A stretch of DNA of 64,000 nucleotides from Agarophyton chilense (Eukaryota > Rhodophyta > Florideophyceae > Gracilariales > Gracilariaceae), in assembly GCA_030374765.1 (NCBI GenBank), contig JARGXX010000092.1, positions 2,144,001-2,208,000 of the forward strand, read 5' to 3'. Position numbers and translations under genes: made by a program. The notes under the pieces were generated by a model. The model was given only the letters and a program-made list of their open reading frames with translations. It was not told the origin of the DNA and searched no databases. Within the stretch, counting starts at the first letter, position 1; the number at the start of each line of letters is the position of its first letter. This document shows, piece after piece, positions 1 through 64,000 of this stretch.

Positions 1-772
1 ACACTCCGTCTTATTATAGCGGTAAGCAGGCAAAATGGATGCCGTTCGCCAGCCCTCCTTTTGAACACTTCTCTTTTTGATCCGATCAACATATGCACCG
101 CATGCTGTAGAAATCTGAAACTGGTTCGTGACGTGTCTCAGCGGTTTTGGAAGATTGATTTTGAGATCTAGCACCATTTGGGCCTTTCTTGCAGTATGAT
201 CAATCGTCGGCTGATGGCCAATGCAGTGTTGTAAAAGAGTTTGACAGGATAGATGTATGTTGTCTTGGTCAGGGCATGGCTGTTTAAGATGTGGAAATAC
301 TGGGTGGGATGTGTCATTGTATGCATCAAAGAACGAGAAAACATCTTCTGCTACTCGTTTCCTGGAACTTGAAACATGTATAATGTTCGAATCTTGTCGG
401 GTATCATGAATAAAGAGATTCTCGTCCATTACATCTATCATTTCCTCCGGGTTTTCCAGCGGAAGCTCTTCTTCGAAATTGCACGCGTTACATTCTGGAA
501 CAGGTGGTGGCTGAGTGGATTGTATTTGTAGTTCATAGTTATTCACTGACCTTCTTGTTCCGGGGTATGACCTCTTCATGTGACAATGTAGGTTCACTCT
601 TACTTGGAAGAAGCGATTTCAAACGATACATTTTTACATTTGGAGGAAAGCACGTCGCTGCAAAAGAGATGTTGATGTCAAAGAAAAGAGTTTGAAGACG
701 GGGGTGAAATGGAATAAAAGGAACGTATTTGGTCAGCTTCAAAATGTTCTGGGGCAGACGAACAGGAAGCAA
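1..772 (-). CDS. Unknown gene, partial at the left edge, probably spliced
   Basis: An open minus-strand frame runs without a stop from the window edge up to about position 510. Directly upstream, in the gene's direction, 551-772 is a second open stretch. The two join in phase if a 40-nt GT-AG intron at 511-550 is removed (donor GTCAGT, acceptor CTCAG); without splicing the upstream part stops at once. The protein has a CxxC pair (PECNACNF) followed by an acidic stretch, and a later His/Cys-containing segment (LLQHCIGHQPTIDHTARKAQ). I do not recognise a family. The true start is not visible: there is no convincing ATG before 772, and a possible acceptor (TGCCCCAG) suggests another exon further right. 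It is head-to-head with the plus-strand gene starting near 842-1176. It could be a transposon ORF. Confidence 0.35.
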
Positions 773-841
773 AACATTTTGAATTCTTCATTTGCGTAGT
801 TTTTGTGTCACTTCGAAACGAAAGAGAAAGCTCAAATCGAA

Positions 842-1174
842 ATGAGTAACAGCGCTGAACGCGTATTATCTTTCAGTATTCTTCTCGATGGTACCTCACA
901 GTTCGATCACTCTCTACCTCAACATTATAGTGCAGAAGAGTTCTGTCTCATAGAACAAATCAAACGGTCGTGCTACGAAGCATCGGCATTGTCAAGCCAA
1001 CAGCGACACTCATTGCGAGGATACGAGTGCCAGAGTATTGCCAGTACTCTCAGCCATAGAAGGGAGAAGAATGAAATCCAGTTCGCGATCATAAAGCCGA
1101 GATTAATCGCAGGGAGCCCCCCAGGGAAGTGGGAGAGCTCGGGCGCTTCCCTCCGAATCGAGAACGGGAAGTAA
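842..1174 (+). CDS. Small ORF of unknown function
   Basis: An ATG-started frame of 110 codons lies two bases upstream of the spliced gene that begins at 1176. I see no domain, signal peptide or membrane segment, and I do not recognise the sequence. It may be an upstream exon or leader of the next gene, or chance. The only support is its length and position. Confidence 0.2.
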   Translation: MSNSAERVLSFSILLDGTSQFDHSLPQHYSAEEFCLIEQIKRSCYEASALSSQQRHSLRGYECQSIASTLSHRREKNEIQFAIIKPRLIAGSPPGKWESSGASLRIENGK

Positions 1175-1175
1175 C

Positions 1176-2615
1176 ATGACAAAGGAAAAATCCACTTCAG
1201 GTACCGCTCCAACACAGCGCAAAAGTGTCACTGATGCAACTTCAGAAGTCCTCCGCCCAGTCACAGCTGAACTTCAAGCTATTGATAGAAAGAATGAACA
1301 AATCAAACGAGACAGTTTATGACTCTCGTGCGCAGATTTGCGATCATCTCAACAGTGTTCATTTCGAAATAAAGAAAGGGACAGATCAAGTGTTGAAGGA
1401 ACTAAAGTCCGGAAGGGGATATATCGTGAAGGCAGTGGCAAGGCCAGAACCATCAGAGAACCTGGATGATCCGAATCAGCTCATGCTAGAGGTAGGTTTT
1501 GGTTCTTCGTTTCCCTCGAAGACAACATATCTTGACATATTTATTAACTTTACATTCCATTTTTCATTGTTGCTACAGAAAGCAGAACTGCTGCACGTAA
1601 GTTTCTTTCTTGATCATATGAGAGTTATTTATATATCGGTTTCTAACAAATTTTCTCTCTCTAGGAATACGTTCGCTACTTGTGCTGCGTGGAGTTTCTG
1701 AATCCAGATCGAGGACAAGAACTCTTCACTATTTCGACAGACACCGAAAACAGGCCTTTGGGAGAGAGTTTGTTTCAATCTTCTTGGCTTTGGAGAGGAG
1801 CATAAATAATTTTTGGTGAACAAGAGCCCACCAAATTTCAAAATTCGCAGATAACTATTCCCAAACGTAACGGAGAAACTCTTATCAAGGGGAACACGTA
1901 TGCATCTCGCTCACAGAGTCGTGCATACGAAAGCATTCGAAAGATGATTGTAAGTGATATGGCATGAATCAGTCGCAATAAGTATTTCTCTAACGTTTGC
2001 ACCAGGTTGTCTCATTTTTCAATGCAATGATATCGTCATGTCCATTTTACACGCGATCAAAGTGCTCGGAAACCTTAAAGAAAGAGTAGGCATTCAAGCT
2101 TCTCCAAACTGGAGAATACAGAGTCGAAGATGAATTCAAGGACGCTTGGACATCTGCATGTTTCTCAGCAAAGCGTGAATCTATTGCAACGGCAAATCTG
2201 CGTTTAATAACATCAAAGATCATGGAATCGCAGCAACCGTTCCTGTCGTTGCCTATGATAATCCGAATTCCGATTCTCTGCAAATGAATTTGTATGGATG
2301 GGCTTTTGCACCTCTCAAGGTAGGTGGTCTTGTATCTCGTTATTTTGTGTCTGGTTCTAATTTATTTTGTTTTTCTTTCACATTACTAGGTCAATTCAGG
2401 GCCTTTGCAATATTGAGTCTGGTGGAGTGAATATATCTCATTTTCCTTTGTGGAAAAAGGAGGTGTTGGAGTGGAATAAGTTGGTTGCTGATGTTGATTC
2501 GGGGGATGTGGTTGGGTTGGAAAACATTTGTTCTTTTCTTACACCAAGCATTTTAAGACCAGTGAATGTTCTTACTGTGCTCAGTGATGATCAGATCAAA
2601 GAAATGGAAGCATAA
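1176..2615 (+). pseudogene. Broken spliced gene of unknown function with an 18-nt microexon
   Basis: Coding sequence can be followed through five exons. Introns with good GT-AG borders are 1492-1578, 1597-1664, 1950-2005 and 2320-2399, each keeping phase 0. The exon between the first two is only 18 nt (1579-1596). The last exon ends at TAA 2613-2615. The N-terminal part, from ATG 1176, looks like a charged coiled coil. Breaks are a frameshift near 1317, TAA at 1803-1805, TAG at 2087-2089 and a frameshift near 2205. Coding-like sequence resumes in frame after each. The alternative acceptor at 2389 would end the protein at 2416, so the 2399 acceptor is preferred. I recognise no family; the decay suggests a dead gene or a transposon-derived ORF. 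Confidence 0.45.
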
Positions 2616-4322
2616 CGAATGGTGTAACTAAGTTTTATAGTGTTGAGGATAAAGAAAATGTATCATATGCCATTGTGATGCCCAATGGAGAAATGAGGCG
2701 TGCCCAATAAACAATACAGTGTAACGTGATTAGTGGCCATAAAAGAGATATTCTGCAGTGCTGCCGACGTTTTGAGTGCCGGATGTTGCTGCGCCATGGT
2801 GTCTGGACAATGACGATGTAAAGTTACAATTGTATTACTATGGCACGTTGACCCAGTGACGAGGAACAGACTGCTTCTTCCTGATGATGGTGGCTAGTTT
2901 TAAAATTCTCACGCCGCCGCAGCAGCTACCAAGAATAGAATTAATCTGTAAGCCGAAGGCACGTGGCAGTAAAACAGGATAATTTTTTGAAACGTGCATT
3001 TCTTCAAGTAAAAAGTTTTTCCTGTCTTCATTTTATTTCTTTTCATCTGTTTTTTTGGCGCCCAAGAACGTGTCTGCGCGCTAATTCCTCACAGAGAGCC
3101 ACCGGCGCGTCGCGAAGCATTGCCGAGGCGCTACCACGCGAACTTTTGCACGATAAGATTTTGTAGTAAATCAGAAAGGCTGCTGAATGTGTTCATCAAA
3201 GAATCCTTGCACTCATGACGCTTTTGTGGAAAATTTTTAAATCGACCTTGAAAACACCCAAAAATCGTTCTACATCCTTTCGCATAGCCTTTTGTTTTCA
3301 ATTCTTAAAAAATCTCGGATATTTGTTATGGCGTGGTTCAAAAATATTAGAATGGCCCAATTCGGGTATATGACGTCTTTGAGCATGTTTTTAAGCCATT
3401 TTAGGCTTTTTCACTCATTATGTATCTCTAAACAAGCTCTATGCGTCTCGTGTCGGCGAAAAAATCGATAAAAAAATGGAATTTTATCCAGCACAGTTAT
3501 GTCATTGTTTTTTGCATACCTTACATGAAACCAATTTCAGCATTATAGATTATGGTCTACTAGTGCCTCGCATCGGAGAGTGGCCATTTTCTCGTCTTCT
3601 GGTTGTCAACTGTCCCTTCAAAGCCCGCGGACAGTTTTTCGGTTGTACCGATTCAAATACTGAAATCCAAAGAATCGTTTAAGGCTTCGAAAGAAAATGG
3701 TAAAGTTTTTTTAATGAGACTTTGAGCTCATTCTAGATATGTCGTCTAACTGTTTACAAGATAGGTTAATACCCAGATGACGAAGAGAACAAAGGATTTT
3801 CTGGTGGCTCGTACGTCTAACACGCCCAGGCATTTTGTGCGTTGTCACAATTTAAGAAGCTGCACAACGAGGACATCATGAATGTTACTAAACTTGGAAA
3901 GGAGAAAATGAAATACCTGTCGGAAGCAAGTGGGTGAGTACAATGGATGACGGGATAAGTAGTCGCTGAACGCGCTGCATTTTCCTCGTCAGATTGTTCG
4001 AAAAGAGGTGCTTTTTCTGATATCGGCGGTGATGAAACGTTTGGAAGACAAAAAAAACAGCATGCAAAGCGTGACCAATTGTTGTCAAATTATTGTTGAG
4101 AAGTTCGTTGTTTTTATTGGTGGTTGCACTGATATGTTAAATATTAAAAGATGTGTCAGAGCTCTACATACTTGCGTCGAGGCGCTTTTCGGCAGTTGCT
4201 GAGATGAGTGGAATTGAGGGCGACGCAATTAGATGGGATGAAGAGCACATATGGGGTGGAGAGCACGTATCACACATTCTACATGCTACAGAGTAGAAGA
4301 GGCTCGTGCAGCTACGCGCTTA
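2616..4322. other. Stretch with no supported gene
   Basis: AT-rich in 3180-3480, with only short ORFs that show no domain or splice pattern. I see no repeat border, RNA gene or recognisable transposon fragment here. Confidence 0.5.
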
Positions 4323-4362
4323 TAGAGGATTTACGCCGTAGAAATCTTCGTATAAATTTTCG
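4323..4362 (+). repeat. Left terminal inverted repeat of the Harbinger element
   Basis: It begins TAGAGGATTTACGCCGTAG. The reverse complement of the right end at 6830 reads TAGAGGATTCACGCCGTAG and stays similar for about 40 bases. Short ACGAAAACG-type motifs continue inward on both sides. Confidence 0.85.
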
Positions 4363-4502
4363 CAGCCACAAATGCCACGCATTATACGAAAACGTTTGGC
4401 ACGAAAACCGTAACTTGTATTTACGCAAATAAAAATTCGCACATTTCGCACACAATACTCGCACACATCGACCCCATTGGAAAACATCCATCAGCAACCG
4501 TA

Positions 4503-5643
4503 ATGGTTCGCCAAAAGGAGAACTGCATTGGAAAAGCGGTTGCTCGGCGTAACCGCAGAATGCGGCTCTTTCAACTATGCATGGACGAGAATGCTCCCAC
4601 ACAGATGGTGTTTAGATGCTGGAAAAACGCCAGAGAAGCTGAAGTAGATGGTCAAAACATATCGGCAAGGGCCTTTTGTATAGGTAGCAGCAACTTTAAC
4701 CGCAACTCTTACTCTGAAGAGCAGTCGTTACATGACTTTAGATTCCACAAACGCGATATCGGCCGCGTATGCGAGATAATGGAGTGAACTGGTGGAAGCA
4801 GTAAATGGAATCGATATGGGTGCGCGCCGATTACGGCATGTTGCATTGTTCCACAACGTCTGTTATCTGCGACTACATGGTACGACTTAGAACTCTGGTT
4901 TGGATTACGTAGCTCACACCTTAGTGAGGTGTTCTGGGAAGTTGTGGAAGCTTTTGTACAGTTGCGGGTGAATCTGGTTACAAATACACGAAATGGATTA
5001 CTACAAGCAAAGGCAGAATTATAGGCTGAATCTATCCGGGATGCTGGTGCACCTTTGGACAGCTGCGTAGGATTCATTGACTGTACGAAGATAAGGATGG
5101 CTAGGCCAGATGGAAATGGAAGTAACCAGAGGGCATGTTATTCGGGTCTCAAAAAAATGCATTGCTTGATATATCAGACAATAACCACCTCAGGCGGACT
5201 GATATTATCCCTGTACGGTCCTGAGGTGAGGCGTAGGAATGATATGATGCTTCTGAGGCACAACGGTTTCGAGAGAACGCTACAAGAGTGCTTTAATAAT
5301 GATGATCGTCAGTTCTACATATACGAGAATGCCGCATATATGCTCAGGTTTTGGCTGCAGACGGCGTGTGAACGAGAATGTGCATCAAACGCCCAGGCCG
5401 CTTATAATAAGGCAATGAGTTCTGCTCGTGTATCAGTTGAATAAAACTACAAGGACCTGTAACAAATGTGAAAGAAAACGACTTTGCCCGTCTTTTTCTA
5501 GTGCAACGTTTTTCTGTAAGCCTCCTTAACATATCATTTGCCCTTTTACTCAACATTAAGACCTGTATATAGAAAAGCGCCCAGATTGATAGCTATTTTA
5601 CTTGCGAAGAGCCTACATTGGAAGCGTATGTCGATATTTAAAC
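4503..5643 (+). pseudogene. PIF/Harbinger DDE transposase, broken
   Basis: The transposase cuts and pastes the element. From ATG 4503 one frame gives the conserved N-terminal region (FRFHKRDI), then WYDLELWFGLRSSHLSEVFW, then the DDE domain (4/IS5-like). The first catalytic Asp is in GFIDCTKI near 5070 and the second in the YGPEVRRRNDMM segment. At the third site the usual acidic residue of the IYxDAAY motif reads Asn (IYENAAY), so catalysis would be lost. Breaks are TGA 4785-4787 at an expected Trp, TAG 5022-5024, TAA 5442-5444 at an expected Trp, another TAA about 15 bases on, and a frameshift near 5465. Homologous sequence continues to about 5643. The start is not certain because no intact relative is available here. 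Confidence 0.85.
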
Positions 5644-5679
5644 CACCTGTGTTGTTGTATAACCTAGTCAAGCGTAGCG

Positions 5680-6589
5680 CTGCGCGCTCCGCCAAGAAAG
5701 CGCGAAGCGGCAAATACCAGGCAGGTGGAATCGCGCACTTCGAAAACCGATGACTACTGCAGCTTCTTTGCAAGCAATTCAAGCAAACCGTTTTATCCAA
5801 GTGCAGTCTTTGATTCGTCGCATTTTGTAGCATAGAATAGCTGTCCGACTCCTTCTCCGATCTTTTAAGCTCTAGTTACAGTCGCTTTTGTTCCAGTTCG
5901 AGCCTATTCATCTCGATTCCGCGTCGCTCTTCAGCCTGGATCATGATAGATGACGCCATTTTCTCGTTAGATACACTTGTTTCATGTTCAAGGCACCGTT
6001 TCTTGTTCGCTAACCCTTTTTTACTCACCCCCTGTCGACCTCTATCACTGCACCCATCTCGCTTCAGAGCCATGCCTCGAATATCCTCTTATGCGGACAC
6101 CAATTGCTTCTCTGCTGCTGCTTCTTCATCCTTCTCGGCCTCTATTGTTTCCTGCTTCTCGTTCATTTCAAGAATAAGATCATGTACAAGCATTTCCTTC
6201 TCATCATACTTCTCGGTGATTTCGGAGGCCCTACTGGTCACCTTCATAGATTTCCTACGCTGCACAACAAACCGCTTGAAGCGATCTGCGAGAGTCTTGC
6301 ATGAAGATTCTTGCATGTCCTTGAAAACTACGTACGGAACGTGCTCCATAAAAGTCTTATAAACCTCCAGATATAATCGTTCCTAATGACCTTTTTCCGC
6401 ATTATGAGCATCATCCAGCCAGAAAGCACGCAATTGAACCATTTCATATGCTTTGATAAACTGAAGGCGCTTTGGCTTTGGTTTGAGGGATGCTGAGGTG
6501 GTTGCGCAGAGAGCCACAGCAGTCTGAGAATCTGACGCCTTCGGAAGAGGTCTGCTCTCGTTCGGAATAGTGTTTGCCATGAGCGACAT
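5680..6589 (-). pseudogene. Harbinger partner protein, Myb/SANT-like, broken
   Basis: PIF/Harbinger elements encode a second DNA-binding protein that takes the transposase to the ends and into the nucleus. This minus-strand ORF fits: an N-terminal helical stretch with Trp in AFWLDDAHNAEKGH, then LADRFKRFVVQRRKS, then a long Glu/Lys-rich coiled coil (EMNEKQETIEAEKDEEAA). The pieces are in one frame, separated by in-frame stops (TAG near 6383, TAA near 6089 and TAA at 5876-5878). Past the last stop the frame stays open and still similar in character to about 5700. It converges on the transposase. Assignment rests on position, strand and general pattern more than on a strong motif. Confidence 0.6.
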
Positions 6590-6790
6590 GCCGTCAGTGA
6601 TGGGGCGAGAATCTGTTTCTCAGTATGGGTCATTTGATGGCTTCTTTTCGACTGCTTTACCCAACTACATTTTGCGCCATGACACACGAAAATGACTTCG
6701 TACACAATGCCAATTGCACGAAATTTGGTGTACTCGTTTTGTACGAGTTTTGTGCACGTATTGCAAATGTACATTTTGTAATACGTTTTC

Positions 6791-6830
6791 ACGAAAATCA
6801 TACGAAACTTTCTACGGCGTGAATCCTCTA
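6791..6830 (-). repeat. Right terminal inverted repeat of the Harbinger element
   Basis: The inverted copy of the left arm at 4323-4362, with only a few mismatches over 40 bases, ending at the TCCTCTA that closes at 6830. Confidence 0.85.
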
Positions 6831-6979
6831 ACGATCGGTTGGCAGCGATTTATCGGTATGAACGTGCAGCTGGTTTACCCAGTCGCAGGATAGTGTTGCG
6901 CGGTGCTTATGTCATCGCCATGTACCTAAACTAGTGTTTTTTACATCCATATCTACCCAGTCCAGTAGAGATGCTCTTA
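6831..6979. other. Spacer between the Harbinger element and the MULE
   Basis: About 150 bases separate the two elements. It holds no ORF, repeat border or recognisable motif. Confidence 0.5.
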
Positions 6980-7022
6980 GGGGTTGCTAATTGTGGGGGG
7001 TTTTCAGTTAGGGAGATTGTGC

Positions 7023-7068
7023 AATTCGGGAGGTGAACTCTTGCAGGATTAGACCACCCGGGGGGATA
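7023..7068 (+). repeat. Left inverted repeat of the MULE
   Basis: The stretch AATTCGGGAGGTGA followed by TTGCAGGATTAGACCACCC matches the reverse complement of 21842-21889, which reads GATTCGGGGGGTGA and then TTGCAGGAATAGACCACCC. Just inside (about 7112-7157) lies a near-perfect hairpin whose stem includes CAACTTGT and the GGGTGA motif. Confidence 0.8.
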
Positions 7069-7290
7069 CAGCCGGAAACCGGAACCATCCAGGGGGTGAC
7101 AATTTTATACTTCACCAACTTGTAGGGTGATTTCGGAAATTCACCCACAAGTTGAAAAGACATCTTCGAGTTTCACCCTGCCTCAGCACAAGTCACCCCC
7201 TCTGCACCCACTCATTTCTTCTATCACCCTGCATTATCCCATCCCTACGGATCTCCCGCGTAATATCAGACACCTGCAAGAGTATTAGCC

Positions 7291-10200
7291 ATGTCAGAAA
7301 CGTCAGAACATGACTGCTCTGACCTCCCGAAACGCACAGTAGACGCTCTTCGTCATATCAACATGGTGGTTGGCAAAGAAACGCCGCTACCCAATGTGTT
7401 TGGTTTGAAAGGATCCCAGGCATCCTTGCACGCAATTTGCAAATCATACAAAAAATTGGCATCACTCGTCCATCCGGATCGCTGCCGTAGTGATCCACGA
7501 GGAAGCGCGCGCAGTATGCGAACATTATCGCGCGCCATGGATTTGGTGCGATCGGAAGATAGAATATGCCAAAATACACTTTGACTTGCAAGAAGATGAC
7601 GATTATTGTCTAAAGCGCCAAGTTATGTTTCAATACCTTAAAACCAATCACGAGGAGGACGTGGTTGAAGTACAAAGGCGACGAAAACAAGAGCAACAGA
7701 GGCGAGAAGACGAAATACGTGCTTCAAATTTTCGGGCAGGCAATGAGCGTCTACGAAAACAGAGAGAAGCCCGACATAATAAGGACGCCGAAGCGCGTGC
7801 GCGAGAGTTCTTAGAGAGAGAACTACAAACACAGAGGGAAATGAGAGAAAATGACGCAAGAAATAATCAACAGGACTTTATAGCTGCTCATAAAGAGAAG
7901 GATCGAGGAGTTCTTTTGGATGAACAGGTGTACCAGACCCCGAGTGGGATTAGACATGGACTTGGAGAAATTTGTAGAGCCTCAATTCTTGCTCTGGAAA
8001 GTTGTGGTAAGGGTGATGAGGGCTCGGATGTTCACAGTGAGTGCGTTGCTTTACCGGTGCAGTTGTGTGCGAGCACGCATCTGAGTGATATTCAGGACCT
8101 TGATGATGTTATGAAGGATCCCAGCTTTAACATATCAGATTTCATTCCCCCCGATGGTGACACAGCGTTCGAAATTGGTGTTCAGGGTGACATTGATCGC
8201 AATGCCCTCTCGGAGGGTGAGTCGTATAGGGGTGTTGCCGGGGAGGGTGACAATGTCCCAGGAGAGAACCAACCAAGTGAGTTTAGACGACAGAGGCATA
8301 GTCAGGGTGATGGAAAGGATGAGAGAAGTACAGTAATAACCCCTGATGATGCTCGCTGGAAGGGGAAGTCGGTGAGAGAAATTAGGAGGGCCAAACAAAA
8401 GCGCACCTCCAAAAAAAGAACTATGCAGCGTGCCAAGCTGGCTTTGAAGGCGGAGCAGCTCGGCGCCATGAAATGGAGACCTAGACGCTGTGTGGAGATT
8501 GTACCAGAGATAGGCATGGCATTGCCTTTTCGGTGGCATTATGAGCAGCTTATTCGAGCGCAAACTGCATACGTTGGTATACAAAAGGGCGTCAACATCT
8601 CCCCAACATGGGAGCGCGTCTGTATGACCTGTCGTCACTCTTCCTGCCCATCGAAAATTCAGTTTGACTGGCAACCATCCACCGGGCTGTGGAAGCTGAA
8701 CGCCTACGTGAGCCACCGAGAAGACTGTGTGGGGCAGGATGCCGGATAACCAAGCTCCCAAGGTGGCATTGGAAGCAAGAAGACAACGTACTGTACACCA
8801 GCCTACACCCCTCTGCAAGTGGGGCGCGCAATTCTTGCGGAGGCTGCCACTGACCCGAACATATCTGCTCGTACTATCGGGGGGTTAGTCCGAGAGAAGA
8901 AAACGTATCGAAGACAACCCCCTGATAGCCATTAACGGTACACTCGGTAAGAGTTCATACGGCATATGACGGCTACAAGAGCAGTCGATATGGCGGCATT
9001 GGAAGGTTTCACGCAGCTGCTGCGGGACTGCGAACACACAGTGAAGGTGTTCATTATCTCCAGGATAGAAATGAAGCGGCAGAGGTTAAAGGCTGCCGAG
9101 TATATATTTAAGCAGTTCCAGAAGACCAAAAAGATCGACAAAGATGCCGTATTTGATAGAGATGTCGTTGAAATCTCCGACATCAAAGACAATGAGCGCT
9201 ACTATGGGGGCTTCCTGTTTGTGCCGAGTGTGGCAGAACGGTACTGCAAGAAAGGACGAAGGACGACAGCAGCCGATGCTGCCCATCGTGATGGTGTCGG
9301 GCCTCTATCGTATGGGACTACATTTGAGGTGGTAACTTATGACACAAACCACCACTTGCTCCCACTACTTTTCGCACATTTGATTGGTGCTGAGTGCTAT
9401 GAGACATGGAATACCGTGTTCGAGGAGTGCATTAATATTCCTGGTTACGACATTGCGGAGCGAACAACAATAGTTGATCAGGAAAAAAGAATTGATAAAG
9501 CATACGAAGAGGTGTTCTCAGAGGCCAAAATATTTCTGGATCCCCTTCACGTTCGGAAAAACATGGGGGCCAAACTGGGCGCTACTAAGGCAGTTGGAAT
9601 CTCCCTGTACGAACGCGCTCTCTACGCTCCAACTTGTGCCGCCGTCGATGAGATAGTGCTTCAATACTCACGGCAACAAAGAGCTTACTTGTCAAAGTTT
9701 GAAAAGTCAGACCTCTACAAGGCCTACTATGTTCTCGAGGATATAATTCTCACATCACAGGGGGCCGAAACCCAGATGGGAGCGTCTTTGCGCAATCACA
9801 TACGTTCAGTTGAGCCTCAAAAGATGTTGCAAAAGGTGGTGGAAATACAGCGCTCTGGCTTTTTGAAGAGAAAAGCGGCTTGCAAAGCTTGTAACTCTCT
9901 CGTGCTGCCTCTTGTAACGCAAAATATTGCGAAGATCGTGCTGCGATTTCAGCATTATCAGGGTATGATCCAAATGATAGAAGGGTCGTGTGGAATGGAA
10001 GCAACGGTTACCAGCTTGACGCACGGTGCTCTTAATCGTCATTTTTTGCTTAGTTCGACACGACACCACCCACAAACCTGTTGTGGATACTCATGCAATC
10101 ATCATGGATACACATGTTTTCATGGTTCTGCAGTTATTTCTGAAAAGAATGGGGCAGCTAATATGTACCGGTTTGTGGCTGACCGTCATCTCACAGATTG

Positions 10201-10357
10201 TTGGAAAGAATTGCACGAATCAGGAGATTTCAGAATCCCAAGTCAAAGCTTTATCAATAATGTTATATCGCGAGCAAAAACATTGGTTATCAATGGTAAG
10301 AATCTGAGTATTCCAAAGGCCATTTCTCTGACCTCGTGTCCGTCCAGTGAAAAATGA
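7291..10357 (+). pseudogene. MULE transposase with N-terminal J-domain, broken
   Basis: The protein reads, in order: a J-domain from ATG 7291 with helix II and the HPD motif at 7471-7479 (YKKLASLVHPDRC), a charged coiled coil (about 7640-7920), a Cys/His zinc-binding segment at about 8610-8740 (VCMTCRHSSC then HREDCV), an N-terminal MULE segment (YTPLQVGRAILAEA), and the DDE core with TADAAHRDG-type first Asp and TIVDQEKR second Asp, then FLDPLHVRKNM. Near the C-terminus TCFHG, in a Cys-rich stretch, resembles a SWIM finger. Everything from 7490 on is in one frame; the J-domain is joined by one frameshift near 7500-7575. In-frame stops are at 8747-8749, 8933-8935 and 8948-8950. A J-domain recruits Hsp70, so its presence in a transposase is unusual; the role is unknown. 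Confidence 0.75.
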
Positions 10358-10418
10358 TGGCGTGAGAAGGAAAAGATGGTTTGAGCGTGGTCCGGAGTGG
10401 CGGAAGAAGAGAAGCTAC

Positions 10419-11306
10419 TGTAGGACAACGCTTGGAGCGGAGATACCACGAAGATGTTCGGGATCTTCCTCTCTTGAGAGACACGCCTCAGGCGGAGGAG
10501 ACGCGTCCCAGCGGAGCACAGAAACAGAGCCACTCTCGAAAGGCAAGACGAAGTCAGATGTAAGACTGAGGCCAATCCGGCGGGATATACCTAGAGTGTT
10601 TAGGTGAGCACGGCACAGTCCGGGGTTTGATCAACCCTGGGCGGAGCAGTATCACGGCGATTGTTGGAAAAGGAGCGAGGAAACACTCGTATGAGGTAGA
10701 CGAGCGAGGTGAGTGGTGCGGCCACTCACGAGAGCCAAAAAGGGGAACAAGAAGAAAACAGGGGCGAAACCCTATACAGGGGCGAGACTACGACAAGTGT
10801 CGGCGATTGAACATGAACCCACGGTGGTGGTAGCACTCTCGTCGACAGAGAGGTGGATGAACTAACGCACCACGGGCGCTCACGCAGTATGCGGTGAAGA
10901 CGCGCCAAAGGAGAAAAGTTCAGAGCCAAGACTCCCTCCTTGGGATTTCCCAAGGCGGTCTGTACTCGGGAGCAGTGCTCAATCTTCTAAATAGTGTGGC
11001 GCGCGGCCCCTGACAGTGGGCGTGCGCCCAAAAAATAGACACTAAATATCGATAGCGTAACCAAATAAATACTAAAAATTACTAAATAATACTAACCATT
11101 AGGTAGAATCCGGGCCACGTGTGGCACGCCTCGTACTCAAGCGTTGGCATCTGTGCAGTCCACGTGTTCCACCAGTGTGCACTTCCGGTCCTAACCGGCC
11201 GTCAGCACGCAATAGCGGTATAGCTTGTCATAGCCCAAGCTATTCCTCAAGCGAGCGAAATTTCTAAGTCCTGCGAAGAAACCCCCTTGAAGGGCGTTGT
11301 ACTTCA
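10419..11306 (-). repeat. Gypsy-1 3' LTR
   Basis: 888 bp, TG...CA. Near identical to 20659-21547. Contains AT-rich ACTAAATAATACTAA-type sequence and a GAGTGG/CCACTC hairpin. The short ORFs read across it in several frames are not genes. Confidence 0.95.
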
Positions 11307-11549
11307 TATCCTCCTACTTAGGTGACGAACACGCCGTCGACATGGCGGGGAGGCAATGTTCCAACCGGCATAAGAGGGAGCCGCGTAACGCGTCCAGCCA
11401 GCGACCACTCGACTGCCGAAGGCAGAGCTGCATCACCGAACTACAAACGCAACAACGCGGTAACCACTCCTCGAACTTCGAGCGCTCTTCCACACCGTAC
11501 GCCAACTTCCAGCGACCACATCCCGATACCTTGGCGACCAGCACTCCCG

Positions 11550-13212
11550 ATGAACGGTGGTAACAATCCCCGCCAAGGTTACTTCTCCGGTTTCTATTCG
11601 GCTCCCCTTCCGCGGGGGAGTGCCTCCTCAACCGCGCCGAGCCGATCCCGGGGTCCCGTTGAAGCTTCAAGCCACATCACTCCTGCGAAGGACACCTGGC
11701 TCAGTTATAACGAACTCTTCGGGTTAAACCCGCGTCAAGATGCGGCGATTCTCCAGAGAGCTCCATGGTTCCATCCGACAGAGGTCTTCGACGAAGAGCT
11801 CGTGGCCGCGTATGCTGATGTCAATGGGCGTCTCCCGGGCGAGCTGCCGGCTTTGATCACCCTTTCGTGGGACTGGCGACGCCGTGTGGCGGTTCCCGTT
11901 CACGCGATTCTGCGGCGAAGACGCAAGTCGGCGGAAGAGGCGCATTGTACCTTCGTCCGCATCGGCTACTCACGTATCCACCGGGCGAACTTCCAATAGC
12001 CCATCCCCGACGAATTCGGCTTCGACCTACGGATGTAGCGGACTCAAGGTGAGATCGGCTATTGCGACCGCCTTGGGCGTTGGAAACTTACACATGGCGC
12101 GGTCAAACGCGAGCGCGTCAAGAAGCGATCTGCTGGGTCCGTCCGATCATTCGTGCCGAGTTCCGTCACCTTCGTCGTGAGTCCCGATATCGGTGGTTAC
12201 AGAACTTCATCCGCGAGGAGCGTCGGGGCAGATCCCGCTTTGGGTTCCTTGTCCCTTATCAGAACACGGAGATAAACCGGATTAGTCCCTTCTACCAGTT
12301 CGGGAGATACGTTCCCCTGCCTGGGTGGTGGTCCTCCGTCGAGGTGTGCCGGGGATGTTACGTGGAATTGCCTCCAGTAGTCTCCTATGTGGGCTCGTAC
12401 CTCATCGAGGATCCGCACTCCGGCTTATGGTCCGTGGTCCTAACCGAATGGGCAGTCCGTGCCGCGGCGTACATCTTGTGGGAAGCCTACGACCAGTATC
12501 GACTGTGGTATCTTCCTCCGCGTTTGCGTGGTTACATCCGGCAGCTGGACCTTCAACTCCCTCTTGGAGGTGTCAATTACGCTGATGAAGCTCAGGAGCT
12601 CATCGACATCATTCGGCGTGTCGACTGGGCTGTCGTGCCTGTCCGGCAGAGCGGCCGTGGTCAAGAAGACGGTGGGGCTGATCGGTCTCCGGGGCGTCGC
12701 ACGCCGTTGGCGGGAGATTTCATCTTCTTTAACCCATGGGAGCAGCAAGAGATCTCCGAGGCGGAGGCGTCGGCACTCCGGATGGCTCCGCGAGGCATAC
12801 CATACGGGCACCCCGTGGGGTTTGTCAACTCAGATGACTTCTACTACGCCTATGGCGGTGATGATCTCCCGGAGGAGGCGGGCGAATACCGTGGCGACGA
12901 GGTCATAGAGGACGTGGGAGACCCAATGGTGCCGATACTACGGCGCGGCCGGCGCAGGGAGCGACTCACGCAGGTGCGGTGGTCGATCCAGTGGCGGCGG
13001 CGTTGCCGGATGAACCGGAAGTTATCGAGGTTCCCATACGCCCAGAGGCGGTTGTGATCTCCCAGTTTCTTCGGGGTGTTGGACTGAACGCGCAAGCGGC
13101 GAGGGGCGACATCGGTGCATTGAGAGACGCCCTCGTGGCACGCCTGACCGGCGGGAGTAACTCCGTTAGCGATTCGGTTGGCGCACACGGCAATCCGGGT
13201 TCTTCCAACTAA
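11550..13212 (+). pseudogene. Antisense ORF of Gypsy-1, family unknown, broken
   Basis: Lies between pol and the 3' LTR on the opposite strand and converges on pol. ATG 11550 is chosen because it matches the start of the homologous ORF in Gypsy-2; the frame is open upstream to 11322 without an ATG. Shared motifs with Gypsy-2 are RAPWFHP, IIRAEFRHLRRES, RFGFLVPYQNTE, FGRYVPLP, VELPPVVSYVGS, WEAYDQYR and a final LRGVGLNAQ/LVARL segment. No known domain recognised; it is rich in Trp, Tyr and Arg with an acidic C-terminal part. Breaks are TAG 11997-11999, a second TAG near 12036, a frameshift near 12110 and one near 12960. Conservation across two families suggests a real protein. Confidence 0.75.
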
Positions 13213-13425
13213 TCCCTTGTGATCTTTGGTTAGTATGTCCCGCTGTGCGATAGTGTGTGCAGCAACTTCGAAAATAGTAAACTGCTTCCGTCTATGACGT
13301 ATTTGTTTTCTTTCTTCTCTTCCACTTCTTCTGAGTGTCCTTCTCCAGGTCTTCTGTGCATCTTCTCCTTCTTCCAAGGGTCCTTATCCAGATCTTCTGT
13401 TCCTTTATCTCCATCGGGTGTCTTC

Positions 13426-16400
13426 TTATCCCACTTGGGATCGGTCTATGGTAGCCGGCAAAGCAGTGACAGTACGACGATGATACTGTACCACCTTTGA
13501 CCGAGGTAGGTGCTCTATCGGTTCGTCTGAATCCCATTCGGGGCCGTACCCGTACCAATGGACCAAGTATTGGAGATACCCCTTTGGGTGGTAGGAGTGC
13601 TCCAGAATGCGTCCTACCACGAACTCTTGTCGGTACACTTCCCGGCCATCCCGTATGACGGTGTCGCTATTTCCGGGTGGTACCCGTCCTGAGCCAAGGG
13701 GTACCGAAGTGATCACGCGTTGGGCGGCTTCGCTCCGGTCGGGCCGTGTAGCGCGCAAGGCAGTTCTCGGCTGAGTAGAATGTCGACCCGACTTCGGCGG
13801 TTCATTTTCTCCAAGTGCCGGACTTGTTTCGGCGCTTCCCACTCCGGTTGGAGGGCCCACACCAGCGGGTAACCCGGGTGGTCCTTCCGCTAATCGGGGT
13901 GGTGAAGCTTGCTTCGGCGGTGATATTCGCTCGGGCGGTGGCGCATTGTCGCGCCTGTCTGTCCCACGGCGAGATTCAGTGTAGTCACGTGAGCGTTTCA
14001 ATGGCTGGCTGTCCGGCGTCGGCGCCGTGGATGTATCCGCCTCCCTGTGCGGGGTACTTGGCGGTGCGTCGTCCACTCGTACTGTATCAGGCTGCGGTGC
14101 GTCAAGCGCATTTTCATTCCGTGTTGCACGGGTGGTGACACCTCGGCGAGTGTTGGTGGCGTTATCCGCAGCTGCGTTCTGAGGCTTGGATAGCGACTGC
14201 GTCGAGTCGTGCAGGACGTCGGTATCAGGCACCCCTGATGGGCGAAGAACGACATGCGACGGTGCGGCGTTTCCAGCGACGGTATCGACCGGATTACGAA
14301 GGCTGTCGGGCGCCTCCCCATCCTTAGACGATGCACCGGAGTTGGTGTCCGTCGGGTGGACTGGGGAGGAGCGACGAATGCGCGACACGATTCCTGTCGG
14401 GTTGCGCGCCGCGGGTAGCGGAAGGTCAGAAAAACCCCGAGATGGGTGTGGTAACGCGTAGGGCCGCGGGTGGACCTGGGGTAAGGGGGTCGATGAATCC
14501 GTTTCAATGGGAGCAGTCACACCAGTAGGTTGGGATGTTAACGGGGGAGGAGCCAATACCACGCGATCGCGGGAGATGCGTTCGTGGTTACCAGCGAGGT
14601 CAACAACGACAGTGTCGGAAGCCACCGAAATAACCCGAAAGGGGTCGTCGGCAACGGGTGACAGCTTGTGGCGTTTCTCCTTCTCTGGGTTCCAATACTC
14701 CTTGCGGATGAATACATAACCGTCGGGGCAAGACATGGCGGCGAGCGAGGGGCTTTGGTATCAAAGTCACGCTTGTAAGCGGCCTGGGCTCGGCCCATTG
14801 AACGCCGTGCGGCGGGAACGAGCTTCGAGAGCCAAGTGTTCCACGCTCCGCGGTATGCAGTCAGTGACGGAAAGGTATCCAGAATGGGCTGTGGTTCCAG
14901 CGCCACGGGCGGTGGGGTACGGGACAGTACCAGCTCGAAGGGCGTTAATCCAGTTGTCCTGTGCAACTGCGTATTGTACGCCAAGGTGAGCGCATCAGTG
15001 GACATGTCCCAATCTTCGGGGTGGTCTGCAACGTATGAACGGAGTGTCGCAAGTAATGTCCGGTTGAACCGTTCGGCCTGCCCATTAGTTTGGGGGTGGT
15101 AAGTGGTCGTGAACAGGTTCTTAATGTCCAAGATGCGACACACATCCTCGAAGAAACGAGAGGCGAACTGTCTCCCGTTATCAGAGAAGAGGTTGACCGG
15201 TGGGCCGTAGACGAAGACCCAGTGTAGGACGAAGGCTTGAGCCACGCTCATAGCGGAGATCTTCCGTAACGGTACGGTCCGGACCAGCTTTGAGAAGCGA
15301 TCCGTAATTACGAGTAAGAACTTGTAATTCCGCTTAGTGGTAAGGAAGGGACCGAGTATATCGATGGCCACAAACTTCAATGGAGCGCGAGCTGGAAAAA
15401 GCTTCAACTTTGTCGCATGACGGCGGAGTTTGACACGGTTCCGAGCGCAATCGGTACAAAACCGTACCGTTGCGTAGCAGTCCACTGCCATGGCAGGCCG
15501 GTAGAAGTTATGGCGTAGGGTGAGGCAAAGTTTCCGTCCCCCGACGTGGTCACTCAGTTTGGAGTAGTGCGACAACCGCAAGACTCTCGACCGGAGGTTA
15601 TGTTGTGGCACGTTTTGTGGGTGAGATCCGACGGTCCGTACAAGGTGTCCGGCGTCATTCACCTGAAAGAGGAGAGTACCTCCTCCATTGAGTTGAGCTC
15701 GGACCTTCGCGCAGAACGGGTCAGCGAATCGCTACCGTATCATCTCCTCTGGAGTAATAGGCACGAAGTTCCCTCGTAAGGGTTTCTCGGAATCTTCCGA
15801 GAGAAGAAAGTCGTCCAATTCAGAACCGTAATATGAAGAGTCCGTGTCTCGTTCCTCGTCCTCGATGGTAGCGTCGTCGCCCTTCACTGCAAAGCAGGGT
15901 ATATCATCGTCTTTGACGGGTAGTGCTTCGCCAGTAGTGACCAGGCGGGAGAGAGAATCGGCTTGGGTGTTGAACGATCCTTTTCGGTACTGCACGTCAA
16001 AGTCAAATTCCGCTAGGCGGAGACGCCAACGCATCAAAGAACCTGAAGGCTCCGAGATGGAGAGTAGCCATCGAAGTGATGCGTGGTCCGTAAAAACGGT
16101 GAAATGATTACCCATGAGATAGGGGCGCAACGTTTGTAATGCCCACACTACGGCAAGGCATTTCTTCTCCGAGACGGAGTAATTCTTCTCGTGGACGTTT
16201 AGCGATCGGGACCAGTACCCTACGGGGCGTCTTTCCCCATTGGGTGCAGATTGAAACAGTGCACAACCTACTTGGTAGTCGCTGGCGTCCGTATCTACGG
16301 TGAAGGGCCTTCCAGGCTTGGGCAACGAGAGGATCGGGGCGGAGACGACAGAATCCTTAAGAGAGATGAAAGACTCCGTTTGAACGGGGGTGAAGGGGTC

Positions 16401-18431
16401 CAGTTTTGGTGGTTGGCCTTTCTGCAAAAGCGCGTTTAACGGTGCAGCCTTGTCTGCAAAGTGCGGGATGAATCGTCGGTAGACGTTTGCGAGTCCCAGA
16501 AAGGAACGAAGCTCGGTTTGCGTCCGCGGTTCTTTAGCCTCTTTGAGTGACTTAACACGAGTCTCCTCGATTGTAACACGTCCTGGACGGATGACATGGC
16601 CGAGATACTTCACGGTGTCCGTGAAGAAGTCACATTTCTTCAACTTAAGAGTGACACCCGCATCTCGTAGCGTGGTCATGATATCCCTCACATGAGTGAG
16701 ATGTTTGTCCAGATTATCTGAGAAGACGATTATGTCATCCAGGTAGACCAGGCAGGTACGCCATTTGAAGCGGGCCATTAGGATGTCGATGGCTCGCTGG
16801 AAAGTAGCGGGGGCGTTGGTAAGACCAAAAGGCATCCGTTTGAAACGATAGAGACAGGAGTGACACGCGAAAGCGGTTTTATCCTGGTCTTGCTTCCTTA
16901 CCGGAACTTGCCAGTATCCCCAATTGGCGTCGAGGGTTGTAAAGACGGTGACGGTGCCCAGCGAGTCAATGTACTTGTCCATTCTTGGGATTGGATAAAC
17001 GTCCTTGACGGTAACGGCATTCAACCGACGGTAGTCGACGCAAAACCTCCAGGACCCATCCTGCTTTAGAGCCAGTACTACTGGAGAAGCCCACGGCGAC
17101 TGAGCCGGTTCAATGACTCCTGCTCGAAGCATTTTATCCACTTGTGCCTTTTCCTCCGCGCGTGCAGCGGGTCCGACACGGTATGGGTGCTGAGAGATGG
17201 GTCGGGTGTCTGGTAGCAAATCAATCCGGTGTTCCGTAGTGGCAATCTCACCAAGGGAGCCGTCCCACATAGTGGTGAAGTCCCTCAACAGTTCTCGCAA
17301 TCAATGGCGGTATGACTCCGGGACGTGGCTGAGATCCAGGTCCTCGAGTTCTTGGACTGGATCGGGCCGGTCACCACTCGTTGAAACGGGCTGCGTCCCT
17401 GATGTCACAGGTTGAACCCCGGGTACCGGTGATGAAACGGGTTCCGGGCTGTACCCCTCCTTAGAGTGAACGAGTCCGAGAACGTCAGCTGGGGTCAGCT
17501 TTGTCGGCACCATAGCGATGGAGTGCGGCATGACGGACCCTATCACTTGGTTCTGCACCAGATACTGGGGTACAGTGCCTAGATTGGCGATCAGCACGTG
17601 GAACGGTTGGTTGGGCTCCACATGGACGATTCCATTCGCAATTGCGAGGCTGTTCCTGTCATACAGTGACGACAATGGTTGCAAGACCCGGAGTCCATGT
17701 TGACGGGAGGTTACTTTCACCATCATTTGGGGCTCAGGCGGGACGCACAACGACGCTGCGACGCGGAGCTTATTAGATTCACGGTTATCCGGTCCGGGTT
17801 CCTGTGCTGCCGGTAGCCGGACGTGCTTCTTCGTGGCACGCCTAAGCGGACGACGAACGATTGGAGTGGACGATCCATCCTCCATCTCGACACGCCGTTG
17901 GCGGGGGAAGATCGCTTCGACGAAGCGGTCGCAAAAGTCGCAACCCAAGATGACTGGGGCGGCTAATTTCCAACATACGACGAAGTTGAGTTTCACCACG
18001 CGAGCGCCAACGCGGACTACCAGTTCTATGAACCCCACCGTATCCAACGGTTTGTTGTTCGCGTCAGCGACCTCCGGGACGTGGTCACGGCGGATCCTAT
18101 ACTGCAAAGCAGGCGGTAACACTTCTTCCACGACAAAGTTCGGACCGGCACCGGTGTCTAAGACGGTAAGGTGTCGCACCATAAACTGGTGTGAAAGGCC
18201 AAGGTCAGCATAGACCTTGTAGTTTCTCTTGGCCATCACCAGAACTCTATCCGGGAACCGGTTATGGGAAACACGTTTCCACGGACGACGCAGAACACTA
18301 AAGTGTTCCGAGTTCACGTCATTGACGGCCTCTTTCCTTGAAAGGATTTTGACCGGGGAGCGACGCTTGGACGCCTCGGGCGCCGTCGACCTCGACTCTG
18401 AGGGTGCCCCTCCTTGAGAGGAGACTCCCAC
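13426..18431 (-). pseudogene. Gypsy-1 pol: protease, RT, RNase H, integrase, chromodomain; broken
   Basis: Domains in order: aspartic protease with LDTGAGPNF (near 18140), reverse transcriptase with YLDDI (near 16740), RNase H (TDASDY, SEKKCLAVVWAL, FTDHASLRW), integrase with an HHCC finger (HYSKLSDH, CTDC) and DDE residues in FVAIDIL, FSDNGRQF and NGQAERFN, and a C-terminal chromodomain at about 13430-13630 (LVHWYGYGPEWD). Breaks are TGA 17301-17303, TAG 15732-15734 and a frameshift near 14740. Pol is in the -1 frame relative to gag. The chromodomain places it among chromoviruses, whose integrases are steered to marked chromatin. It converges on the antisense ORF ending at 13212. Confidence 0.92.
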
Positions 18432-18433
18432 AT

Positions 18434-20493
18434 TTATTTTTTCTGGGCCTGCTCCGCCGGAGGCGGCTGCTCAGGACGTTGAGCAGGCAACGCCAGGGCA
18501 TCAGGTCCAGAAGGTTCCGCAGAAGCGGTGGGGTGACCGACCACGTCGGTGAGACGGGATTCCGGTGCAGGTACCACCCGAGCTCGGAAAAGTGACACGT
18601 GACGTGGAACATCCGTTCGAGCACGGATATACGATGCAATCGGAACAGCTGCTTTAACCTCCGGGGATAGGGCCTCGTAATTGACTACGACTTGTGCCCA
18701 TTCTCGGAGAGACAACACACATCGTGGAGTAGTATGGCCTGGTTTGTAGCAGAGATGACGAATCAGACCAGAAGCCTGTGTTGGATGGCGAAGCTCAACG
18801 AACTTTACCGCGGGGCGGGTATCTCTCCAACCAGGACGCGTAAAGCGGACATTACCACTCTCGTGTGGGATGCGTGGCGCACGGAAGCGACCATTATCCG
18901 CATAGAGTAGCGTGTCATCCTCAATCTTGTATTGTGATTCGTCCAAGGTTGAGGGTAACTCCGTTGTCGGGATGGAATGAATGTCACTATGGGCTAGCTG
19001 CACGTTATCATAATCTCTTCGAGAGGCCTGTTCGTCGATCATCGAAGCTGACGGGGTACCCGGTTGTAACATCAACGCTTTTGCGGACCTAACCCTGGAG
19101 CCAGGAGTGCGTGCGCGCAGGGCTTCACCTTCTGCGCGAGCGAACTGCACTAGTTCCAAATACGTGGCTTTAGGTCTATCTTCTCGACGTCGAGAAACAA
19201 GAGTCCGGATCGCCGGGTCCAAACCATCAACAAACATGGTACAACGCTCTCAGCGGGGTAAACATTGCCACAGCGGTGGAAGGCCTTGTTAAGGCGCGAC
19301 GAATAATCGGTTTCCGACTGGCCTGGACGTTGGCGAGTGTCCCGCAGGGCGCGTATAGCCTGCTGAATGGAGGAGTTAGTAGCATACGACCTCAGGAGGT
19401 ACTGAACTGCTTCAGGCCAGCAGGTTACCCCTCCTTCGGACGCGCGTGATGTACCTCTGACAGAGTGATACTGGTCTTCTGCAAGCTCACGTAAGAAGTA
19501 CGGTAAGGCAATGTAGGCCTGTCACTCGTTCATTCCAAGGATGTCAGCTTCCGCGACAAAGCGTGCCAAGAAATCCAACACCAATATTGGGTCTTCTCCA
19601 GAAAACAACTGGTTGCCAAGTGAGAGCTGCATTCGCTTAATGCAGTCCTTCACTCTTCCCGTACCACGGGGTGTACGATCCAAAGAGGAGTCCTCCAAAC
19701 GGTAGTACCGGTATGATAGGAGCTTCTTAAAGAGTGAATTGGTCGGTTTCAGCTCCTTCAAACCTGTGCGCTTCCTTCCCTTCGTGCGGGCGCGGATCAC
19801 CCCATGGGTGGCTGTTGACCGCTTAGAGAGTGAGGAACGCTCACGGCGAGCTACTTCCACCGATGAATCAGAAGAGTCGGACTCCGATGATGAGGAGTCT
19901 GACGGTTCGGGATCCGTGTTCCTTCGCTTCTTTCGAGCCTGGCGGTTCTCTTCCTTACATTCCTTGCGGGATACTGCAACCGGCTCGGCCGGATCATCCC
20001 CCGACATTAGGGTTTGTTCCAACGTCTCGAGACGGCTTCGGACGAGCGAGAACTTGTCCGCGACGTCCTTGACAAAGGCCGAGGGTCCACCAAGGGACTC
20101 CAGAATCGAGTTCACATCCGCACGGAGGACACGGAGGTCCTCAGAAAAATCCTGCGTAGCAGTGTCGTTTACCTTCTTGCGCAGGGAATCGAACTGCTCT
20201 GCAAGGATGACTTGAGCTTCCCGCATAGAGCGGAGTGGCTCTTCAACAGCTGCAAGGCTGGGATGGGGGGTGACATCCCTAGCACGTGAGAGCATCAGGG
20301 CGGCGGCAGACGCCGGTCCTGCTCCACTTGCTGGGGGTGTCGAATCAGAGACAGGAGGTCTCGAGGTCCTTCCATCTGGCACCCCAGTCGATCCACCGGT
20401 ATGAGACCGTGAACGGACCGGGATACGGTATGGTTGCGAGGGTTCCGGTGCACCGGTTTGACTCCGCGTTCTTGGACGGTCTTTGGACGACAT
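18434..20493 (-). pseudogene. Gypsy-1 gag, broken
   Basis: The capsid/nucleocapsid precursor. From ATG 20493: a Pro/Ser-rich N-terminus, a coiled-coil stretch, a Ser/Asp-rich acidic run, then the retrotransposon gag core (WPEAVQYLLRSYAT, shared with Gypsy-2). A CCHC knuckle follows as CYKPGHTTPRC, but the first Cys of the usual CX2CX4HX4C is replaced, so zinc binding is doubtful. Breaks are TGA at 19522-19524 and a frameshift near 19235; the core continues across both. The reading frame ends at 18434-18436 in an A-rich run, and pol follows in the -1 frame. Confidence 0.85.
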
Positions 20494-20637
20494 GAGATCA
20501 GAGTCCGTTACACGTGAGTATCCAAACCCGATCGGCTAGTGGGGCCAAGAAACTTCCTCAAAGAGGGCAACTGAGATCAACCTCAATTTGTGAGTCCTCT
20601 TTCCGATTAATCGTGACTGAGTGTGCCCGACTCAAAC

Positions 20638-20655
20638 TTCTAAGTCGGGAGACCA
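20638..20655 (-). promoter_or_regulatory. Primer-binding-site candidate of Gypsy-1
   Basis: On the element's strand it reads TGGTCTCCCGACTTAGAA, three bases inside the 5' LTR. The same motif, with at most one change, lies at the same place in Gypsy-2 and Gypsy-3. The TGG start fits pairing with a tRNA CCA end. I could not name the tRNA. Confidence 0.6.
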
Positions 20656-20658
20656 GTT

Positions 20659-21547
20659 TGTAGGACAACGCTTAGAGCGGAGATACCACGAAGATGTTCG
20701 GGATCTTCTTCTCTTGAGAGACACGCCTCAGGCGGAGGAGACGCGTCCCAGCGGAGCACAGAAACAGAGCTACTCTGAAAAGGCACGACGAAGTCGGATG
20801 TAAGACCGAGGCCAATCCGACGGGATATACCTAGAGTGTTTAGGTGAGCACGGCACAGTCCGGGGTGTGATCAACCCTAGGCGGAGCGGTATCACGGCGA
20901 TTGTTGGAAAAGGAGCGAGGAAACACTCGTATGAGGTAGACGAGCGAGGTGAGTGGTGCGGCCACTCACGAGAGCCAAAAAAGGGGAACAAGAAGAAAAC
21001 AGGGGCGAAACCCTATACAGGGGCGAGACTACGACAAGTGTCGGCGATTGAACATGAACCCACGGTGGTGGTAGCACTCTCGTCGACAGAGGGGTGGATG
21101 AACTAACGCACCACGGGCGCTCACGCAGTATGCGGTGAAGACGCGCCAAAGGAGAAAAGTTCAGAGCCAAGACTCCCTCCTTGGGATTTCCCAAGGCGGT
21201 CTTTACTGGGGAGCAGTGCTCAATCTTTTAAGTAGTGTGGCGCGCGGCCCCTGACAGTGGGCGCGCGCCCGAAAAATAGACACTAAATAGCGATAGCGTA
21301 GCCAAATGAATACTAAAAATTACTAAATAATACTAACCATTAGGTAGAATCCGGGCCACGTGTGTCACGCCTCGTACTCAGGCGTTGGCATCTGTGCAGT
21401 CCACGTGTTCCACCAGTGTGCACTTCCGGTCCTAATCGGCCGTCAGCACGCAATAGCGGTATAGCTTGTCATTGCCCAAGCTATTACTCAAGCGAGCGAA
21501 ACTTCTAAGTCCTGCGAAGAAACCCCCTTGATGGGCGTTGTCCTTCA
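20659..21547 (-). repeat. Gypsy-1 5' LTR
   Basis: 889 bp partner of 10419-11306. It lies upstream of gag on the minus strand and is followed directly by the flanking MULE sequence after GCTAC. Confidence 0.95.
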
Positions 21548-21552
21548 GCTAC

Positions 21553-21841
21553 GCCTGCTTTTTTGGAATCAACAATGTCATATTGCAATACAATTTCAGC
21601 TCTTTTAGCTCTTTGAAGAGTAGATTATGCTCGTGTCAGGGCATCCACCATTTGAAATACACGTCTTCTTTCTTAATTTGTAACCGTATGAACTTTTGAT
21701 CGTCACATTGTCACCATTCAATAATACAAGTCATCCTACGTTTGCCGATGTCATGAAAAAGTTACCCTAGAAAAATTGAGATCAACCAGGTCCATAGGTA
21801 AGTATTCTAGAGGATCCTTCATACTGGCTCATTGTAGAAAA
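21553..21841 (+). other. 3' part of the MULE beyond Gypsy-1
   Basis: MULE sequence resumes after the GCTAC duplication. It is non-coding as far as I can see and leads to the right inverted repeat. Confidence 0.6.
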
Positions 21842-21889
21842 TGTCACCCCTAGGGTGGTCTATTCCTGCAAACGGTCACCCCCCGAATC
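21842..21889 (-). repeat. Right inverted repeat of the MULE
   Basis: The inverted partner of 7023-7068, separated from it by the MULE body and the inserted Gypsy-1. Its survival on the far side of the retrotransposon shows that Gypsy-1 is a later insertion. Confidence 0.8.
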
Positions 21890-21935
21890 GTATCATTTAG
21901 CCTTTCAGTTATTTTTACGCGGGGTCATTCTGCAG

Positions 21936-22768
21936 CTAACGATATCTCGTCGGCGTCCTTGACTCTTAATGTTTATTGGTATTGATGTCTGTGATGTTGC
22001 ACCTCGCCGTCTGATTGGATAATGGCATGAAAGATATGAATATGATTGGCTGAGGGCACAACAGGTCCTAGAAGGGCACATTCGAAAAACTAGGATGTTA
22101 GCCTCGTGTCTTGATTGGGTGGGTGAGTGACGTCGTTCACGCCGTGTCGATTCGGTACAGGCCGGTCGGAAACACAGCTGGGCCACAAACCTTCGTACTC
22201 ATTGCTAGCAAGAACGCACTTCGGTGCTTCTGTAGTCTTTAGTTTTCAGAGTTCACCAGGTGATGAGAATTGGTGCTAGACAAATAACTGCGATAAGCTC
22301 AAGGAATATGGAAGCATCTTGGGTACAGCGTCGCGATGCCAACGATCTCATTGGATTCGTCAAACTGGTCGGGCTGCATAAATGCCATTGGTTTCCTAAA
22401 GCTGATAAATCTCTCGACGAAGACAGAGAGAAAGTGTCATAAATTTGTCGCTTTCTTCTCACAAAAAATACTTTCTCGTGCTTCATTTTTCTAATTTCAA
22501 TTTGCTCTGCCTTACGGCCCACAACAATTTCTCAAATCTAACTTGGAAAGGATAAGCATACATCTTGACAGGTAGCAATTGCTAACCCTTAACCCTTCAT
22601 GTAGAACCGTGAGTCATTCGCTCCACTGTGGTTTCGCCGTGTATTGCCTCCCGTTGAGATCAAAACTTTGTGGACATAAACAAAGCCTTTCGGCCATCGG
22701 CCAGCCTAGCAACATATGTACGAGAGAGATGAGTAGGATGTAGGCATAACCGCTATCTAATATTTCAG
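21936..22768. other. Spacer between the MULE and ferrochelatase
   Basis: Probably holds the 3' untranslated region of ferrochelatase. The short ORFs here (for example 22253-22522) show no domain, and I see no other feature. Confidence 0.5.
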
Positions 22769-23986
22769 TTAAAATGTATCCATCGGACATGAGTCCTTCA
22801 GGATCTGAATCATGCCTTTCGCCCATTCCTCGTCCGAATTGAGGCAAGGAATGAGATCAAGAATCTCACCACCAGCTTCAATGAAGTCTTCCTTTCCTCT
22901 AATCCCAATTTCTTCCAGCGTTTCCAAACAATCGGCTGTAAAACTCGGTACCACCACAGCTATTTTCTTAACGCCCGCTTTGGCAAGTTTCACAAGCTCC
23001 TCGTCTGTGTACGGCTGAATCCATACAGGACCTGCAGCCGAAAGTCGTGACTGAAACGAAATTGAATACTTCCCCTCGGGAATATCACAAGCCTCTGCGA
23101 TACGCCTGGCAGACGCGAACGATTGCGCGCGGTAGCAGTTCCGGTTCGCCTGAACGATTTGAGCGCAGCAGTTTTCTTGCTTGTTACAAAGAAGTCCGCT
23201 TTCATCGGTGCGTTCACAATGAGTTTCTGGAACTCCGTGGAAAGACATGAGCAAGTGATCGTAGTTCTCGCAGCGTTCACCGATCTTTCGCTTGATAATA
23301 GCGGCGTACGCTGAAATATAAGACGGATGGTCGTAGAACGCAGGCACTATGTGCAAGTATGGAGTAGAGTAAACCTTTGCCGCCGCTTTGTAGACTATTT
23401 CGATAGCAGCGCCTGTTGCCGACGATGCATATTGCGGATACATCGGAACAACGATAAGTCTATCAGTGCCTCTTGCTCGTAGCTCTTCCATGACGTCATA
23501 AACATTAGGCTGACAATACTGCATACCGACCGCAACAGCATATTTCTCTCCGAGAAGATTCTGAAGCCTGGCCGCCAAATCTTCGGAGTGAAAGAGCAGT
23601 GGTGAACCTCTCTCCTCATCCCAGATGTTAGAATAAGCCTCCGCGCTTTCCTTTGGTCTAGTCCGCAAGATGAATAAGTTGAGAACGACCCATTTGATAA
23701 TGGGGTTCAGATCTACCACTCGCGAATCTCCAAGGAACTGTCGGAGGTATTCTCGTACGTCCGGGACAGAAAGAGAGGCTGGAGTGCCAATGTTGACTAA
23801 CAAAATTCCGGTGCGCCCTCGGAACGGTGGTGATCTCTCCTTCCCGAGCTCAGCCTGTTTCTCGATCTTGGGGGCTGCAACCGTTTTTGATTCAAGAGCG
23901 GTTGCCAAAATAGGGCGACGTGATGGAATGTTGACCCTTCTTTGTGCAATGCAAGCCGTGAAAGGAGCTGGTGCAACGAAGGCCAT
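22769..23986 (-). CDS. Ferrochelatase, plastid-targeted
   Basis: Inserts Fe2+ into protoporphyrin IX, the last step of haem synthesis. The frame is open from 24127, but ATG 23986 is preferred: it starts MAFVAPAPF, with Phe near the N-terminus as in red algal plastid transit peptides, followed by an Arg/Ser-rich leader of about 50 residues, giving 405 residues. The mature part starts GILLVNIGTPASLSVPDVREYL. The catalytic-His signature is LLMSFHGVPE (His 250 of the 405), and the C-terminal acidic site is FTADCLETLEEI. It is intronless and unbroken. A Cys-rich insertion follows the signature (CNKQENCCAQIVQANRNC), more like some bacterial ferrochelatases than those of plants. The plastid location is inferred from the leader. 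It lies in the same direction as the dipeptidase gene, about 1.3 kb downstream of it. Confidence 0.93.
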   Translation of the reverse strand: MAFVAPAPFTACIAQRRVNIPSRRPILATALESKTVAAPKIEKQAELGKERSPPFRGRTGILLVNIGTPASLSVPDVREYLRQFLGDSRVVDLNPIIKWVVLNLFILRTRPKESAEAYSNIWDEERGSPLLFHSEDLAARLQNLLGEKYAVAVGMQYCQPNVYDVMEELRARGTDRLIVVPMYPQYASSATGAAIEIVYKAAAKVYSTPYLHIVPAFYDHPSYISAYAAIIKRKIGERCENYDHLLMSFHGVPETHCERTDESGLLCNKQENCCAQIVQANRNCYRAQSFASARRIAEACDIPEGKYSISFQSRLSAAGPVWIQPYTDEELVKLAKAGVKKIAVVVPSFTADCLETLEEIGIRGKEDFIEAGGEILDLIPCLNSDEEWAKGMIQILKDSCPMDTF

Positions 23987-24127
23987 GATGTGTGCGGCCG
24001 TCGCTGATTGCGAAGCAGCGAAGAAAGGTTGAAGATAACGCGCGTGATAGTAGCAGATCACAATTTCCAAGGGCGGGATTAATCGAGCGAAATGCAATGG
24101 CCAGAAATTAACGCACGAGAAACGCAA

Positions 24128-25303
24128 GAAGGCACGCGGCGTTGACTGCGATCTTGACTTGTGAGATGAAGATCAGAGCAACATGTTCCTATGCACCACT
24201 GCTGAGCTGTTCATGGTTGTAAATGGTTTCACGCAGAGGATTCGTGAGCTCAGCTTGGCGTCTTTACCCTGACAGAATTACAGCCCGTCAAGATCTTTTT
24301 GCACACATCCGTTCATCCGACCCTATTTCCAATCACGTTTCGGCCTTCTGTAAGATATGCTCGGCATGCCGTGCCATGGCGACTGGGGGAGAAAATAATT
24401 AATGCACCCATTATGCCCGGACATCAGCATCGCCTGGCTCACCGCTAGCGATTTGCGTAAGAGTTCTGTTTAAGAACCATCTTTTGCCTAGTGTGCATTT
24501 TGAATGCAATTCCGATTCATTGAATTTCGACCCTAGCTCTACACTTCCGGCCCCAGTCGGACATAGGTATGGAAATGCAGAAGTGAGCAAACGATACTGG
24601 CTGTCCATTCGTAGGCGTTCACGTTTTCTGTTTGATAAAACTCCAGCCCTGATCTCGGAAGCCGGGGCAATGGTTCAGTCTTGGCCGACTTCGGTTTGAC
24701 AAATATGTCAGTGTGTCACACTTCGATTTTATGTCTAGGAAGGTACCCTTCGTACTTGCGACCCGCTTGGCCGATGTTCTCAACGGTGAAAGGTGCTCCG
24801 TATCGAAGGTCATGAGGTCGAAAGGAAAGAAACACTGGGCCTGCAGCTAATACCTGGATCAACTATCGTTCAGCACGCCAGTATCCACTGTGCGTACAAG
24901 CCCGATTCTGTTCCTTCTACTTCATTTGCAAGTTGAACTCTTCCCAGGTATTCACAGAAGGTTTTGTTTGCTCACTTAATTAGCACAGTCAATGGTTCTA
25001 TTGCATCTTTTTAACTAAGACGTATCTTACTATTGCTCCCCCTGCGCCATTTGTCTTAACCGGATGAGTTTTCAATGCAACAAGCTAGAGATGCCTACTA
25101 ACCATATTGAACAACATGTCCAATTTCTCCAGCTACCAACCATTACCGCCGAAAGAGATGACATCATCAGACCCGGCCGAATAATGGCATCAATCTCGCA
25201 AGTTACTATAGATTACACAAGTTAGATGACATATGATGCAGTCGCGAAGAGTAACGATGTACTGCTCATGATTTCCATGCCTTCGCAAGTCGCAAGAACG
25301 ACC
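24128..25303. other. Intergenic region between ferrochelatase and dipeptidase
   Basis: Must contain the ferrochelatase promoter and the dipeptidase 3' end. No supported ORF, repeat or RNA gene seen. Small ORFs such as 24411-24608 lack any domain. Confidence 0.5.
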
Positions 25304-26866
25304 TCAAGATAGTCCAAACCAAATGTCTTTAAGCCTTCCCAGCGCGCCTTTCTTTGCTTTTCCGTCGCTGATGATGTTTTCTCTCTTCCGATGGACGCGA
25401 TTAACCTCCTCCAGCAAGACGAATAACACATGAATTCCGTTTAGATAGTTCTTTCTTCCTATCTTCTCGTTCTCCGAATGTGCTCCATCGTCTGAACAAC
25501 CAAGAGGTAACAACATTGTGTCGACACCCATAATTTTTTCCACCATGCCTGTGATTGGAATTGAGCCACCCTCCCTTGTTAAGTCTGGGCGTACACCATA
25601 TACTTTTAGAAGGGCAGCAGCTCCCGCCTGATACAGCGGGCATTTCGGATTGGCTAACCAGGGCGCCGAGGACGAACTAGTGACTCGCAACTCGTTCGGA
25701 CTCCTGAGTTCAAGGAATCGCTCCCGTAAGAGTTTCGTCACCTCTTCTTCCACAAATTTTCCATCTTGCCCAGGGACAAGCCTGATGGAGAACTTCCCCG
25801 TCACGGCCCCTGGGATCACTGTTTTCAGACCTTGTCCAGAATAAGCTCCTTCGATACCATGAATGGATAGCGAGGGGTATCTCCACCTGTTCATCAATAC
25901 ATCAGGCGCTGTATCACCAACCAAGGCTGGTACGTTTCCAGCTTCTTTCTTGAAATCTTCACTGTCAAAGCTGATGCCCTGGTAAAGTTCTTTCTCAGCT
26001 TCTTCAAGCCGAGCGCAGTCCTCCTTTCGACAGCCAGGTATGTCTATCAACCCATAACCACCCTTTGTCACAGTAGACAACAGCTGGATCAAATCTGTCA
26101 TCGGCTCGGCAATACAGCCTCCGTAGACACCCGAATGCAAGGTTTGAGAGCCAGAGCGAACTTCGCATTCAAAGGTTGCAAGTCCTCGCAAGCCGTAGGT
26201 AAGGCATGGCTTACTAGTTGTTAACCAGTAGTTGTCCGTGATGACGACGAAATCAACGCCTTCCAAGAATCCACTAGGTTTCGCTTCACGAGCGAGCAAG
26301 TCTTCCAGACATTCACTGTTCGATTCCTCCATTCCTTCAAGGCAAAACTTGAGGTTCACGGGTAATTCCAATTCTAGCTCTCGGTATATTTCGATTGCCC
26401 ATAACCATGCTAAAATTGGCCCTTTGTCATCAGTGCTACCACGTCCGTGCAGCATTTCATTCTTTTCGGTCAAAGTAAAAGGTTCTGATGACCAGCCGTC
26501 AGCTTTCTCAGCAGGTTGGACATCGTAATGGCCATAAACTAAGACAGTAGGCTTCTGTGTGTCTTCCATGGAAAATTCGGCAAGAATTACAGGAGGAAGA
26601 TCAAATCGTTGGCCATCGTCCAGTTCTTGGAAACCGACAAGAACTTTTTCTGATTTGCCTCCAAGGTCCTCGATCCATTTATTCAGAAGGTCAGCCATTT
26701 GAAAGCATTCATTCCGTTTCGAGAGCTCAGTGGAGACAGATTGAATGGCAACCGCCTCAGCCAAACGGCTGATGTAGATATCAGCATTTGAAGCGATAAC
26801 CTTGCGAACCTCATTGAAAAGATCAACGCTTTTCATGGTCTCGCTTTCCCCCGTGCTTTGAGTCAT
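25304..26866 (-). CDS. Cytosolic non-specific dipeptidase, M20 family (CNDP2-like)
   Basis: A zinc/manganese metallodipeptidase that hydrolyses dipeptides such as Cys-Gly in peptide and glutathione turnover. The 520-residue frame is intact and intronless from ATG 26866. M20 residues are all present: His113/Asp115 in YGHYDVQPAE, Asp146 in GRGSTDDKGP, the catalytic pair Glu180/Glu181 in EGMEESNS, Asp211 in VITDNYW, and His463 in CSDDGAHSENEKI. His244 in LHSGVYGG fits the dimerisation-domain His that completes the neighbouring active site. There is no signal peptide, so it is probably cytosolic; the last 30 residues are Lys/Arg-rich. Met11 is an alternative start. The copia 5' LTR begins about 350 bases upstream, inside the likely promoter. 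Confidence 0.95.
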   Translation of the reverse strand: MTQSTGESETMKSVDLFNEVRKVIASNADIYISRLAEAVAIQSVSTELSKRNECFQMADLLNKWIEDLGGKSEKVLVGFQELDDGQRFDLPPVILAEFSMEDTQKPTVLVYGHYDVQPAEKADGWSSEPFTLTEKNEMLHGRGSTDDKGPILAWLWAIEIYRELELELPVNLKFCLEGMEESNSECLEDLLAREAKPSGFLEGVDFVVITDNYWLTTSKPCLTYGLRGLATFECEVRSGSQTLHSGVYGGCIAEPMTDLIQLLSTVTKGGYGLIDIPGCRKEDCARLEEAEKELYQGISFDSEDFKKEAGNVPALVGDTAPDVLMNRWRYPSLSIHGIEGAYSGQGLKTVIPGAVTGKFSIRLVPGQDGKFVEEEVTKLLRERFLELRSPNELRVTSSSSAPWLANPKCPLYQAGAAALLKVYGVRPDLTREGGSIPITGMVEKIMGVDTMLLPLGCSDDGAHSENEKIGRKNYLNGIHVLFVLLEEVNRVHRKRENIISDGKAKKGALGRLKDIWFGLS

Positions 26867-27217
26867 TTTGGGCTGCCTTGCTTGCTTGAAGACCGCCGAA
26901 GTAGCAGCACAAAATTGGTAGAAAGGTTTTCGATGACGACGTCGTCTCGGTTACTGTGTGGGAAAGTGAACGTAGGAATTGGGAAGAGAAATCGACTGAT
27001 ATGGTCAACAGATGTTCGTGAAAGAAGTCAGCATAATCGCACCAAAAATTCAATTTCCCTGCAGGCTGTGAGAGGATATGGCAACGATCGGTCGTCAGGG
27101 TTAATTTGGTTCTGCCAATTTGATTGGCGATAGGTAATGGACCGCCAAGCATGTGCGAAACAATCCATTTCAATTTCTCGTATTGGCTCAGTGTAAGCAC
27201 TTCTACGCAGATATAAT
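26867..27217. promoter_or_regulatory. Dipeptidase upstream region, cut by the copia insertion
   Basis: About 350 bases between the dipeptidase ATG and the copia 5' LTR. The ORF read across it on the minus strand enters the LTR and has no domain, so I treat this as promoter and 5' untranslated sequence. Confidence 0.5.
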
Positions 27218-27423
27218 TGTGCAATACACGATTGCCACCTGGCACAATGCCGCCGGCGCTGCATACTAAACCTCACTCTTGCTCCACCCCGAGACACTGG
27301 GGACAGAGGAGCAAGAGGGGACCTTGTGCCCGTTCCACCTTCCTCGGTTCCACCGCGCGTTGCGAGTGCATACTAGACACCAGACCAACAGCCCTCCCGC
27401 TCTGCGTACGACTGCTTCCCATA
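27218..27423 (+). repeat. Copia 5' LTR
   Basis: 206 bp starting TGTGCAATACACG and ending CTTCCCATA, as fixed by the perfect ATAAT duplication. The 3' end TA instead of CA is unusual. It differs from the 3' LTR at only a handful of bases. Confidence 0.92.
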
Positions 27424-27531
27424 GTTATAAACCCAGCGGCAGGAGCTTTTATGTTTTTCAATCCGACAGACCCGCCAAAGTTTGATCCGACCAAGGATCT
27501 ACAAAAATGACACTGCAACGTTTGTCGATGG

Positions 27532-28776
27532 ATGGATACTATTTATACGGCTTCCAGGAAGGGCACCGATCGTCATTACCAAACAATCTTCGCGACTCTA
27601 GGTCTACAGCTGTACGACAGATCTTTACTTAGTGCTCAGAAATTCGTGGTCAACGAAGCCCACGAAAAAAGAATTCTTTATTACAAGCAAAACGACCAAT
27701 TGAAAGCGTTATGCGAAATCGTTGAACTTGTTGCAGTCGACACTACAATTGCTGTTGTTTCTCGATTGATGTCTTCCTTCAATCGTGTTACAAACCTTCG
27801 TCGCAAAGATGAGCCTCTGGCTAGCTTTGTATCAAGTTTTCGCGGCTTGGCTGTCGATCATCTCATGCACGGTAGACTTTCATCTTCGTCTCAGGTTGGA
27901 GAAGTTCTGACAATAACGCTACTCAACAATGCATCTTTGAGTGAGAAGATGTTGACCAATGCCAAACTACAACTCACCTCTCTCGCCGAAACTCTCATGA
28001 GAAGTGGAAATTATACTGGGAATACTCAGCACCACATCAATCTTGTGAAGTTTTAGGAGTCCATAAACAACCTCCGTGAAATGATATCGAGGCCTCACCT
28101 TAAGATTTCGAGGCGCGATACTCACAACATGACGAAGGCAAAGCTTTTCGTAATTAAGAGATAGATCAATGAAGCGGTCTTTGAGTTCGAGAGACATCTT
28201 ACAGACACTCACTGTAAGACCCGTCTAACTCCTTCTATCAACAAGCTCCTTCAACCTTCCCACAGATGCCGTCTGAACCTGGATGACGCCGTTACAGTCA
28301 AGCGGAATCTTTCTTTTACCCCTTCGAGCTCTGCTGCTCACTATACAAGGGAAGACCTTGAAAACATCGTCGGTCAGAAAGTTCAAACTGCTTTATTTGC
28401 GATTTCCCAATCCAACCAGAGCGTACTAACTCGCTTGGGAAATAGGAAGGAGGTAAATGAATCAACGGTGTCTTTCAAACGGCGCAATGCGAAGAGGAAA
28501 CGCACCGATGTTAAGGCCGGAAAAGGTGGAAAGTCGTATTTTTGTTTTGATTGTGGTGATACCGAGCACATGGCCGGCAATGACTTGTGCCCAAGTCCCT
28601 CATTTATGACAAAGAAGAGGAAGCTCGAACGCCAACGCAACGATTCAGAGGGTAGGTCCACAGTTCCTCATCGTGGAGGAAGACATCCCAGAAAAGATGC
28701 GTCCAGAGAACGAAACCGTGGACCTAATGCGGGATTTACGCCAGGCGCCGCCCCATCGAAACTCAATCATGCCTAA
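27532..28776 (+). pseudogene. Copia gag, broken
   Basis: The first 174 codons (to 28056) hold the capsid-like core (RKDEPLASFVSSFRGLAVDH). After a decayed stretch with several stops (including an in-frame TAG near 28160), the same frame is open again from about 28165 to 28776. It encodes a basic region and a zinc knuckle, CFDCGDTEH then C, spaced CX2CX4HX6C rather than the usual X4. The C-terminus is Arg/Gly/Pro-rich. It begins about 110 bases after the 5' LTR. Confidence 0.75.
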
Positions 28777-28790
28777 ATTCATGGGTTGGG

Positions 28791-30275
28791 GCGCCTTCTG
28801 ATGTGGTTAGTGGTACGAGAGATCCTAACCCCATCATTGACATTGGTTGTCCTCGTAGTGTGGGGGGCATCGAATCTGCGTCTGCACTATCAATCGCAAT
28901 GGGCATCTAATTTTACGTTAAAGACCTCGAGTGTGACCCCTTTTATCACGGTTTTGGTCCAGAATGTGCAAATCCGAAACTCGTATTTGGAATTTGGAGG
29001 TTGAAAATCAAAAGACTCAACGATGTGGAAGCAGACATTAAGTTCTACATTACGGAAGGCGACGGTCCTCTGCTACTGGGGAACGACATAGTGTAACGTT
29101 CGGACCTCATGGGTTCGGAAAACACGCTCGTAGTGCCCGTTTCGGTCGGAATCTCTCGAGACGATGCAGTTCTGTCAACGTACGTCCTAGGAGAAGAAAA
29201 TGACCTCCGAACACACTTATTCGTCGTTCTTGCGATAACAAAGTCGTTCAAATTCTTCTTCTCTTCTCATTCTTCCTTTCTCTCTAGGAATCCTAATCCG
29301 ATCGCCAAACTATCTGGAAAGGACGGCATGGATCAGACCAATGCGCGCCGCTTCGCCACAAAGCTTCACTGTCAGTCCCACCTCTCCACCAAGGACATGA
29401 AAAAGCTTTGCAGTCGAGGCGGGATAATAAATCGAACACTTGCTGGTGAGCTCCAACAGGCCTACAATTCTTGCACTTCATGCAAAAGGTCTGGCCGCCC
29501 ATTACATTCTCGAAATATATCACTCAAGAGGATACTGGGCGAGTTCAACGAGCACCTTCAAGTGGATTTCCTATTCATACGCGAGTTTGGAAACCTCCCC
29601 ATTCTGCATATGAAGGATGTATCAACTGGTCTCTCCGTTACTGTCTTGATGACTTCAAGGGATATGACTGATACCACTCGCATGATTGTCTTTCATTGGT
29701 TTGATGTCTTTGGGCATCCATCAAAATTATCAGGAGACCCAGAGGTCAATAACGACTCGATTCAGCGATTGTGTGCCGAGAATCAGATTTCATTCGAACC
29801 GCGGCCTGCTCGACGCCACAACAAAATTGGAAGCGTTGAATCGAGCAACGAGACAATCCGTACATTTGTCCAAACGCCCCTTCTCGACGAACCTCATCTG
29901 AGGGAAACTCGTCAAGTGTACCGCACGGACTTTGAGATCCTCTCCAAAACCACATTCCTGAAGAATGTGCTGTATGGTAATGAGTCAGTCAGCAGCTTCG
30001 AGCTTGTTCACGGCTACACTCCTTCTGTTTCTGGGTTACCCAAGCAGATGCTACCAGAGAAGCTCCTTGCTTCCTACCACGAACAAGTTTCCAGGCGTGC
30101 CGTACACACCTTACTTCGTACCAAGCCATCGTATCCTTTATCACAACACCTTCTGGCACCAACCACTCCGGTATATGTATTTAAGAGAGTTAGAAAACAT
30201 GGTGCCTGGTACAAGGCATTCGTGGTCACTACTACTGACCATATAGTATCGGTCTCTCCGAGCAAAAATCTCTAG
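28791..30275 (+). pseudogene. Copia protease and integrase region, broken
   Basis: The protease has IIDIGCPRSVGG near 28830, where DIG stands in place of the usual DTG/DSG, and ends with GPLLLGNDIV. In-frame TAA lie near 28910 and at about 29094. The integrase follows in the same frame: His/Cys finger (LHCQSH then CTSC), first Asp in LQVDFLF, second Asp in LSGDPE, and Glu in GSVESSN. It stops at 30273-30275 though similar sequence (GPKHQIAYEDIRLVPRDG) continues briefly. RT is in a different frame, so at least one frameshift separates them. Confidence 0.85.
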
Positions 30276-30379
30276 GGACCGAAGCATCAGATCGCCTACG
30301 AGGACATAAGGTTAGTCCCGCGTGATGGTTTGAAGTACACTTAGAACGCGGATAACTTGGTGAAGTGTAGGCTTAAGTT

Positions 30380-30610
30380 CGTTTTTCGAGACTCAGTCTT
30401 TATTCTTAAATTCTTTTGTAGTGCTCTAAAGAACTTCTACTTTTTTCTAGAAGCACAGCATTTCTTCTAAGATAGTTCTTAGAGTTTCTACAATAAATTT
30501 TCTATCGAAGCTTCTAGATGCTTGTACACAGTTCTAAGTCATAGAGGAGTTTCTAGTTGTTTCCTTAAGACCTTCTAGAGGTTTCTACAACACAGGTTCA
30601 TCCCTTCTAC
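30380..30610 (+). repeat. TTCTA-rich low-complexity tract inside copia pol
   Basis: An AT-rich stretch with about a dozen TTCTA/TTCTAGA-type motifs between the integrase and RT. It has no open frame. Some motifs resemble heat-shock elements (for example GAAGCTTCTAGAT). Confidence 0.6.
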
Positions 30611-30681
30611 AGGAACTGGACAAACAGGAGCTTGGATACACGTCCTTCCCAGACACTAACGCCCAAGAAGAACCGATACCA

Positions 30682-32589
30682 GTGCCTGAAGAAAGGAATG
30701 ATGCCGATCGTTCTTCTCTTCCACCCCTCCAAGATGAAGAAATCACAGACTTCCCTGTGCAGATCATAGAAGACCTTTTGAGTTTCGACCCAAACATATC
30801 GGACGAACCAAATTTGTGGTCTTTGCATCCGTTCTATTCATCCTTCTTCGCGTCGAAGGAAGACACGACGGCTGTGAACGCACCCTCAATGGATGTCGGG
30901 AACCCTCAACTCTGCAGAGATGTTGGCGACACCTCGCTTAGGTTCCCTACAATTGGCGAAAATCTATTGTCTTCGGAGCAAAGAATCCTCGAGCAGATCA
31001 AGAAGATCATTGGAGCCCAACCAGCCACAGAAGCTAAGCTACAGTTCGCCCCGCGATGGATAATCGACAAGGCCATCGAAGCAGAGAAGAGAAACTACTC
31101 TGAAGCCGAGGCATACAAGCCGATCTCCATCACAGGACTCCCGCGAAATTCAAATATCATATCCTCCCATCACTTCTTCGTGACGTAGTTCGATGGAGAG
31201 AATGGTAAGCTTAAGCTCAAGTGCCGTTTGGTACCACATGGAAATCGGGATTCTCAAAAGGATAACATTCGCTCTGACTCCTCTACGGCTCACTTCACCT
31301 GCATCAGACTTCTGCTTTCCCTCGCAACTTTACTGCACCTCACCCTTGGAAGCATTGACATCTCTAGAGCGTATCTGCAATCAGGCGACCTCAAACGAGA
31401 TATATACATGCGGCCTCCAAAGGGATGGACACAGTTCGTAGACGAAGTATGGAAGCTACTCAAGCCAGCATATGGCCTAGTAGAGTCCGGTCGTCTCTGG
31501 CAGCTATGCATCGAGGAATGGTTGTGCGACTACGGATTCTGTACTGTCCCTGGTATGCCACAGATGTTCATATTGTCGGACGACCATGCATGTATATCTC
31601 TACTCCTGGCCAAATTGGTGGACGATCTTCTCCTTGCCGTATCAAAGAGTGAGATGAACAACTTCTCCAAGGCTCTCTCATCTCGCTTCAAGGTTGGCAG
31701 AGCACTCTTTAAGAACGAGATTATCTTCAGCCGCCTTTGGATTTGGCAATATGAAGACTTCTCGATCGAGATCTCCATGGCAGAGTTTATGGAAAATCTC
31801 GCCCCCATTCCGATCTCGAGGGATGGGAGGAAGCAGTCCGAGGATCCATGCACCCAATAAGAAGTCCGAAATATCCATTCCCTTGCTGGAAAACTCAACT
31901 ACCTCGGCCATGGTGTGCTGCCTCAAGCCGCGTACGCTGCCAGCATCATGCAGCAGCTGGTCCTAGAGATGCGCGTTAGGCATCTTCTGCAGACAAACCA
32001 GATCCTCAACCTCGTCTTTAAGCTATGTCTGGTCGTGAAGAACATGGCTCCGAGATCCTCGATGGTATCGGATAACATGAACGCTTGCCACATAGTGACG
32101 TTCTTTGACGGCAGAACTGGAAAATCATCCTACGGTCAAACTGGCTACATCATTGGCATCTCCTTCTCCCAAGGTGAGAACGTTCCCTACCACATCTTCT
32201 ACTGGCAAAGCGCGAAGCAAGGACGCATATCCTTTAGTTCAATTGGTGCTGAAATTCTTGCGGCAGCAGAATCCGCAGACAGATCCATACTACTTAGGGA
32301 ATGCATGGAAGTTCTTGCATCGAATTTCGGTTCGCTCGTCCTTTACGTCGACTCATTTGGTTTGTACTCAAAGATCACTACCCTTCAAGAATGCCGAGAC
32401 TACCGATTGCGCCCCACCGTGTCGCGCCTCCGTGATTCCTTCGAAGCTGGAGACATATCCTCCATGCGTTGGATATCGGGAAGTCTGAACTTAGCCGACG
32501 CGTTATCAAAGGGCAATCATCATTCATTTACTCAATTGAACCAAGCTATGGTTCGAGGTATACTCAGCAAAGGTATCACATATACTATG
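30682..32589 (+). pseudogene. Copia reverse transcriptase and RNase H, cut by Gypsy-2
   Basis: One frame with in-frame TAG 31186-31188 and TAA 31858-31860. RT motifs are KCRLVPHGNRD, SIDISRAYLQSGD, LKPAYGLVESGRLW and the active site KLVDDLLLA, where LVDD replaces YVDD. RNase H follows, with Asp in TFFDGRTG, Glu in IGAEILAAAE, Asp in LYVDSFGLY, and NLADALSKG. Gypsy-2 enters at 32590. On its far side, after the duplicated CYATG, the frame continues in phase for eleven codons to TAA 43235-43237. Gypsy-2 therefore removed only the last residues of pol. Confidence 0.9.
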
Positions 32590-33305
32590 TGTAGTATCCG
32601 CTCTAACGGAGAGAGCAGAAACCTGCGACAGCGTTCGGACTGCCGATGGGTCGCTTGCGTCGAAGGAAAAAGGGTGGTAGAGCTACAACACCAGCGAGCT
32701 GGAAGTGGGGTGTAAGGCCACTACTCGCCAGCGAGGGTGCTCAGTGCAACTGTAAAACGTTGAGGGAACGTAGGTAAGAGACGGCTCGTGAAGTGGTTGG
32801 GGGCTGACTATCTATTTTAGCTCGTCCGGATCTCCGGTTAAGGAATCATAAGCGAGGAACAGAATAGTCATGATGCCCATGTTGTCTCCGTTACTTGGAG
32901 TCGGCGCTCACCTCTGGTACACTATATACTGTGTGCCAGGGTGAGTGCCCAAATAAATATATAAATAATACCCAGTGGTCAGCCACTTAGCCAAACCACT
33001 GTATGTTTATGTTCCCTAATGGACGTCTAGCTACAAAGGGTAGTAAAGCCCTCCACGTGGATTGCCACTACATGCGCCGTTGCCAATATGGCATTCGCCT
33101 AGGAAGGGTCGCAAATATGCGCGCGCCGTGGTAAGCCACTCGACCCATGACGCCACGTGTTCCACTAAGATATTGTGCCTCTAGGCATCCTATGCGGGAT
33201 ACCGTTTCATATCACAATGCTGATGGTAACACTCACTTATGAGTTCCAACCGCGACTTCGCGAAAAACCAACCTATCGGATTCCCCGACATAGTTGAATA
33301 CTACA
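32590..33305 (-). repeat. Gypsy-2 3' LTR
   Basis: 716 bp, TGTAGTATCC... ending AATACTACA. It contains about 50 bases (around 33085-33140, GCCAATATGGCATTCGCC) missing from the other copy. Confidence 0.93.
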
Positions 33306-33428
33306 TACCCCCATCGTTAAGCGCGAACCCTGGGGGACGCAAGAAGCGTTTGTACGCAGTCGGACCGGTGTTCAGGGTACTCATCGTCATCACGAATTCC
33401 TCACCGCTCTTCAGCTCGATCTCTCGCG

Positions 33429-35069
33429 ATGGATCCGAACGCCGGGTCCAACTTGTTTCAGCCCTTCTCTGTTGATGTGCCTTCTGGGGCTCCGTCCAAC
33501 ACTGCTGGTTCTGTGTCGCAGTCCATACCGTTCGTTCCCCACACCGTACACCGGATTCCGGTCGGTACCGCTACCTCAGCCAACCGTGGCTCCAATGCCG
33601 AACGCGGCTTACGTCGCCTCTGCGGGTGTGATTCGAGCTCCTTCTCGTCGTGCTCAGAGGAGCTACCCGCACCTCCCGACAACGTTGAACTTTTCGCGCA
33701 AGCGCCCTGGTTTGATCCAGTTGCTATCCGCGATGACTCGTTGATACAACAGTATGTACACGGTGGGTACTTCCCTGACGGTATTCCGGAACACGCGATT
33801 TATAGCGACGACTGGGCGAGCCATATTGCTTTGCCAGACAATGCGATTGCGCGATATTCAATGGAACCCTTGTCCGAAGCCCGTACGCGGTTCACCAAGC
33901 TGATTTACCAGCGTCTACACCGATTCATCAGTACGGTTCTCCTTCCGCAGGACTGGGAACTAGATACCTGGAAAGCCCGTACTGACGGTGAAGGTTACTC
34001 GTATATCGAGACACTCGTTGAATTCGATGTTAGCGGTTGGCGCGGTGTGCGCGGTGTGCGTGATGCAGCTCTCTGCTTTCATCAACCTCTTCTCCGTGCG
34101 GAGTTCCGCTTCCTTCGAAAGCGTGACATTCCCTATTGGGATTATCCCCGTTGGGAACGTCGTACTCGATCACGTTTGGGCTATTTGGTGCCGTATCAAA
34201 TGATCGAGTTTGACTGCATCCGGCGGAAGGCGCACTTCGGGCGCTACATCGGTATTCTGGAGCATTGGGCTGCGATCGAGAGTCCTCGTGGTTGCCCTGT
34301 GGAGCTCCGACCGGCGATCTCCTACATCGGGTCCGCGTTGGTTAAAGACCCGTTCTCGGGATATTGGACGGTGGTTTATACCGAGTTTATCGCCAAGATG
34401 GCCGTTTTCCTCCTGTGGGATGCTTATGATACATTTAGAATTTTGTACATGTCTCCCACAGCGCGAAAGTATGCGAGAGAACTCGATCTTTCCCTTGTCC
34501 TGGGATCCCGTGCGAACCATGCCGACTTCCTCCATCTTGTGGATTTGATCGACAGCGTCGATTGGTCTCGAGTGCCAGCTGATCAATCCGCTCGCTAAAC
34601 CGGTGCAAGAAACTACGACCATTCTCCTGGACGAACAGCAAGTGCTGGAGATTTCGTTTGGTACGACCCCTGGATGCGCCAGTTGATCACCTCCGAGCAG
34701 GCTCGCTTTCTTCGGGAGAACCCGCGTGACATGCCACCGAACCAGCTTACTGGATACTTGTACGATGCTACTCCATCCGAGAACGGAGAGGAACCGTATG
34801 AGGAAGCGCCGGGACCTGAGGCTGAACTCGGCTACGAGGACGAGCCAGAGCTGGCAGGCGTAGCGACTTCCGTCGATCAATCCGCAGCGGCGGGAGTTGC
34901 TCAAGAGTACGTTCATAGGTTTAACCAACAACCTAGTGCAGTGCCGGTCGAAGATCCAGGCTTGGATCCGCTGAGGCAGTTCCTCTTAGATGCGGGCTTT
35001 CCCGTGGACCAAGTTGAGGGTGATCGCGCACAGCTTCTTGCGAACCTGCGTGCTCGCACGTCTCTTTGA
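33429..35069 (+). pseudogene. Antisense ORF of Gypsy-2, family unknown, one in-frame stop
   Basis: About 546 codons from ATG 33429, on the strand opposite to pol, between pol and the 3' LTR. One TAA (34596-34598) interrupts it, and clear homology to the Gypsy-1 antisense ORF continues directly after, in the same frame (AGDFVWYDPW against AGDFIFFNPW). Other shared blocks are QAPWFDP, LLRAEFRFLRK, RSRLGYLVPYQ, HFGRYIGIL, VELRPAISYIGSAL, LLWDAYDTFR, DLIDSVDW and the C-terminal LRQFLLDAGF / LLANLRA. The N-terminus is Ser/Pro-rich, the middle Trp/Tyr/Arg-rich, the C-terminal third acidic. No known domain recognised. It converges on pol, 331 bases apart. Confidence 0.78.
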
Positions 35070-35162
35070 TAATCCTAGAAAAGACCCCTATTCAACACCC
35101 TTGCGGAGATATCTTGATACCAATAAACTCCGGTGACTTCGTGTCTTCACGTTCCCTTCTTA

Positions 35163-35300
35163 TCTTCTAGTCTTCATCTCTCTTATCGCTTCTCGAGTGC
35201 TTAACTTCTTCTTCTCGCTTCTCGAGTTCTTCAATCCTTCTTCTCGCTTCTCGAGTTCTTCAATCCTTCCTCTCGTTTCTCGAGTTTGTCCTAGGTGATA
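35163..35300 (+). repeat. 29-bp tandem repeat between pol and antisense ORF of Gypsy-2
   Basis: Four copies with period 29 (CTCGAG at 35192, 35221, 35250 and 35279) of a pyrimidine-rich unit containing TTCTCGCTTCTCGAGTTCTT. A weaker copy lies near 35350. It sits in the gap between the convergent genes. Confidence 0.8.
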
Positions 35301-35400
35301 ATCAGTAAATGTCATTTGCTTGCGTGTCTTCACGTTTCCTGTTCATGATTTCTCGTTTTCTTCTCGCCTTTCGAGTTTTTACTACCTTTGTAGCCCATAC

Positions 35401-38400
35401 TTAGAAATGGGATGTGCCCATGAGCCCGACTATCGAGGACTCGATCTCCCTGGGGTATGGTAATCGCATGCGTCGATGATATCGCACGAGTTGCGAACAG
35501 GGGATATGAGCTATAGGTTCCCACTTATCCACTTCTGGAGGAAAACCGTACCAACGGACTCGATACAGTAATTATCTAGTATCTTCATGCTCGCCATGTT
35601 CACTTATGCGATCCATAACATATTCCTGGGCGTTTCCCAATGCTTTCGCTGTTGGCGCGAGACTCCTGTTAACAGGTTTGAAATGCCTTAGGGCTGACCC
35701 AAGCGTCTCTGTGATAGCAGTCTCCGCGTCGCTAAGCGTTCGCTCGTCGACTAACTGTCGTTTTGACCGCAGGGGCAGTGTACTCATTCCTTGAGAACCT
35801 TTCTCAGATAAAGAGCTATCCTGTTTTCCAGGTTCCATAGAAGCTTACTTCTTGCTACTTCTCAATTCCATTCGTGGATGAACTTCCTTCGGTTTATCCG
35901 ATTGTGACCGCTGTTCGGTGGATGATGGTGCTTGCACCACGACAGGAAACGATACCTCTTCTTCTTCCTGCCCACGAGGGATGGGAGCAGATATCGGCGG
36001 AACAGCGAGTGGCGCTTCACCTGACGGTTCAGCCTGAAGCGGCAACGGCGCGCTTTCGCGTGAACTCGTTTCCAAGTCCTTGGGGCCGAATTCCAAAATA
36101 TCTCTCCTGCTTTCAGGTTCCATTTCTGTACTTACGGGTGTGCGCTTGCCACGGGGCAAATCCCGATATTTCGGAAGCTGTCCGTGATTTGCGTACGCAA
36201 CCGCCGGCGGTGGAAGATCAGGAGCATTCTCCTCCGCTCGAGCCATTTGTGGCGGTTCACTCTCCCCAGAGTCACTTGGGCTTTTACCTTGACGTTCCGT
36301 CGCACTTGCCTCCTTACTTCTACCAGATACCTGGACTTCCACTTGCGGGTCAGGCGCGACTTCAACGCGATCGCTCGATACACGTTCAACGTCCTCACCT
36401 GTCTTGATGACCACTGTGTCTTGATCAAGGTACACCACTTTGAAGGGTCCAGCCGCTATCGGCAACAACTTATGACGAGATTCTTCCTGTTTGTCCGGGC
36501 TTTCAACTCGCACGAAGACGTGACCCCCTACTCGGATTGCCGGATTTCCTCTTCGCCTTCTAGCGTCATAGTTTCGCTTATAGCGAGCTTGCGTCTTTGA
36601 TAACTCCTTAGCGGCTTCTTCCGCTCTGGCCTTCAGGTCATTCCTCCATTTCATATGGTACTTAGCCGGGGTCGGCGCGTCCAATTCTGTCTCGTCGTCG
36701 AGTGCAACCGGTAAAGCCGGAGGGTTACGTGAGAGCACGAGGTCGAACGGTGCCGTCTTTGTAGAGGTATGCACTTGCGTATTGTACGCGTAGCACAGAG
36801 TATCTGTGAACATGTCCCATTCTTTCGGGTGGTCCGCGATGTAGTGTCGTAATGCTGCTATCAGCGTGCGGTTGAAACGCTCCACCTGACCGTTGCATTG
36901 CGGATGATAGGTCGTGGTAAACACGTTTCGAATGCCTATAATGCGGCAAACATTCTGAAAGAACTTCGCAACGAATTGCTTCCCATTATCTGATAACAGA
37001 ACTTGTGGTGGTCCGTATATAAATACCCAGTGTTTGATAAACGCCTGTGCGACTACGGTTGCGGTTATCCGCTTCAGCGGCACAGTCCGCACTAGCCTCG
37101 AGAAGCGGTCGGTGATTACCAATAGGTAGCGATAACCTCGCCTTGAGCGAATCAATTCCCCTAGGATGTCGATACTGACGTATTGTAAAGGCGCTTTGGC
37201 CTGGAATAACGTCATCGGTTTCCGCTTCCTGTAAAGCTTCACGCGATTCTTCGCACATGTTGTACACAACCTCACTGTAGCATGGCAGTCCATTGCCAAA
37301 GTAGGCCAGTAAAAATCTCTTCTTAGAGTCATGAACAACTTCGTTCCTCCTGGATGACCAGACAGCCTGCTGTAGTGTGCCAGATGGAGTACTCGACTCT
37401 TCAAGACGTGTGGAATCACGATTTTATCTTGTTTTTCGACATGTCTTAACAGTATTCCTCGTGAATCGAGAGAAAAGGGGAGCTCCTCCCCCCCGTTAAG
37501 ACGAGAGCGTATCGACGCACAAAACGTATCGGCGTGTTGCTCATTGAGGAGCTCAGTGCACGAGAATCGCCCGAGTTGAACTGAAGGGTCAGTGTCTGCT
37601 AATGCAAGTAACGGTTCTGCATCCGAATAATCATCAAGAGTCTCTTGTTCCTCTTCTTCAAAAGATGGTGAATGGGTCTCCATGTAGAAGCAAGGTATCT
37701 CTTCATCGATTTCGCCTTGGGTTTCGCCCAGTGTTTTGAGTCGCGATAGCGCGTCAGCTTGGACATTGGCCAATCCCTTCTTATACTTCACTTCGAAATC
37801 GAATTCAGAAAGGCGTAAGCGCCATCGTGTGAGACGACCAGACGGGTCTGTAATGGACAGTAACCATCGTAGAGACGAATGATCCGTGTTGACGGTAAAA
37901 CGTTCTCCTTGGAGATACGGTGGCAATGTGGTTAGAGCCCAAACGACTGCAAGGCATTCCTTTTCTGAAACTGAATACTTCTTCTCAGCTGCGTTCAGCG
38001 ATCTTGACCAGCAACCAAAGGGTTTGCGTTCACCATCAGGATGTGTTTGAAAAAGGGCACACCCTACTTGGTACTCGCTAGAGTCGGTATCCACTGAGTA
38101 TGGCAGGTTGTGGATGGGCAGCGCCAAGTCTGGGGCTGTAATAATCTTTGTCTTCAGCGTGTCGAACGATTCCACTTCAGCTTATCTGAATTGTTCCAGC
38201 TGTACTGGTAGTCCTTTACGCAGCTTTGCGTTGAGCGGTGCCGCTATATGCGAGTATCGCGGCACGAATCGTCGGTAGACGTTGCACAAGCCGAGGAAAG
38301 AACGCAATTGCTTCTGTGTCGACGGAGGTTGTACTTCGCGGAGAGCCGCTGTTTCGGCCTCTTGAATGGCAAGCTGTCCCGGCTTGATCACATGTCCTAC

Positions 38401-40158
38401 GTACCGGACGGTGCCAGCGAACCATTCGCGTTTCTTGAACTTCAAGGTGATACCTGCGCTTTGTAGTGCTTTGAGGATCTCCTCGACATGCCGGAAATGG
38501 CTTTCCACATCCTCGGAAAAGATGATCACATCGTCCAAAATAGACTAAACAAGTCTACCACTTGTATCTTGAGAGCAAGATGTCCAGAGTACGCTGGAAA
38601 GTAGCCGGTGCATTCGTTAAGCCAAAGGGCATCCTTTTGAAACGGTAGAGACCGGCGTGACACGCAAATGCAGTTTTATCTTGGTCTTCTTCCGCTACAG
38701 GCACCTGCCAATAGCCAGAGTTGGCTTCCAACGTGGTGAACACGTTCCCTTCTCCTAAGCTGTCAATACATTCGTCCATTCGAGACAACGGGTATGTATC
38801 CCGAACTGTAACTGCGTTCAGTTTTCGATAATCGATACAGAATCGTAAAGAACCATCAGGTTTTGGAACCAGCACCACTGGTGAGGCCCAAGCAGATTGA
38901 GCTGCTTCGATTACTCCTTCGAGATGGGTCGTGACCCTGGGACCAAATCAATGTGGTGTTCCGTAGCGGAGATCTCTCCTAGTTTTCCACTCCAAATGGA
39001 TGTATACTTCTTCAGCATAGACCTGATCTTCGTTCTGTAGTGTTTCGACACATGTGCTAAGTCTAGCTCATCGACCAGGCTCTCTGGATCCTTTGCCGTT
39101 TGCAATTGATCTCCAGACGGAGCTTGCAGTTCTTTGACGGTGTCACCGACATGGGTTAATCCCAATACTTCCGCAGTAGAAATATGAGAAGGGACCACCA
39201 CTGTAGGATGAAGCAAAGCTGTTGCAACAACCTGATTTTTCTGTATCTGATAATCGTTATCGGTGAAGTTACTCACTAGTATCCAAAAGGGGCTACCAGG
39301 ATCAACCTGAACAATGCCGTTAGCGACTAGCAATCCACGGGATTCGTACATCCGAGTATTCGGTTGAATTACCACGAGTCCGTGTCGTTCTGTTCTTACT
39401 TGAACCCAAGTTTGGGTTTGCGCCTTCAGCATGGCACTCTTCGCTACTCGAATCCTCGGCGAGACACGTCCTCGGGATTTCCCGTATTCCATAGATGGTG
39501 AAAGTGGAGGTGCTTCGGGGCAACGACGCATTGGCTTGCGAACAATTGGTACCATTGATCCATCATCTAGTTCCACTAGTTTTTTTCGCGAGCGAATGGC
39601 TTCGACAAACTTGTCGCAATAATCACATCCCAGTACCACTGGTGCAGCTAACGTCTTACAGACGATGAAGTCGACTAGGACTACAAAGCGTCCCAAACGC
39701 ACCACGAGTCGAACTGTTCCCAGTGTCTTCACAGCATTTTTGTTCGCATCCCGGATGTCCAGTAAAGGACCGTATCGAATACGTTCTAAGTCAGCAGGAG
39801 CGAGCGGAGCGAGCTCGGATTCCTGTATAAAGTTCGGACCAGCACCTGTGTCCAGGATAGTCAATCGACGAGATAACAGATTCCTGTCAGAGCCAATGTC
39901 GGCATAGACCTTATAGTTTTTTTTAGACACTACCATGAGGTAACTTTCCCGTCTTGACGGGCGAGTATAGCGTCTCCAAGGACGATGTAACTCACAGTCA
40001 AACTGTACTCGCTTTCCGTCCGGCGGATTGATTCCGTACGGCGGAAATTTGGGAGGCCTCAAGAGAATCTTGGGCTTCCAAGCGCGGGAGCAGGGAGGCG
40101 AGCTCTCCCTGGTCAGCACTACGGGATCGACTAGTGCCGACCCCCTAGGGGCTCCCTC
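35401..40158 (-). pseudogene. Gypsy-2 pol with chromodomain, broken
   Basis: Protease LDTGAGPNF (near 39860), RT, RNase H (VDTDSSEY, SEKECLAVVWAL, NTDHSSLRW), integrase with HHCC finger (HYSRLSGH, CTTC) and DDE in YVSIDIL, LSDNGKQF and NGQVERFN, then a C-terminal chromodomain (RVRWYGFPPEVDKWEP). Breaks are a deletion of about 70 bases with a frameshift near 38900 at the RT start, TAG 38555-38557, one extra base near 38540 inside the YLDD active site, TAA 38182-38184, TAA 35845-35847, and TAA 35572-35574 inside the chromodomain. The frame after the last stop reaches TAA 35401-35403. Confidence 0.9.
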
Positions 40159-40160
40159 AC

Positions 40161-42200
40161 TTAGTTTTCCGGTTGCACCGGCTTATTCGCCTCAAAGGCG
40201 CCTATTCCTACCGGGGTTCCGGGTTGTAACACTTCAGCATTCTGAGCAACCGGCTTGTCCGACCGGCGCATTGGTGTCTGAGAAAACCAAGTTTTGGCTT
40301 TCCAATACATGCCCCCCGGTACGCGGCTCCTTTCCTCTTTTGAGAGTGCTTCATAATTCGTCATGATACGACTCAGATCCTTTGCAGGAAGCGTGCATTC
40401 TGCACTCAAATGGTGTTTTACATAACATGAATAACATATCAAACCGTCACGACGGTTGGTCAACATAGGTTGTGAACGGTATGTCGTGCGGGTATCCATC
40501 CATTCGTGTTTCCTGTTCTTAAAACCTCCTTGTGGTGGCACCGTGTAGGGACGGTACATAGGGCGACGGCCCTCCATAGCCATTAGGGCTTCCTCGTCCT
40601 GAGACTCCGAGTGTGGGAGATCCACTGTAGGTACAGAAGAGTCCGTATATTCCATTAAATGGACCGCTTCCTCATGGGAGTCACTCCCTTTGGGTTCCAA
40701 CGACGAATCTCGTGAGTGCACTGGAGATTCCAGGTGTAGCAGTTTGCTGCGCTGATTAACTCTGGCGGAGATCTTCTCCTTACACATTGAGGTTCCGAAA
40801 GCCACTGAACAACGGGGGATACCACGCGCTCTGGCTGCGTCTCCTTCAGCTTTCGCAAACTGAATTAACTCCAAAAAGGAGACTCTTCCATGCTTCTCTC
40901 GATATCGGGCTACCAACGACTTGATGCTCGGGTCCAGCCCGTCGATGTCCAGGGTAATCTTGTCCTCCGTCGAGTGGAAGTTTCCACAGCGGACTGAAGC
41001 TTTGTTAAGCCTTGAGCTGTACTCAGCTTCGCCCTCCTCCGGCTTTTGGGTCACATCCCTTAGGTCCAAGATCGCCTGACGTATCGCGTTTGAAGTCGCG
41101 TAACTGCGCAGCAAATACTGCACCGCCTCTGGCCATGAGGTAACGCCGCCTTCATCGGCTGTCAATGATCCGCAAACGGAACGATATTGCTCTAAAGCAA
41201 AACCCTTCAAAAAGTGTGGTAAAGACACAAATGCCTGTGGTTCACTCATCTCTAGAGTGTCTGTTTCGGCAGCGAATCGAGTGAGAAACTCGATAACGAG
41301 AATGGGGGTTTTCCCATTAAACGTTAAATCATTAAGGCCGATCTTCAATCGTTTGATGTGATCCTTCACCTTCGCGGTTTCGCGTCCTCAGCGCTTCTTG
41401 CTCTTCACCTTCAGACGGTAGTACCTGTAATTTAGGACCTTCCCATAAAGCGGATTCGTGCACGGGAGCACCTTCAATCCTCTGTACGGTGAGCCTTTTT
41501 TTCACATTAACCACGAAGACGTGTTCTTCTTCCGAGATCGGGCCCTTCGATGACCATCATCACTGTCGTCGTCATCTGACGTATCTGAATCATCAGAATC
41601 ATCAGTACTGGAACTGAAACCCTCCGTACTTGACGATTCATCACTCGAATCACGTGCGGACTTCCGCTTCTTACGTCGTGAATTCGACTTCTTCGAACGA
41701 GCTTCCTTCAAAGGAGCTCCTTCCTCTTCCAGCATGACTGGTTTAGCAGCAGTCTGCGCATGAACCGCCGCCTCCAGGCGTTCTAAAAGAGGGTTAACTC
41801 GAGTGAGGACTTCCTCTACATCCACGGTTTAGCCGGGTAGCGCATCGGGCGTATTCCCGTACCTCTCCAGTAGATGGTTCAAATCCTCACGTAATGTTTT
41901 CACTGATGCAGAGACCTGCTTCCCATCGTCTTGACGAACGAGTGCATGATTCGCACTGCGTAATTGTTCGACATCAGCGATAAGAGCAACGATCTGCGAT
42001 TCCAACGCAACCATGCGCACACGCGAAGCGCTTGACTCAGACTTGAGACGACGCACTTCCCTGCGCAAATCATCCTCTTTTTCAGGTCCGACGACCTCAG
42101 GGTCAACTACGGCTTCTGTGGTGGGCGTGACTGCCGCTGCCACAGGGGCCGGTACATCCGAGAGATCTCGTTCATCATTCACCGAGCGTGAGCGCGACAT
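40161..42200 (-). pseudogene. Gypsy-2 gag, broken
   Basis: A single frame from ATG 42200 interrupted by TAA 41829-41831, TGA 41502-41504 and TGA near 41388. It has a coiled-coil N-terminal part, a Ser/Asp-rich acidic run, the gag core (WPEAVQYLLRSYAT) near 41100, and a complete CCHC knuckle, CYSCYVKHHLSAEC, near 40430. The gag core is clearly homologous to that of Gypsy-1. Pol follows in the -1 frame. Confidence 0.85.
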
Positions 42201-42509
42201 CGCTTGACGATACAGCCGCTCTCAAGCTTCAACAGATGAGGCGAGCCTCGGTTTCGGGGGTGTTCCCACAGGACCGGGGCGATCAGTACTCGACGGGCTT
42301 CGGGTCTTCGGCATCCTCGACCAAACCTGAGTCCAGGTGCGAACCAAATGGTGTCTTCGACTTCTCGACCACGTGTTCAACCACGATGAATTCCGCAATT
42401 GCCGGAGGTGGTTCGATAAACAATAACTGTAGTGATTCCACTTCTTCCAAGTATCGATATCGATTCCACGTTCCAGGAACGAATTGTTCAGTGCAGCTGA
42501 CCACAGTGG

Positions 42510-42527
42510 TTCTAAGTCTGGAGACCA
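42510..42527 (-). promoter_or_regulatory. Primer-binding-site candidate of Gypsy-2
   Basis: Reads TGGTCTCCAGACTTAGAA on the element's strand, two bases inside the 5' LTR. It differs by one base from the motif in Gypsy-1 and Gypsy-3. Confidence 0.6.
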
Positions 42528-42529
42528 CT

Positions 42530-43196
42530 TGTAGTATCCGCTCTAACGGAGAGAGAAGACATTTGCAACAGCGTTCGGACTGCCGATGGGTCGCTTGCGG
42601 CGAAAGAAAAGGGGTGGTAGAGCTACAACACCAGCGAGCTGGAAGTGGGGTGTAAGGCCACTACTCGCCATCGAGGGTGAACAGTGCAACTGTAAAACGT
42701 TGATGGAAGGTAGGTACGAGACGGCTCGTGAAGTGGTTGGGGGCTGACTATCTATTATAGCTCGTCCGGATCTCCGGTTAAGGATTCCTAAGCGAGGAAC
42801 AGAATAGTCATGATGCCCATGTTGTCTCCTCTACTTGGAGTCGGCGCTTACCCCTGGTGCACTATATACTGTGTGCCAGGGTGAGTGCCCAAATAAATAT
42901 ATAAATAATACCCAGTGGTCAGCCACTTAGCCAGACCACTGTATGGGTACGGTTCCTAATGGACGTCCAGCTACAAAGGGTAGTAAAACCTGACACGTGG
43001 ATCGCCACTACATGCGTCGTTGCAAGCCACTCCACTCGTGATACCACGTGTCCCAACACTGTACCCTGCCTCCTGGCATCCTACGCGGTGTGCCGTTTCG
43101 TATCACAACTTTGATGACATCACTCACTTATGAGTTCCAACGGCGACTTCGCGAAAAATCATCCTATCGGATTCCCCGACATAATAGAATACTACA
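42530..43196 (-). repeat. Gypsy-2 5' LTR
   Basis: 667-bp partner of 32590-33305 with an internal deletion, lying upstream of gag on the minus strand. Confidence 0.93.
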
Positions 43197-43257
43197 CCAT
43201 GGGCCACCATCTTGGGGCATGGAACCCTGAGGCTTAAGATCAAATATGGCAAAGACT

Positions 43258-44618
43258 TCAAACCCTGGTTGAAGAACCTTCTTGGTGACGACTTTTCTTC
43301 CCGCGGCGAGCGCGTTTCTCATCTTTCCTTCCTGGGAGCAAGCGCATTACGCGACAGTCCGCAATATGACTGAAAGAACGGTCTGACCCAACACAGGACT
43401 CGAGAGCAACCTGAGTGAGATCCATGTGATACTTTTCTACTGAATCAATAATCATGTTGCGCTCCCCATCTATCAAATCGCATACAGGTATCCGTCAATC
43501 GCCTGAAAACTGGCAAGGAAGACCTTCCCACTATCGCCGAAGTTATCCAAATCGAAGTTCTCTTCTCGGCGTCCAGTCCCATCGCGAAGGTAATCGAGGC
43601 TAATAACACTGGTCTTTTCCCGAACAAACCTTTGCATATCCTTGAGGTCCCAAAACTTCCCTCGGACCTCCCTTCGCGCCTTCCGGTTCCAATATTCAAG
43701 CTCAAGAATATCACCAAACCCAAGACCTGCAACGGCGTTCAAGTACATCTCATTATCGTCTGCGTTCTTCCTAACGCGATCGACGAGATACGCCCAACAC
43801 TCAGCAGCATTCTCGGACCCAATGGTGAGAGCTAACGCATTACTTAAAGAAGCTTGAAGGCACATAAACTTCTCGTCGCGAAACTGCACAGACGTATGAC
43901 GGAGATGGAAACTTCGGACGCCCGGCGATGGCATCCGCGCTTCGGGTTGCAGCACGGTGAGCCTTTGACCTGGCTTTGCGCTGCAAGTAACTAGAATGCT
44001 ATTGATCGCTTCATACCGGTCCTTACCTCCCCAATGGAATGTTCCCTCTGCTGCTTCGCCATCATACGTCACCCTACTTCTCGACGCACCACCTCCAACT
44101 GCCTGACTGTACCCGATTCGGAAAGTATGCATATCGATGTGGCACACTACGTTAGTGCCATGCTCCAGAGCATAGAACTGGTCCTTAATCTCACCACGAC
44201 CTCCTCTCGACAACCATACCTTCTCGATCATCCAATCGTTATACTCAATACTGGTATCGGGATCGTCGTCGTCATCCAAAGCATCTGTAAGACCCAATTG
44301 GAACAGCATCAACCCTCCTAATTGCATGCCACGATACTGCCGGATAAAATGAGGTATCCTGCGCCCGAGCAGAATAATGCCTTCGTTTTCGCTAGATCGC
44401 ACGAGGTTATTGCTGCCCTCGAAAGTGATTGCGTAGATTTTTCTCACGCCGCGCTGCGGTTTGGAACAGAGAAGCTTGACAATATTCTTGTTACGGTATT
44501 GGTCAAGATGTGTCTCGCTTGTAATTCTTGCCGCTTTGCCTGCAAGCTGGCGCCGTGGGGTTTTTCCGCCAACAGATTTGCGAGCCGTCTGCTCAGTGCG
44601 TGCCATCGATGGATTCAC
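43258..44618 (-). pseudogene. Copia antisense ORF: histone H3-tail-like N-terminus plus unknown protein
   Basis: From ATG 44618 (or ATG 44606, which starts the tail) the protein begins MARTEQTARKSVGGKTPRR and keeps the H3 pattern to about residue 26. Lys9, Ser10, Lys14 and Lys23 equivalents are kept, Lys4 is Glu and Lys27 is Ile. The histone fold does not follow. Instead come about 420 residues I do not recognise, with a DDDDD run, a Cys in KFMCLQASLSNALAL, a late FQAIDGYLYAI and, after one frameshift at about 43475, DGERNMIIDS...LESCVG and a basic tail. The Cys, the DG-x-YAI and the IID segments resemble the layout of a papain-fold cysteine protease, with Tyr at the expected His. It ends 20 bases from the end of copia pol in the empty site, so it belongs to the copia element. 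Confidence 0.7.
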
Positions 44619-44926
44619 CTGACCAGAAGTCGCCCACGCTGTCCGGAGAGAGGTGACACGTCGAGTTCCGCGTCAAGGTTTCACACCTTTAGATGGAAGC
44701 AGTGACGTCGCAAATCTGGCGTTTTGGCGCGTGCGCGGTTCCCAAAAAGAAATAGAGCGGTATTTGCAAAACGCTGAAGGCACACAGGGGAGATCTTCTT
44801 GGAAATAACTGGCCCGCGAGGAAGATGCGCCATAAAATATCGCGCTTAGGGTCAGAAAGTGAGTTGCTGAGCATTTGGCCACACTCCAAAAAATCAAATT
44901 TTATTGTACCGCGCCAAGGCTGGGGG

Positions 44927-45132
44927 TGTGCAATACACGATTGCCACCTGGCACAATGCCGCCGGCGCTGCATACTAAACCTCACTCTTGCTCCACCCCG
45001 AGATACTGGGGACAGAGGAGCAAGAGGGGACCTTGTGCCCCTTCCACCTTCCTCGGTTCCACCGCGGGTTGCGAGTGCATGCTAGACACCAGACCAACAG
45101 CCCTCCCGCTCTGCGTACGACTGCTTCCCATA
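44927..45132 (+). repeat. Copia 3' LTR
   Basis: 206-bp partner of 27218-27423, followed by the ATAAT duplication at 45133-45137. Confidence 0.92.
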
Positions 45133-45137
45133 ATAAT

Positions 45138-46704
45138 GATCAGCTTTGTCGTCACACAAATACACCCTGCCACGTACAAGCGACGCCGTTGATCGAAGCA
45201 GTTTATTCACTGCTGCCATGCAGCGCTCCTTGCAGAAAACAAGACCTCACGGCAAGGGTCGGATTGTGCAGATTTGCGTCCGCCCAGATCCCAGAAACCT
45301 GCCTTTGGGTCAGTACTGAGCCAGATGAAAAAGCCTTGACTCTCTTTCATGTGCTCGACCGGGGAGAGTTTTTGGGTGCTTTTTTTGGTATGCCTGATTA
45401 CTCTACGAGGAGGAGGAGGGAGAGGGAGGGAGGGCATACTATCGAATACCGCAAACCGGCAATACCACACTCCCAGACAACTTGGCAAGATTATTACTCA
45501 TACGTGTAATATCTGTACCTACGAAGAGTTTGAGCCCGTTCTCCTGGCGCCGGTGAACGACAGTAGGCACCAAAAAAATGTCTTCCCTTGCACACATCAT
45601 CGCGAGACACCACAATGAATATGGCTACTCGTATGAGGCCAGAATTACAACATCAATAATTTTTGAAAACATTGTCAATTTCTTTAAATTGTAGTGCCTC
45701 GACGTCTTTATCGCTCTCTTTTGTCTGGCCTTAGCCTCGAAAAGCACGAATAATCATCCAAAACCTGTAAAAATGTCATATTTACTGCATTCTTTCATAA
45801 TTTATCAAATATATCGTTAATCATAAATACACGACGTTTAATGTAAAACAGACAAGAAACCCGCGCACGACTTTTCAATTCAGAATGCAATTGAACTTTT
45901 TCTTTTGCACACAACGTTAGATAAAACTCTTAAGCGAAAGTAATACTATAGTTAACATTATTGTCACAAACAAATGCAGATACACGTTTCCAACGATAAA
46001 CCTCGATTTATCTGTTCTGGAGAGTACGGAAACTCTCCAAAATTGTCAGGTAAAACCTGGAGGTCATGTCACTGACCAGGAAAATTTTTAAGAAACCGTC
46101 GAATGAAACATGGAGACCAATAATGCTGGTATTACTAATGAAGTTTCAAGCAATACGAAGCAGCATAGTGTCATGGCTGGAAATGAAATTCACAAAATGA
46201 AAATGTCAAGGCTTTTGACCTTGTAAAATTATGTCACAAAAGACAGCTTAATCGACGTTTATTCTACGAAATAAACAAAAGACAATTTAACAATGACTCT
46301 AAATTGTCCAGTGCAAATATATCAATGAAACATCACAATACCTGTTGCAGATGATATATCTGTAATGCATGCGCCTTACGGACTCTTTCAATATGATTTA
46401 TTTATTTGAATACTTGCTGTAACTGGTTAAAAAAAAATCTATCTTTCAACTCTGTTCTGAAAGCAAAAAGCTTAAAAATAATAACGTTGTAAAAATCCTG
46501 AAGCCTTCAGTTTTATGGCGTTGATTATCCGCTTTTAATTTTCGAATAGAAGACCAATTTGATCTGAAAACACTTTTGCAAAATAAAGTGAGCCTCAGAA
46601 GCTTGGAAACGTCATGGCACGCCCTCATTTTTAACACATTAGGTAATTTATTGTTTTTTGTGGCTCTAAAAACGATCAAAACTCAAAATATGCCAGGTTT
46701 TCAT
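45138..46704. other. AT-rich stretch without a supported gene
   Basis: Strongly AT-rich from about 45630. No ORF with a domain. The last part leads into the piggyBac-like fragment, so some of it may be eroded transposon. Confidence 0.5.
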
Positions 46705-46718
46705 GTGTTTCAGACTTT

Positions 46719-46977
46719 TTGGAAGCTTTAAATGACCATGGAAAAGCTTTCGTAAATGAGTTGCACACTTTGTGTGTGGATGAAAGTATTTCACGTCGAT
46801 ATGAACTCGGGGGAAACTGGAATGATATTAGAATTCCACACTACACTTTTCTTGATATGAAACATGTAAGTGGTTGGATATCATACACATGTTGTGGAAG
46901 GAGTGAAATTATTCTCAAAATAGAAATCACAATGGACGGTACGCAACCGGATTTAGAGCCTTTTATATTGGGACATG
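46719..46977 (+). pseudogene. piggyBac-like transposase fragment, cut by Gypsy-3
   Basis: About 85 codons of a DDE_Tnp_1_7-type transposase: CVDESISRRYELGGNW, then PHYTFLDMKH and CCGRSEIILKIEI. This fits the conserved DES-x-W-GGxW and CGxSG blocks of piggyBac-like proteins. The reading frame runs into the Gypsy-3 LTR at 46978. I did not find the rest of the protein on the far side, so only this fragment remains. Confidence 0.65.
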
Positions 46978-47445
46978 TGTCTTATAGTGGCGGAAGGGCT
47001 GACCTCTGAGGTTGTCAATATACTACACTGACCTTGTAGGTGATGGATGCGAGGGATCATCGGCCATGCAGCTCCGGGCGAGCTACCATCTAGGTGTTGT
47101 CAGCCACGTGTAGTGTTGACATGTACCTTCTGGTTGAGTAATCGTTAGTACTTGTAATTGTAAATATATAAAAAATTTTAGTACAGTAGTGGAGTGGCCA
47201 CCCGGCACATCGTTTCTTAACTACCACACAGGCTTTCCCGCGCATCGACGCCTACCATCGTTCACCTACACGGTATAGGCTAGTTGCCCCGCCGTTTGCT
47301 CCTGCGGGTTTTCACGGGGCCCTGTTACCATCGAAGTTTATTACGTCTACCTTCTAAGGTTAAGCGTCAACACGCTCCCTACGGTTGAACGTCACCACGC
47401 TCCCGAGACAAGACAGTAGCATACCCCAGAGGTGATTGTACGACA
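46978..47445 (+). repeat. Gypsy-3 5' LTR
   Basis: 468 bp. It lacks a 164-base block present in the 3' copy after CCACCCGGCAC. Confidence 0.92.
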
Positions 47446-47450
47446 TTTTT

Positions 47451-47468
47451 TGGTCTCCCGACTTAGAA
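47451..47468 (+). promoter_or_regulatory. Primer-binding-site candidate of Gypsy-3
   Basis: TGGTCTCCCGACTTAGAA, five bases after the 5' LTR, identical to the Gypsy-1 motif. Confidence 0.6.
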
Positions 47469-47757
47469 AGTATTTTTAGGTTTCGTCGTACCTTCACGGT
47501 TCACACGAGATTCCGAGAAGGAGTGGATGCTCGTACACCTATTTGGTTCCAGGAAATCCCGCAAAGCAATACAGGATACCACTATTGGTCACAAATGGAA
47601 CGACCTAAAAGGAATGTGCGTGGTGCGAACGCCCCGCCAAGCCATAAAGGTCTTAAAGAAGTTTCATCGGCTCAACCGATTCTGGGTTTCCGCGGGATTC
47701 GCAGAATCCCGACCTACACAGGTGAACATCGCAAAGCGCATACCATAAGGGTTCCAA

Positions 47758-49446
47758 ATGGGTCATTCCACCCATTCCAAACACTTACCTACTGATAGTG
47801 AGTACCTGCAAGGTCCAAGGCTGAGTCAAGAGGTCCCGCGGAAGGTAGATCCTCAAGACATTTATCTGCCACCAATTACAGGTTTCGTTCAAAAGGATAC
47901 CCATGGAGGTGGTCCCAAGGACGATTCATCTGACTCGTTGGATGAACGACGAAGAAACCGAAAAGGGAAGAAGTGGAGGACGAAGAGAGGAAAGAATCGA
48001 GAGGATGATTCAGACCTCGACTCGTCAGACTCCAGTTCCGATACGAGTTCATCGTCGGATGATTACTGTAAAGGTAAGAAGAAGAAGGAACCGAACAGGT
48101 CGACGAAGAAGTCGTCGAAAAAGAACCGAAAGTGTAAAAAGCGATAGAATGAGTCGCCCGACTTTGAGGCGGACACCGAAATGGACCTGGAGGTGCACCA
48201 ATCGTTGAACGATATGTTCACCAAAGCGGTTGATTACAGGACTTATCGGTTGATCAACAAGTCCTCTGAATACACCCAAGAGGTTGCTGAGAAGATTACT
48301 AAGCACCACAAGAAGCTCAGCTTCTTAATGGGTGACACAACCTTCACAGGTACGGATCCTATTGCGGTGATTGAGTTTCTACAGAAGTTCAAGCTTGCAT
48401 GTGACCAAAATGGGTTTTCGGAGGGCGCTGCTATGTGGCTATTCCAGTTTTACCTGAAAGGACAAGCGTATTACTTGCTGCAGGGTAGACTCCGCGGCAA
48501 TACCTTAGCTATGGATGAGGATGGCATAGAGATGTTGGAGTCATACCCAGAGGTGGTCAATTTCTTTTTGGAAACATACGACACCGATGAGGTTATCCAA
48601 AAGGCTTATTCGGAAGTCCTCGCCTACCATCAAAGGTCTTGGCAAACCGAATCGGAGTTTTCGCTCGAGTTGTGAAATCTGGCAACCCGTTGTGGTATTG
48701 TGTTCACTACCTCTAAGATAAAGAAGCTATTTGCCGACAATGTCGACAAAGCGATCCGTTCCCAGGTACGCAACTACCTGGCCACTAACCGAAAGGTAGA
48801 CTACAATGGGCTGGATCGATACTCCCAGGACCTTGGGGATACCCTTCGGCTGGAAAAGAGACCAGCCGTGCCTCCAGCCTCGAAGGATAAATCGAAAAGG
48901 TCAGTTTTGTAAATTGGAGACACCACAACCTCAGAGGGTATCTCGCACATCGAAGTACCCATAGGGACCGCTATCCACTTGGTAGCGACCAAGGGGCGGT
49001 TCTCGAAACCGTCGACGGTAGGAAATTGGTCATCAACGCGTCCACCACACTCGGTACAATCGCAGCCAAGTGCGATGAGCTCGCAGAGGATGCAGGGAGC
49101 GAGCTCCCATAACTCGCCACCCACATCCAACGCCACTGCTCCTACCAACCAGGTTTCGAGGCCCCCCTCAATGGTAACGCGAGACCCCCAAACTGGAGGC
49201 CTCGTTTGCTGGTTCTGTCTCGCGACAGACCATTTGGCAAACAATTGCGCTAACTTACCTCCAGGGATGAGAGACCGGTTGCTTCAGGCTCGCATGCAGA
49301 ATCACCAACGCCTCTATGGGTCTTCAACGCAAGCACCAAATAGGTTACAACCCCGTACACCGGTACAGGTCAATACCATCGAGGAAACACCAGACTTGGA
49401 CTCAACCCCTCCCGTACAGGAGGAAAACACCGAGCGGTTGGCGTAA
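47758..49446 (+). pseudogene. Gypsy-3 gag, broken
   Basis: One frame throughout, interrupted by TAG 48145-48147, TGA 48673-48675 and TAA 48910-48912. It has a Ser/Asp- and Lys-rich acidic/basic region, a gag core with VIEFLQKFKLACDQNG and YPEVVNFFLETYDT, and an intact CCHC knuckle, CWFCLATDHLANNC, near 49210. ATG 47758 is the first in frame. The stop TAA at 49444-49446 overlaps the pol ATG (TAATG), and pol is in the -1 frame. Confidence 0.85.
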
Positions 49447-52400
49447 TGGCCGAACACAACCTGCAATCGGAAAGCCAATCGATACCCAGAACCTTGAAGG
49501 TGGAAGAGAACACGTCACAACCAGTTTTGGTTTGTCATATGAAGTACAACAACTATAAAGTACGGGCTTCAATGTGTTTTTCCGATCGTCTTGCGATTCC
49601 GGTCACCTACGTGTTGGATACGGGGGCCGGCCCAAACGTGCTGAACTCCCGCGTCATACCTGAGGCGGTACTTCGGAACTGGAGCCGACCTCCCGACAAC
49701 AACCCGCTGGTAGATGCAATTGAGCGCCCAGTAAACCTTCGAGGTATGATCGCCACTGTGGTGCAGCTCGGACACCTCCAGGTAAGACTGCAATTCTTTG
49801 TTGTCGACCGTTTACCAACAGACTGCCTACTAGGTACCAACTTCATTGGCAGACATGTCAAAGCAATCCTTCCTGGTTCCCGTACCGTCGCCCTACGTCA
49901 CGGGGGGACGAATTGCCATTTTAGGTAATACGGAAACAACACGGGGAGGGTTCGCCAAACCGAAGAAGATGATATCCACCGAAACGGTCTCCAACAAAGT
50001 GCGCATTACCAAACAGGTTGTTATCCCGCCAATGCACCAAATATTTGTATCGGTGTCGTGTGCGACCCCTTGGCTCGTCATACTACAAAACCACCGGAGG
50101 TTAGCACATCGACAACTCTCCTTGATGGCCAACGGAATTGTCGACAATATCCCAAATCAACCCTTTAAGGTGTGTCTCAGCAACCTCAGCAGTCATGACG
50201 TGAAGTTGCCGAAAAATCCCAATGTTTGCATAGCACAACCGGCACCACAAGGGGTCTTCACCGTAGCTCACACTGATCTCGGCGGGGTCGCCTTCGATAA
50301 GGAATGGGGGTGCGCAAATGCGTCCACAACCACAAAGGTATCGATAAATACCAACTTGGAAGCGAAAGAAACCGATAAGACATCGGTAGACAGTGAAGAG
50401 AAACCGGACCCTGAGAGACAATGGCAAGATACAGTCCAGATCGGTGAAGAAAACGGCCAACTGCGGGGCCTTATTATCGACCTTCTGGAGGAGTTCCAAA
50501 CCATGTGGTCAGGCCATGCGGGCCAAATTAAGGCCACACAGCATCGCATCGAGCTCCTCCCTGACTCAAAGCCGATTTATCAGCAACCATACCGAGAAGG
50601 TCCGAAGGCGAGAGAGATAGAACTCAAAGAAGGGGAGCGAATGCTCCGAGAAGGGATAATTGAACCAGCCGACTCAGATTGGGCTAGTCCCGTGGTTCTG
50701 GTTCAAAAGAAAGGGGATAACCCTATGAGGTTTGTTGTGGACTACAGGAGGCTCAATAGCGTGACCATCAGGAAATCGTACCAGATACCTAGAATGGATG
50801 AGTGCATCGACTCCTTGGGAGATGCGCAGATATTTACCACGTTGGATGCCAATTGTGGTTATTGGCAGGTACCTGTAGGTGAAGAAGATCGAGACAAAAA
50901 GACCTTCACGTGCCATGCAGGTTTGTTTCGCTTTACGCGGATGCCATTCGGGTTGCGCAATGCTCCAGCCACCTTTCAAAGGCCGCTGGACATCATCCTT
51001 TCGAAGGTTAAGTAAACAACCGACTTGGTATACATCGATGACGTAATCATCAATTCCAGATCGGTAAAAGACCATTTTGCACACGTACGCACCGTACAAA
51101 CCCTCCTAGCTGAAGCGGGGGTGACGCTGAAGCTACGCAAATGCGTCTTCTTTACCAGAACGGTTGAATACCTGGGCCACATCATAGGCTCGGGTACCCT
51201 AGAGGTTGCGCCGAGCAACATTAGAGCCGTACAGGAGGTCAAGTTGCCACGATCCCAGACAGAGGTACGATCCTTTATTGGTTTATGTAACGTCTATCGT
51301 CGCTTGGTGAAGGGATTCGCGAAAATAGCTGCTCCCCTCAACAAGAAGCTCCGGAAACGTGAACCTGAACGGTTTGAGAATCTATCGAACGACGAAATGG
51401 ATACCTTTGAGGAATTGAAACGAGCGCTGTTGTCGCCGCCAATCTTAGCGTTACCGAAAACAGGTCTACCGTACACGCTGGGTACAGATGCACCCCATGC
51501 CCAGATTGGTTGTTGTCTCATGTAGGAGCAGCACAACGGAGACAACTTACCTAAATGGTACTGGAGCCGCGCTATGAATGAGGCGGAGCAGAACTACACG
51601 GTACCCGAGAAGGAATGTAAAGCAGTAGTGTGGAGCATGTTGATGCTCCGTTCATACCTTTATGGTGAGCGCTTTACGTTGCGCACGGACCACGACGCCT
51701 TAAGGTGGATTCTCTGACTCGCAGATGCGTCTGGTAGACTTGCCCGTTGGAGGTTGAGACTGTCGGAGTTTGAATACGACGTAGAGTACCGTCCAGGTAT
51801 AAAGCACAACATAGCTGATGCTATGTCACGCTTAAACACCTCAGCGTTAGAGACAGAACCTGTGGACGATGATATCCCTTGCTTTTTGGTGTCATCAAAC
51901 CAAAAAGGTACCGGGAACACCTGCAAGGATGTTGGGACTTACATGGAGAAGATGCTTTGCGGAACACCGAAATGGTAGCGCAGATACTAACCATAGAGGA
52001 AACGGAGGTCATTCCCGTAACCCGAGAGGAATTTCTACGAGAACAGGCCCAGGATACGTAGTGCAGAACCCTGGTTGACCCAATTGGTTTCAAAGGATCA
52101 CAGTTCGATGTGGACCACAATGGGTACATCGTGAGAAGGTCAACCTTGGATGGTAGCCTTCAAAAGGTGGTTCCGAAGGCACTGCGCGCGAGAGCCTTGT
52201 ATCTCGCGCACTACCCGCGACTATCGGGACACCCCGGGGCCACCAGGATGTATAACACCTTGAGGAAACGGTTCTATTGGCGTCATATGGCCCATGATGT
52301 CTATACCTTTGTAGGTCCATGCGAATCCTGTGTTCGTACCCGCAATGGTATTCCAAAGCATCGATAGTACCTCAAGCTGTTTGCAGCAGCAAGTTCGCTG

Positions 52401-53736
52401 GAGTTTGTTGCGATAGACCTTCTATGACCATTTCCCAAGACCAAGAACGGGTATCAGCACATTCTAGTGATCACCGACAGGTTCTCGAAGCTCACGAGAG
52501 CGGTACCCTTAAAGGAGACGAAGTCAACCACGCTGGCGATCGCGTTCTTCAATAATTGGGTCTACCCGTATGGCGCACCACTGTATCTACTTACCGATAA
52601 TGGTTCAAACTTGGCATCGAAGTTCTTCGAAGCAGTCTGTAACCTCTTGGGTATCATGCACTATTTCACCACTGCCTACCACCCGCAGACGAACGGACAG
52701 GTCGAGCGCTTTAACCACACATTGGTATCAAGGCTACGACACTATATGGAAGAGCACCAAACTGGGTAGGATGAGCTGGTGCAACCGCTCACCTACTCCT
52801 ATAACCTTCAGGTACACGGGTCAACGCAGACCACTCCCTTTGATTTGATTCTTTCGCGACACCCTCCAGGTATTGTAGTGCAGGGAGATCATACCACCAG
52901 CACTGCAGCTGGCGCACTGACCTCTGACTAGGTCAAGCGAAGTACCCTTGTGAGGTTGAGGAGGTCTCTCAACCATGGAGAGAGCCGCCTCACTGTAGAC
53001 CAGAAGCGGTACAAGGCCGACTACGACCGTAGGGTAACCAAAGTGGTCTCCGTATCTTCGGGACAATACGTGTACATAGACAACCCACCTACAGTTAAAA
53101 GAACACGACCGGGTGATGAAGCAGACGATGAAGCTATTGACAGAGATGTCAATTCGAAGCTTCTACCCAAATAAGTGGGACCTTATAAGGTATTAAAGGC
53201 ATCAGACCACACCGTTACAGTTGACCAAAGAGGGAATACCGAATACGATATCAATTGACCGTATTAAGGTAGCACCTGAAATGGTTCAACATCGCATTGA
53301 GGTAGGCACCTCAGCCCGAGAGCCCAGAGCGGTAGCTCTGCGCACTCGATCCTCGGAGGACCCCACCCCAATTGAGGTAAATGATGAACTACAACGGAAT
53401 GATCCGGGGGACAACCCTCTAACAGGGACGGAAATGGAACTTCACACGGTAATAGCGGGAGCTCCCGACCCGGCTCCCACACACCAAGCTCCAAACTCGG
53501 AACACATGAACCCTCGAGGTAGCGCTCCCCCGAAAGATCAGGACCAAACCTCAGAGGTATTTCCCGTTGACCGTCTGGTGGGCCACACGCGAAGCTACAA
53601 TGGTCTGAAGTACACCGTCAGGTGGTACGGCTGGGGCCCAGAAGGGGACACCCTCGAACCCCCAGCCGCAATACCTCCACACTTCCGTATCAGGTATTGG
53701 CGCCGTCGCAAGGAGCCAATGCCTGCAGACGGCTAA
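49446..53736 (+). pseudogene. Gypsy-3 pol with chromodomain, broken
   Basis: Protease LDTGAGPNVL (near 49620), RT with LVYIDDVI (near 51030), RNase H (GTDAPHAQ, PEKECKAVVW, RTDHDALRW, NIADAMSRL), integrase with HHCC finger (HYPRLSGH, CESC) and DDE in FVAIDLL, LTDNGSNLA and NGQVERFN, and a chromodomain at the C-terminus (VRWYGWGPEGD). Breaks are frameshifts near 49900, 51930 and 53250, and in-frame stops at 51013, 51523, 51716, 52059, 52365, 52424, 52767, 52929 and 53172 (approximate first bases). It is clearly dead. Confidence 0.88.
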
Positions 53737-53896
53737 CCTTAGACCTTCGTGGTACTCAGGCCTAAGGAAGGGGGAGAAAAGAAGTCGTTTTCCGCAGGAG
53801 GTGGACGCATAAGCGTGTCAGATTACCTACAAGGGAGGACACGAAAGAACAACCAAATGTAGCAGTAGAGGAGACAAGAAGAGACAACAATTTACT

Positions 53897-56363
53897 TTAA
53901 GAAGAACCTGTCGGTTTAGGAGCAGTGGGATCAGGAGGACCTGTGTTATTGCCTACCCATGGAGGAAAACTTGCAGAAATGATAGGAGCCATCGACCTAG
54001 GAGGTAGCGAAGGAGCGGTAGCCCCGCCAATGGGGAGAGGAGTCGAAACCAAAAGAGGATTAACGAAAGGAACCGCCGGAGCGGGTTGCAAAACCGCAGG
54101 GTTCAAGTTAGCACCTAGAAGAGGATCCGTCAAAGGATCAGATGGCGCAGCAGCAGAGACGCTTGCCAGATTGGCAATCTGATGGGTGGCCAGTTGGTAC
54201 ATGTCCAACTGGAACTGATTCCGGAACTCACCAAGTTGGTTCAGCGCCTTCATGTACTGCGCATGGCGCGGCAGCAAACCTTCAAGGAGCGTTAATGCAG
54301 CAACCACGGAGGTAGGCCCAGCCCTCTGAAAGTTGGTGACGCAAGCCTGGCAAATTAGAGGCAGCAAACCGACCACGGCCGGAGAATCCATCATAGGTTG
54401 AGGCGGAGGACGAGCAATACCCGCCAAAAGAGGTCGAACCAAACCAGCAACCCGCGAGGAGCTCGGTTGAGTAGGAGTCACACCCTTAGGGATAGGAGAC
54501 TTACGACCATGAGGTACCGGCTCTGACGGAAAGGGACCAGCATAAGGACCAACTGGTGTCTTTACAGTACCGTGATAAGGTTCGGGGCTCGAGGAAGCTC
54601 CATAAAGAGGAGGCTCCGCGGGATAATATTGGGTGTGGCGAGGCACAATCTCCCAAGTTGCGGGATCGCAAGCCTCCCAACCTTGATGGGAATCCCAATG
54701 GTAATTCTTGTTCTGCTCGAGATACGAGTCCAAATCTTTCAAGGTATAACCGGTCCCCTCCACGATGTTCTCGTAACCAAATCGGGAAATATCCTGGGCA
54801 ACCCTCGGAGGTATGAAGAAGATGCGACGTACAGGTTGAACACCATCTCGGTATATGTCAGAGTCGGGATTGCGACAATCCCAATCGATACCGTAACGGG
54901 CGGCCTCCAAAGCCAGGATGGCAACCAACACGCTCCACTCCAAGAGGGCAATCGACCAAATGAGGTAATACCGCTATAGGTTCCGGGAAATTTGACTCCT
55001 GAAGTACGCCGAAACCGGCGGAGTGAGCACGCTCAGCGATAACGGAACGCCATAGGACTCCCACCACTCTGGTTGAAGCACGTACCAATCGCGTCCGCCC
55101 TTCGTAGGATGTGAGAAGGTCTCGACGTTATGAAACATATGCATAACGCGAGTGTAAGAGTTGCGAGTGCGAACGCGACTCTCCGTCGCTGCATTCTCGC
55201 CCCACCTACTACGGTCAGCCCAATTGATAAAGGTGCAAGGCCGATTCAGGGAAACCAAGTCAGGTGAAACCGGAAGGTAAGCCTCCGGAATAGACGGGTA
55301 CTGGCACACTTGCACCACCAATCGACGGTAATAATCCAGCTCCGGTTAGATGCGCACATACGGCAAGTCGCTCGGATATATCGGCGGGATGAAATACCTC
55401 AAAGGTGTATGACGCTGCCGATTCTGGTAACATTCCAGTTGACCCTGACGAGTTTGAGACTCTTTGGTCCCGTTTCTTCAAAAGCAAGGGAACGGAGGGA
55501 AGGCGCTCGCAGTCCCAACGGGACAAACCCAAGTAGGTATCCAATTGTGGTCTGGTAAGAGCTGCCGGCAATGACGAATTGCCCACCGCCACAGGCCAAT
55601 CGTGCTTGAAAATGTCATTGTTTGTCACCTGGTCGAAGGTAATACCAAAAGGTCCATACTGACTCGTCGTCCGGTTCGCCGCACCGAACGCGAGATTGTG
55701 AGCCCAATTGGTTTGTGTTGTCGGAGAAAGTCCACCACTGCGTTGGTATGGGTCAGCCGGAGTCCCAGGGGAGAACTGAGTCGAAGGGACAGGCATGCTG
55801 CAAACCCCAATGTTGGTAGGCGTTCGCGAAGTCGAGCGAGTCACCTTCTTGGTAATACCACCGCGTCCACGGCCACGCGATGGGCCGCTACCTGACATGG
55901 TTTGGAAGGCCGTAGGTAGACCCAACGAACTAGGTGATGACTCCACCTCCACCGCCGCGGTGAACAACAGCGGGTATCCATCCTTCTGAAGTGGCGCCTC
56001 CTCGGTCTGTTTTGAGGAAACGACCAACGTATCCAACCTTTCCGGCGGTACCGACATTGACCTTTCAGGTGCAACAGTTGCCAGCGTACGGTCGTCAGTG
56101 GTTCCAGACCTTTGAGGTATCGTGGAACAGGACCAATCCGAACTTAAAGGCATAACTGCAGGGGTATCAATACCCTCGGAATCGCCGACTTCTTGAACCT
56201 CAATGGTGACCGGCATCTCACATCTCTCGAGCGCTGGCGCTGCTTGTGGAGACAACCCACCCCTTCGAGGTAGCGGTGACGAATCCACGATGGGGCGCGG
56301 GGTGCACCGACGTTGCACCGAAGGGGTTCGAACGCGTGCGCGGAGGCGGTGCGATCCTGTCAT
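53897..56363 (-). pseudogene. Antisense ORF of Gypsy-3, about 820 codons, broken
   Basis: Starts at ATG 56363 near the 3' LTR and converges on pol. The N-terminal part is Ser/Pro/Thr-rich; the middle is Trp/Tyr/Arg-rich; the C-terminal half (from about 54700) is Pro/Ala-rich with a leucine-rich helical segment. Breaks are a frameshift near 55475, TAA near 55348 and TAG 54974-54976; the frame resumes after each. Weak similarity to the Gypsy-1/2 antisense proteins is visible in the middle (WWESYGVPLSLSVLTPPVSAY; then WSIALLEWSVLVAILALEAA against a WTVVYTEF...LLWDAYD block). This relationship is by eye only. No known domain recognised. Confidence 0.6.
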
Positions 56364-57055
56364 CGCCTTGAGGGTAGACCGGAATGCAAAACCGGAAAAA
56401 CGTCGCGCAATTACCGACGGGGCCGCTCAACACCAATAAGGTCTCACAACCGGAAGCGTCCACCACGGACCCAGGCCAACAACTCAATGGTTATATCGAC
56501 GCAGGCTCAGGCCCCACAGGCGCCACGGGTCAATCCTTAAAAGGTAGACGAAACCTGAAAGGTCGAGGAGCCAGGAAACCTTCAGGGAAAGCCGGACAGC
56601 ACGATTAACGTCGCGACGCCGCCATTTAAGGGCAGCGATACCTGAAGGGTTGTCGAGCCGTGGGAACGACCGGGCGGGACGGCGCGCGCAAGGATCTAGG
56701 ATAAAATTGAAGTTTGAGTAACCGGGAAGGGTGAGATCCCAACTTGGTTAGACAGAAGGCTATGAGGAAGCAGAATCGCAAGCAAGCAGGGCCACTACCG
56801 AAAAGGTGTCCACGAGCGCGCTAGTTACACTGCGTCGCCTTCATGACAGTCGCTACCTGAATGGTTCTCGCTCAATTCGTGCGCCGACGTCGTCGCGCGC
56901 CCTCCCCAACCGATACTGGCGCCGAGTTCTGAACCTCAAGGGATCGCGCGTCGCGCACGGACACCACTCCGATGCCCGCGCCGCTGTTGCCCGCTACAAC
57001 TCTATGGTTTGATGGAAGGAGACACGGGGCGTGCCTCACGGGCAGGAAGGGGGTC

Positions 57056-57687
57056 TGTCGTATAGTGGCGGAAGGGCTGACCTTTGAGGTTGTCAGTATA
57101 CTATACTGACCTTGTAGGTGATGGATGCGAGGGATCATCGGCCATGCAGCTCCGAGCGAGCTACCATCTAGGTGTTGTCAGCCGCGTGTAGTGTTGACAT
57201 GTACCTTTTGAGTAATTGTTAGTACTTGTAATTGTGAATATATAAAAAAATTTAGTACAGTAGTGGAGTGGCCACCCGGCACTGTAGCCAGTGCTGGCCA
57301 GGTCTCTGACACTAGGTCAGAGGCCGTGCCTTGCTGGCACCTCCCGGGTGATCTGGAGAGTGCAGTCCACTGCATATAGGGAACTGCACCTCCCCCATCC
57401 TAATCTGATAAAGACAGGCACCATTGGGTCACGACTATACCTTTTGGTTCATCGTTTCTTAACTACCACACAGGCTTTCCCGCGCATCGACGCCTACCAT
57501 CGTTCACCTACACGGTATAGGCTAGTTGCCCCGCCGTTTGCTCCTGCGGGTTTTCACGGGGCCCTGTTACCATCGAAGTTTATTACGTCTACCTTCTAAG
57601 GTTGAGCGTCAACACGCTCCCTACGGTTGAGCGTCACCCCGCTCCCGAGACAAGACAGTAGCATACCCCAGAGGTTATTGTACGACA
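57056..57687 (+). repeat. Gypsy-3 3' LTR
   Basis: 632 bp. It has an extra block at about 57283-57450 that contains three consecutive hairpins (CTCTGAC/GTCAGAG, GTGCC/GGCAC, GTGCAGT/ACTGCAC). Confidence 0.92.
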
Positions 57688-57696
57688 TCATGTGAC

Positions 57697-58353
57697 ATGC
57701 AGACGTGCAATGGCGTTGTCGATGCGACGAAAAATAAGTCATTTCAAAAAGAACAAGGATATAGCCTGGAAACACTGTCAAATGAAACGCCCAGCTGTTA
57801 ATTGCTTCAAGACAAGTACAAGAAAATGTCTACTCGTGACATATCGACACATACTAATTTCAGAAAGAGATTGGTGTACAATTACAAAATGCTAGTCGAC
57901 ACAAAGCAGAAAGAGAAGCTTGAAACCTAGCCTTCAATCACCAACATCTGTTTTTGTGGTACTCGAGTGTTAACACTCGATGAAAAAAATTTCATCGTTT
58001 CTCAAATCGTCATTGGCGACGAGCTGCAATTTGCTGCAGACAGCCAAACTATGAAGTATTTTATGGATAGTGTCGAAGTGGGCAATCGAAAAGCGTACGA
58101 AAATGGTATACCTCCAGATGATGCTTGTCGGTCCTTTCGCAGCCTCCATCGAGAACTCAGCCCCCGAACATACTCTAAACAAATAATAACGACAACAAAG
58201 TAAAAGGAGAAAACGATGAAAATAGTTTTTTTTGATGTTGTTGCCAACCTCGGAGGAGAACAGTTTGGATTGCTGGCGAGTCCAGATAGAATATGTAATA
58301 TGAATGAAACGGCGGTTGATGCTACATGGGGAAAAGCAATTACAGCCTTCTGA
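57697..58353 (+). pseudogene. pogo/Tigger-like transposase fragment
   Basis: Coding fragments of a DDE_1 (pogo/Tigger/jerky) type protein: a charged N-terminal region (LVYNYKMLVDTKQKEKLET), then VSQIVIGDELQFAADSQTMKYF and VEVGNRKAYENGIPPDD, and finally NMNETAVDATWGK, which fits the start of the DDE domain (usual NxDET; here Asp is Asn). In-frame stops near 57800, 57930 and 58201. The catalytic part beyond is missing or unrecognisable. Possibly similar residues continue to about 58535. Confidence 0.6.
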
Positions 58354-58539
58354 CCTGCAAACGCCAAATATGGAGGCTGTAGAGTTGTGGTGCAAAGCCG
58401 CGAGACAAAACAGTGACGAAGATAATCGGATCCTTCCATCAAGAAGGTAAATCAGCTAGCGGAATCTCTCCAGCTGATCACTACTACGTCGGAATGTGAG
58501 TCCGAGTTTCAACTTCTCGACAAGCAGGGAGAGTAGAGA

Positions 58540-60240
58540 AGAAGCAGTAGAATACACCAAACGTGTGTAAGGTATCCTTCGATGAGGTCGCAAGTCCACA
58601 GTAGCGGAGACAGAAACGACAAAGATGTCAGTATTCTGGTGCCCCGGAAGAAAATGAATAACCAACAAAAGCGGAAAAGAAACCACAAGAGTGGGGGTTG
58701 AAAAAAGGGGAAAATTAGTAATACGAAAGAGAGAAGGAAACCCATTACTGGGAATAGAATCCAAAGACGATATCCATAGCGACCCGATGACAGTGTACTT
58801 GAAACACCTATTGAGGCGAAGGGACTAGACCGGTCGTAAGATACGCGTACTGCCCTCTGAAGTGTGTGAGTACTCGCATAGGCAACCAAGCAGAGAGCCA
58901 AGAACCTTTGGTTGTTGAGTTTAATTGGTGTATTGGAGGATTTATCGAGATACAACATAGTTTTGTAGCCAATCACTTTACATACGAGTCAAGTAATAGG
59001 GTAAATATCTAAAACATTTAGCAATGCTGGCGACGACCTCTCAACTAGCAAGACTACAAGTATTTCACTCATTCCATTTGATGAGTCCACGGCGCATGCG
59101 TACGTGAACAGCACTTGTACAAATTGCATTAGGGGGAAATTATACTTTTCCTAAAGCAGCGCTTGTGATAAATCGCACATCCTGTTATACGAACGAAAGG
59201 GGTAGCAAGGGGGTGCAAGACCTCCCAGTTCTACGAAGCGCGCGATGGGCTTGACGTAGAAAGAGGATATTTCAGATACCTGTAAGATGTGGTAGAACCA
59301 GCCACTGAAGAGTGCAACAGTAACGGCGGGCCTACTGAGAACACGTTCGTAGACGGTGATGCACAGCGCGAGCGTGTCGGAAAACCCATTACGACACTAG
59401 GCTTACCTGCACGGTCGAGTGTAGAAACCAAAGGAGGTAAAAGTAGCCTATTAGGTGCTTGACTTTACAATAGTGACCGGGGTGAAAATGCTTGTTGAAG
59501 ATATATATCTCACCGGCCACCGGACATACGGTGGCGCTCCTCGCCACGTGACCACGGGGAGGGGCACTTGAGGGGCGCCTCCCTATGTACTTGATGCTAT
59601 CTTACTAATACTACATTAGCGAAAAGCTACACTAATTGCTAACTAAACCACTGTAGTGCACGGCGCATGCCGGCCACCATCCTGGTCCAACGCAAAGCAG
59701 AATTATCTCATCGGCATAGCTCAATATACTACAGATCCCCCTCCTAGCGACAGCCACGCCCCGTTGCTGTATATTAGTGCGTTTGCCAGTGCTGTGCATA
59801 ACAGTGCAGCCGCCGACAGTGCGGGATGCACCATACCGTTTGGTAATGCTGCGTGGTGAGTCGAACGGTTTCGATCACCGCCGTGGTGCTAATGGTTCAT
59901 CCCTCGTGGACGTTTGTAACGGCTTAGCAATCTAGCGTTCTGTAAGGGTTGCCAATGTTATCCCGGAGTACATGTACCAATCGGTTTTGTCGCGTTCTCC
60001 ATTGCATATTCCGGGTGTGCGATCGTCATACCTCATCGATGTCTTCTTCGCTTCTTCTCCTTCTTCGCGCTGGTCGTTACCCCACATTTTTCATGTCTCT
60101 CGACCTCTTGGGAAGTGTTTCCAATGAGACGCGGTCTACGTGGACAGCCCATAAAACAAGTATCAAATTTGTGGCCTCTCCTGTCAGTGCTACCGTTTCC
60201 TAAAGAAAACAATCGAAGGCTACTGTAGAGTGGGAAATTA
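58540..60240. other. Stretch without a supported gene; possible diverged solo LTR
   Basis: Part of 59500-59760 resembles the Gypsy LTRs in make-up: ACTAATACTACATTAGC, then CTAAACCACTGTA, which also occurs in nearly the same form in the Gypsy-2 LTR. No paired ends or duplication could be placed. The hydrophobic minus-strand ORF at 58509-58976 comes from purine-rich plus-strand sequence and is not convincing. Confidence 0.3.
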
Positions 60241-60289
60241 GAATAGAACAGGGAACAATAATTCATTTATAGGAAGCTAAAACACAACC

Positions 60290-61030
60290 TTAATAGCCCA
60301 TCTTCTTTCCACCTCTTTCTAGCATCTGTAAGCAACGCTTCTTAATACTTTTCAGTAACCTATACATCAAAGTTCGACCCAATTTCTCCAATTCTTTAAC
60401 AATTGCGTTTTTAAGGCTTTTAAAACCGGAAAACTGCCCCTCATTTGTGTAGACTGTACGAGATAAAAACTTCCCATACATTCTTCATAGATCCAAATGA
60501 GGGCTGCGTGCAGGCCATTCCATGACTTCAGCAGTTTTTAAACCAAACGACTCTTTCGTATACTTAAAACGGTGAATAGTGGCATTATTTTGCTGAAACA
60601 CCAAACTTCCACTGTAGATCTTAGTAAATAGTGGTAGCAAATAGTTCTCAAAAGTGCTGCAAAACTTCTTAAAATCTTGACTGCCAACTCTTAGAGCTAA
60701 AGTACTGTAACCATATTCACGAAAATCTCCCTAAACCATTACCTCTCCTCTACCACATTGTCTTTTAGAAAAGACTTTTTCTTCTTTACGTAAATCGTGC
60801 CAATAGTTGTAAAAGACGTCTGGAACATCCGAAATGAATTCTTTCTCATCAGAAAATACAAAGTTAGTTCGTTGTGCTAAATATAAAGCATGGTATTTAC
60901 GAGCTCATTTTAGCCTTGCTTCTACGCGTTTTGTAGACAATTATGGTCCTTTCTTGATCTTTGTATTCTTCAAATTAGAAAAAGATCATAATACTTGCTG
61001 CAACCGACGAAGAGACGTAGGTCTAATAAG
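60290..61030 (-). pseudogene. Tc1/mariner transposase, broken
   Basis: One minus-strand frame carries a long Tc1-like DDE domain: FVFSDEKEF (first Asp) near 60850, YYWHDLRKE-like YNYWHDLRKEEKVFSKRQ, then QQNNATIH where the second catalytic Asp is Asn, then WPARSPHLDL where the DLNPIE block is lost, and the C-terminal helix ending GGKKMGY and TAA 60290-60292. In-frame stops include TGA, TAA and TGA upstream of the first Asp, TAG near 60736, and a TGA in the third catalytic block. Earlier residues (LIRPTSLRRLQQVL) probably belong to the N-terminal region. Confidence 0.8.
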
Positions 61031-61750
61031 ATTTCATTTTAGTTGATATGCAGAATGTTACTTTGCTGCTTCGCATAGAAGATAAAGCTTCGGTTTTTTC
61101 GAAAATTTTCGATTATTTTTTGATACTAAACTTCTTTTCATCATTTTTTTGTTTTGAAGATATGCTGCGACATTTAACGATTTCATACAGTCATTTGGGA
61201 AATTTTATTGCAAAAAATGTTCTCTTAAAAAAGCTTGAATGTATTCCCTTTTATTAGAAGTAAGGCACTGGTTTTTCTCATTGATGCTGATTGAGAAGGT
61301 TGGTAAAAAAAGAAAGAAATTGACTGAGCTTTTATTTGTTTTCCGTTTTTTGCTCATAGAGCTTTTGACTACAATGGTTATTAAAGTACAAGAGAAAGCG
61401 GCCTTCGGCCGAAGGCGGCGCTGCGCGTCGCGGTCGTTCTGCTCGACTATTTCGTTTCTGTGAAGCTTATTATACTATGCTTGAGCTTTTAGTAGCGTTT
61501 GTATCTCTAAGCGTAGCCTTTTGCAGAGATATAAGGCCAAGCTTGCTGAAGATTCTATTATTGACAGTGTCGACGTACAGTGATGGATCATAGCAGGTTA
61601 TCGGCTACTAGGAGCGCTGTGCCGTTTAGCATTAGCTGGTGCACGATATATTAAAGATATATCGTGATACGAGCTCTGAAATGTATGGTGAGCTTGGTTA
61701 AGGACATTTTATTTTAAAAGCAATGGGGCAGTTGTAGCATATTATGCCGT

Positions 61751-62102
61751 TCAAACTGCCTCCGAAACTGTAACTTGCAGTGTCGACGTACAGGCACGGA
61801 CTTAGCAACTTGACGGCCGCTAGCGGCGCTGCGCGCCTTAGCAGCGGCCGCGGCACGCACATATTTCCGTTTGAACTGCCGCCAATACTATTACTTGCAG
61901 TGTAGACTTAAAGTGACGGACTATGCAACTTGACGGCCGCTAGCGGCGCTGCGTGCCTTAGCAGCGGCCGCGGCACGCACATATTTTCGTTTGAACTGCC
62001 GCCAATACTATAATTTGCAGTGTAGATTTCAAGTGATGTACTTTGCAACTTGACGGCCGCTAGCGGCGCTGCGCGCCTTAGCAGCGGCCGCGGCACGCAC
62101 AG
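61751..62102. repeat. 120-bp tandem repeat, three copies
   Basis: Copies start with TGACGGCCGCTAGCGGCGC at 61811, 61931 and 62051, exactly 120 bases apart; the first is preceded by a degenerate half copy from about 61751. Each unit has a GC-rich palindromic part (GCCGCTAGCGGC, GCGGCCGC) and an AT-rich part. Confidence 0.9.
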
Positions 62103-62292
62103 TGGCGCCGGATATCTCTTTGTAGCACGAGAATGCATTGGTTTCAAACTATCTTGGTGATTTGGCTTTTTATGGCTCCGTGCGTCTCTAATCCGGAATG
62201 GGAAAAAGTTTGAAGATCAAAACAGGTTTACACGCAAACAAATAGAAAAGCATAACATTTTTTTGGCTGAGTGTTTGAGCACTGATGCATAT

Positions 62293-64000
62293 CTACGTAG
62301 TGGGGTGAGGATTGCAAAACTCTATAGCCTCAGGAAGCACTGGATTGATTAGTGGAACTGGCATTGGATGTATCGTCTGTGGACTGTCAGGCGTAAGGCT
62401 AGAGTCGTGCAGTAACAACACATGCTCGTTCCTTCGCACTCGTGACAGCGCCACATACAGCTGACCTGCACAGAAGAAATTTGATCGCACATCAACAACT
62501 AAACCGTTCAGAGTTTTGCCCTGTCCTTTGTGAACTGTTGCTGCAAATGCAAGTCGAATGGGGAACTGTCTTCGAATCATAGGAATGTCTGCAAAGGAAA
62601 ACTCAAAATCAATGCGATGCAGCGCTTGTGACTCGATTACTTGACCGTTTTCGTTGAACCTTGCCACATGCATCGTAAACTGATCCACACGAACTACGAC
62701 AAACATTTTTCCATTTACCAACACTGGATGCAGAACGTTTCGAAAAACCATCACAGGAACACCAATTTTGAGGCACAGGTTGTATGGAGGGATACCAGTA
62801 GGAGCATATTCATAGGCAAACTCAGGCACAATAGTGTCCGAAATATCCGACTCGGCAGTCTGCACTCGAAGTGGCTGTACTGTAGTTGCGGATTGCAAAG
62901 TGATTTGCTCACCCGGAAAAAGATTCAGGGCAGCAGTATTGTGTTCATCCACAAAATGATTTGTGGATGCAATTATCATTTTGCTGAGATCTACATCTTC
63001 TTTGCGCCGCGTCGTGACCCACTTTCACACAAACGTATATGCGGTTTGCATCACTCCAGTAGACTGAAGTGGAGGTGGTATAGTACTCGAGATGGTGTTG
63101 CGCGCAACGGCACGCAAAAAAGCCGCAAACCCCGGATCATCTTCTTGGCGAACTTGTTCTGTGAGATAAAGAACTTGCACAGAGGAATTTGTCCAGAGAT
63201 TGCTTTTCCATGGCAGCTCGTTCAAAATGTTTGTATACACTCTTCGAACGTTCCCACCCGCCTTAGGCTCCATGTACGACTGAGGCAAAACAGGAAGCAA
63301 CTGTGAGTAGTCGCCGGCGAACACTATAGACAGTCCACCGAAACATGGCGGTTGCGTTTGTGTTTGAGAACTTCGCAAGTCTTTGAGTAGCACGTCCATG
63401 AGCTCAAACGACCTTCTGGAGAGCATCGAAACCTCGTCAAGTACGAGTAGCTGTAGATTGCGCAAAAGTTCCGCTCGTTGAGACCGAGGACCGTACTTGG
63501 ACAACAGCGAAAGTTGTGTAGTAGTACTGTCTTTATCTTTCACACCCAAACCAAGCAGACTGGGCAATGTGCGACCTCCCTCGTAAAGGGATGCAGCGAT
63601 TCCCGTTGTAGCTGTCAATTCAACTAGCATTCCTTTTGATTCACATATATCCCGCAATAAATTCAACATATACGTCTTTCCAGTGCCTGCAGATCCTTGT
63701 ATAAAGAAAACGTTTCCAGGAGTGGTCAGACGATCTTGATCGGATTGCTGTCGAAGTTCTAAAGCATTCACAATCGTATCCAGGACGTGTTTTTGTGTTG
63801 GTTTCAATGTATTATACCTGGATGGATTGCAGTGTGCTTGCATTTTGCACCACTCTTAATTGGCGAGTGACTACTGCACGATCAGTCTCAGTTTGTTCCT
63901 CATTTTGCTGGATATATTGAACAAAGAAGCTATGCTCACGCAGCAAACAACCTCCATGGTGGTCAGATATGCTAATAATTCGTCGATACATTTCCAGCTT
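62293..64000 (-). pseudogene. PIF1-like helicase, Helitron type, broken and partial at the right edge
   Basis: A 5'-3' superfamily 1B helicase. Motifs in order: Walker A GSAGTGKTY, Walker B VLDEVSML, GDYSQLLPV, then after the break HKGQGKTLNGL and GQLYVALSRVRR. The two main pieces are in one frame, separated by TGA 63025-63027 and 15 further sense codons. Upstream a frameshift near 63835 joins to an open frame that runs to the window edge (KLEMYRRIISISDHHGG). Such helicases are the C-terminal part of Helitron proteins, but no Rep domain or Helitron end is in view, so it could also be a free-standing PIF1 copy. Confidence 0.8.

Follow-up and report, generated by a model that had tools for sequence, protein, structure and literature searches.

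A family of Ty1/copia retrotransposons in the red alga Agarophyton chilense carries an antisense open reading frame (ORF) whose protein begins with a near copy of the N-terminal tail of histone H3, and this tail was kept as protein sequence while the elements multiplied. The presence of a selected copy of the H3 tail suggests that the element plays on the host gene-silencing machinery. Our preferred reading, held with slightly less than even confidence, is that the antisense accessory protein uses the H3-tail mimic to engage host readers or enzymes of the H3 tail and to counter silencing, by a binding and an anti-silencing effect that we infer. The facts that support this reading are the element context of the ORF, the family-wide presence of the tail, past selection on both tail and body, a homologue in a Gypsy family, and conserved Cys, Asn, His and Asp residues.

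The window, which is the whole stretch of 64,000 nucleotides that was analysed, contains a Ty1/copia element at positions 27218-45132, split by a nested Gypsy element that was inserted where pol ends on one side and the antisense ORF ends on the other (Table 1). The assignment to Ty1/copia follows from a reverse transcriptase of the copia type (RVT_2) and from long terminal repeats (LTRs) of 206 bases, identical at 202 of 206 positions (98%), with ATAAT as a candidate target-site duplication, the exact LTR end being uncertain by a few bases. The earlier description of the ORF as antisense to a copia element, which came from a sequence-only reading of this DNA, is supported by RVT_2 on the plus strand (31189-31860) and by the flanking direct repeats with 98% identity. 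The ORF, which is open from stop to stop over 43473-44672 on the minus strand and starts 320 bases from the 3' LTR, shares its features with the antisense accessory ORFs termed aORF-3R, being located between pol and the 3' LTR, opposite to gag-pol, and conserved across the family. The span 43258-44618 given for the protein in the sequence-only reading does contain the ORF and is slightly wider than it, with the part below 43476 encoding the C-terminus of the protein in another frame.

Table 1. Positions in the window of the copia element, the nested Gypsy element and the parts of the antisense ORF
Feature	Position	Strand	Evidence or remark
5' LTR of copia element	27218..27423	+	direct repeat of 44927-45132; candidate TSD ATAAT immediately upstream
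Copia integrase region of pol, weak match	29097..30275	+	Pfam rve E 0.007, under curated cut-off
Copia reverse transcriptase	31189..31860	+	Pfam RVT_2 E 3e-21
Nested Gypsy element	32588..43189	-	direct repeats 32590-33305 / 42530-43196; candidate duplication TACTA; RNase H and integrase on minus strand
C-terminal part of antisense protein	43270..43476	-	out of frame after one-base break; 40% identity to residues 341-403 of Gypsy homologue
Antisense accessory ORF, 377 aa as it stands	43476..44606	-	first in-frame Met at 44606
Codon at conserved His, Tyr in window copy	43482..43484	-	His 18/22, Tyr 2/22 rows having site
Codon of conserved Cys 249, peptidase-like domain	43860..43862	-	Cys in 21/23 rows having site
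H3-tail-like N-terminus, residues 1-27	44526..44606	-	phmmer E 1e-5 to H3; internal-branch omega 0.50
3' LTR of copia element	44927..45132	+	direct repeat of 27218-27423

The LTRs of the nested Gypsy element (32588-33305 and 42530-43189) are 90% identical (594/661, plus gaps), compared with 98% for those of the surrounding copia element. This order is unexpected, because the inner, later insertion should have diverged less than the copia element, and gene conversion or chimeric LTRs could be its cause. The three Gypsy elements of the window have long ORFs opposite pol at 11322-13057 (+), 33321-35069 (+) and 53897-56426 (-), which by eye are partly alike mutually and unlike the H3-tail ORF, and chromodomain matches lie at 13426-14760 (above the cut-off) and 53197-53736 (under the cut-off). 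A ferrochelatase gene is also located within the window. Phycobilisome linker domains gave 13 matches, on contigs C39, C88, C10, C68, C16, C1 and C80, and together with the ferrochelatase gene they point to a red algal host.

Residues 1-27 of the antisense protein are MARTEQTARKSVGGKTPRRQLAGKAAR. Both the residue-by-residue comparison, in which H3 is matched by 21 of the 26 residues from 2 to 27, and by 21 of the 27 from 2 to 28, with no gap, and the phmmer search against PDB chains, in which the best E value was 1e-5, agreed with the earlier claim that the ORF opens with a near copy of the H3 tail. The search returned 131 sequences at E values up to 1, and the best 60 of these 131 were all H3, H3 peptides, variants or chimeras, including one Cse4 chain, matched over about residues 1-30, so that the H3-like N-terminal sequence is beyond chance. 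The window copy retains the equivalents of K9, S10, K14 and K23, as had been noted for Lys9-Ser10 and Lys14, and has Glu in place of K4. Since there is no in-frame Met upstream of 44606, the H3 sequence forms the extreme N-terminus, and with the initiator Met directly before the ARTKQTARKS segment an H3-like free N-terminus is possible. This arrangement is consistent with the suggestion of the sequence-only reading that the tail could act as a mimic toward H3-tail readers or modifying enzymes. Many H3-tail readers expect the H3 sequence at the very N-terminus. The protein continues without a histone fold, as the sequence-only reading had stated: the ORF protein matched no Pfam family, histone included, and none of the 13 histone-fold matches in the genome fell within the window.

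The window copy is not the best example of the family. It is damaged by a private K4E substitution, a Tyr at a conserved His and a C-terminal frame break, the last of which, a one-base break after residue 376, was found in this copy only among the 22 compared at that site, two other copies having length differences elsewhere near it. A programmed frameshift was considered and rejected, since the break is private to the window copy and the apparent stop after residue 376 in nearly all copies was an artefact of reading them through the columns of the window copy; the omega value of 0.32 (p 8e-5) for the stretch past residue 376 concerns the normal frame of the family. Among the copia copies that span the whole query, that of the window is alone in having no internal stop, yet it is frame-broken at the C-terminus, and a search for intact members of the family, which had been proposed with the sequence-only reading, revealed no intact full-length copia copy.

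Searches of the body of the protein against Pfam, NCBIfam and PDB gave nothing at the curated cut-offs besides the H3 tail. In the PDB profile searches of the body only H3-type proteins appeared among the best 60 of 129 matches, or unrelated weak matches at E values of 0.5 or higher, and Pfam matches below the threshold, for example one to the Ser-rich stretch of L075, were disregarded. Other antisense ORFs of LTR type (L073-L079) contain the C-terminal domain as well, with identities of about 30-46% over the matched pieces, and some of them, such as L074, lie next to what by eye resembles copia RNase H on the opposite strand. The conserved residues of the domain are a Cys, an Asn seven residues later (in the window ORF and in P0001, the Gypsy protein described below), and then a His and an Asp, which are both invariant in the eight sequences aligned. 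Cys 249 of the window ORF aligned with a Cys of the other families except for L079, which has Tyr, the L074 piece not covering the site; within the copia family the Cys was found in 21 of 23, the His in 18 of 22 and the Asp in 21 of 22 rows having the site. The order of Cys, His and Asp resembles, by motif only, that of a papain-like peptidase, and what we take to be a possible likeness to the Josephin motif was also considered. Ulp1 has a different order of catalytic residues. The C-terminus of the protein is basic, which would suit a nuclear protein. As a separate observation, the Cys/His/Asp domain of L073-L079, which represent several more LTR-type families, came without any obvious H3-like N-terminus in the parts that were examined.

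In a Gypsy family (L063-L066) an antisense ORF lies next to the integrase, and its protein of 424 residues, P0001, aligned with the window ORF from residue 1, with 77 of 335 residues identical (23%, E 5e-17) and the first 35 residues gapless, so that the N-terminus and the body belong together in both families. The N-terminus of P0001, MAVTRQRVRAQRTRRVPRSHVRGLAMRVS, agrees with H3 at 9 of 28 residues without any shift of register (p 0.0002 by shuffling at fixed register), and the K9 position and most of the mimic are lost; in the diverged Gypsy copies L080 and L082, VTKQ stands in place of the RTKQ of H3. The mimic is thus strong in copia and degenerate in Gypsy. An extended reading that would join the two families, possible in our estimation and rather unlikely, is that LTR elements of two superfamilies carry an antisense "H3-tailed cysteine peptidase", in which an anciently captured mimic would deliver a peptidase-like or deubiquitinase-like domain to H3-tail-binding silencing complexes and disable them. 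Uninterrupted Gypsy antisense ORFs were found in two copies, at C92 and C4. A search of IMG/VR found no relative of the window ORF protein or of P0001.

Five copies of the Gypsy antisense ORF (C96:53278-53964, C88, C77, C100 and C71, with L072 as the copy read) are without about residues 130-322. The two flanks of the deletion read through as a single open frame of 276 aa, with 95-98% identity to the complete ORF, and this is a multiplied form that retains the N-terminus and the C-terminus.

The whole ORF matched 110 pieces in the genome (an assembly of 79.8 Mb in 135 contigs), and the first 30 residues alone matched 38 places at E values up to 10, which were three host H3 genes and 35 others. 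Thirty-four of these 35 places coincide with whole-ORF matches. The sole tail place without such a match, C128:816892 (L100), was considered as a separate fusion and rejected, there being no ORF longer than 139 aa in the surrounding 3.2 kb, and the upstream sequence resembling the LTR and spacer of the family by eye; this tail was taken, by the same by-eye judgement, for that of a truncated family copy. For the comparison of copies, 36 were examined, all having the N-terminal region. The exclusions were L050-L053, which are nearly identical to L054; L091, from that group as well; L093, which occupies the place of L019; additional loci of copies that were already represented; and L020, which is without the N-terminus. 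Only part of the whole-ORF match places entered this sample, and it favours tail-bearing copies because most of them were obtained via the tail search. In L050-L054 the copia ORF region is present in five almost identical copies, on C14, C81, C82 (two copies) and C106. At least one of these (C106:2292) is near a contig start, and they may have arisen when chromosome ends were duplicated.

At least 13 of the 26 H3 residues from 2 to 27 were retained in 33 of the 36 copies, so the tail is not found in this one copy only, which was the result that the sequence-only reading had said would point to chance insertion of an H3 gene fragment. Three copies fell below 13 residues: part of the tail is deleted in L006, L016 could not be aligned in this region, and L090 has diverged. 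At least eight of the ten residues ARTKQTARKS were retained in 26/36 copies and all ten in 7/36. The best kept residues were A1 (32/36), R2 (28/36), T3 (29/36), K4 (32/36), Q5 (32/36), R8 (29/35), K9 (28/35), S10 (27/35), Q19 (30/36), A21 (28/36) and K23 (32/36), with K14 (23/35), R17 (19/35) and G13 (17/35) less kept. Four positions were lost, namely T11 (retained in 3/35), K18 (0/36), T22 (0/36) and K27 (0/35, with Ile in 23). Glu at position 4 was found in the window copy alone.

H3 tails carry import signals, and the tail might therefore be only a nuclear import sequence or a general basic nucleic-acid-binding sequence, in which selection would keep charge and not the mark-bearing residues. 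We judge this explanation unlikely. It would agree with the very basic character of the tail, with the frequency of charge-keeping swaps (Arg for K18 in 26/36 copies, Lys for R17 in 8/35 and Lys for R26 in 7/36), with the basic C-terminus, and with the Gypsy relatives, which retain a basic N-terminus after the loss of K9; it does not agree with the retention of the uncharged T3, Q5 and A21 at the frequencies given above, nor with the finding that Arg replaced Lys only once each at K4 (of 36), K9 (of 35) and K23 (of 36), and the basic C-terminus could already serve import.

Whether the tail is under selection in the copia family was a check proposed with the sequence-only reading. Retroelement copies decay largely neutrally after insertion, and therefore the terminal branches of the tree provide a built-in control, while the internal branches record what the spreading elements kept. 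Omega was estimated by a simple method, from parsimony counts on a FastTree tree with a midpoint root and with the substitution spectrum of the neighbouring spacer, for a set of 27 sequences and for an N-terminal set of 37 sequences, the two sets overlapping. On the internal branches of the 27-sequence set, tail codons 1-27 had an omega of 0.50 (28 non-synonymous and 20 synonymous changes, p 0.014); codons 2-18 by themselves had 0.62 (p 0.12, not significant), the body had 0.34-0.41 (p 2e-7 to 5e-10) and the spacer 0.97-1.32. On the terminal branches of the same set, tail and body had omega values of 0.82-1.05, although these branches were not wholly neutral, as indicated by the last body stretch (0.82, p 0.012) and the C-terminal piece (0.67, p 0.003).

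The N-terminal set of 37 sequences gave a similar result for the internal branches, with omega values of 0.50 for the tail (N41:S31, p 0.0035), 0.61 for codons 31-119 (p 3e-5) and 0.92-1.79 for the spacer, and a value of 0.85 (p 0.11) for the terminal branches of the tail. Sites of the tail equal to H3 had an internal-branch omega of 0.38 (28:27, p 0.0004) and sites differing from H3 one of 0.89 (17:8, p 0.47); the contrast between them was not significant (Fisher p 0.22) and is in part circular, since sites that evolve fast move away from H3. The comparison of internal with terminal branches gave p 0.052 for the tail and p 0.013 for the H3-identical positions. The tail value of 0.50 on internal branches beside a neutral spacer, significant in both of the overlapping sets, argues that the tail was selected as protein sequence while the elements spread, and since no intact copia copy was seen, the selection on tail and body is past.

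These values also bear on the explanation that a captured H3 fragment served as a passive N-terminus which drifted along with a body under selection. The loss of T11, K18, T22 and K27 in most copies, the lack of significant constraint on codons 2-18 alone and the non-significant contrast between identical and different sites would all be consistent with it, and the internal-branch omega of the whole tail (p 0.014 and 0.0035 in the two overlapping sets) beside the neutral spacer stands against it; we consider a passive tail quite unlikely.

According to our preferred reading, in which the accessory protein counters silencing, the product would most likely be nuclear, consisting of a mimic of H3 residues 1-27, a middle and C-terminal domain resembling papain-like peptidases, and a basic C-terminal tail. 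Once the initiator Met is cleaved off, the protein would begin with Ala1-Arg2-Thr3-Lys4 and onward as in H3, and because of this N-terminus the host readers, writers and erasers of H3-tail marks would bind the protein as a pseudo-substrate or ligand. In the most likely use, the tail would recruit the peptidase-like domain to a host complex active in silencing or demethylation, or would occupy that complex, and its engagement would keep the element transcribed. The steps that we infer here are expression, the free N-terminus, the nuclear place, the peptidase activity, the binding partner and the anti-silencing effect. Profile searches of the host genome gave 86 matches to SET domains (about 70 of one repeated kind), six to SWIRM domains, and 150 scored chromodomain matches of 1935 candidates, some of these in the Gypsy elements of the window, and the respective proteins could in principle be available as partners. 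A Pre-SET profile search of the genome gave no match, its control being likewise silent.

The approximately 70 SET-domain matches of one kind are weak and located in long ORFs (up to 1141 aa), several of them near contig starts (for example C10:2496, C19:1546, C89:4456 and C121:4529). In two parts of such ORFs (L101, 3-2279, plus strand; L102, 1784-4000, minus strand) an N6/N4 DNA methylase domain (Pfam E 1e-16 and 2e-18) is joined to SET (E 8e-6 and 4e-5), and this appears to be a repeated fusion of DNA methylase and SET, partly near contig ends.

The abundance of chromodomains in the genome, including those in the Gypsy elements of the window, also bears on a different use of the tail, in which the K9 equivalent would be methylated and bound by HP1-like or chromodomain proteins, so that the product or the integration complex would be tethered to heterochromatin, for targeting or for restraint of copy number. 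The QTARKS context of K9 is largely kept, as such tethering would lead one to expect, and yet the antisense product is not part of gag-pol and the Gypsy relative is without the K9 position; we regard tethering as quite unlikely.

The three host H3 genes (L068, L069 and L070) have the canonical tail. At sites with the same residue, the codons of the element agreed with those of the three genes at frequencies of 0.33, 0.40 and 0.27, compared with 0.31, 0.31 and 0.32 expected from the element's own codon use, so that L069 is clearly above, L068 barely above and L070 below the expectation, the sites not being independent. Since the host H3 genes share only 12-15 of 27 codons with one another and the agreement is near the expected level, the codons cannot identify the source. 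A recent capture from a host H3 gene was rejected because of the same near-expected agreement, which implies that capture from the host lineage, if any, was old. The earlier suggestion that a piece of a host H3 gene had been captured thus stands in part: an old origin of the tail from a host H3 gene is plausible, and H3-like residues in some diverged copies (A15 in 11/35 copies, T11 in 3/35) would fit an H3 origin with later drift, while the codon-by-codon alignment revealed no recent source. A similarity that arose by chance or convergence and has no functional connection to H3, for which one could cite that basic N-termini are common, is barely credible in view of the 21 of 27 ungapped residues from residue 2, the E value of 1e-5 with H3-type proteins in all of the best 60 of 131 PDB matches, and these further H3 residues in diverged copies.

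Among histone mimics, the SNAG domains are N-terminal, short and hardly alike H3 in sequence, influenza NS1 is a viral mimic, and EZHIP is a host protein that mimics the K27M region. The gene described here is filed as an antisense accessory ORF of LTR retrotransposons, which is a known kind, with the H3-tail mimic as a new variety. In plant LTR retrotransposons such as Grande, RIRE2 and Retand, the aORF-3R are additional antisense ORFs situated after pol and before the 3' LTR; they are conserved through a family, some of their products are nuclear, and their function was described as unresolved in a 2020 review (PMC7264820). The algal ORF is like them in its place and strand within the element and in its conservation through the family (PMC7264820), and differs from them in its H3 tail, its Cys/His/Asp domain and its red-algal carrier; the words histone, chromatin and protease have no occurrence in the main text of that review. 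Among the best matches in open-licence PubMed Central, searched by titles and abstract openings, no histone-tail mimic encoded by a transposable element was described.

Transposon accessory proteins that counter silencing are represented by VANC and the Ulp1-bearing KIU proteins of Vandal MULEs (PMC13317346; PMC10398659, PMC5735166). The algal protein, likewise a transposon accessory protein, has a peptidase-like domain that recalls the Ulp1 domain of KIU (PMC13317346), but the carriers of VANC and KIU are DNA transposons and the part of that source at hand mentions no H3 tail (PMC13317346), whereas the algal carrier is an LTR retroelement. EZHIP, described as an "oncohistone mimic", inhibits PRC2 (PMC12713659); the algal tail is like EZHIP in being a histone mimic, and unlike it in that K27 is lost (0/35). 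The SNAG domains of Snail1 and GFI1 are H3-tail mimics that recruit LSD1 (PMC12612597). The algal tail is, like SNAG, a peptide that mimics the H3 tail (PMC12612597), and differs from it in having 27 residues that nearly copy H3 and in being carried by a retroelement protein. Viral histone mimics include motifs of the ARKS type, and like them the algal protein is a parasite protein with an H3-like motif that would be directed toward host chromatin control; the viral motifs consist of a few residues, whereas the algal tail is a 27-residue N-terminal tail in a retroelement (PMC10208167).

No descent is claimed for any of these likenesses. By analogy, the gene product would most likely have worked like the SNAG domains or the viral histone mimics, with an H3-like N-terminus offered to host H3-binding proteins. 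The family-wide, selected H3-tail mimic provides a direct hypothesis for one antisense accessory ORF, and if it is true, the residues that were kept (K4, R8, K9, S10 and K23) and those given up (T11, K18, T22 and K27) would tell which host contacts matter, and retroelements have arrived at the strategy that SNAG repressors and certain viruses use, in their case with a 27-residue mimic.
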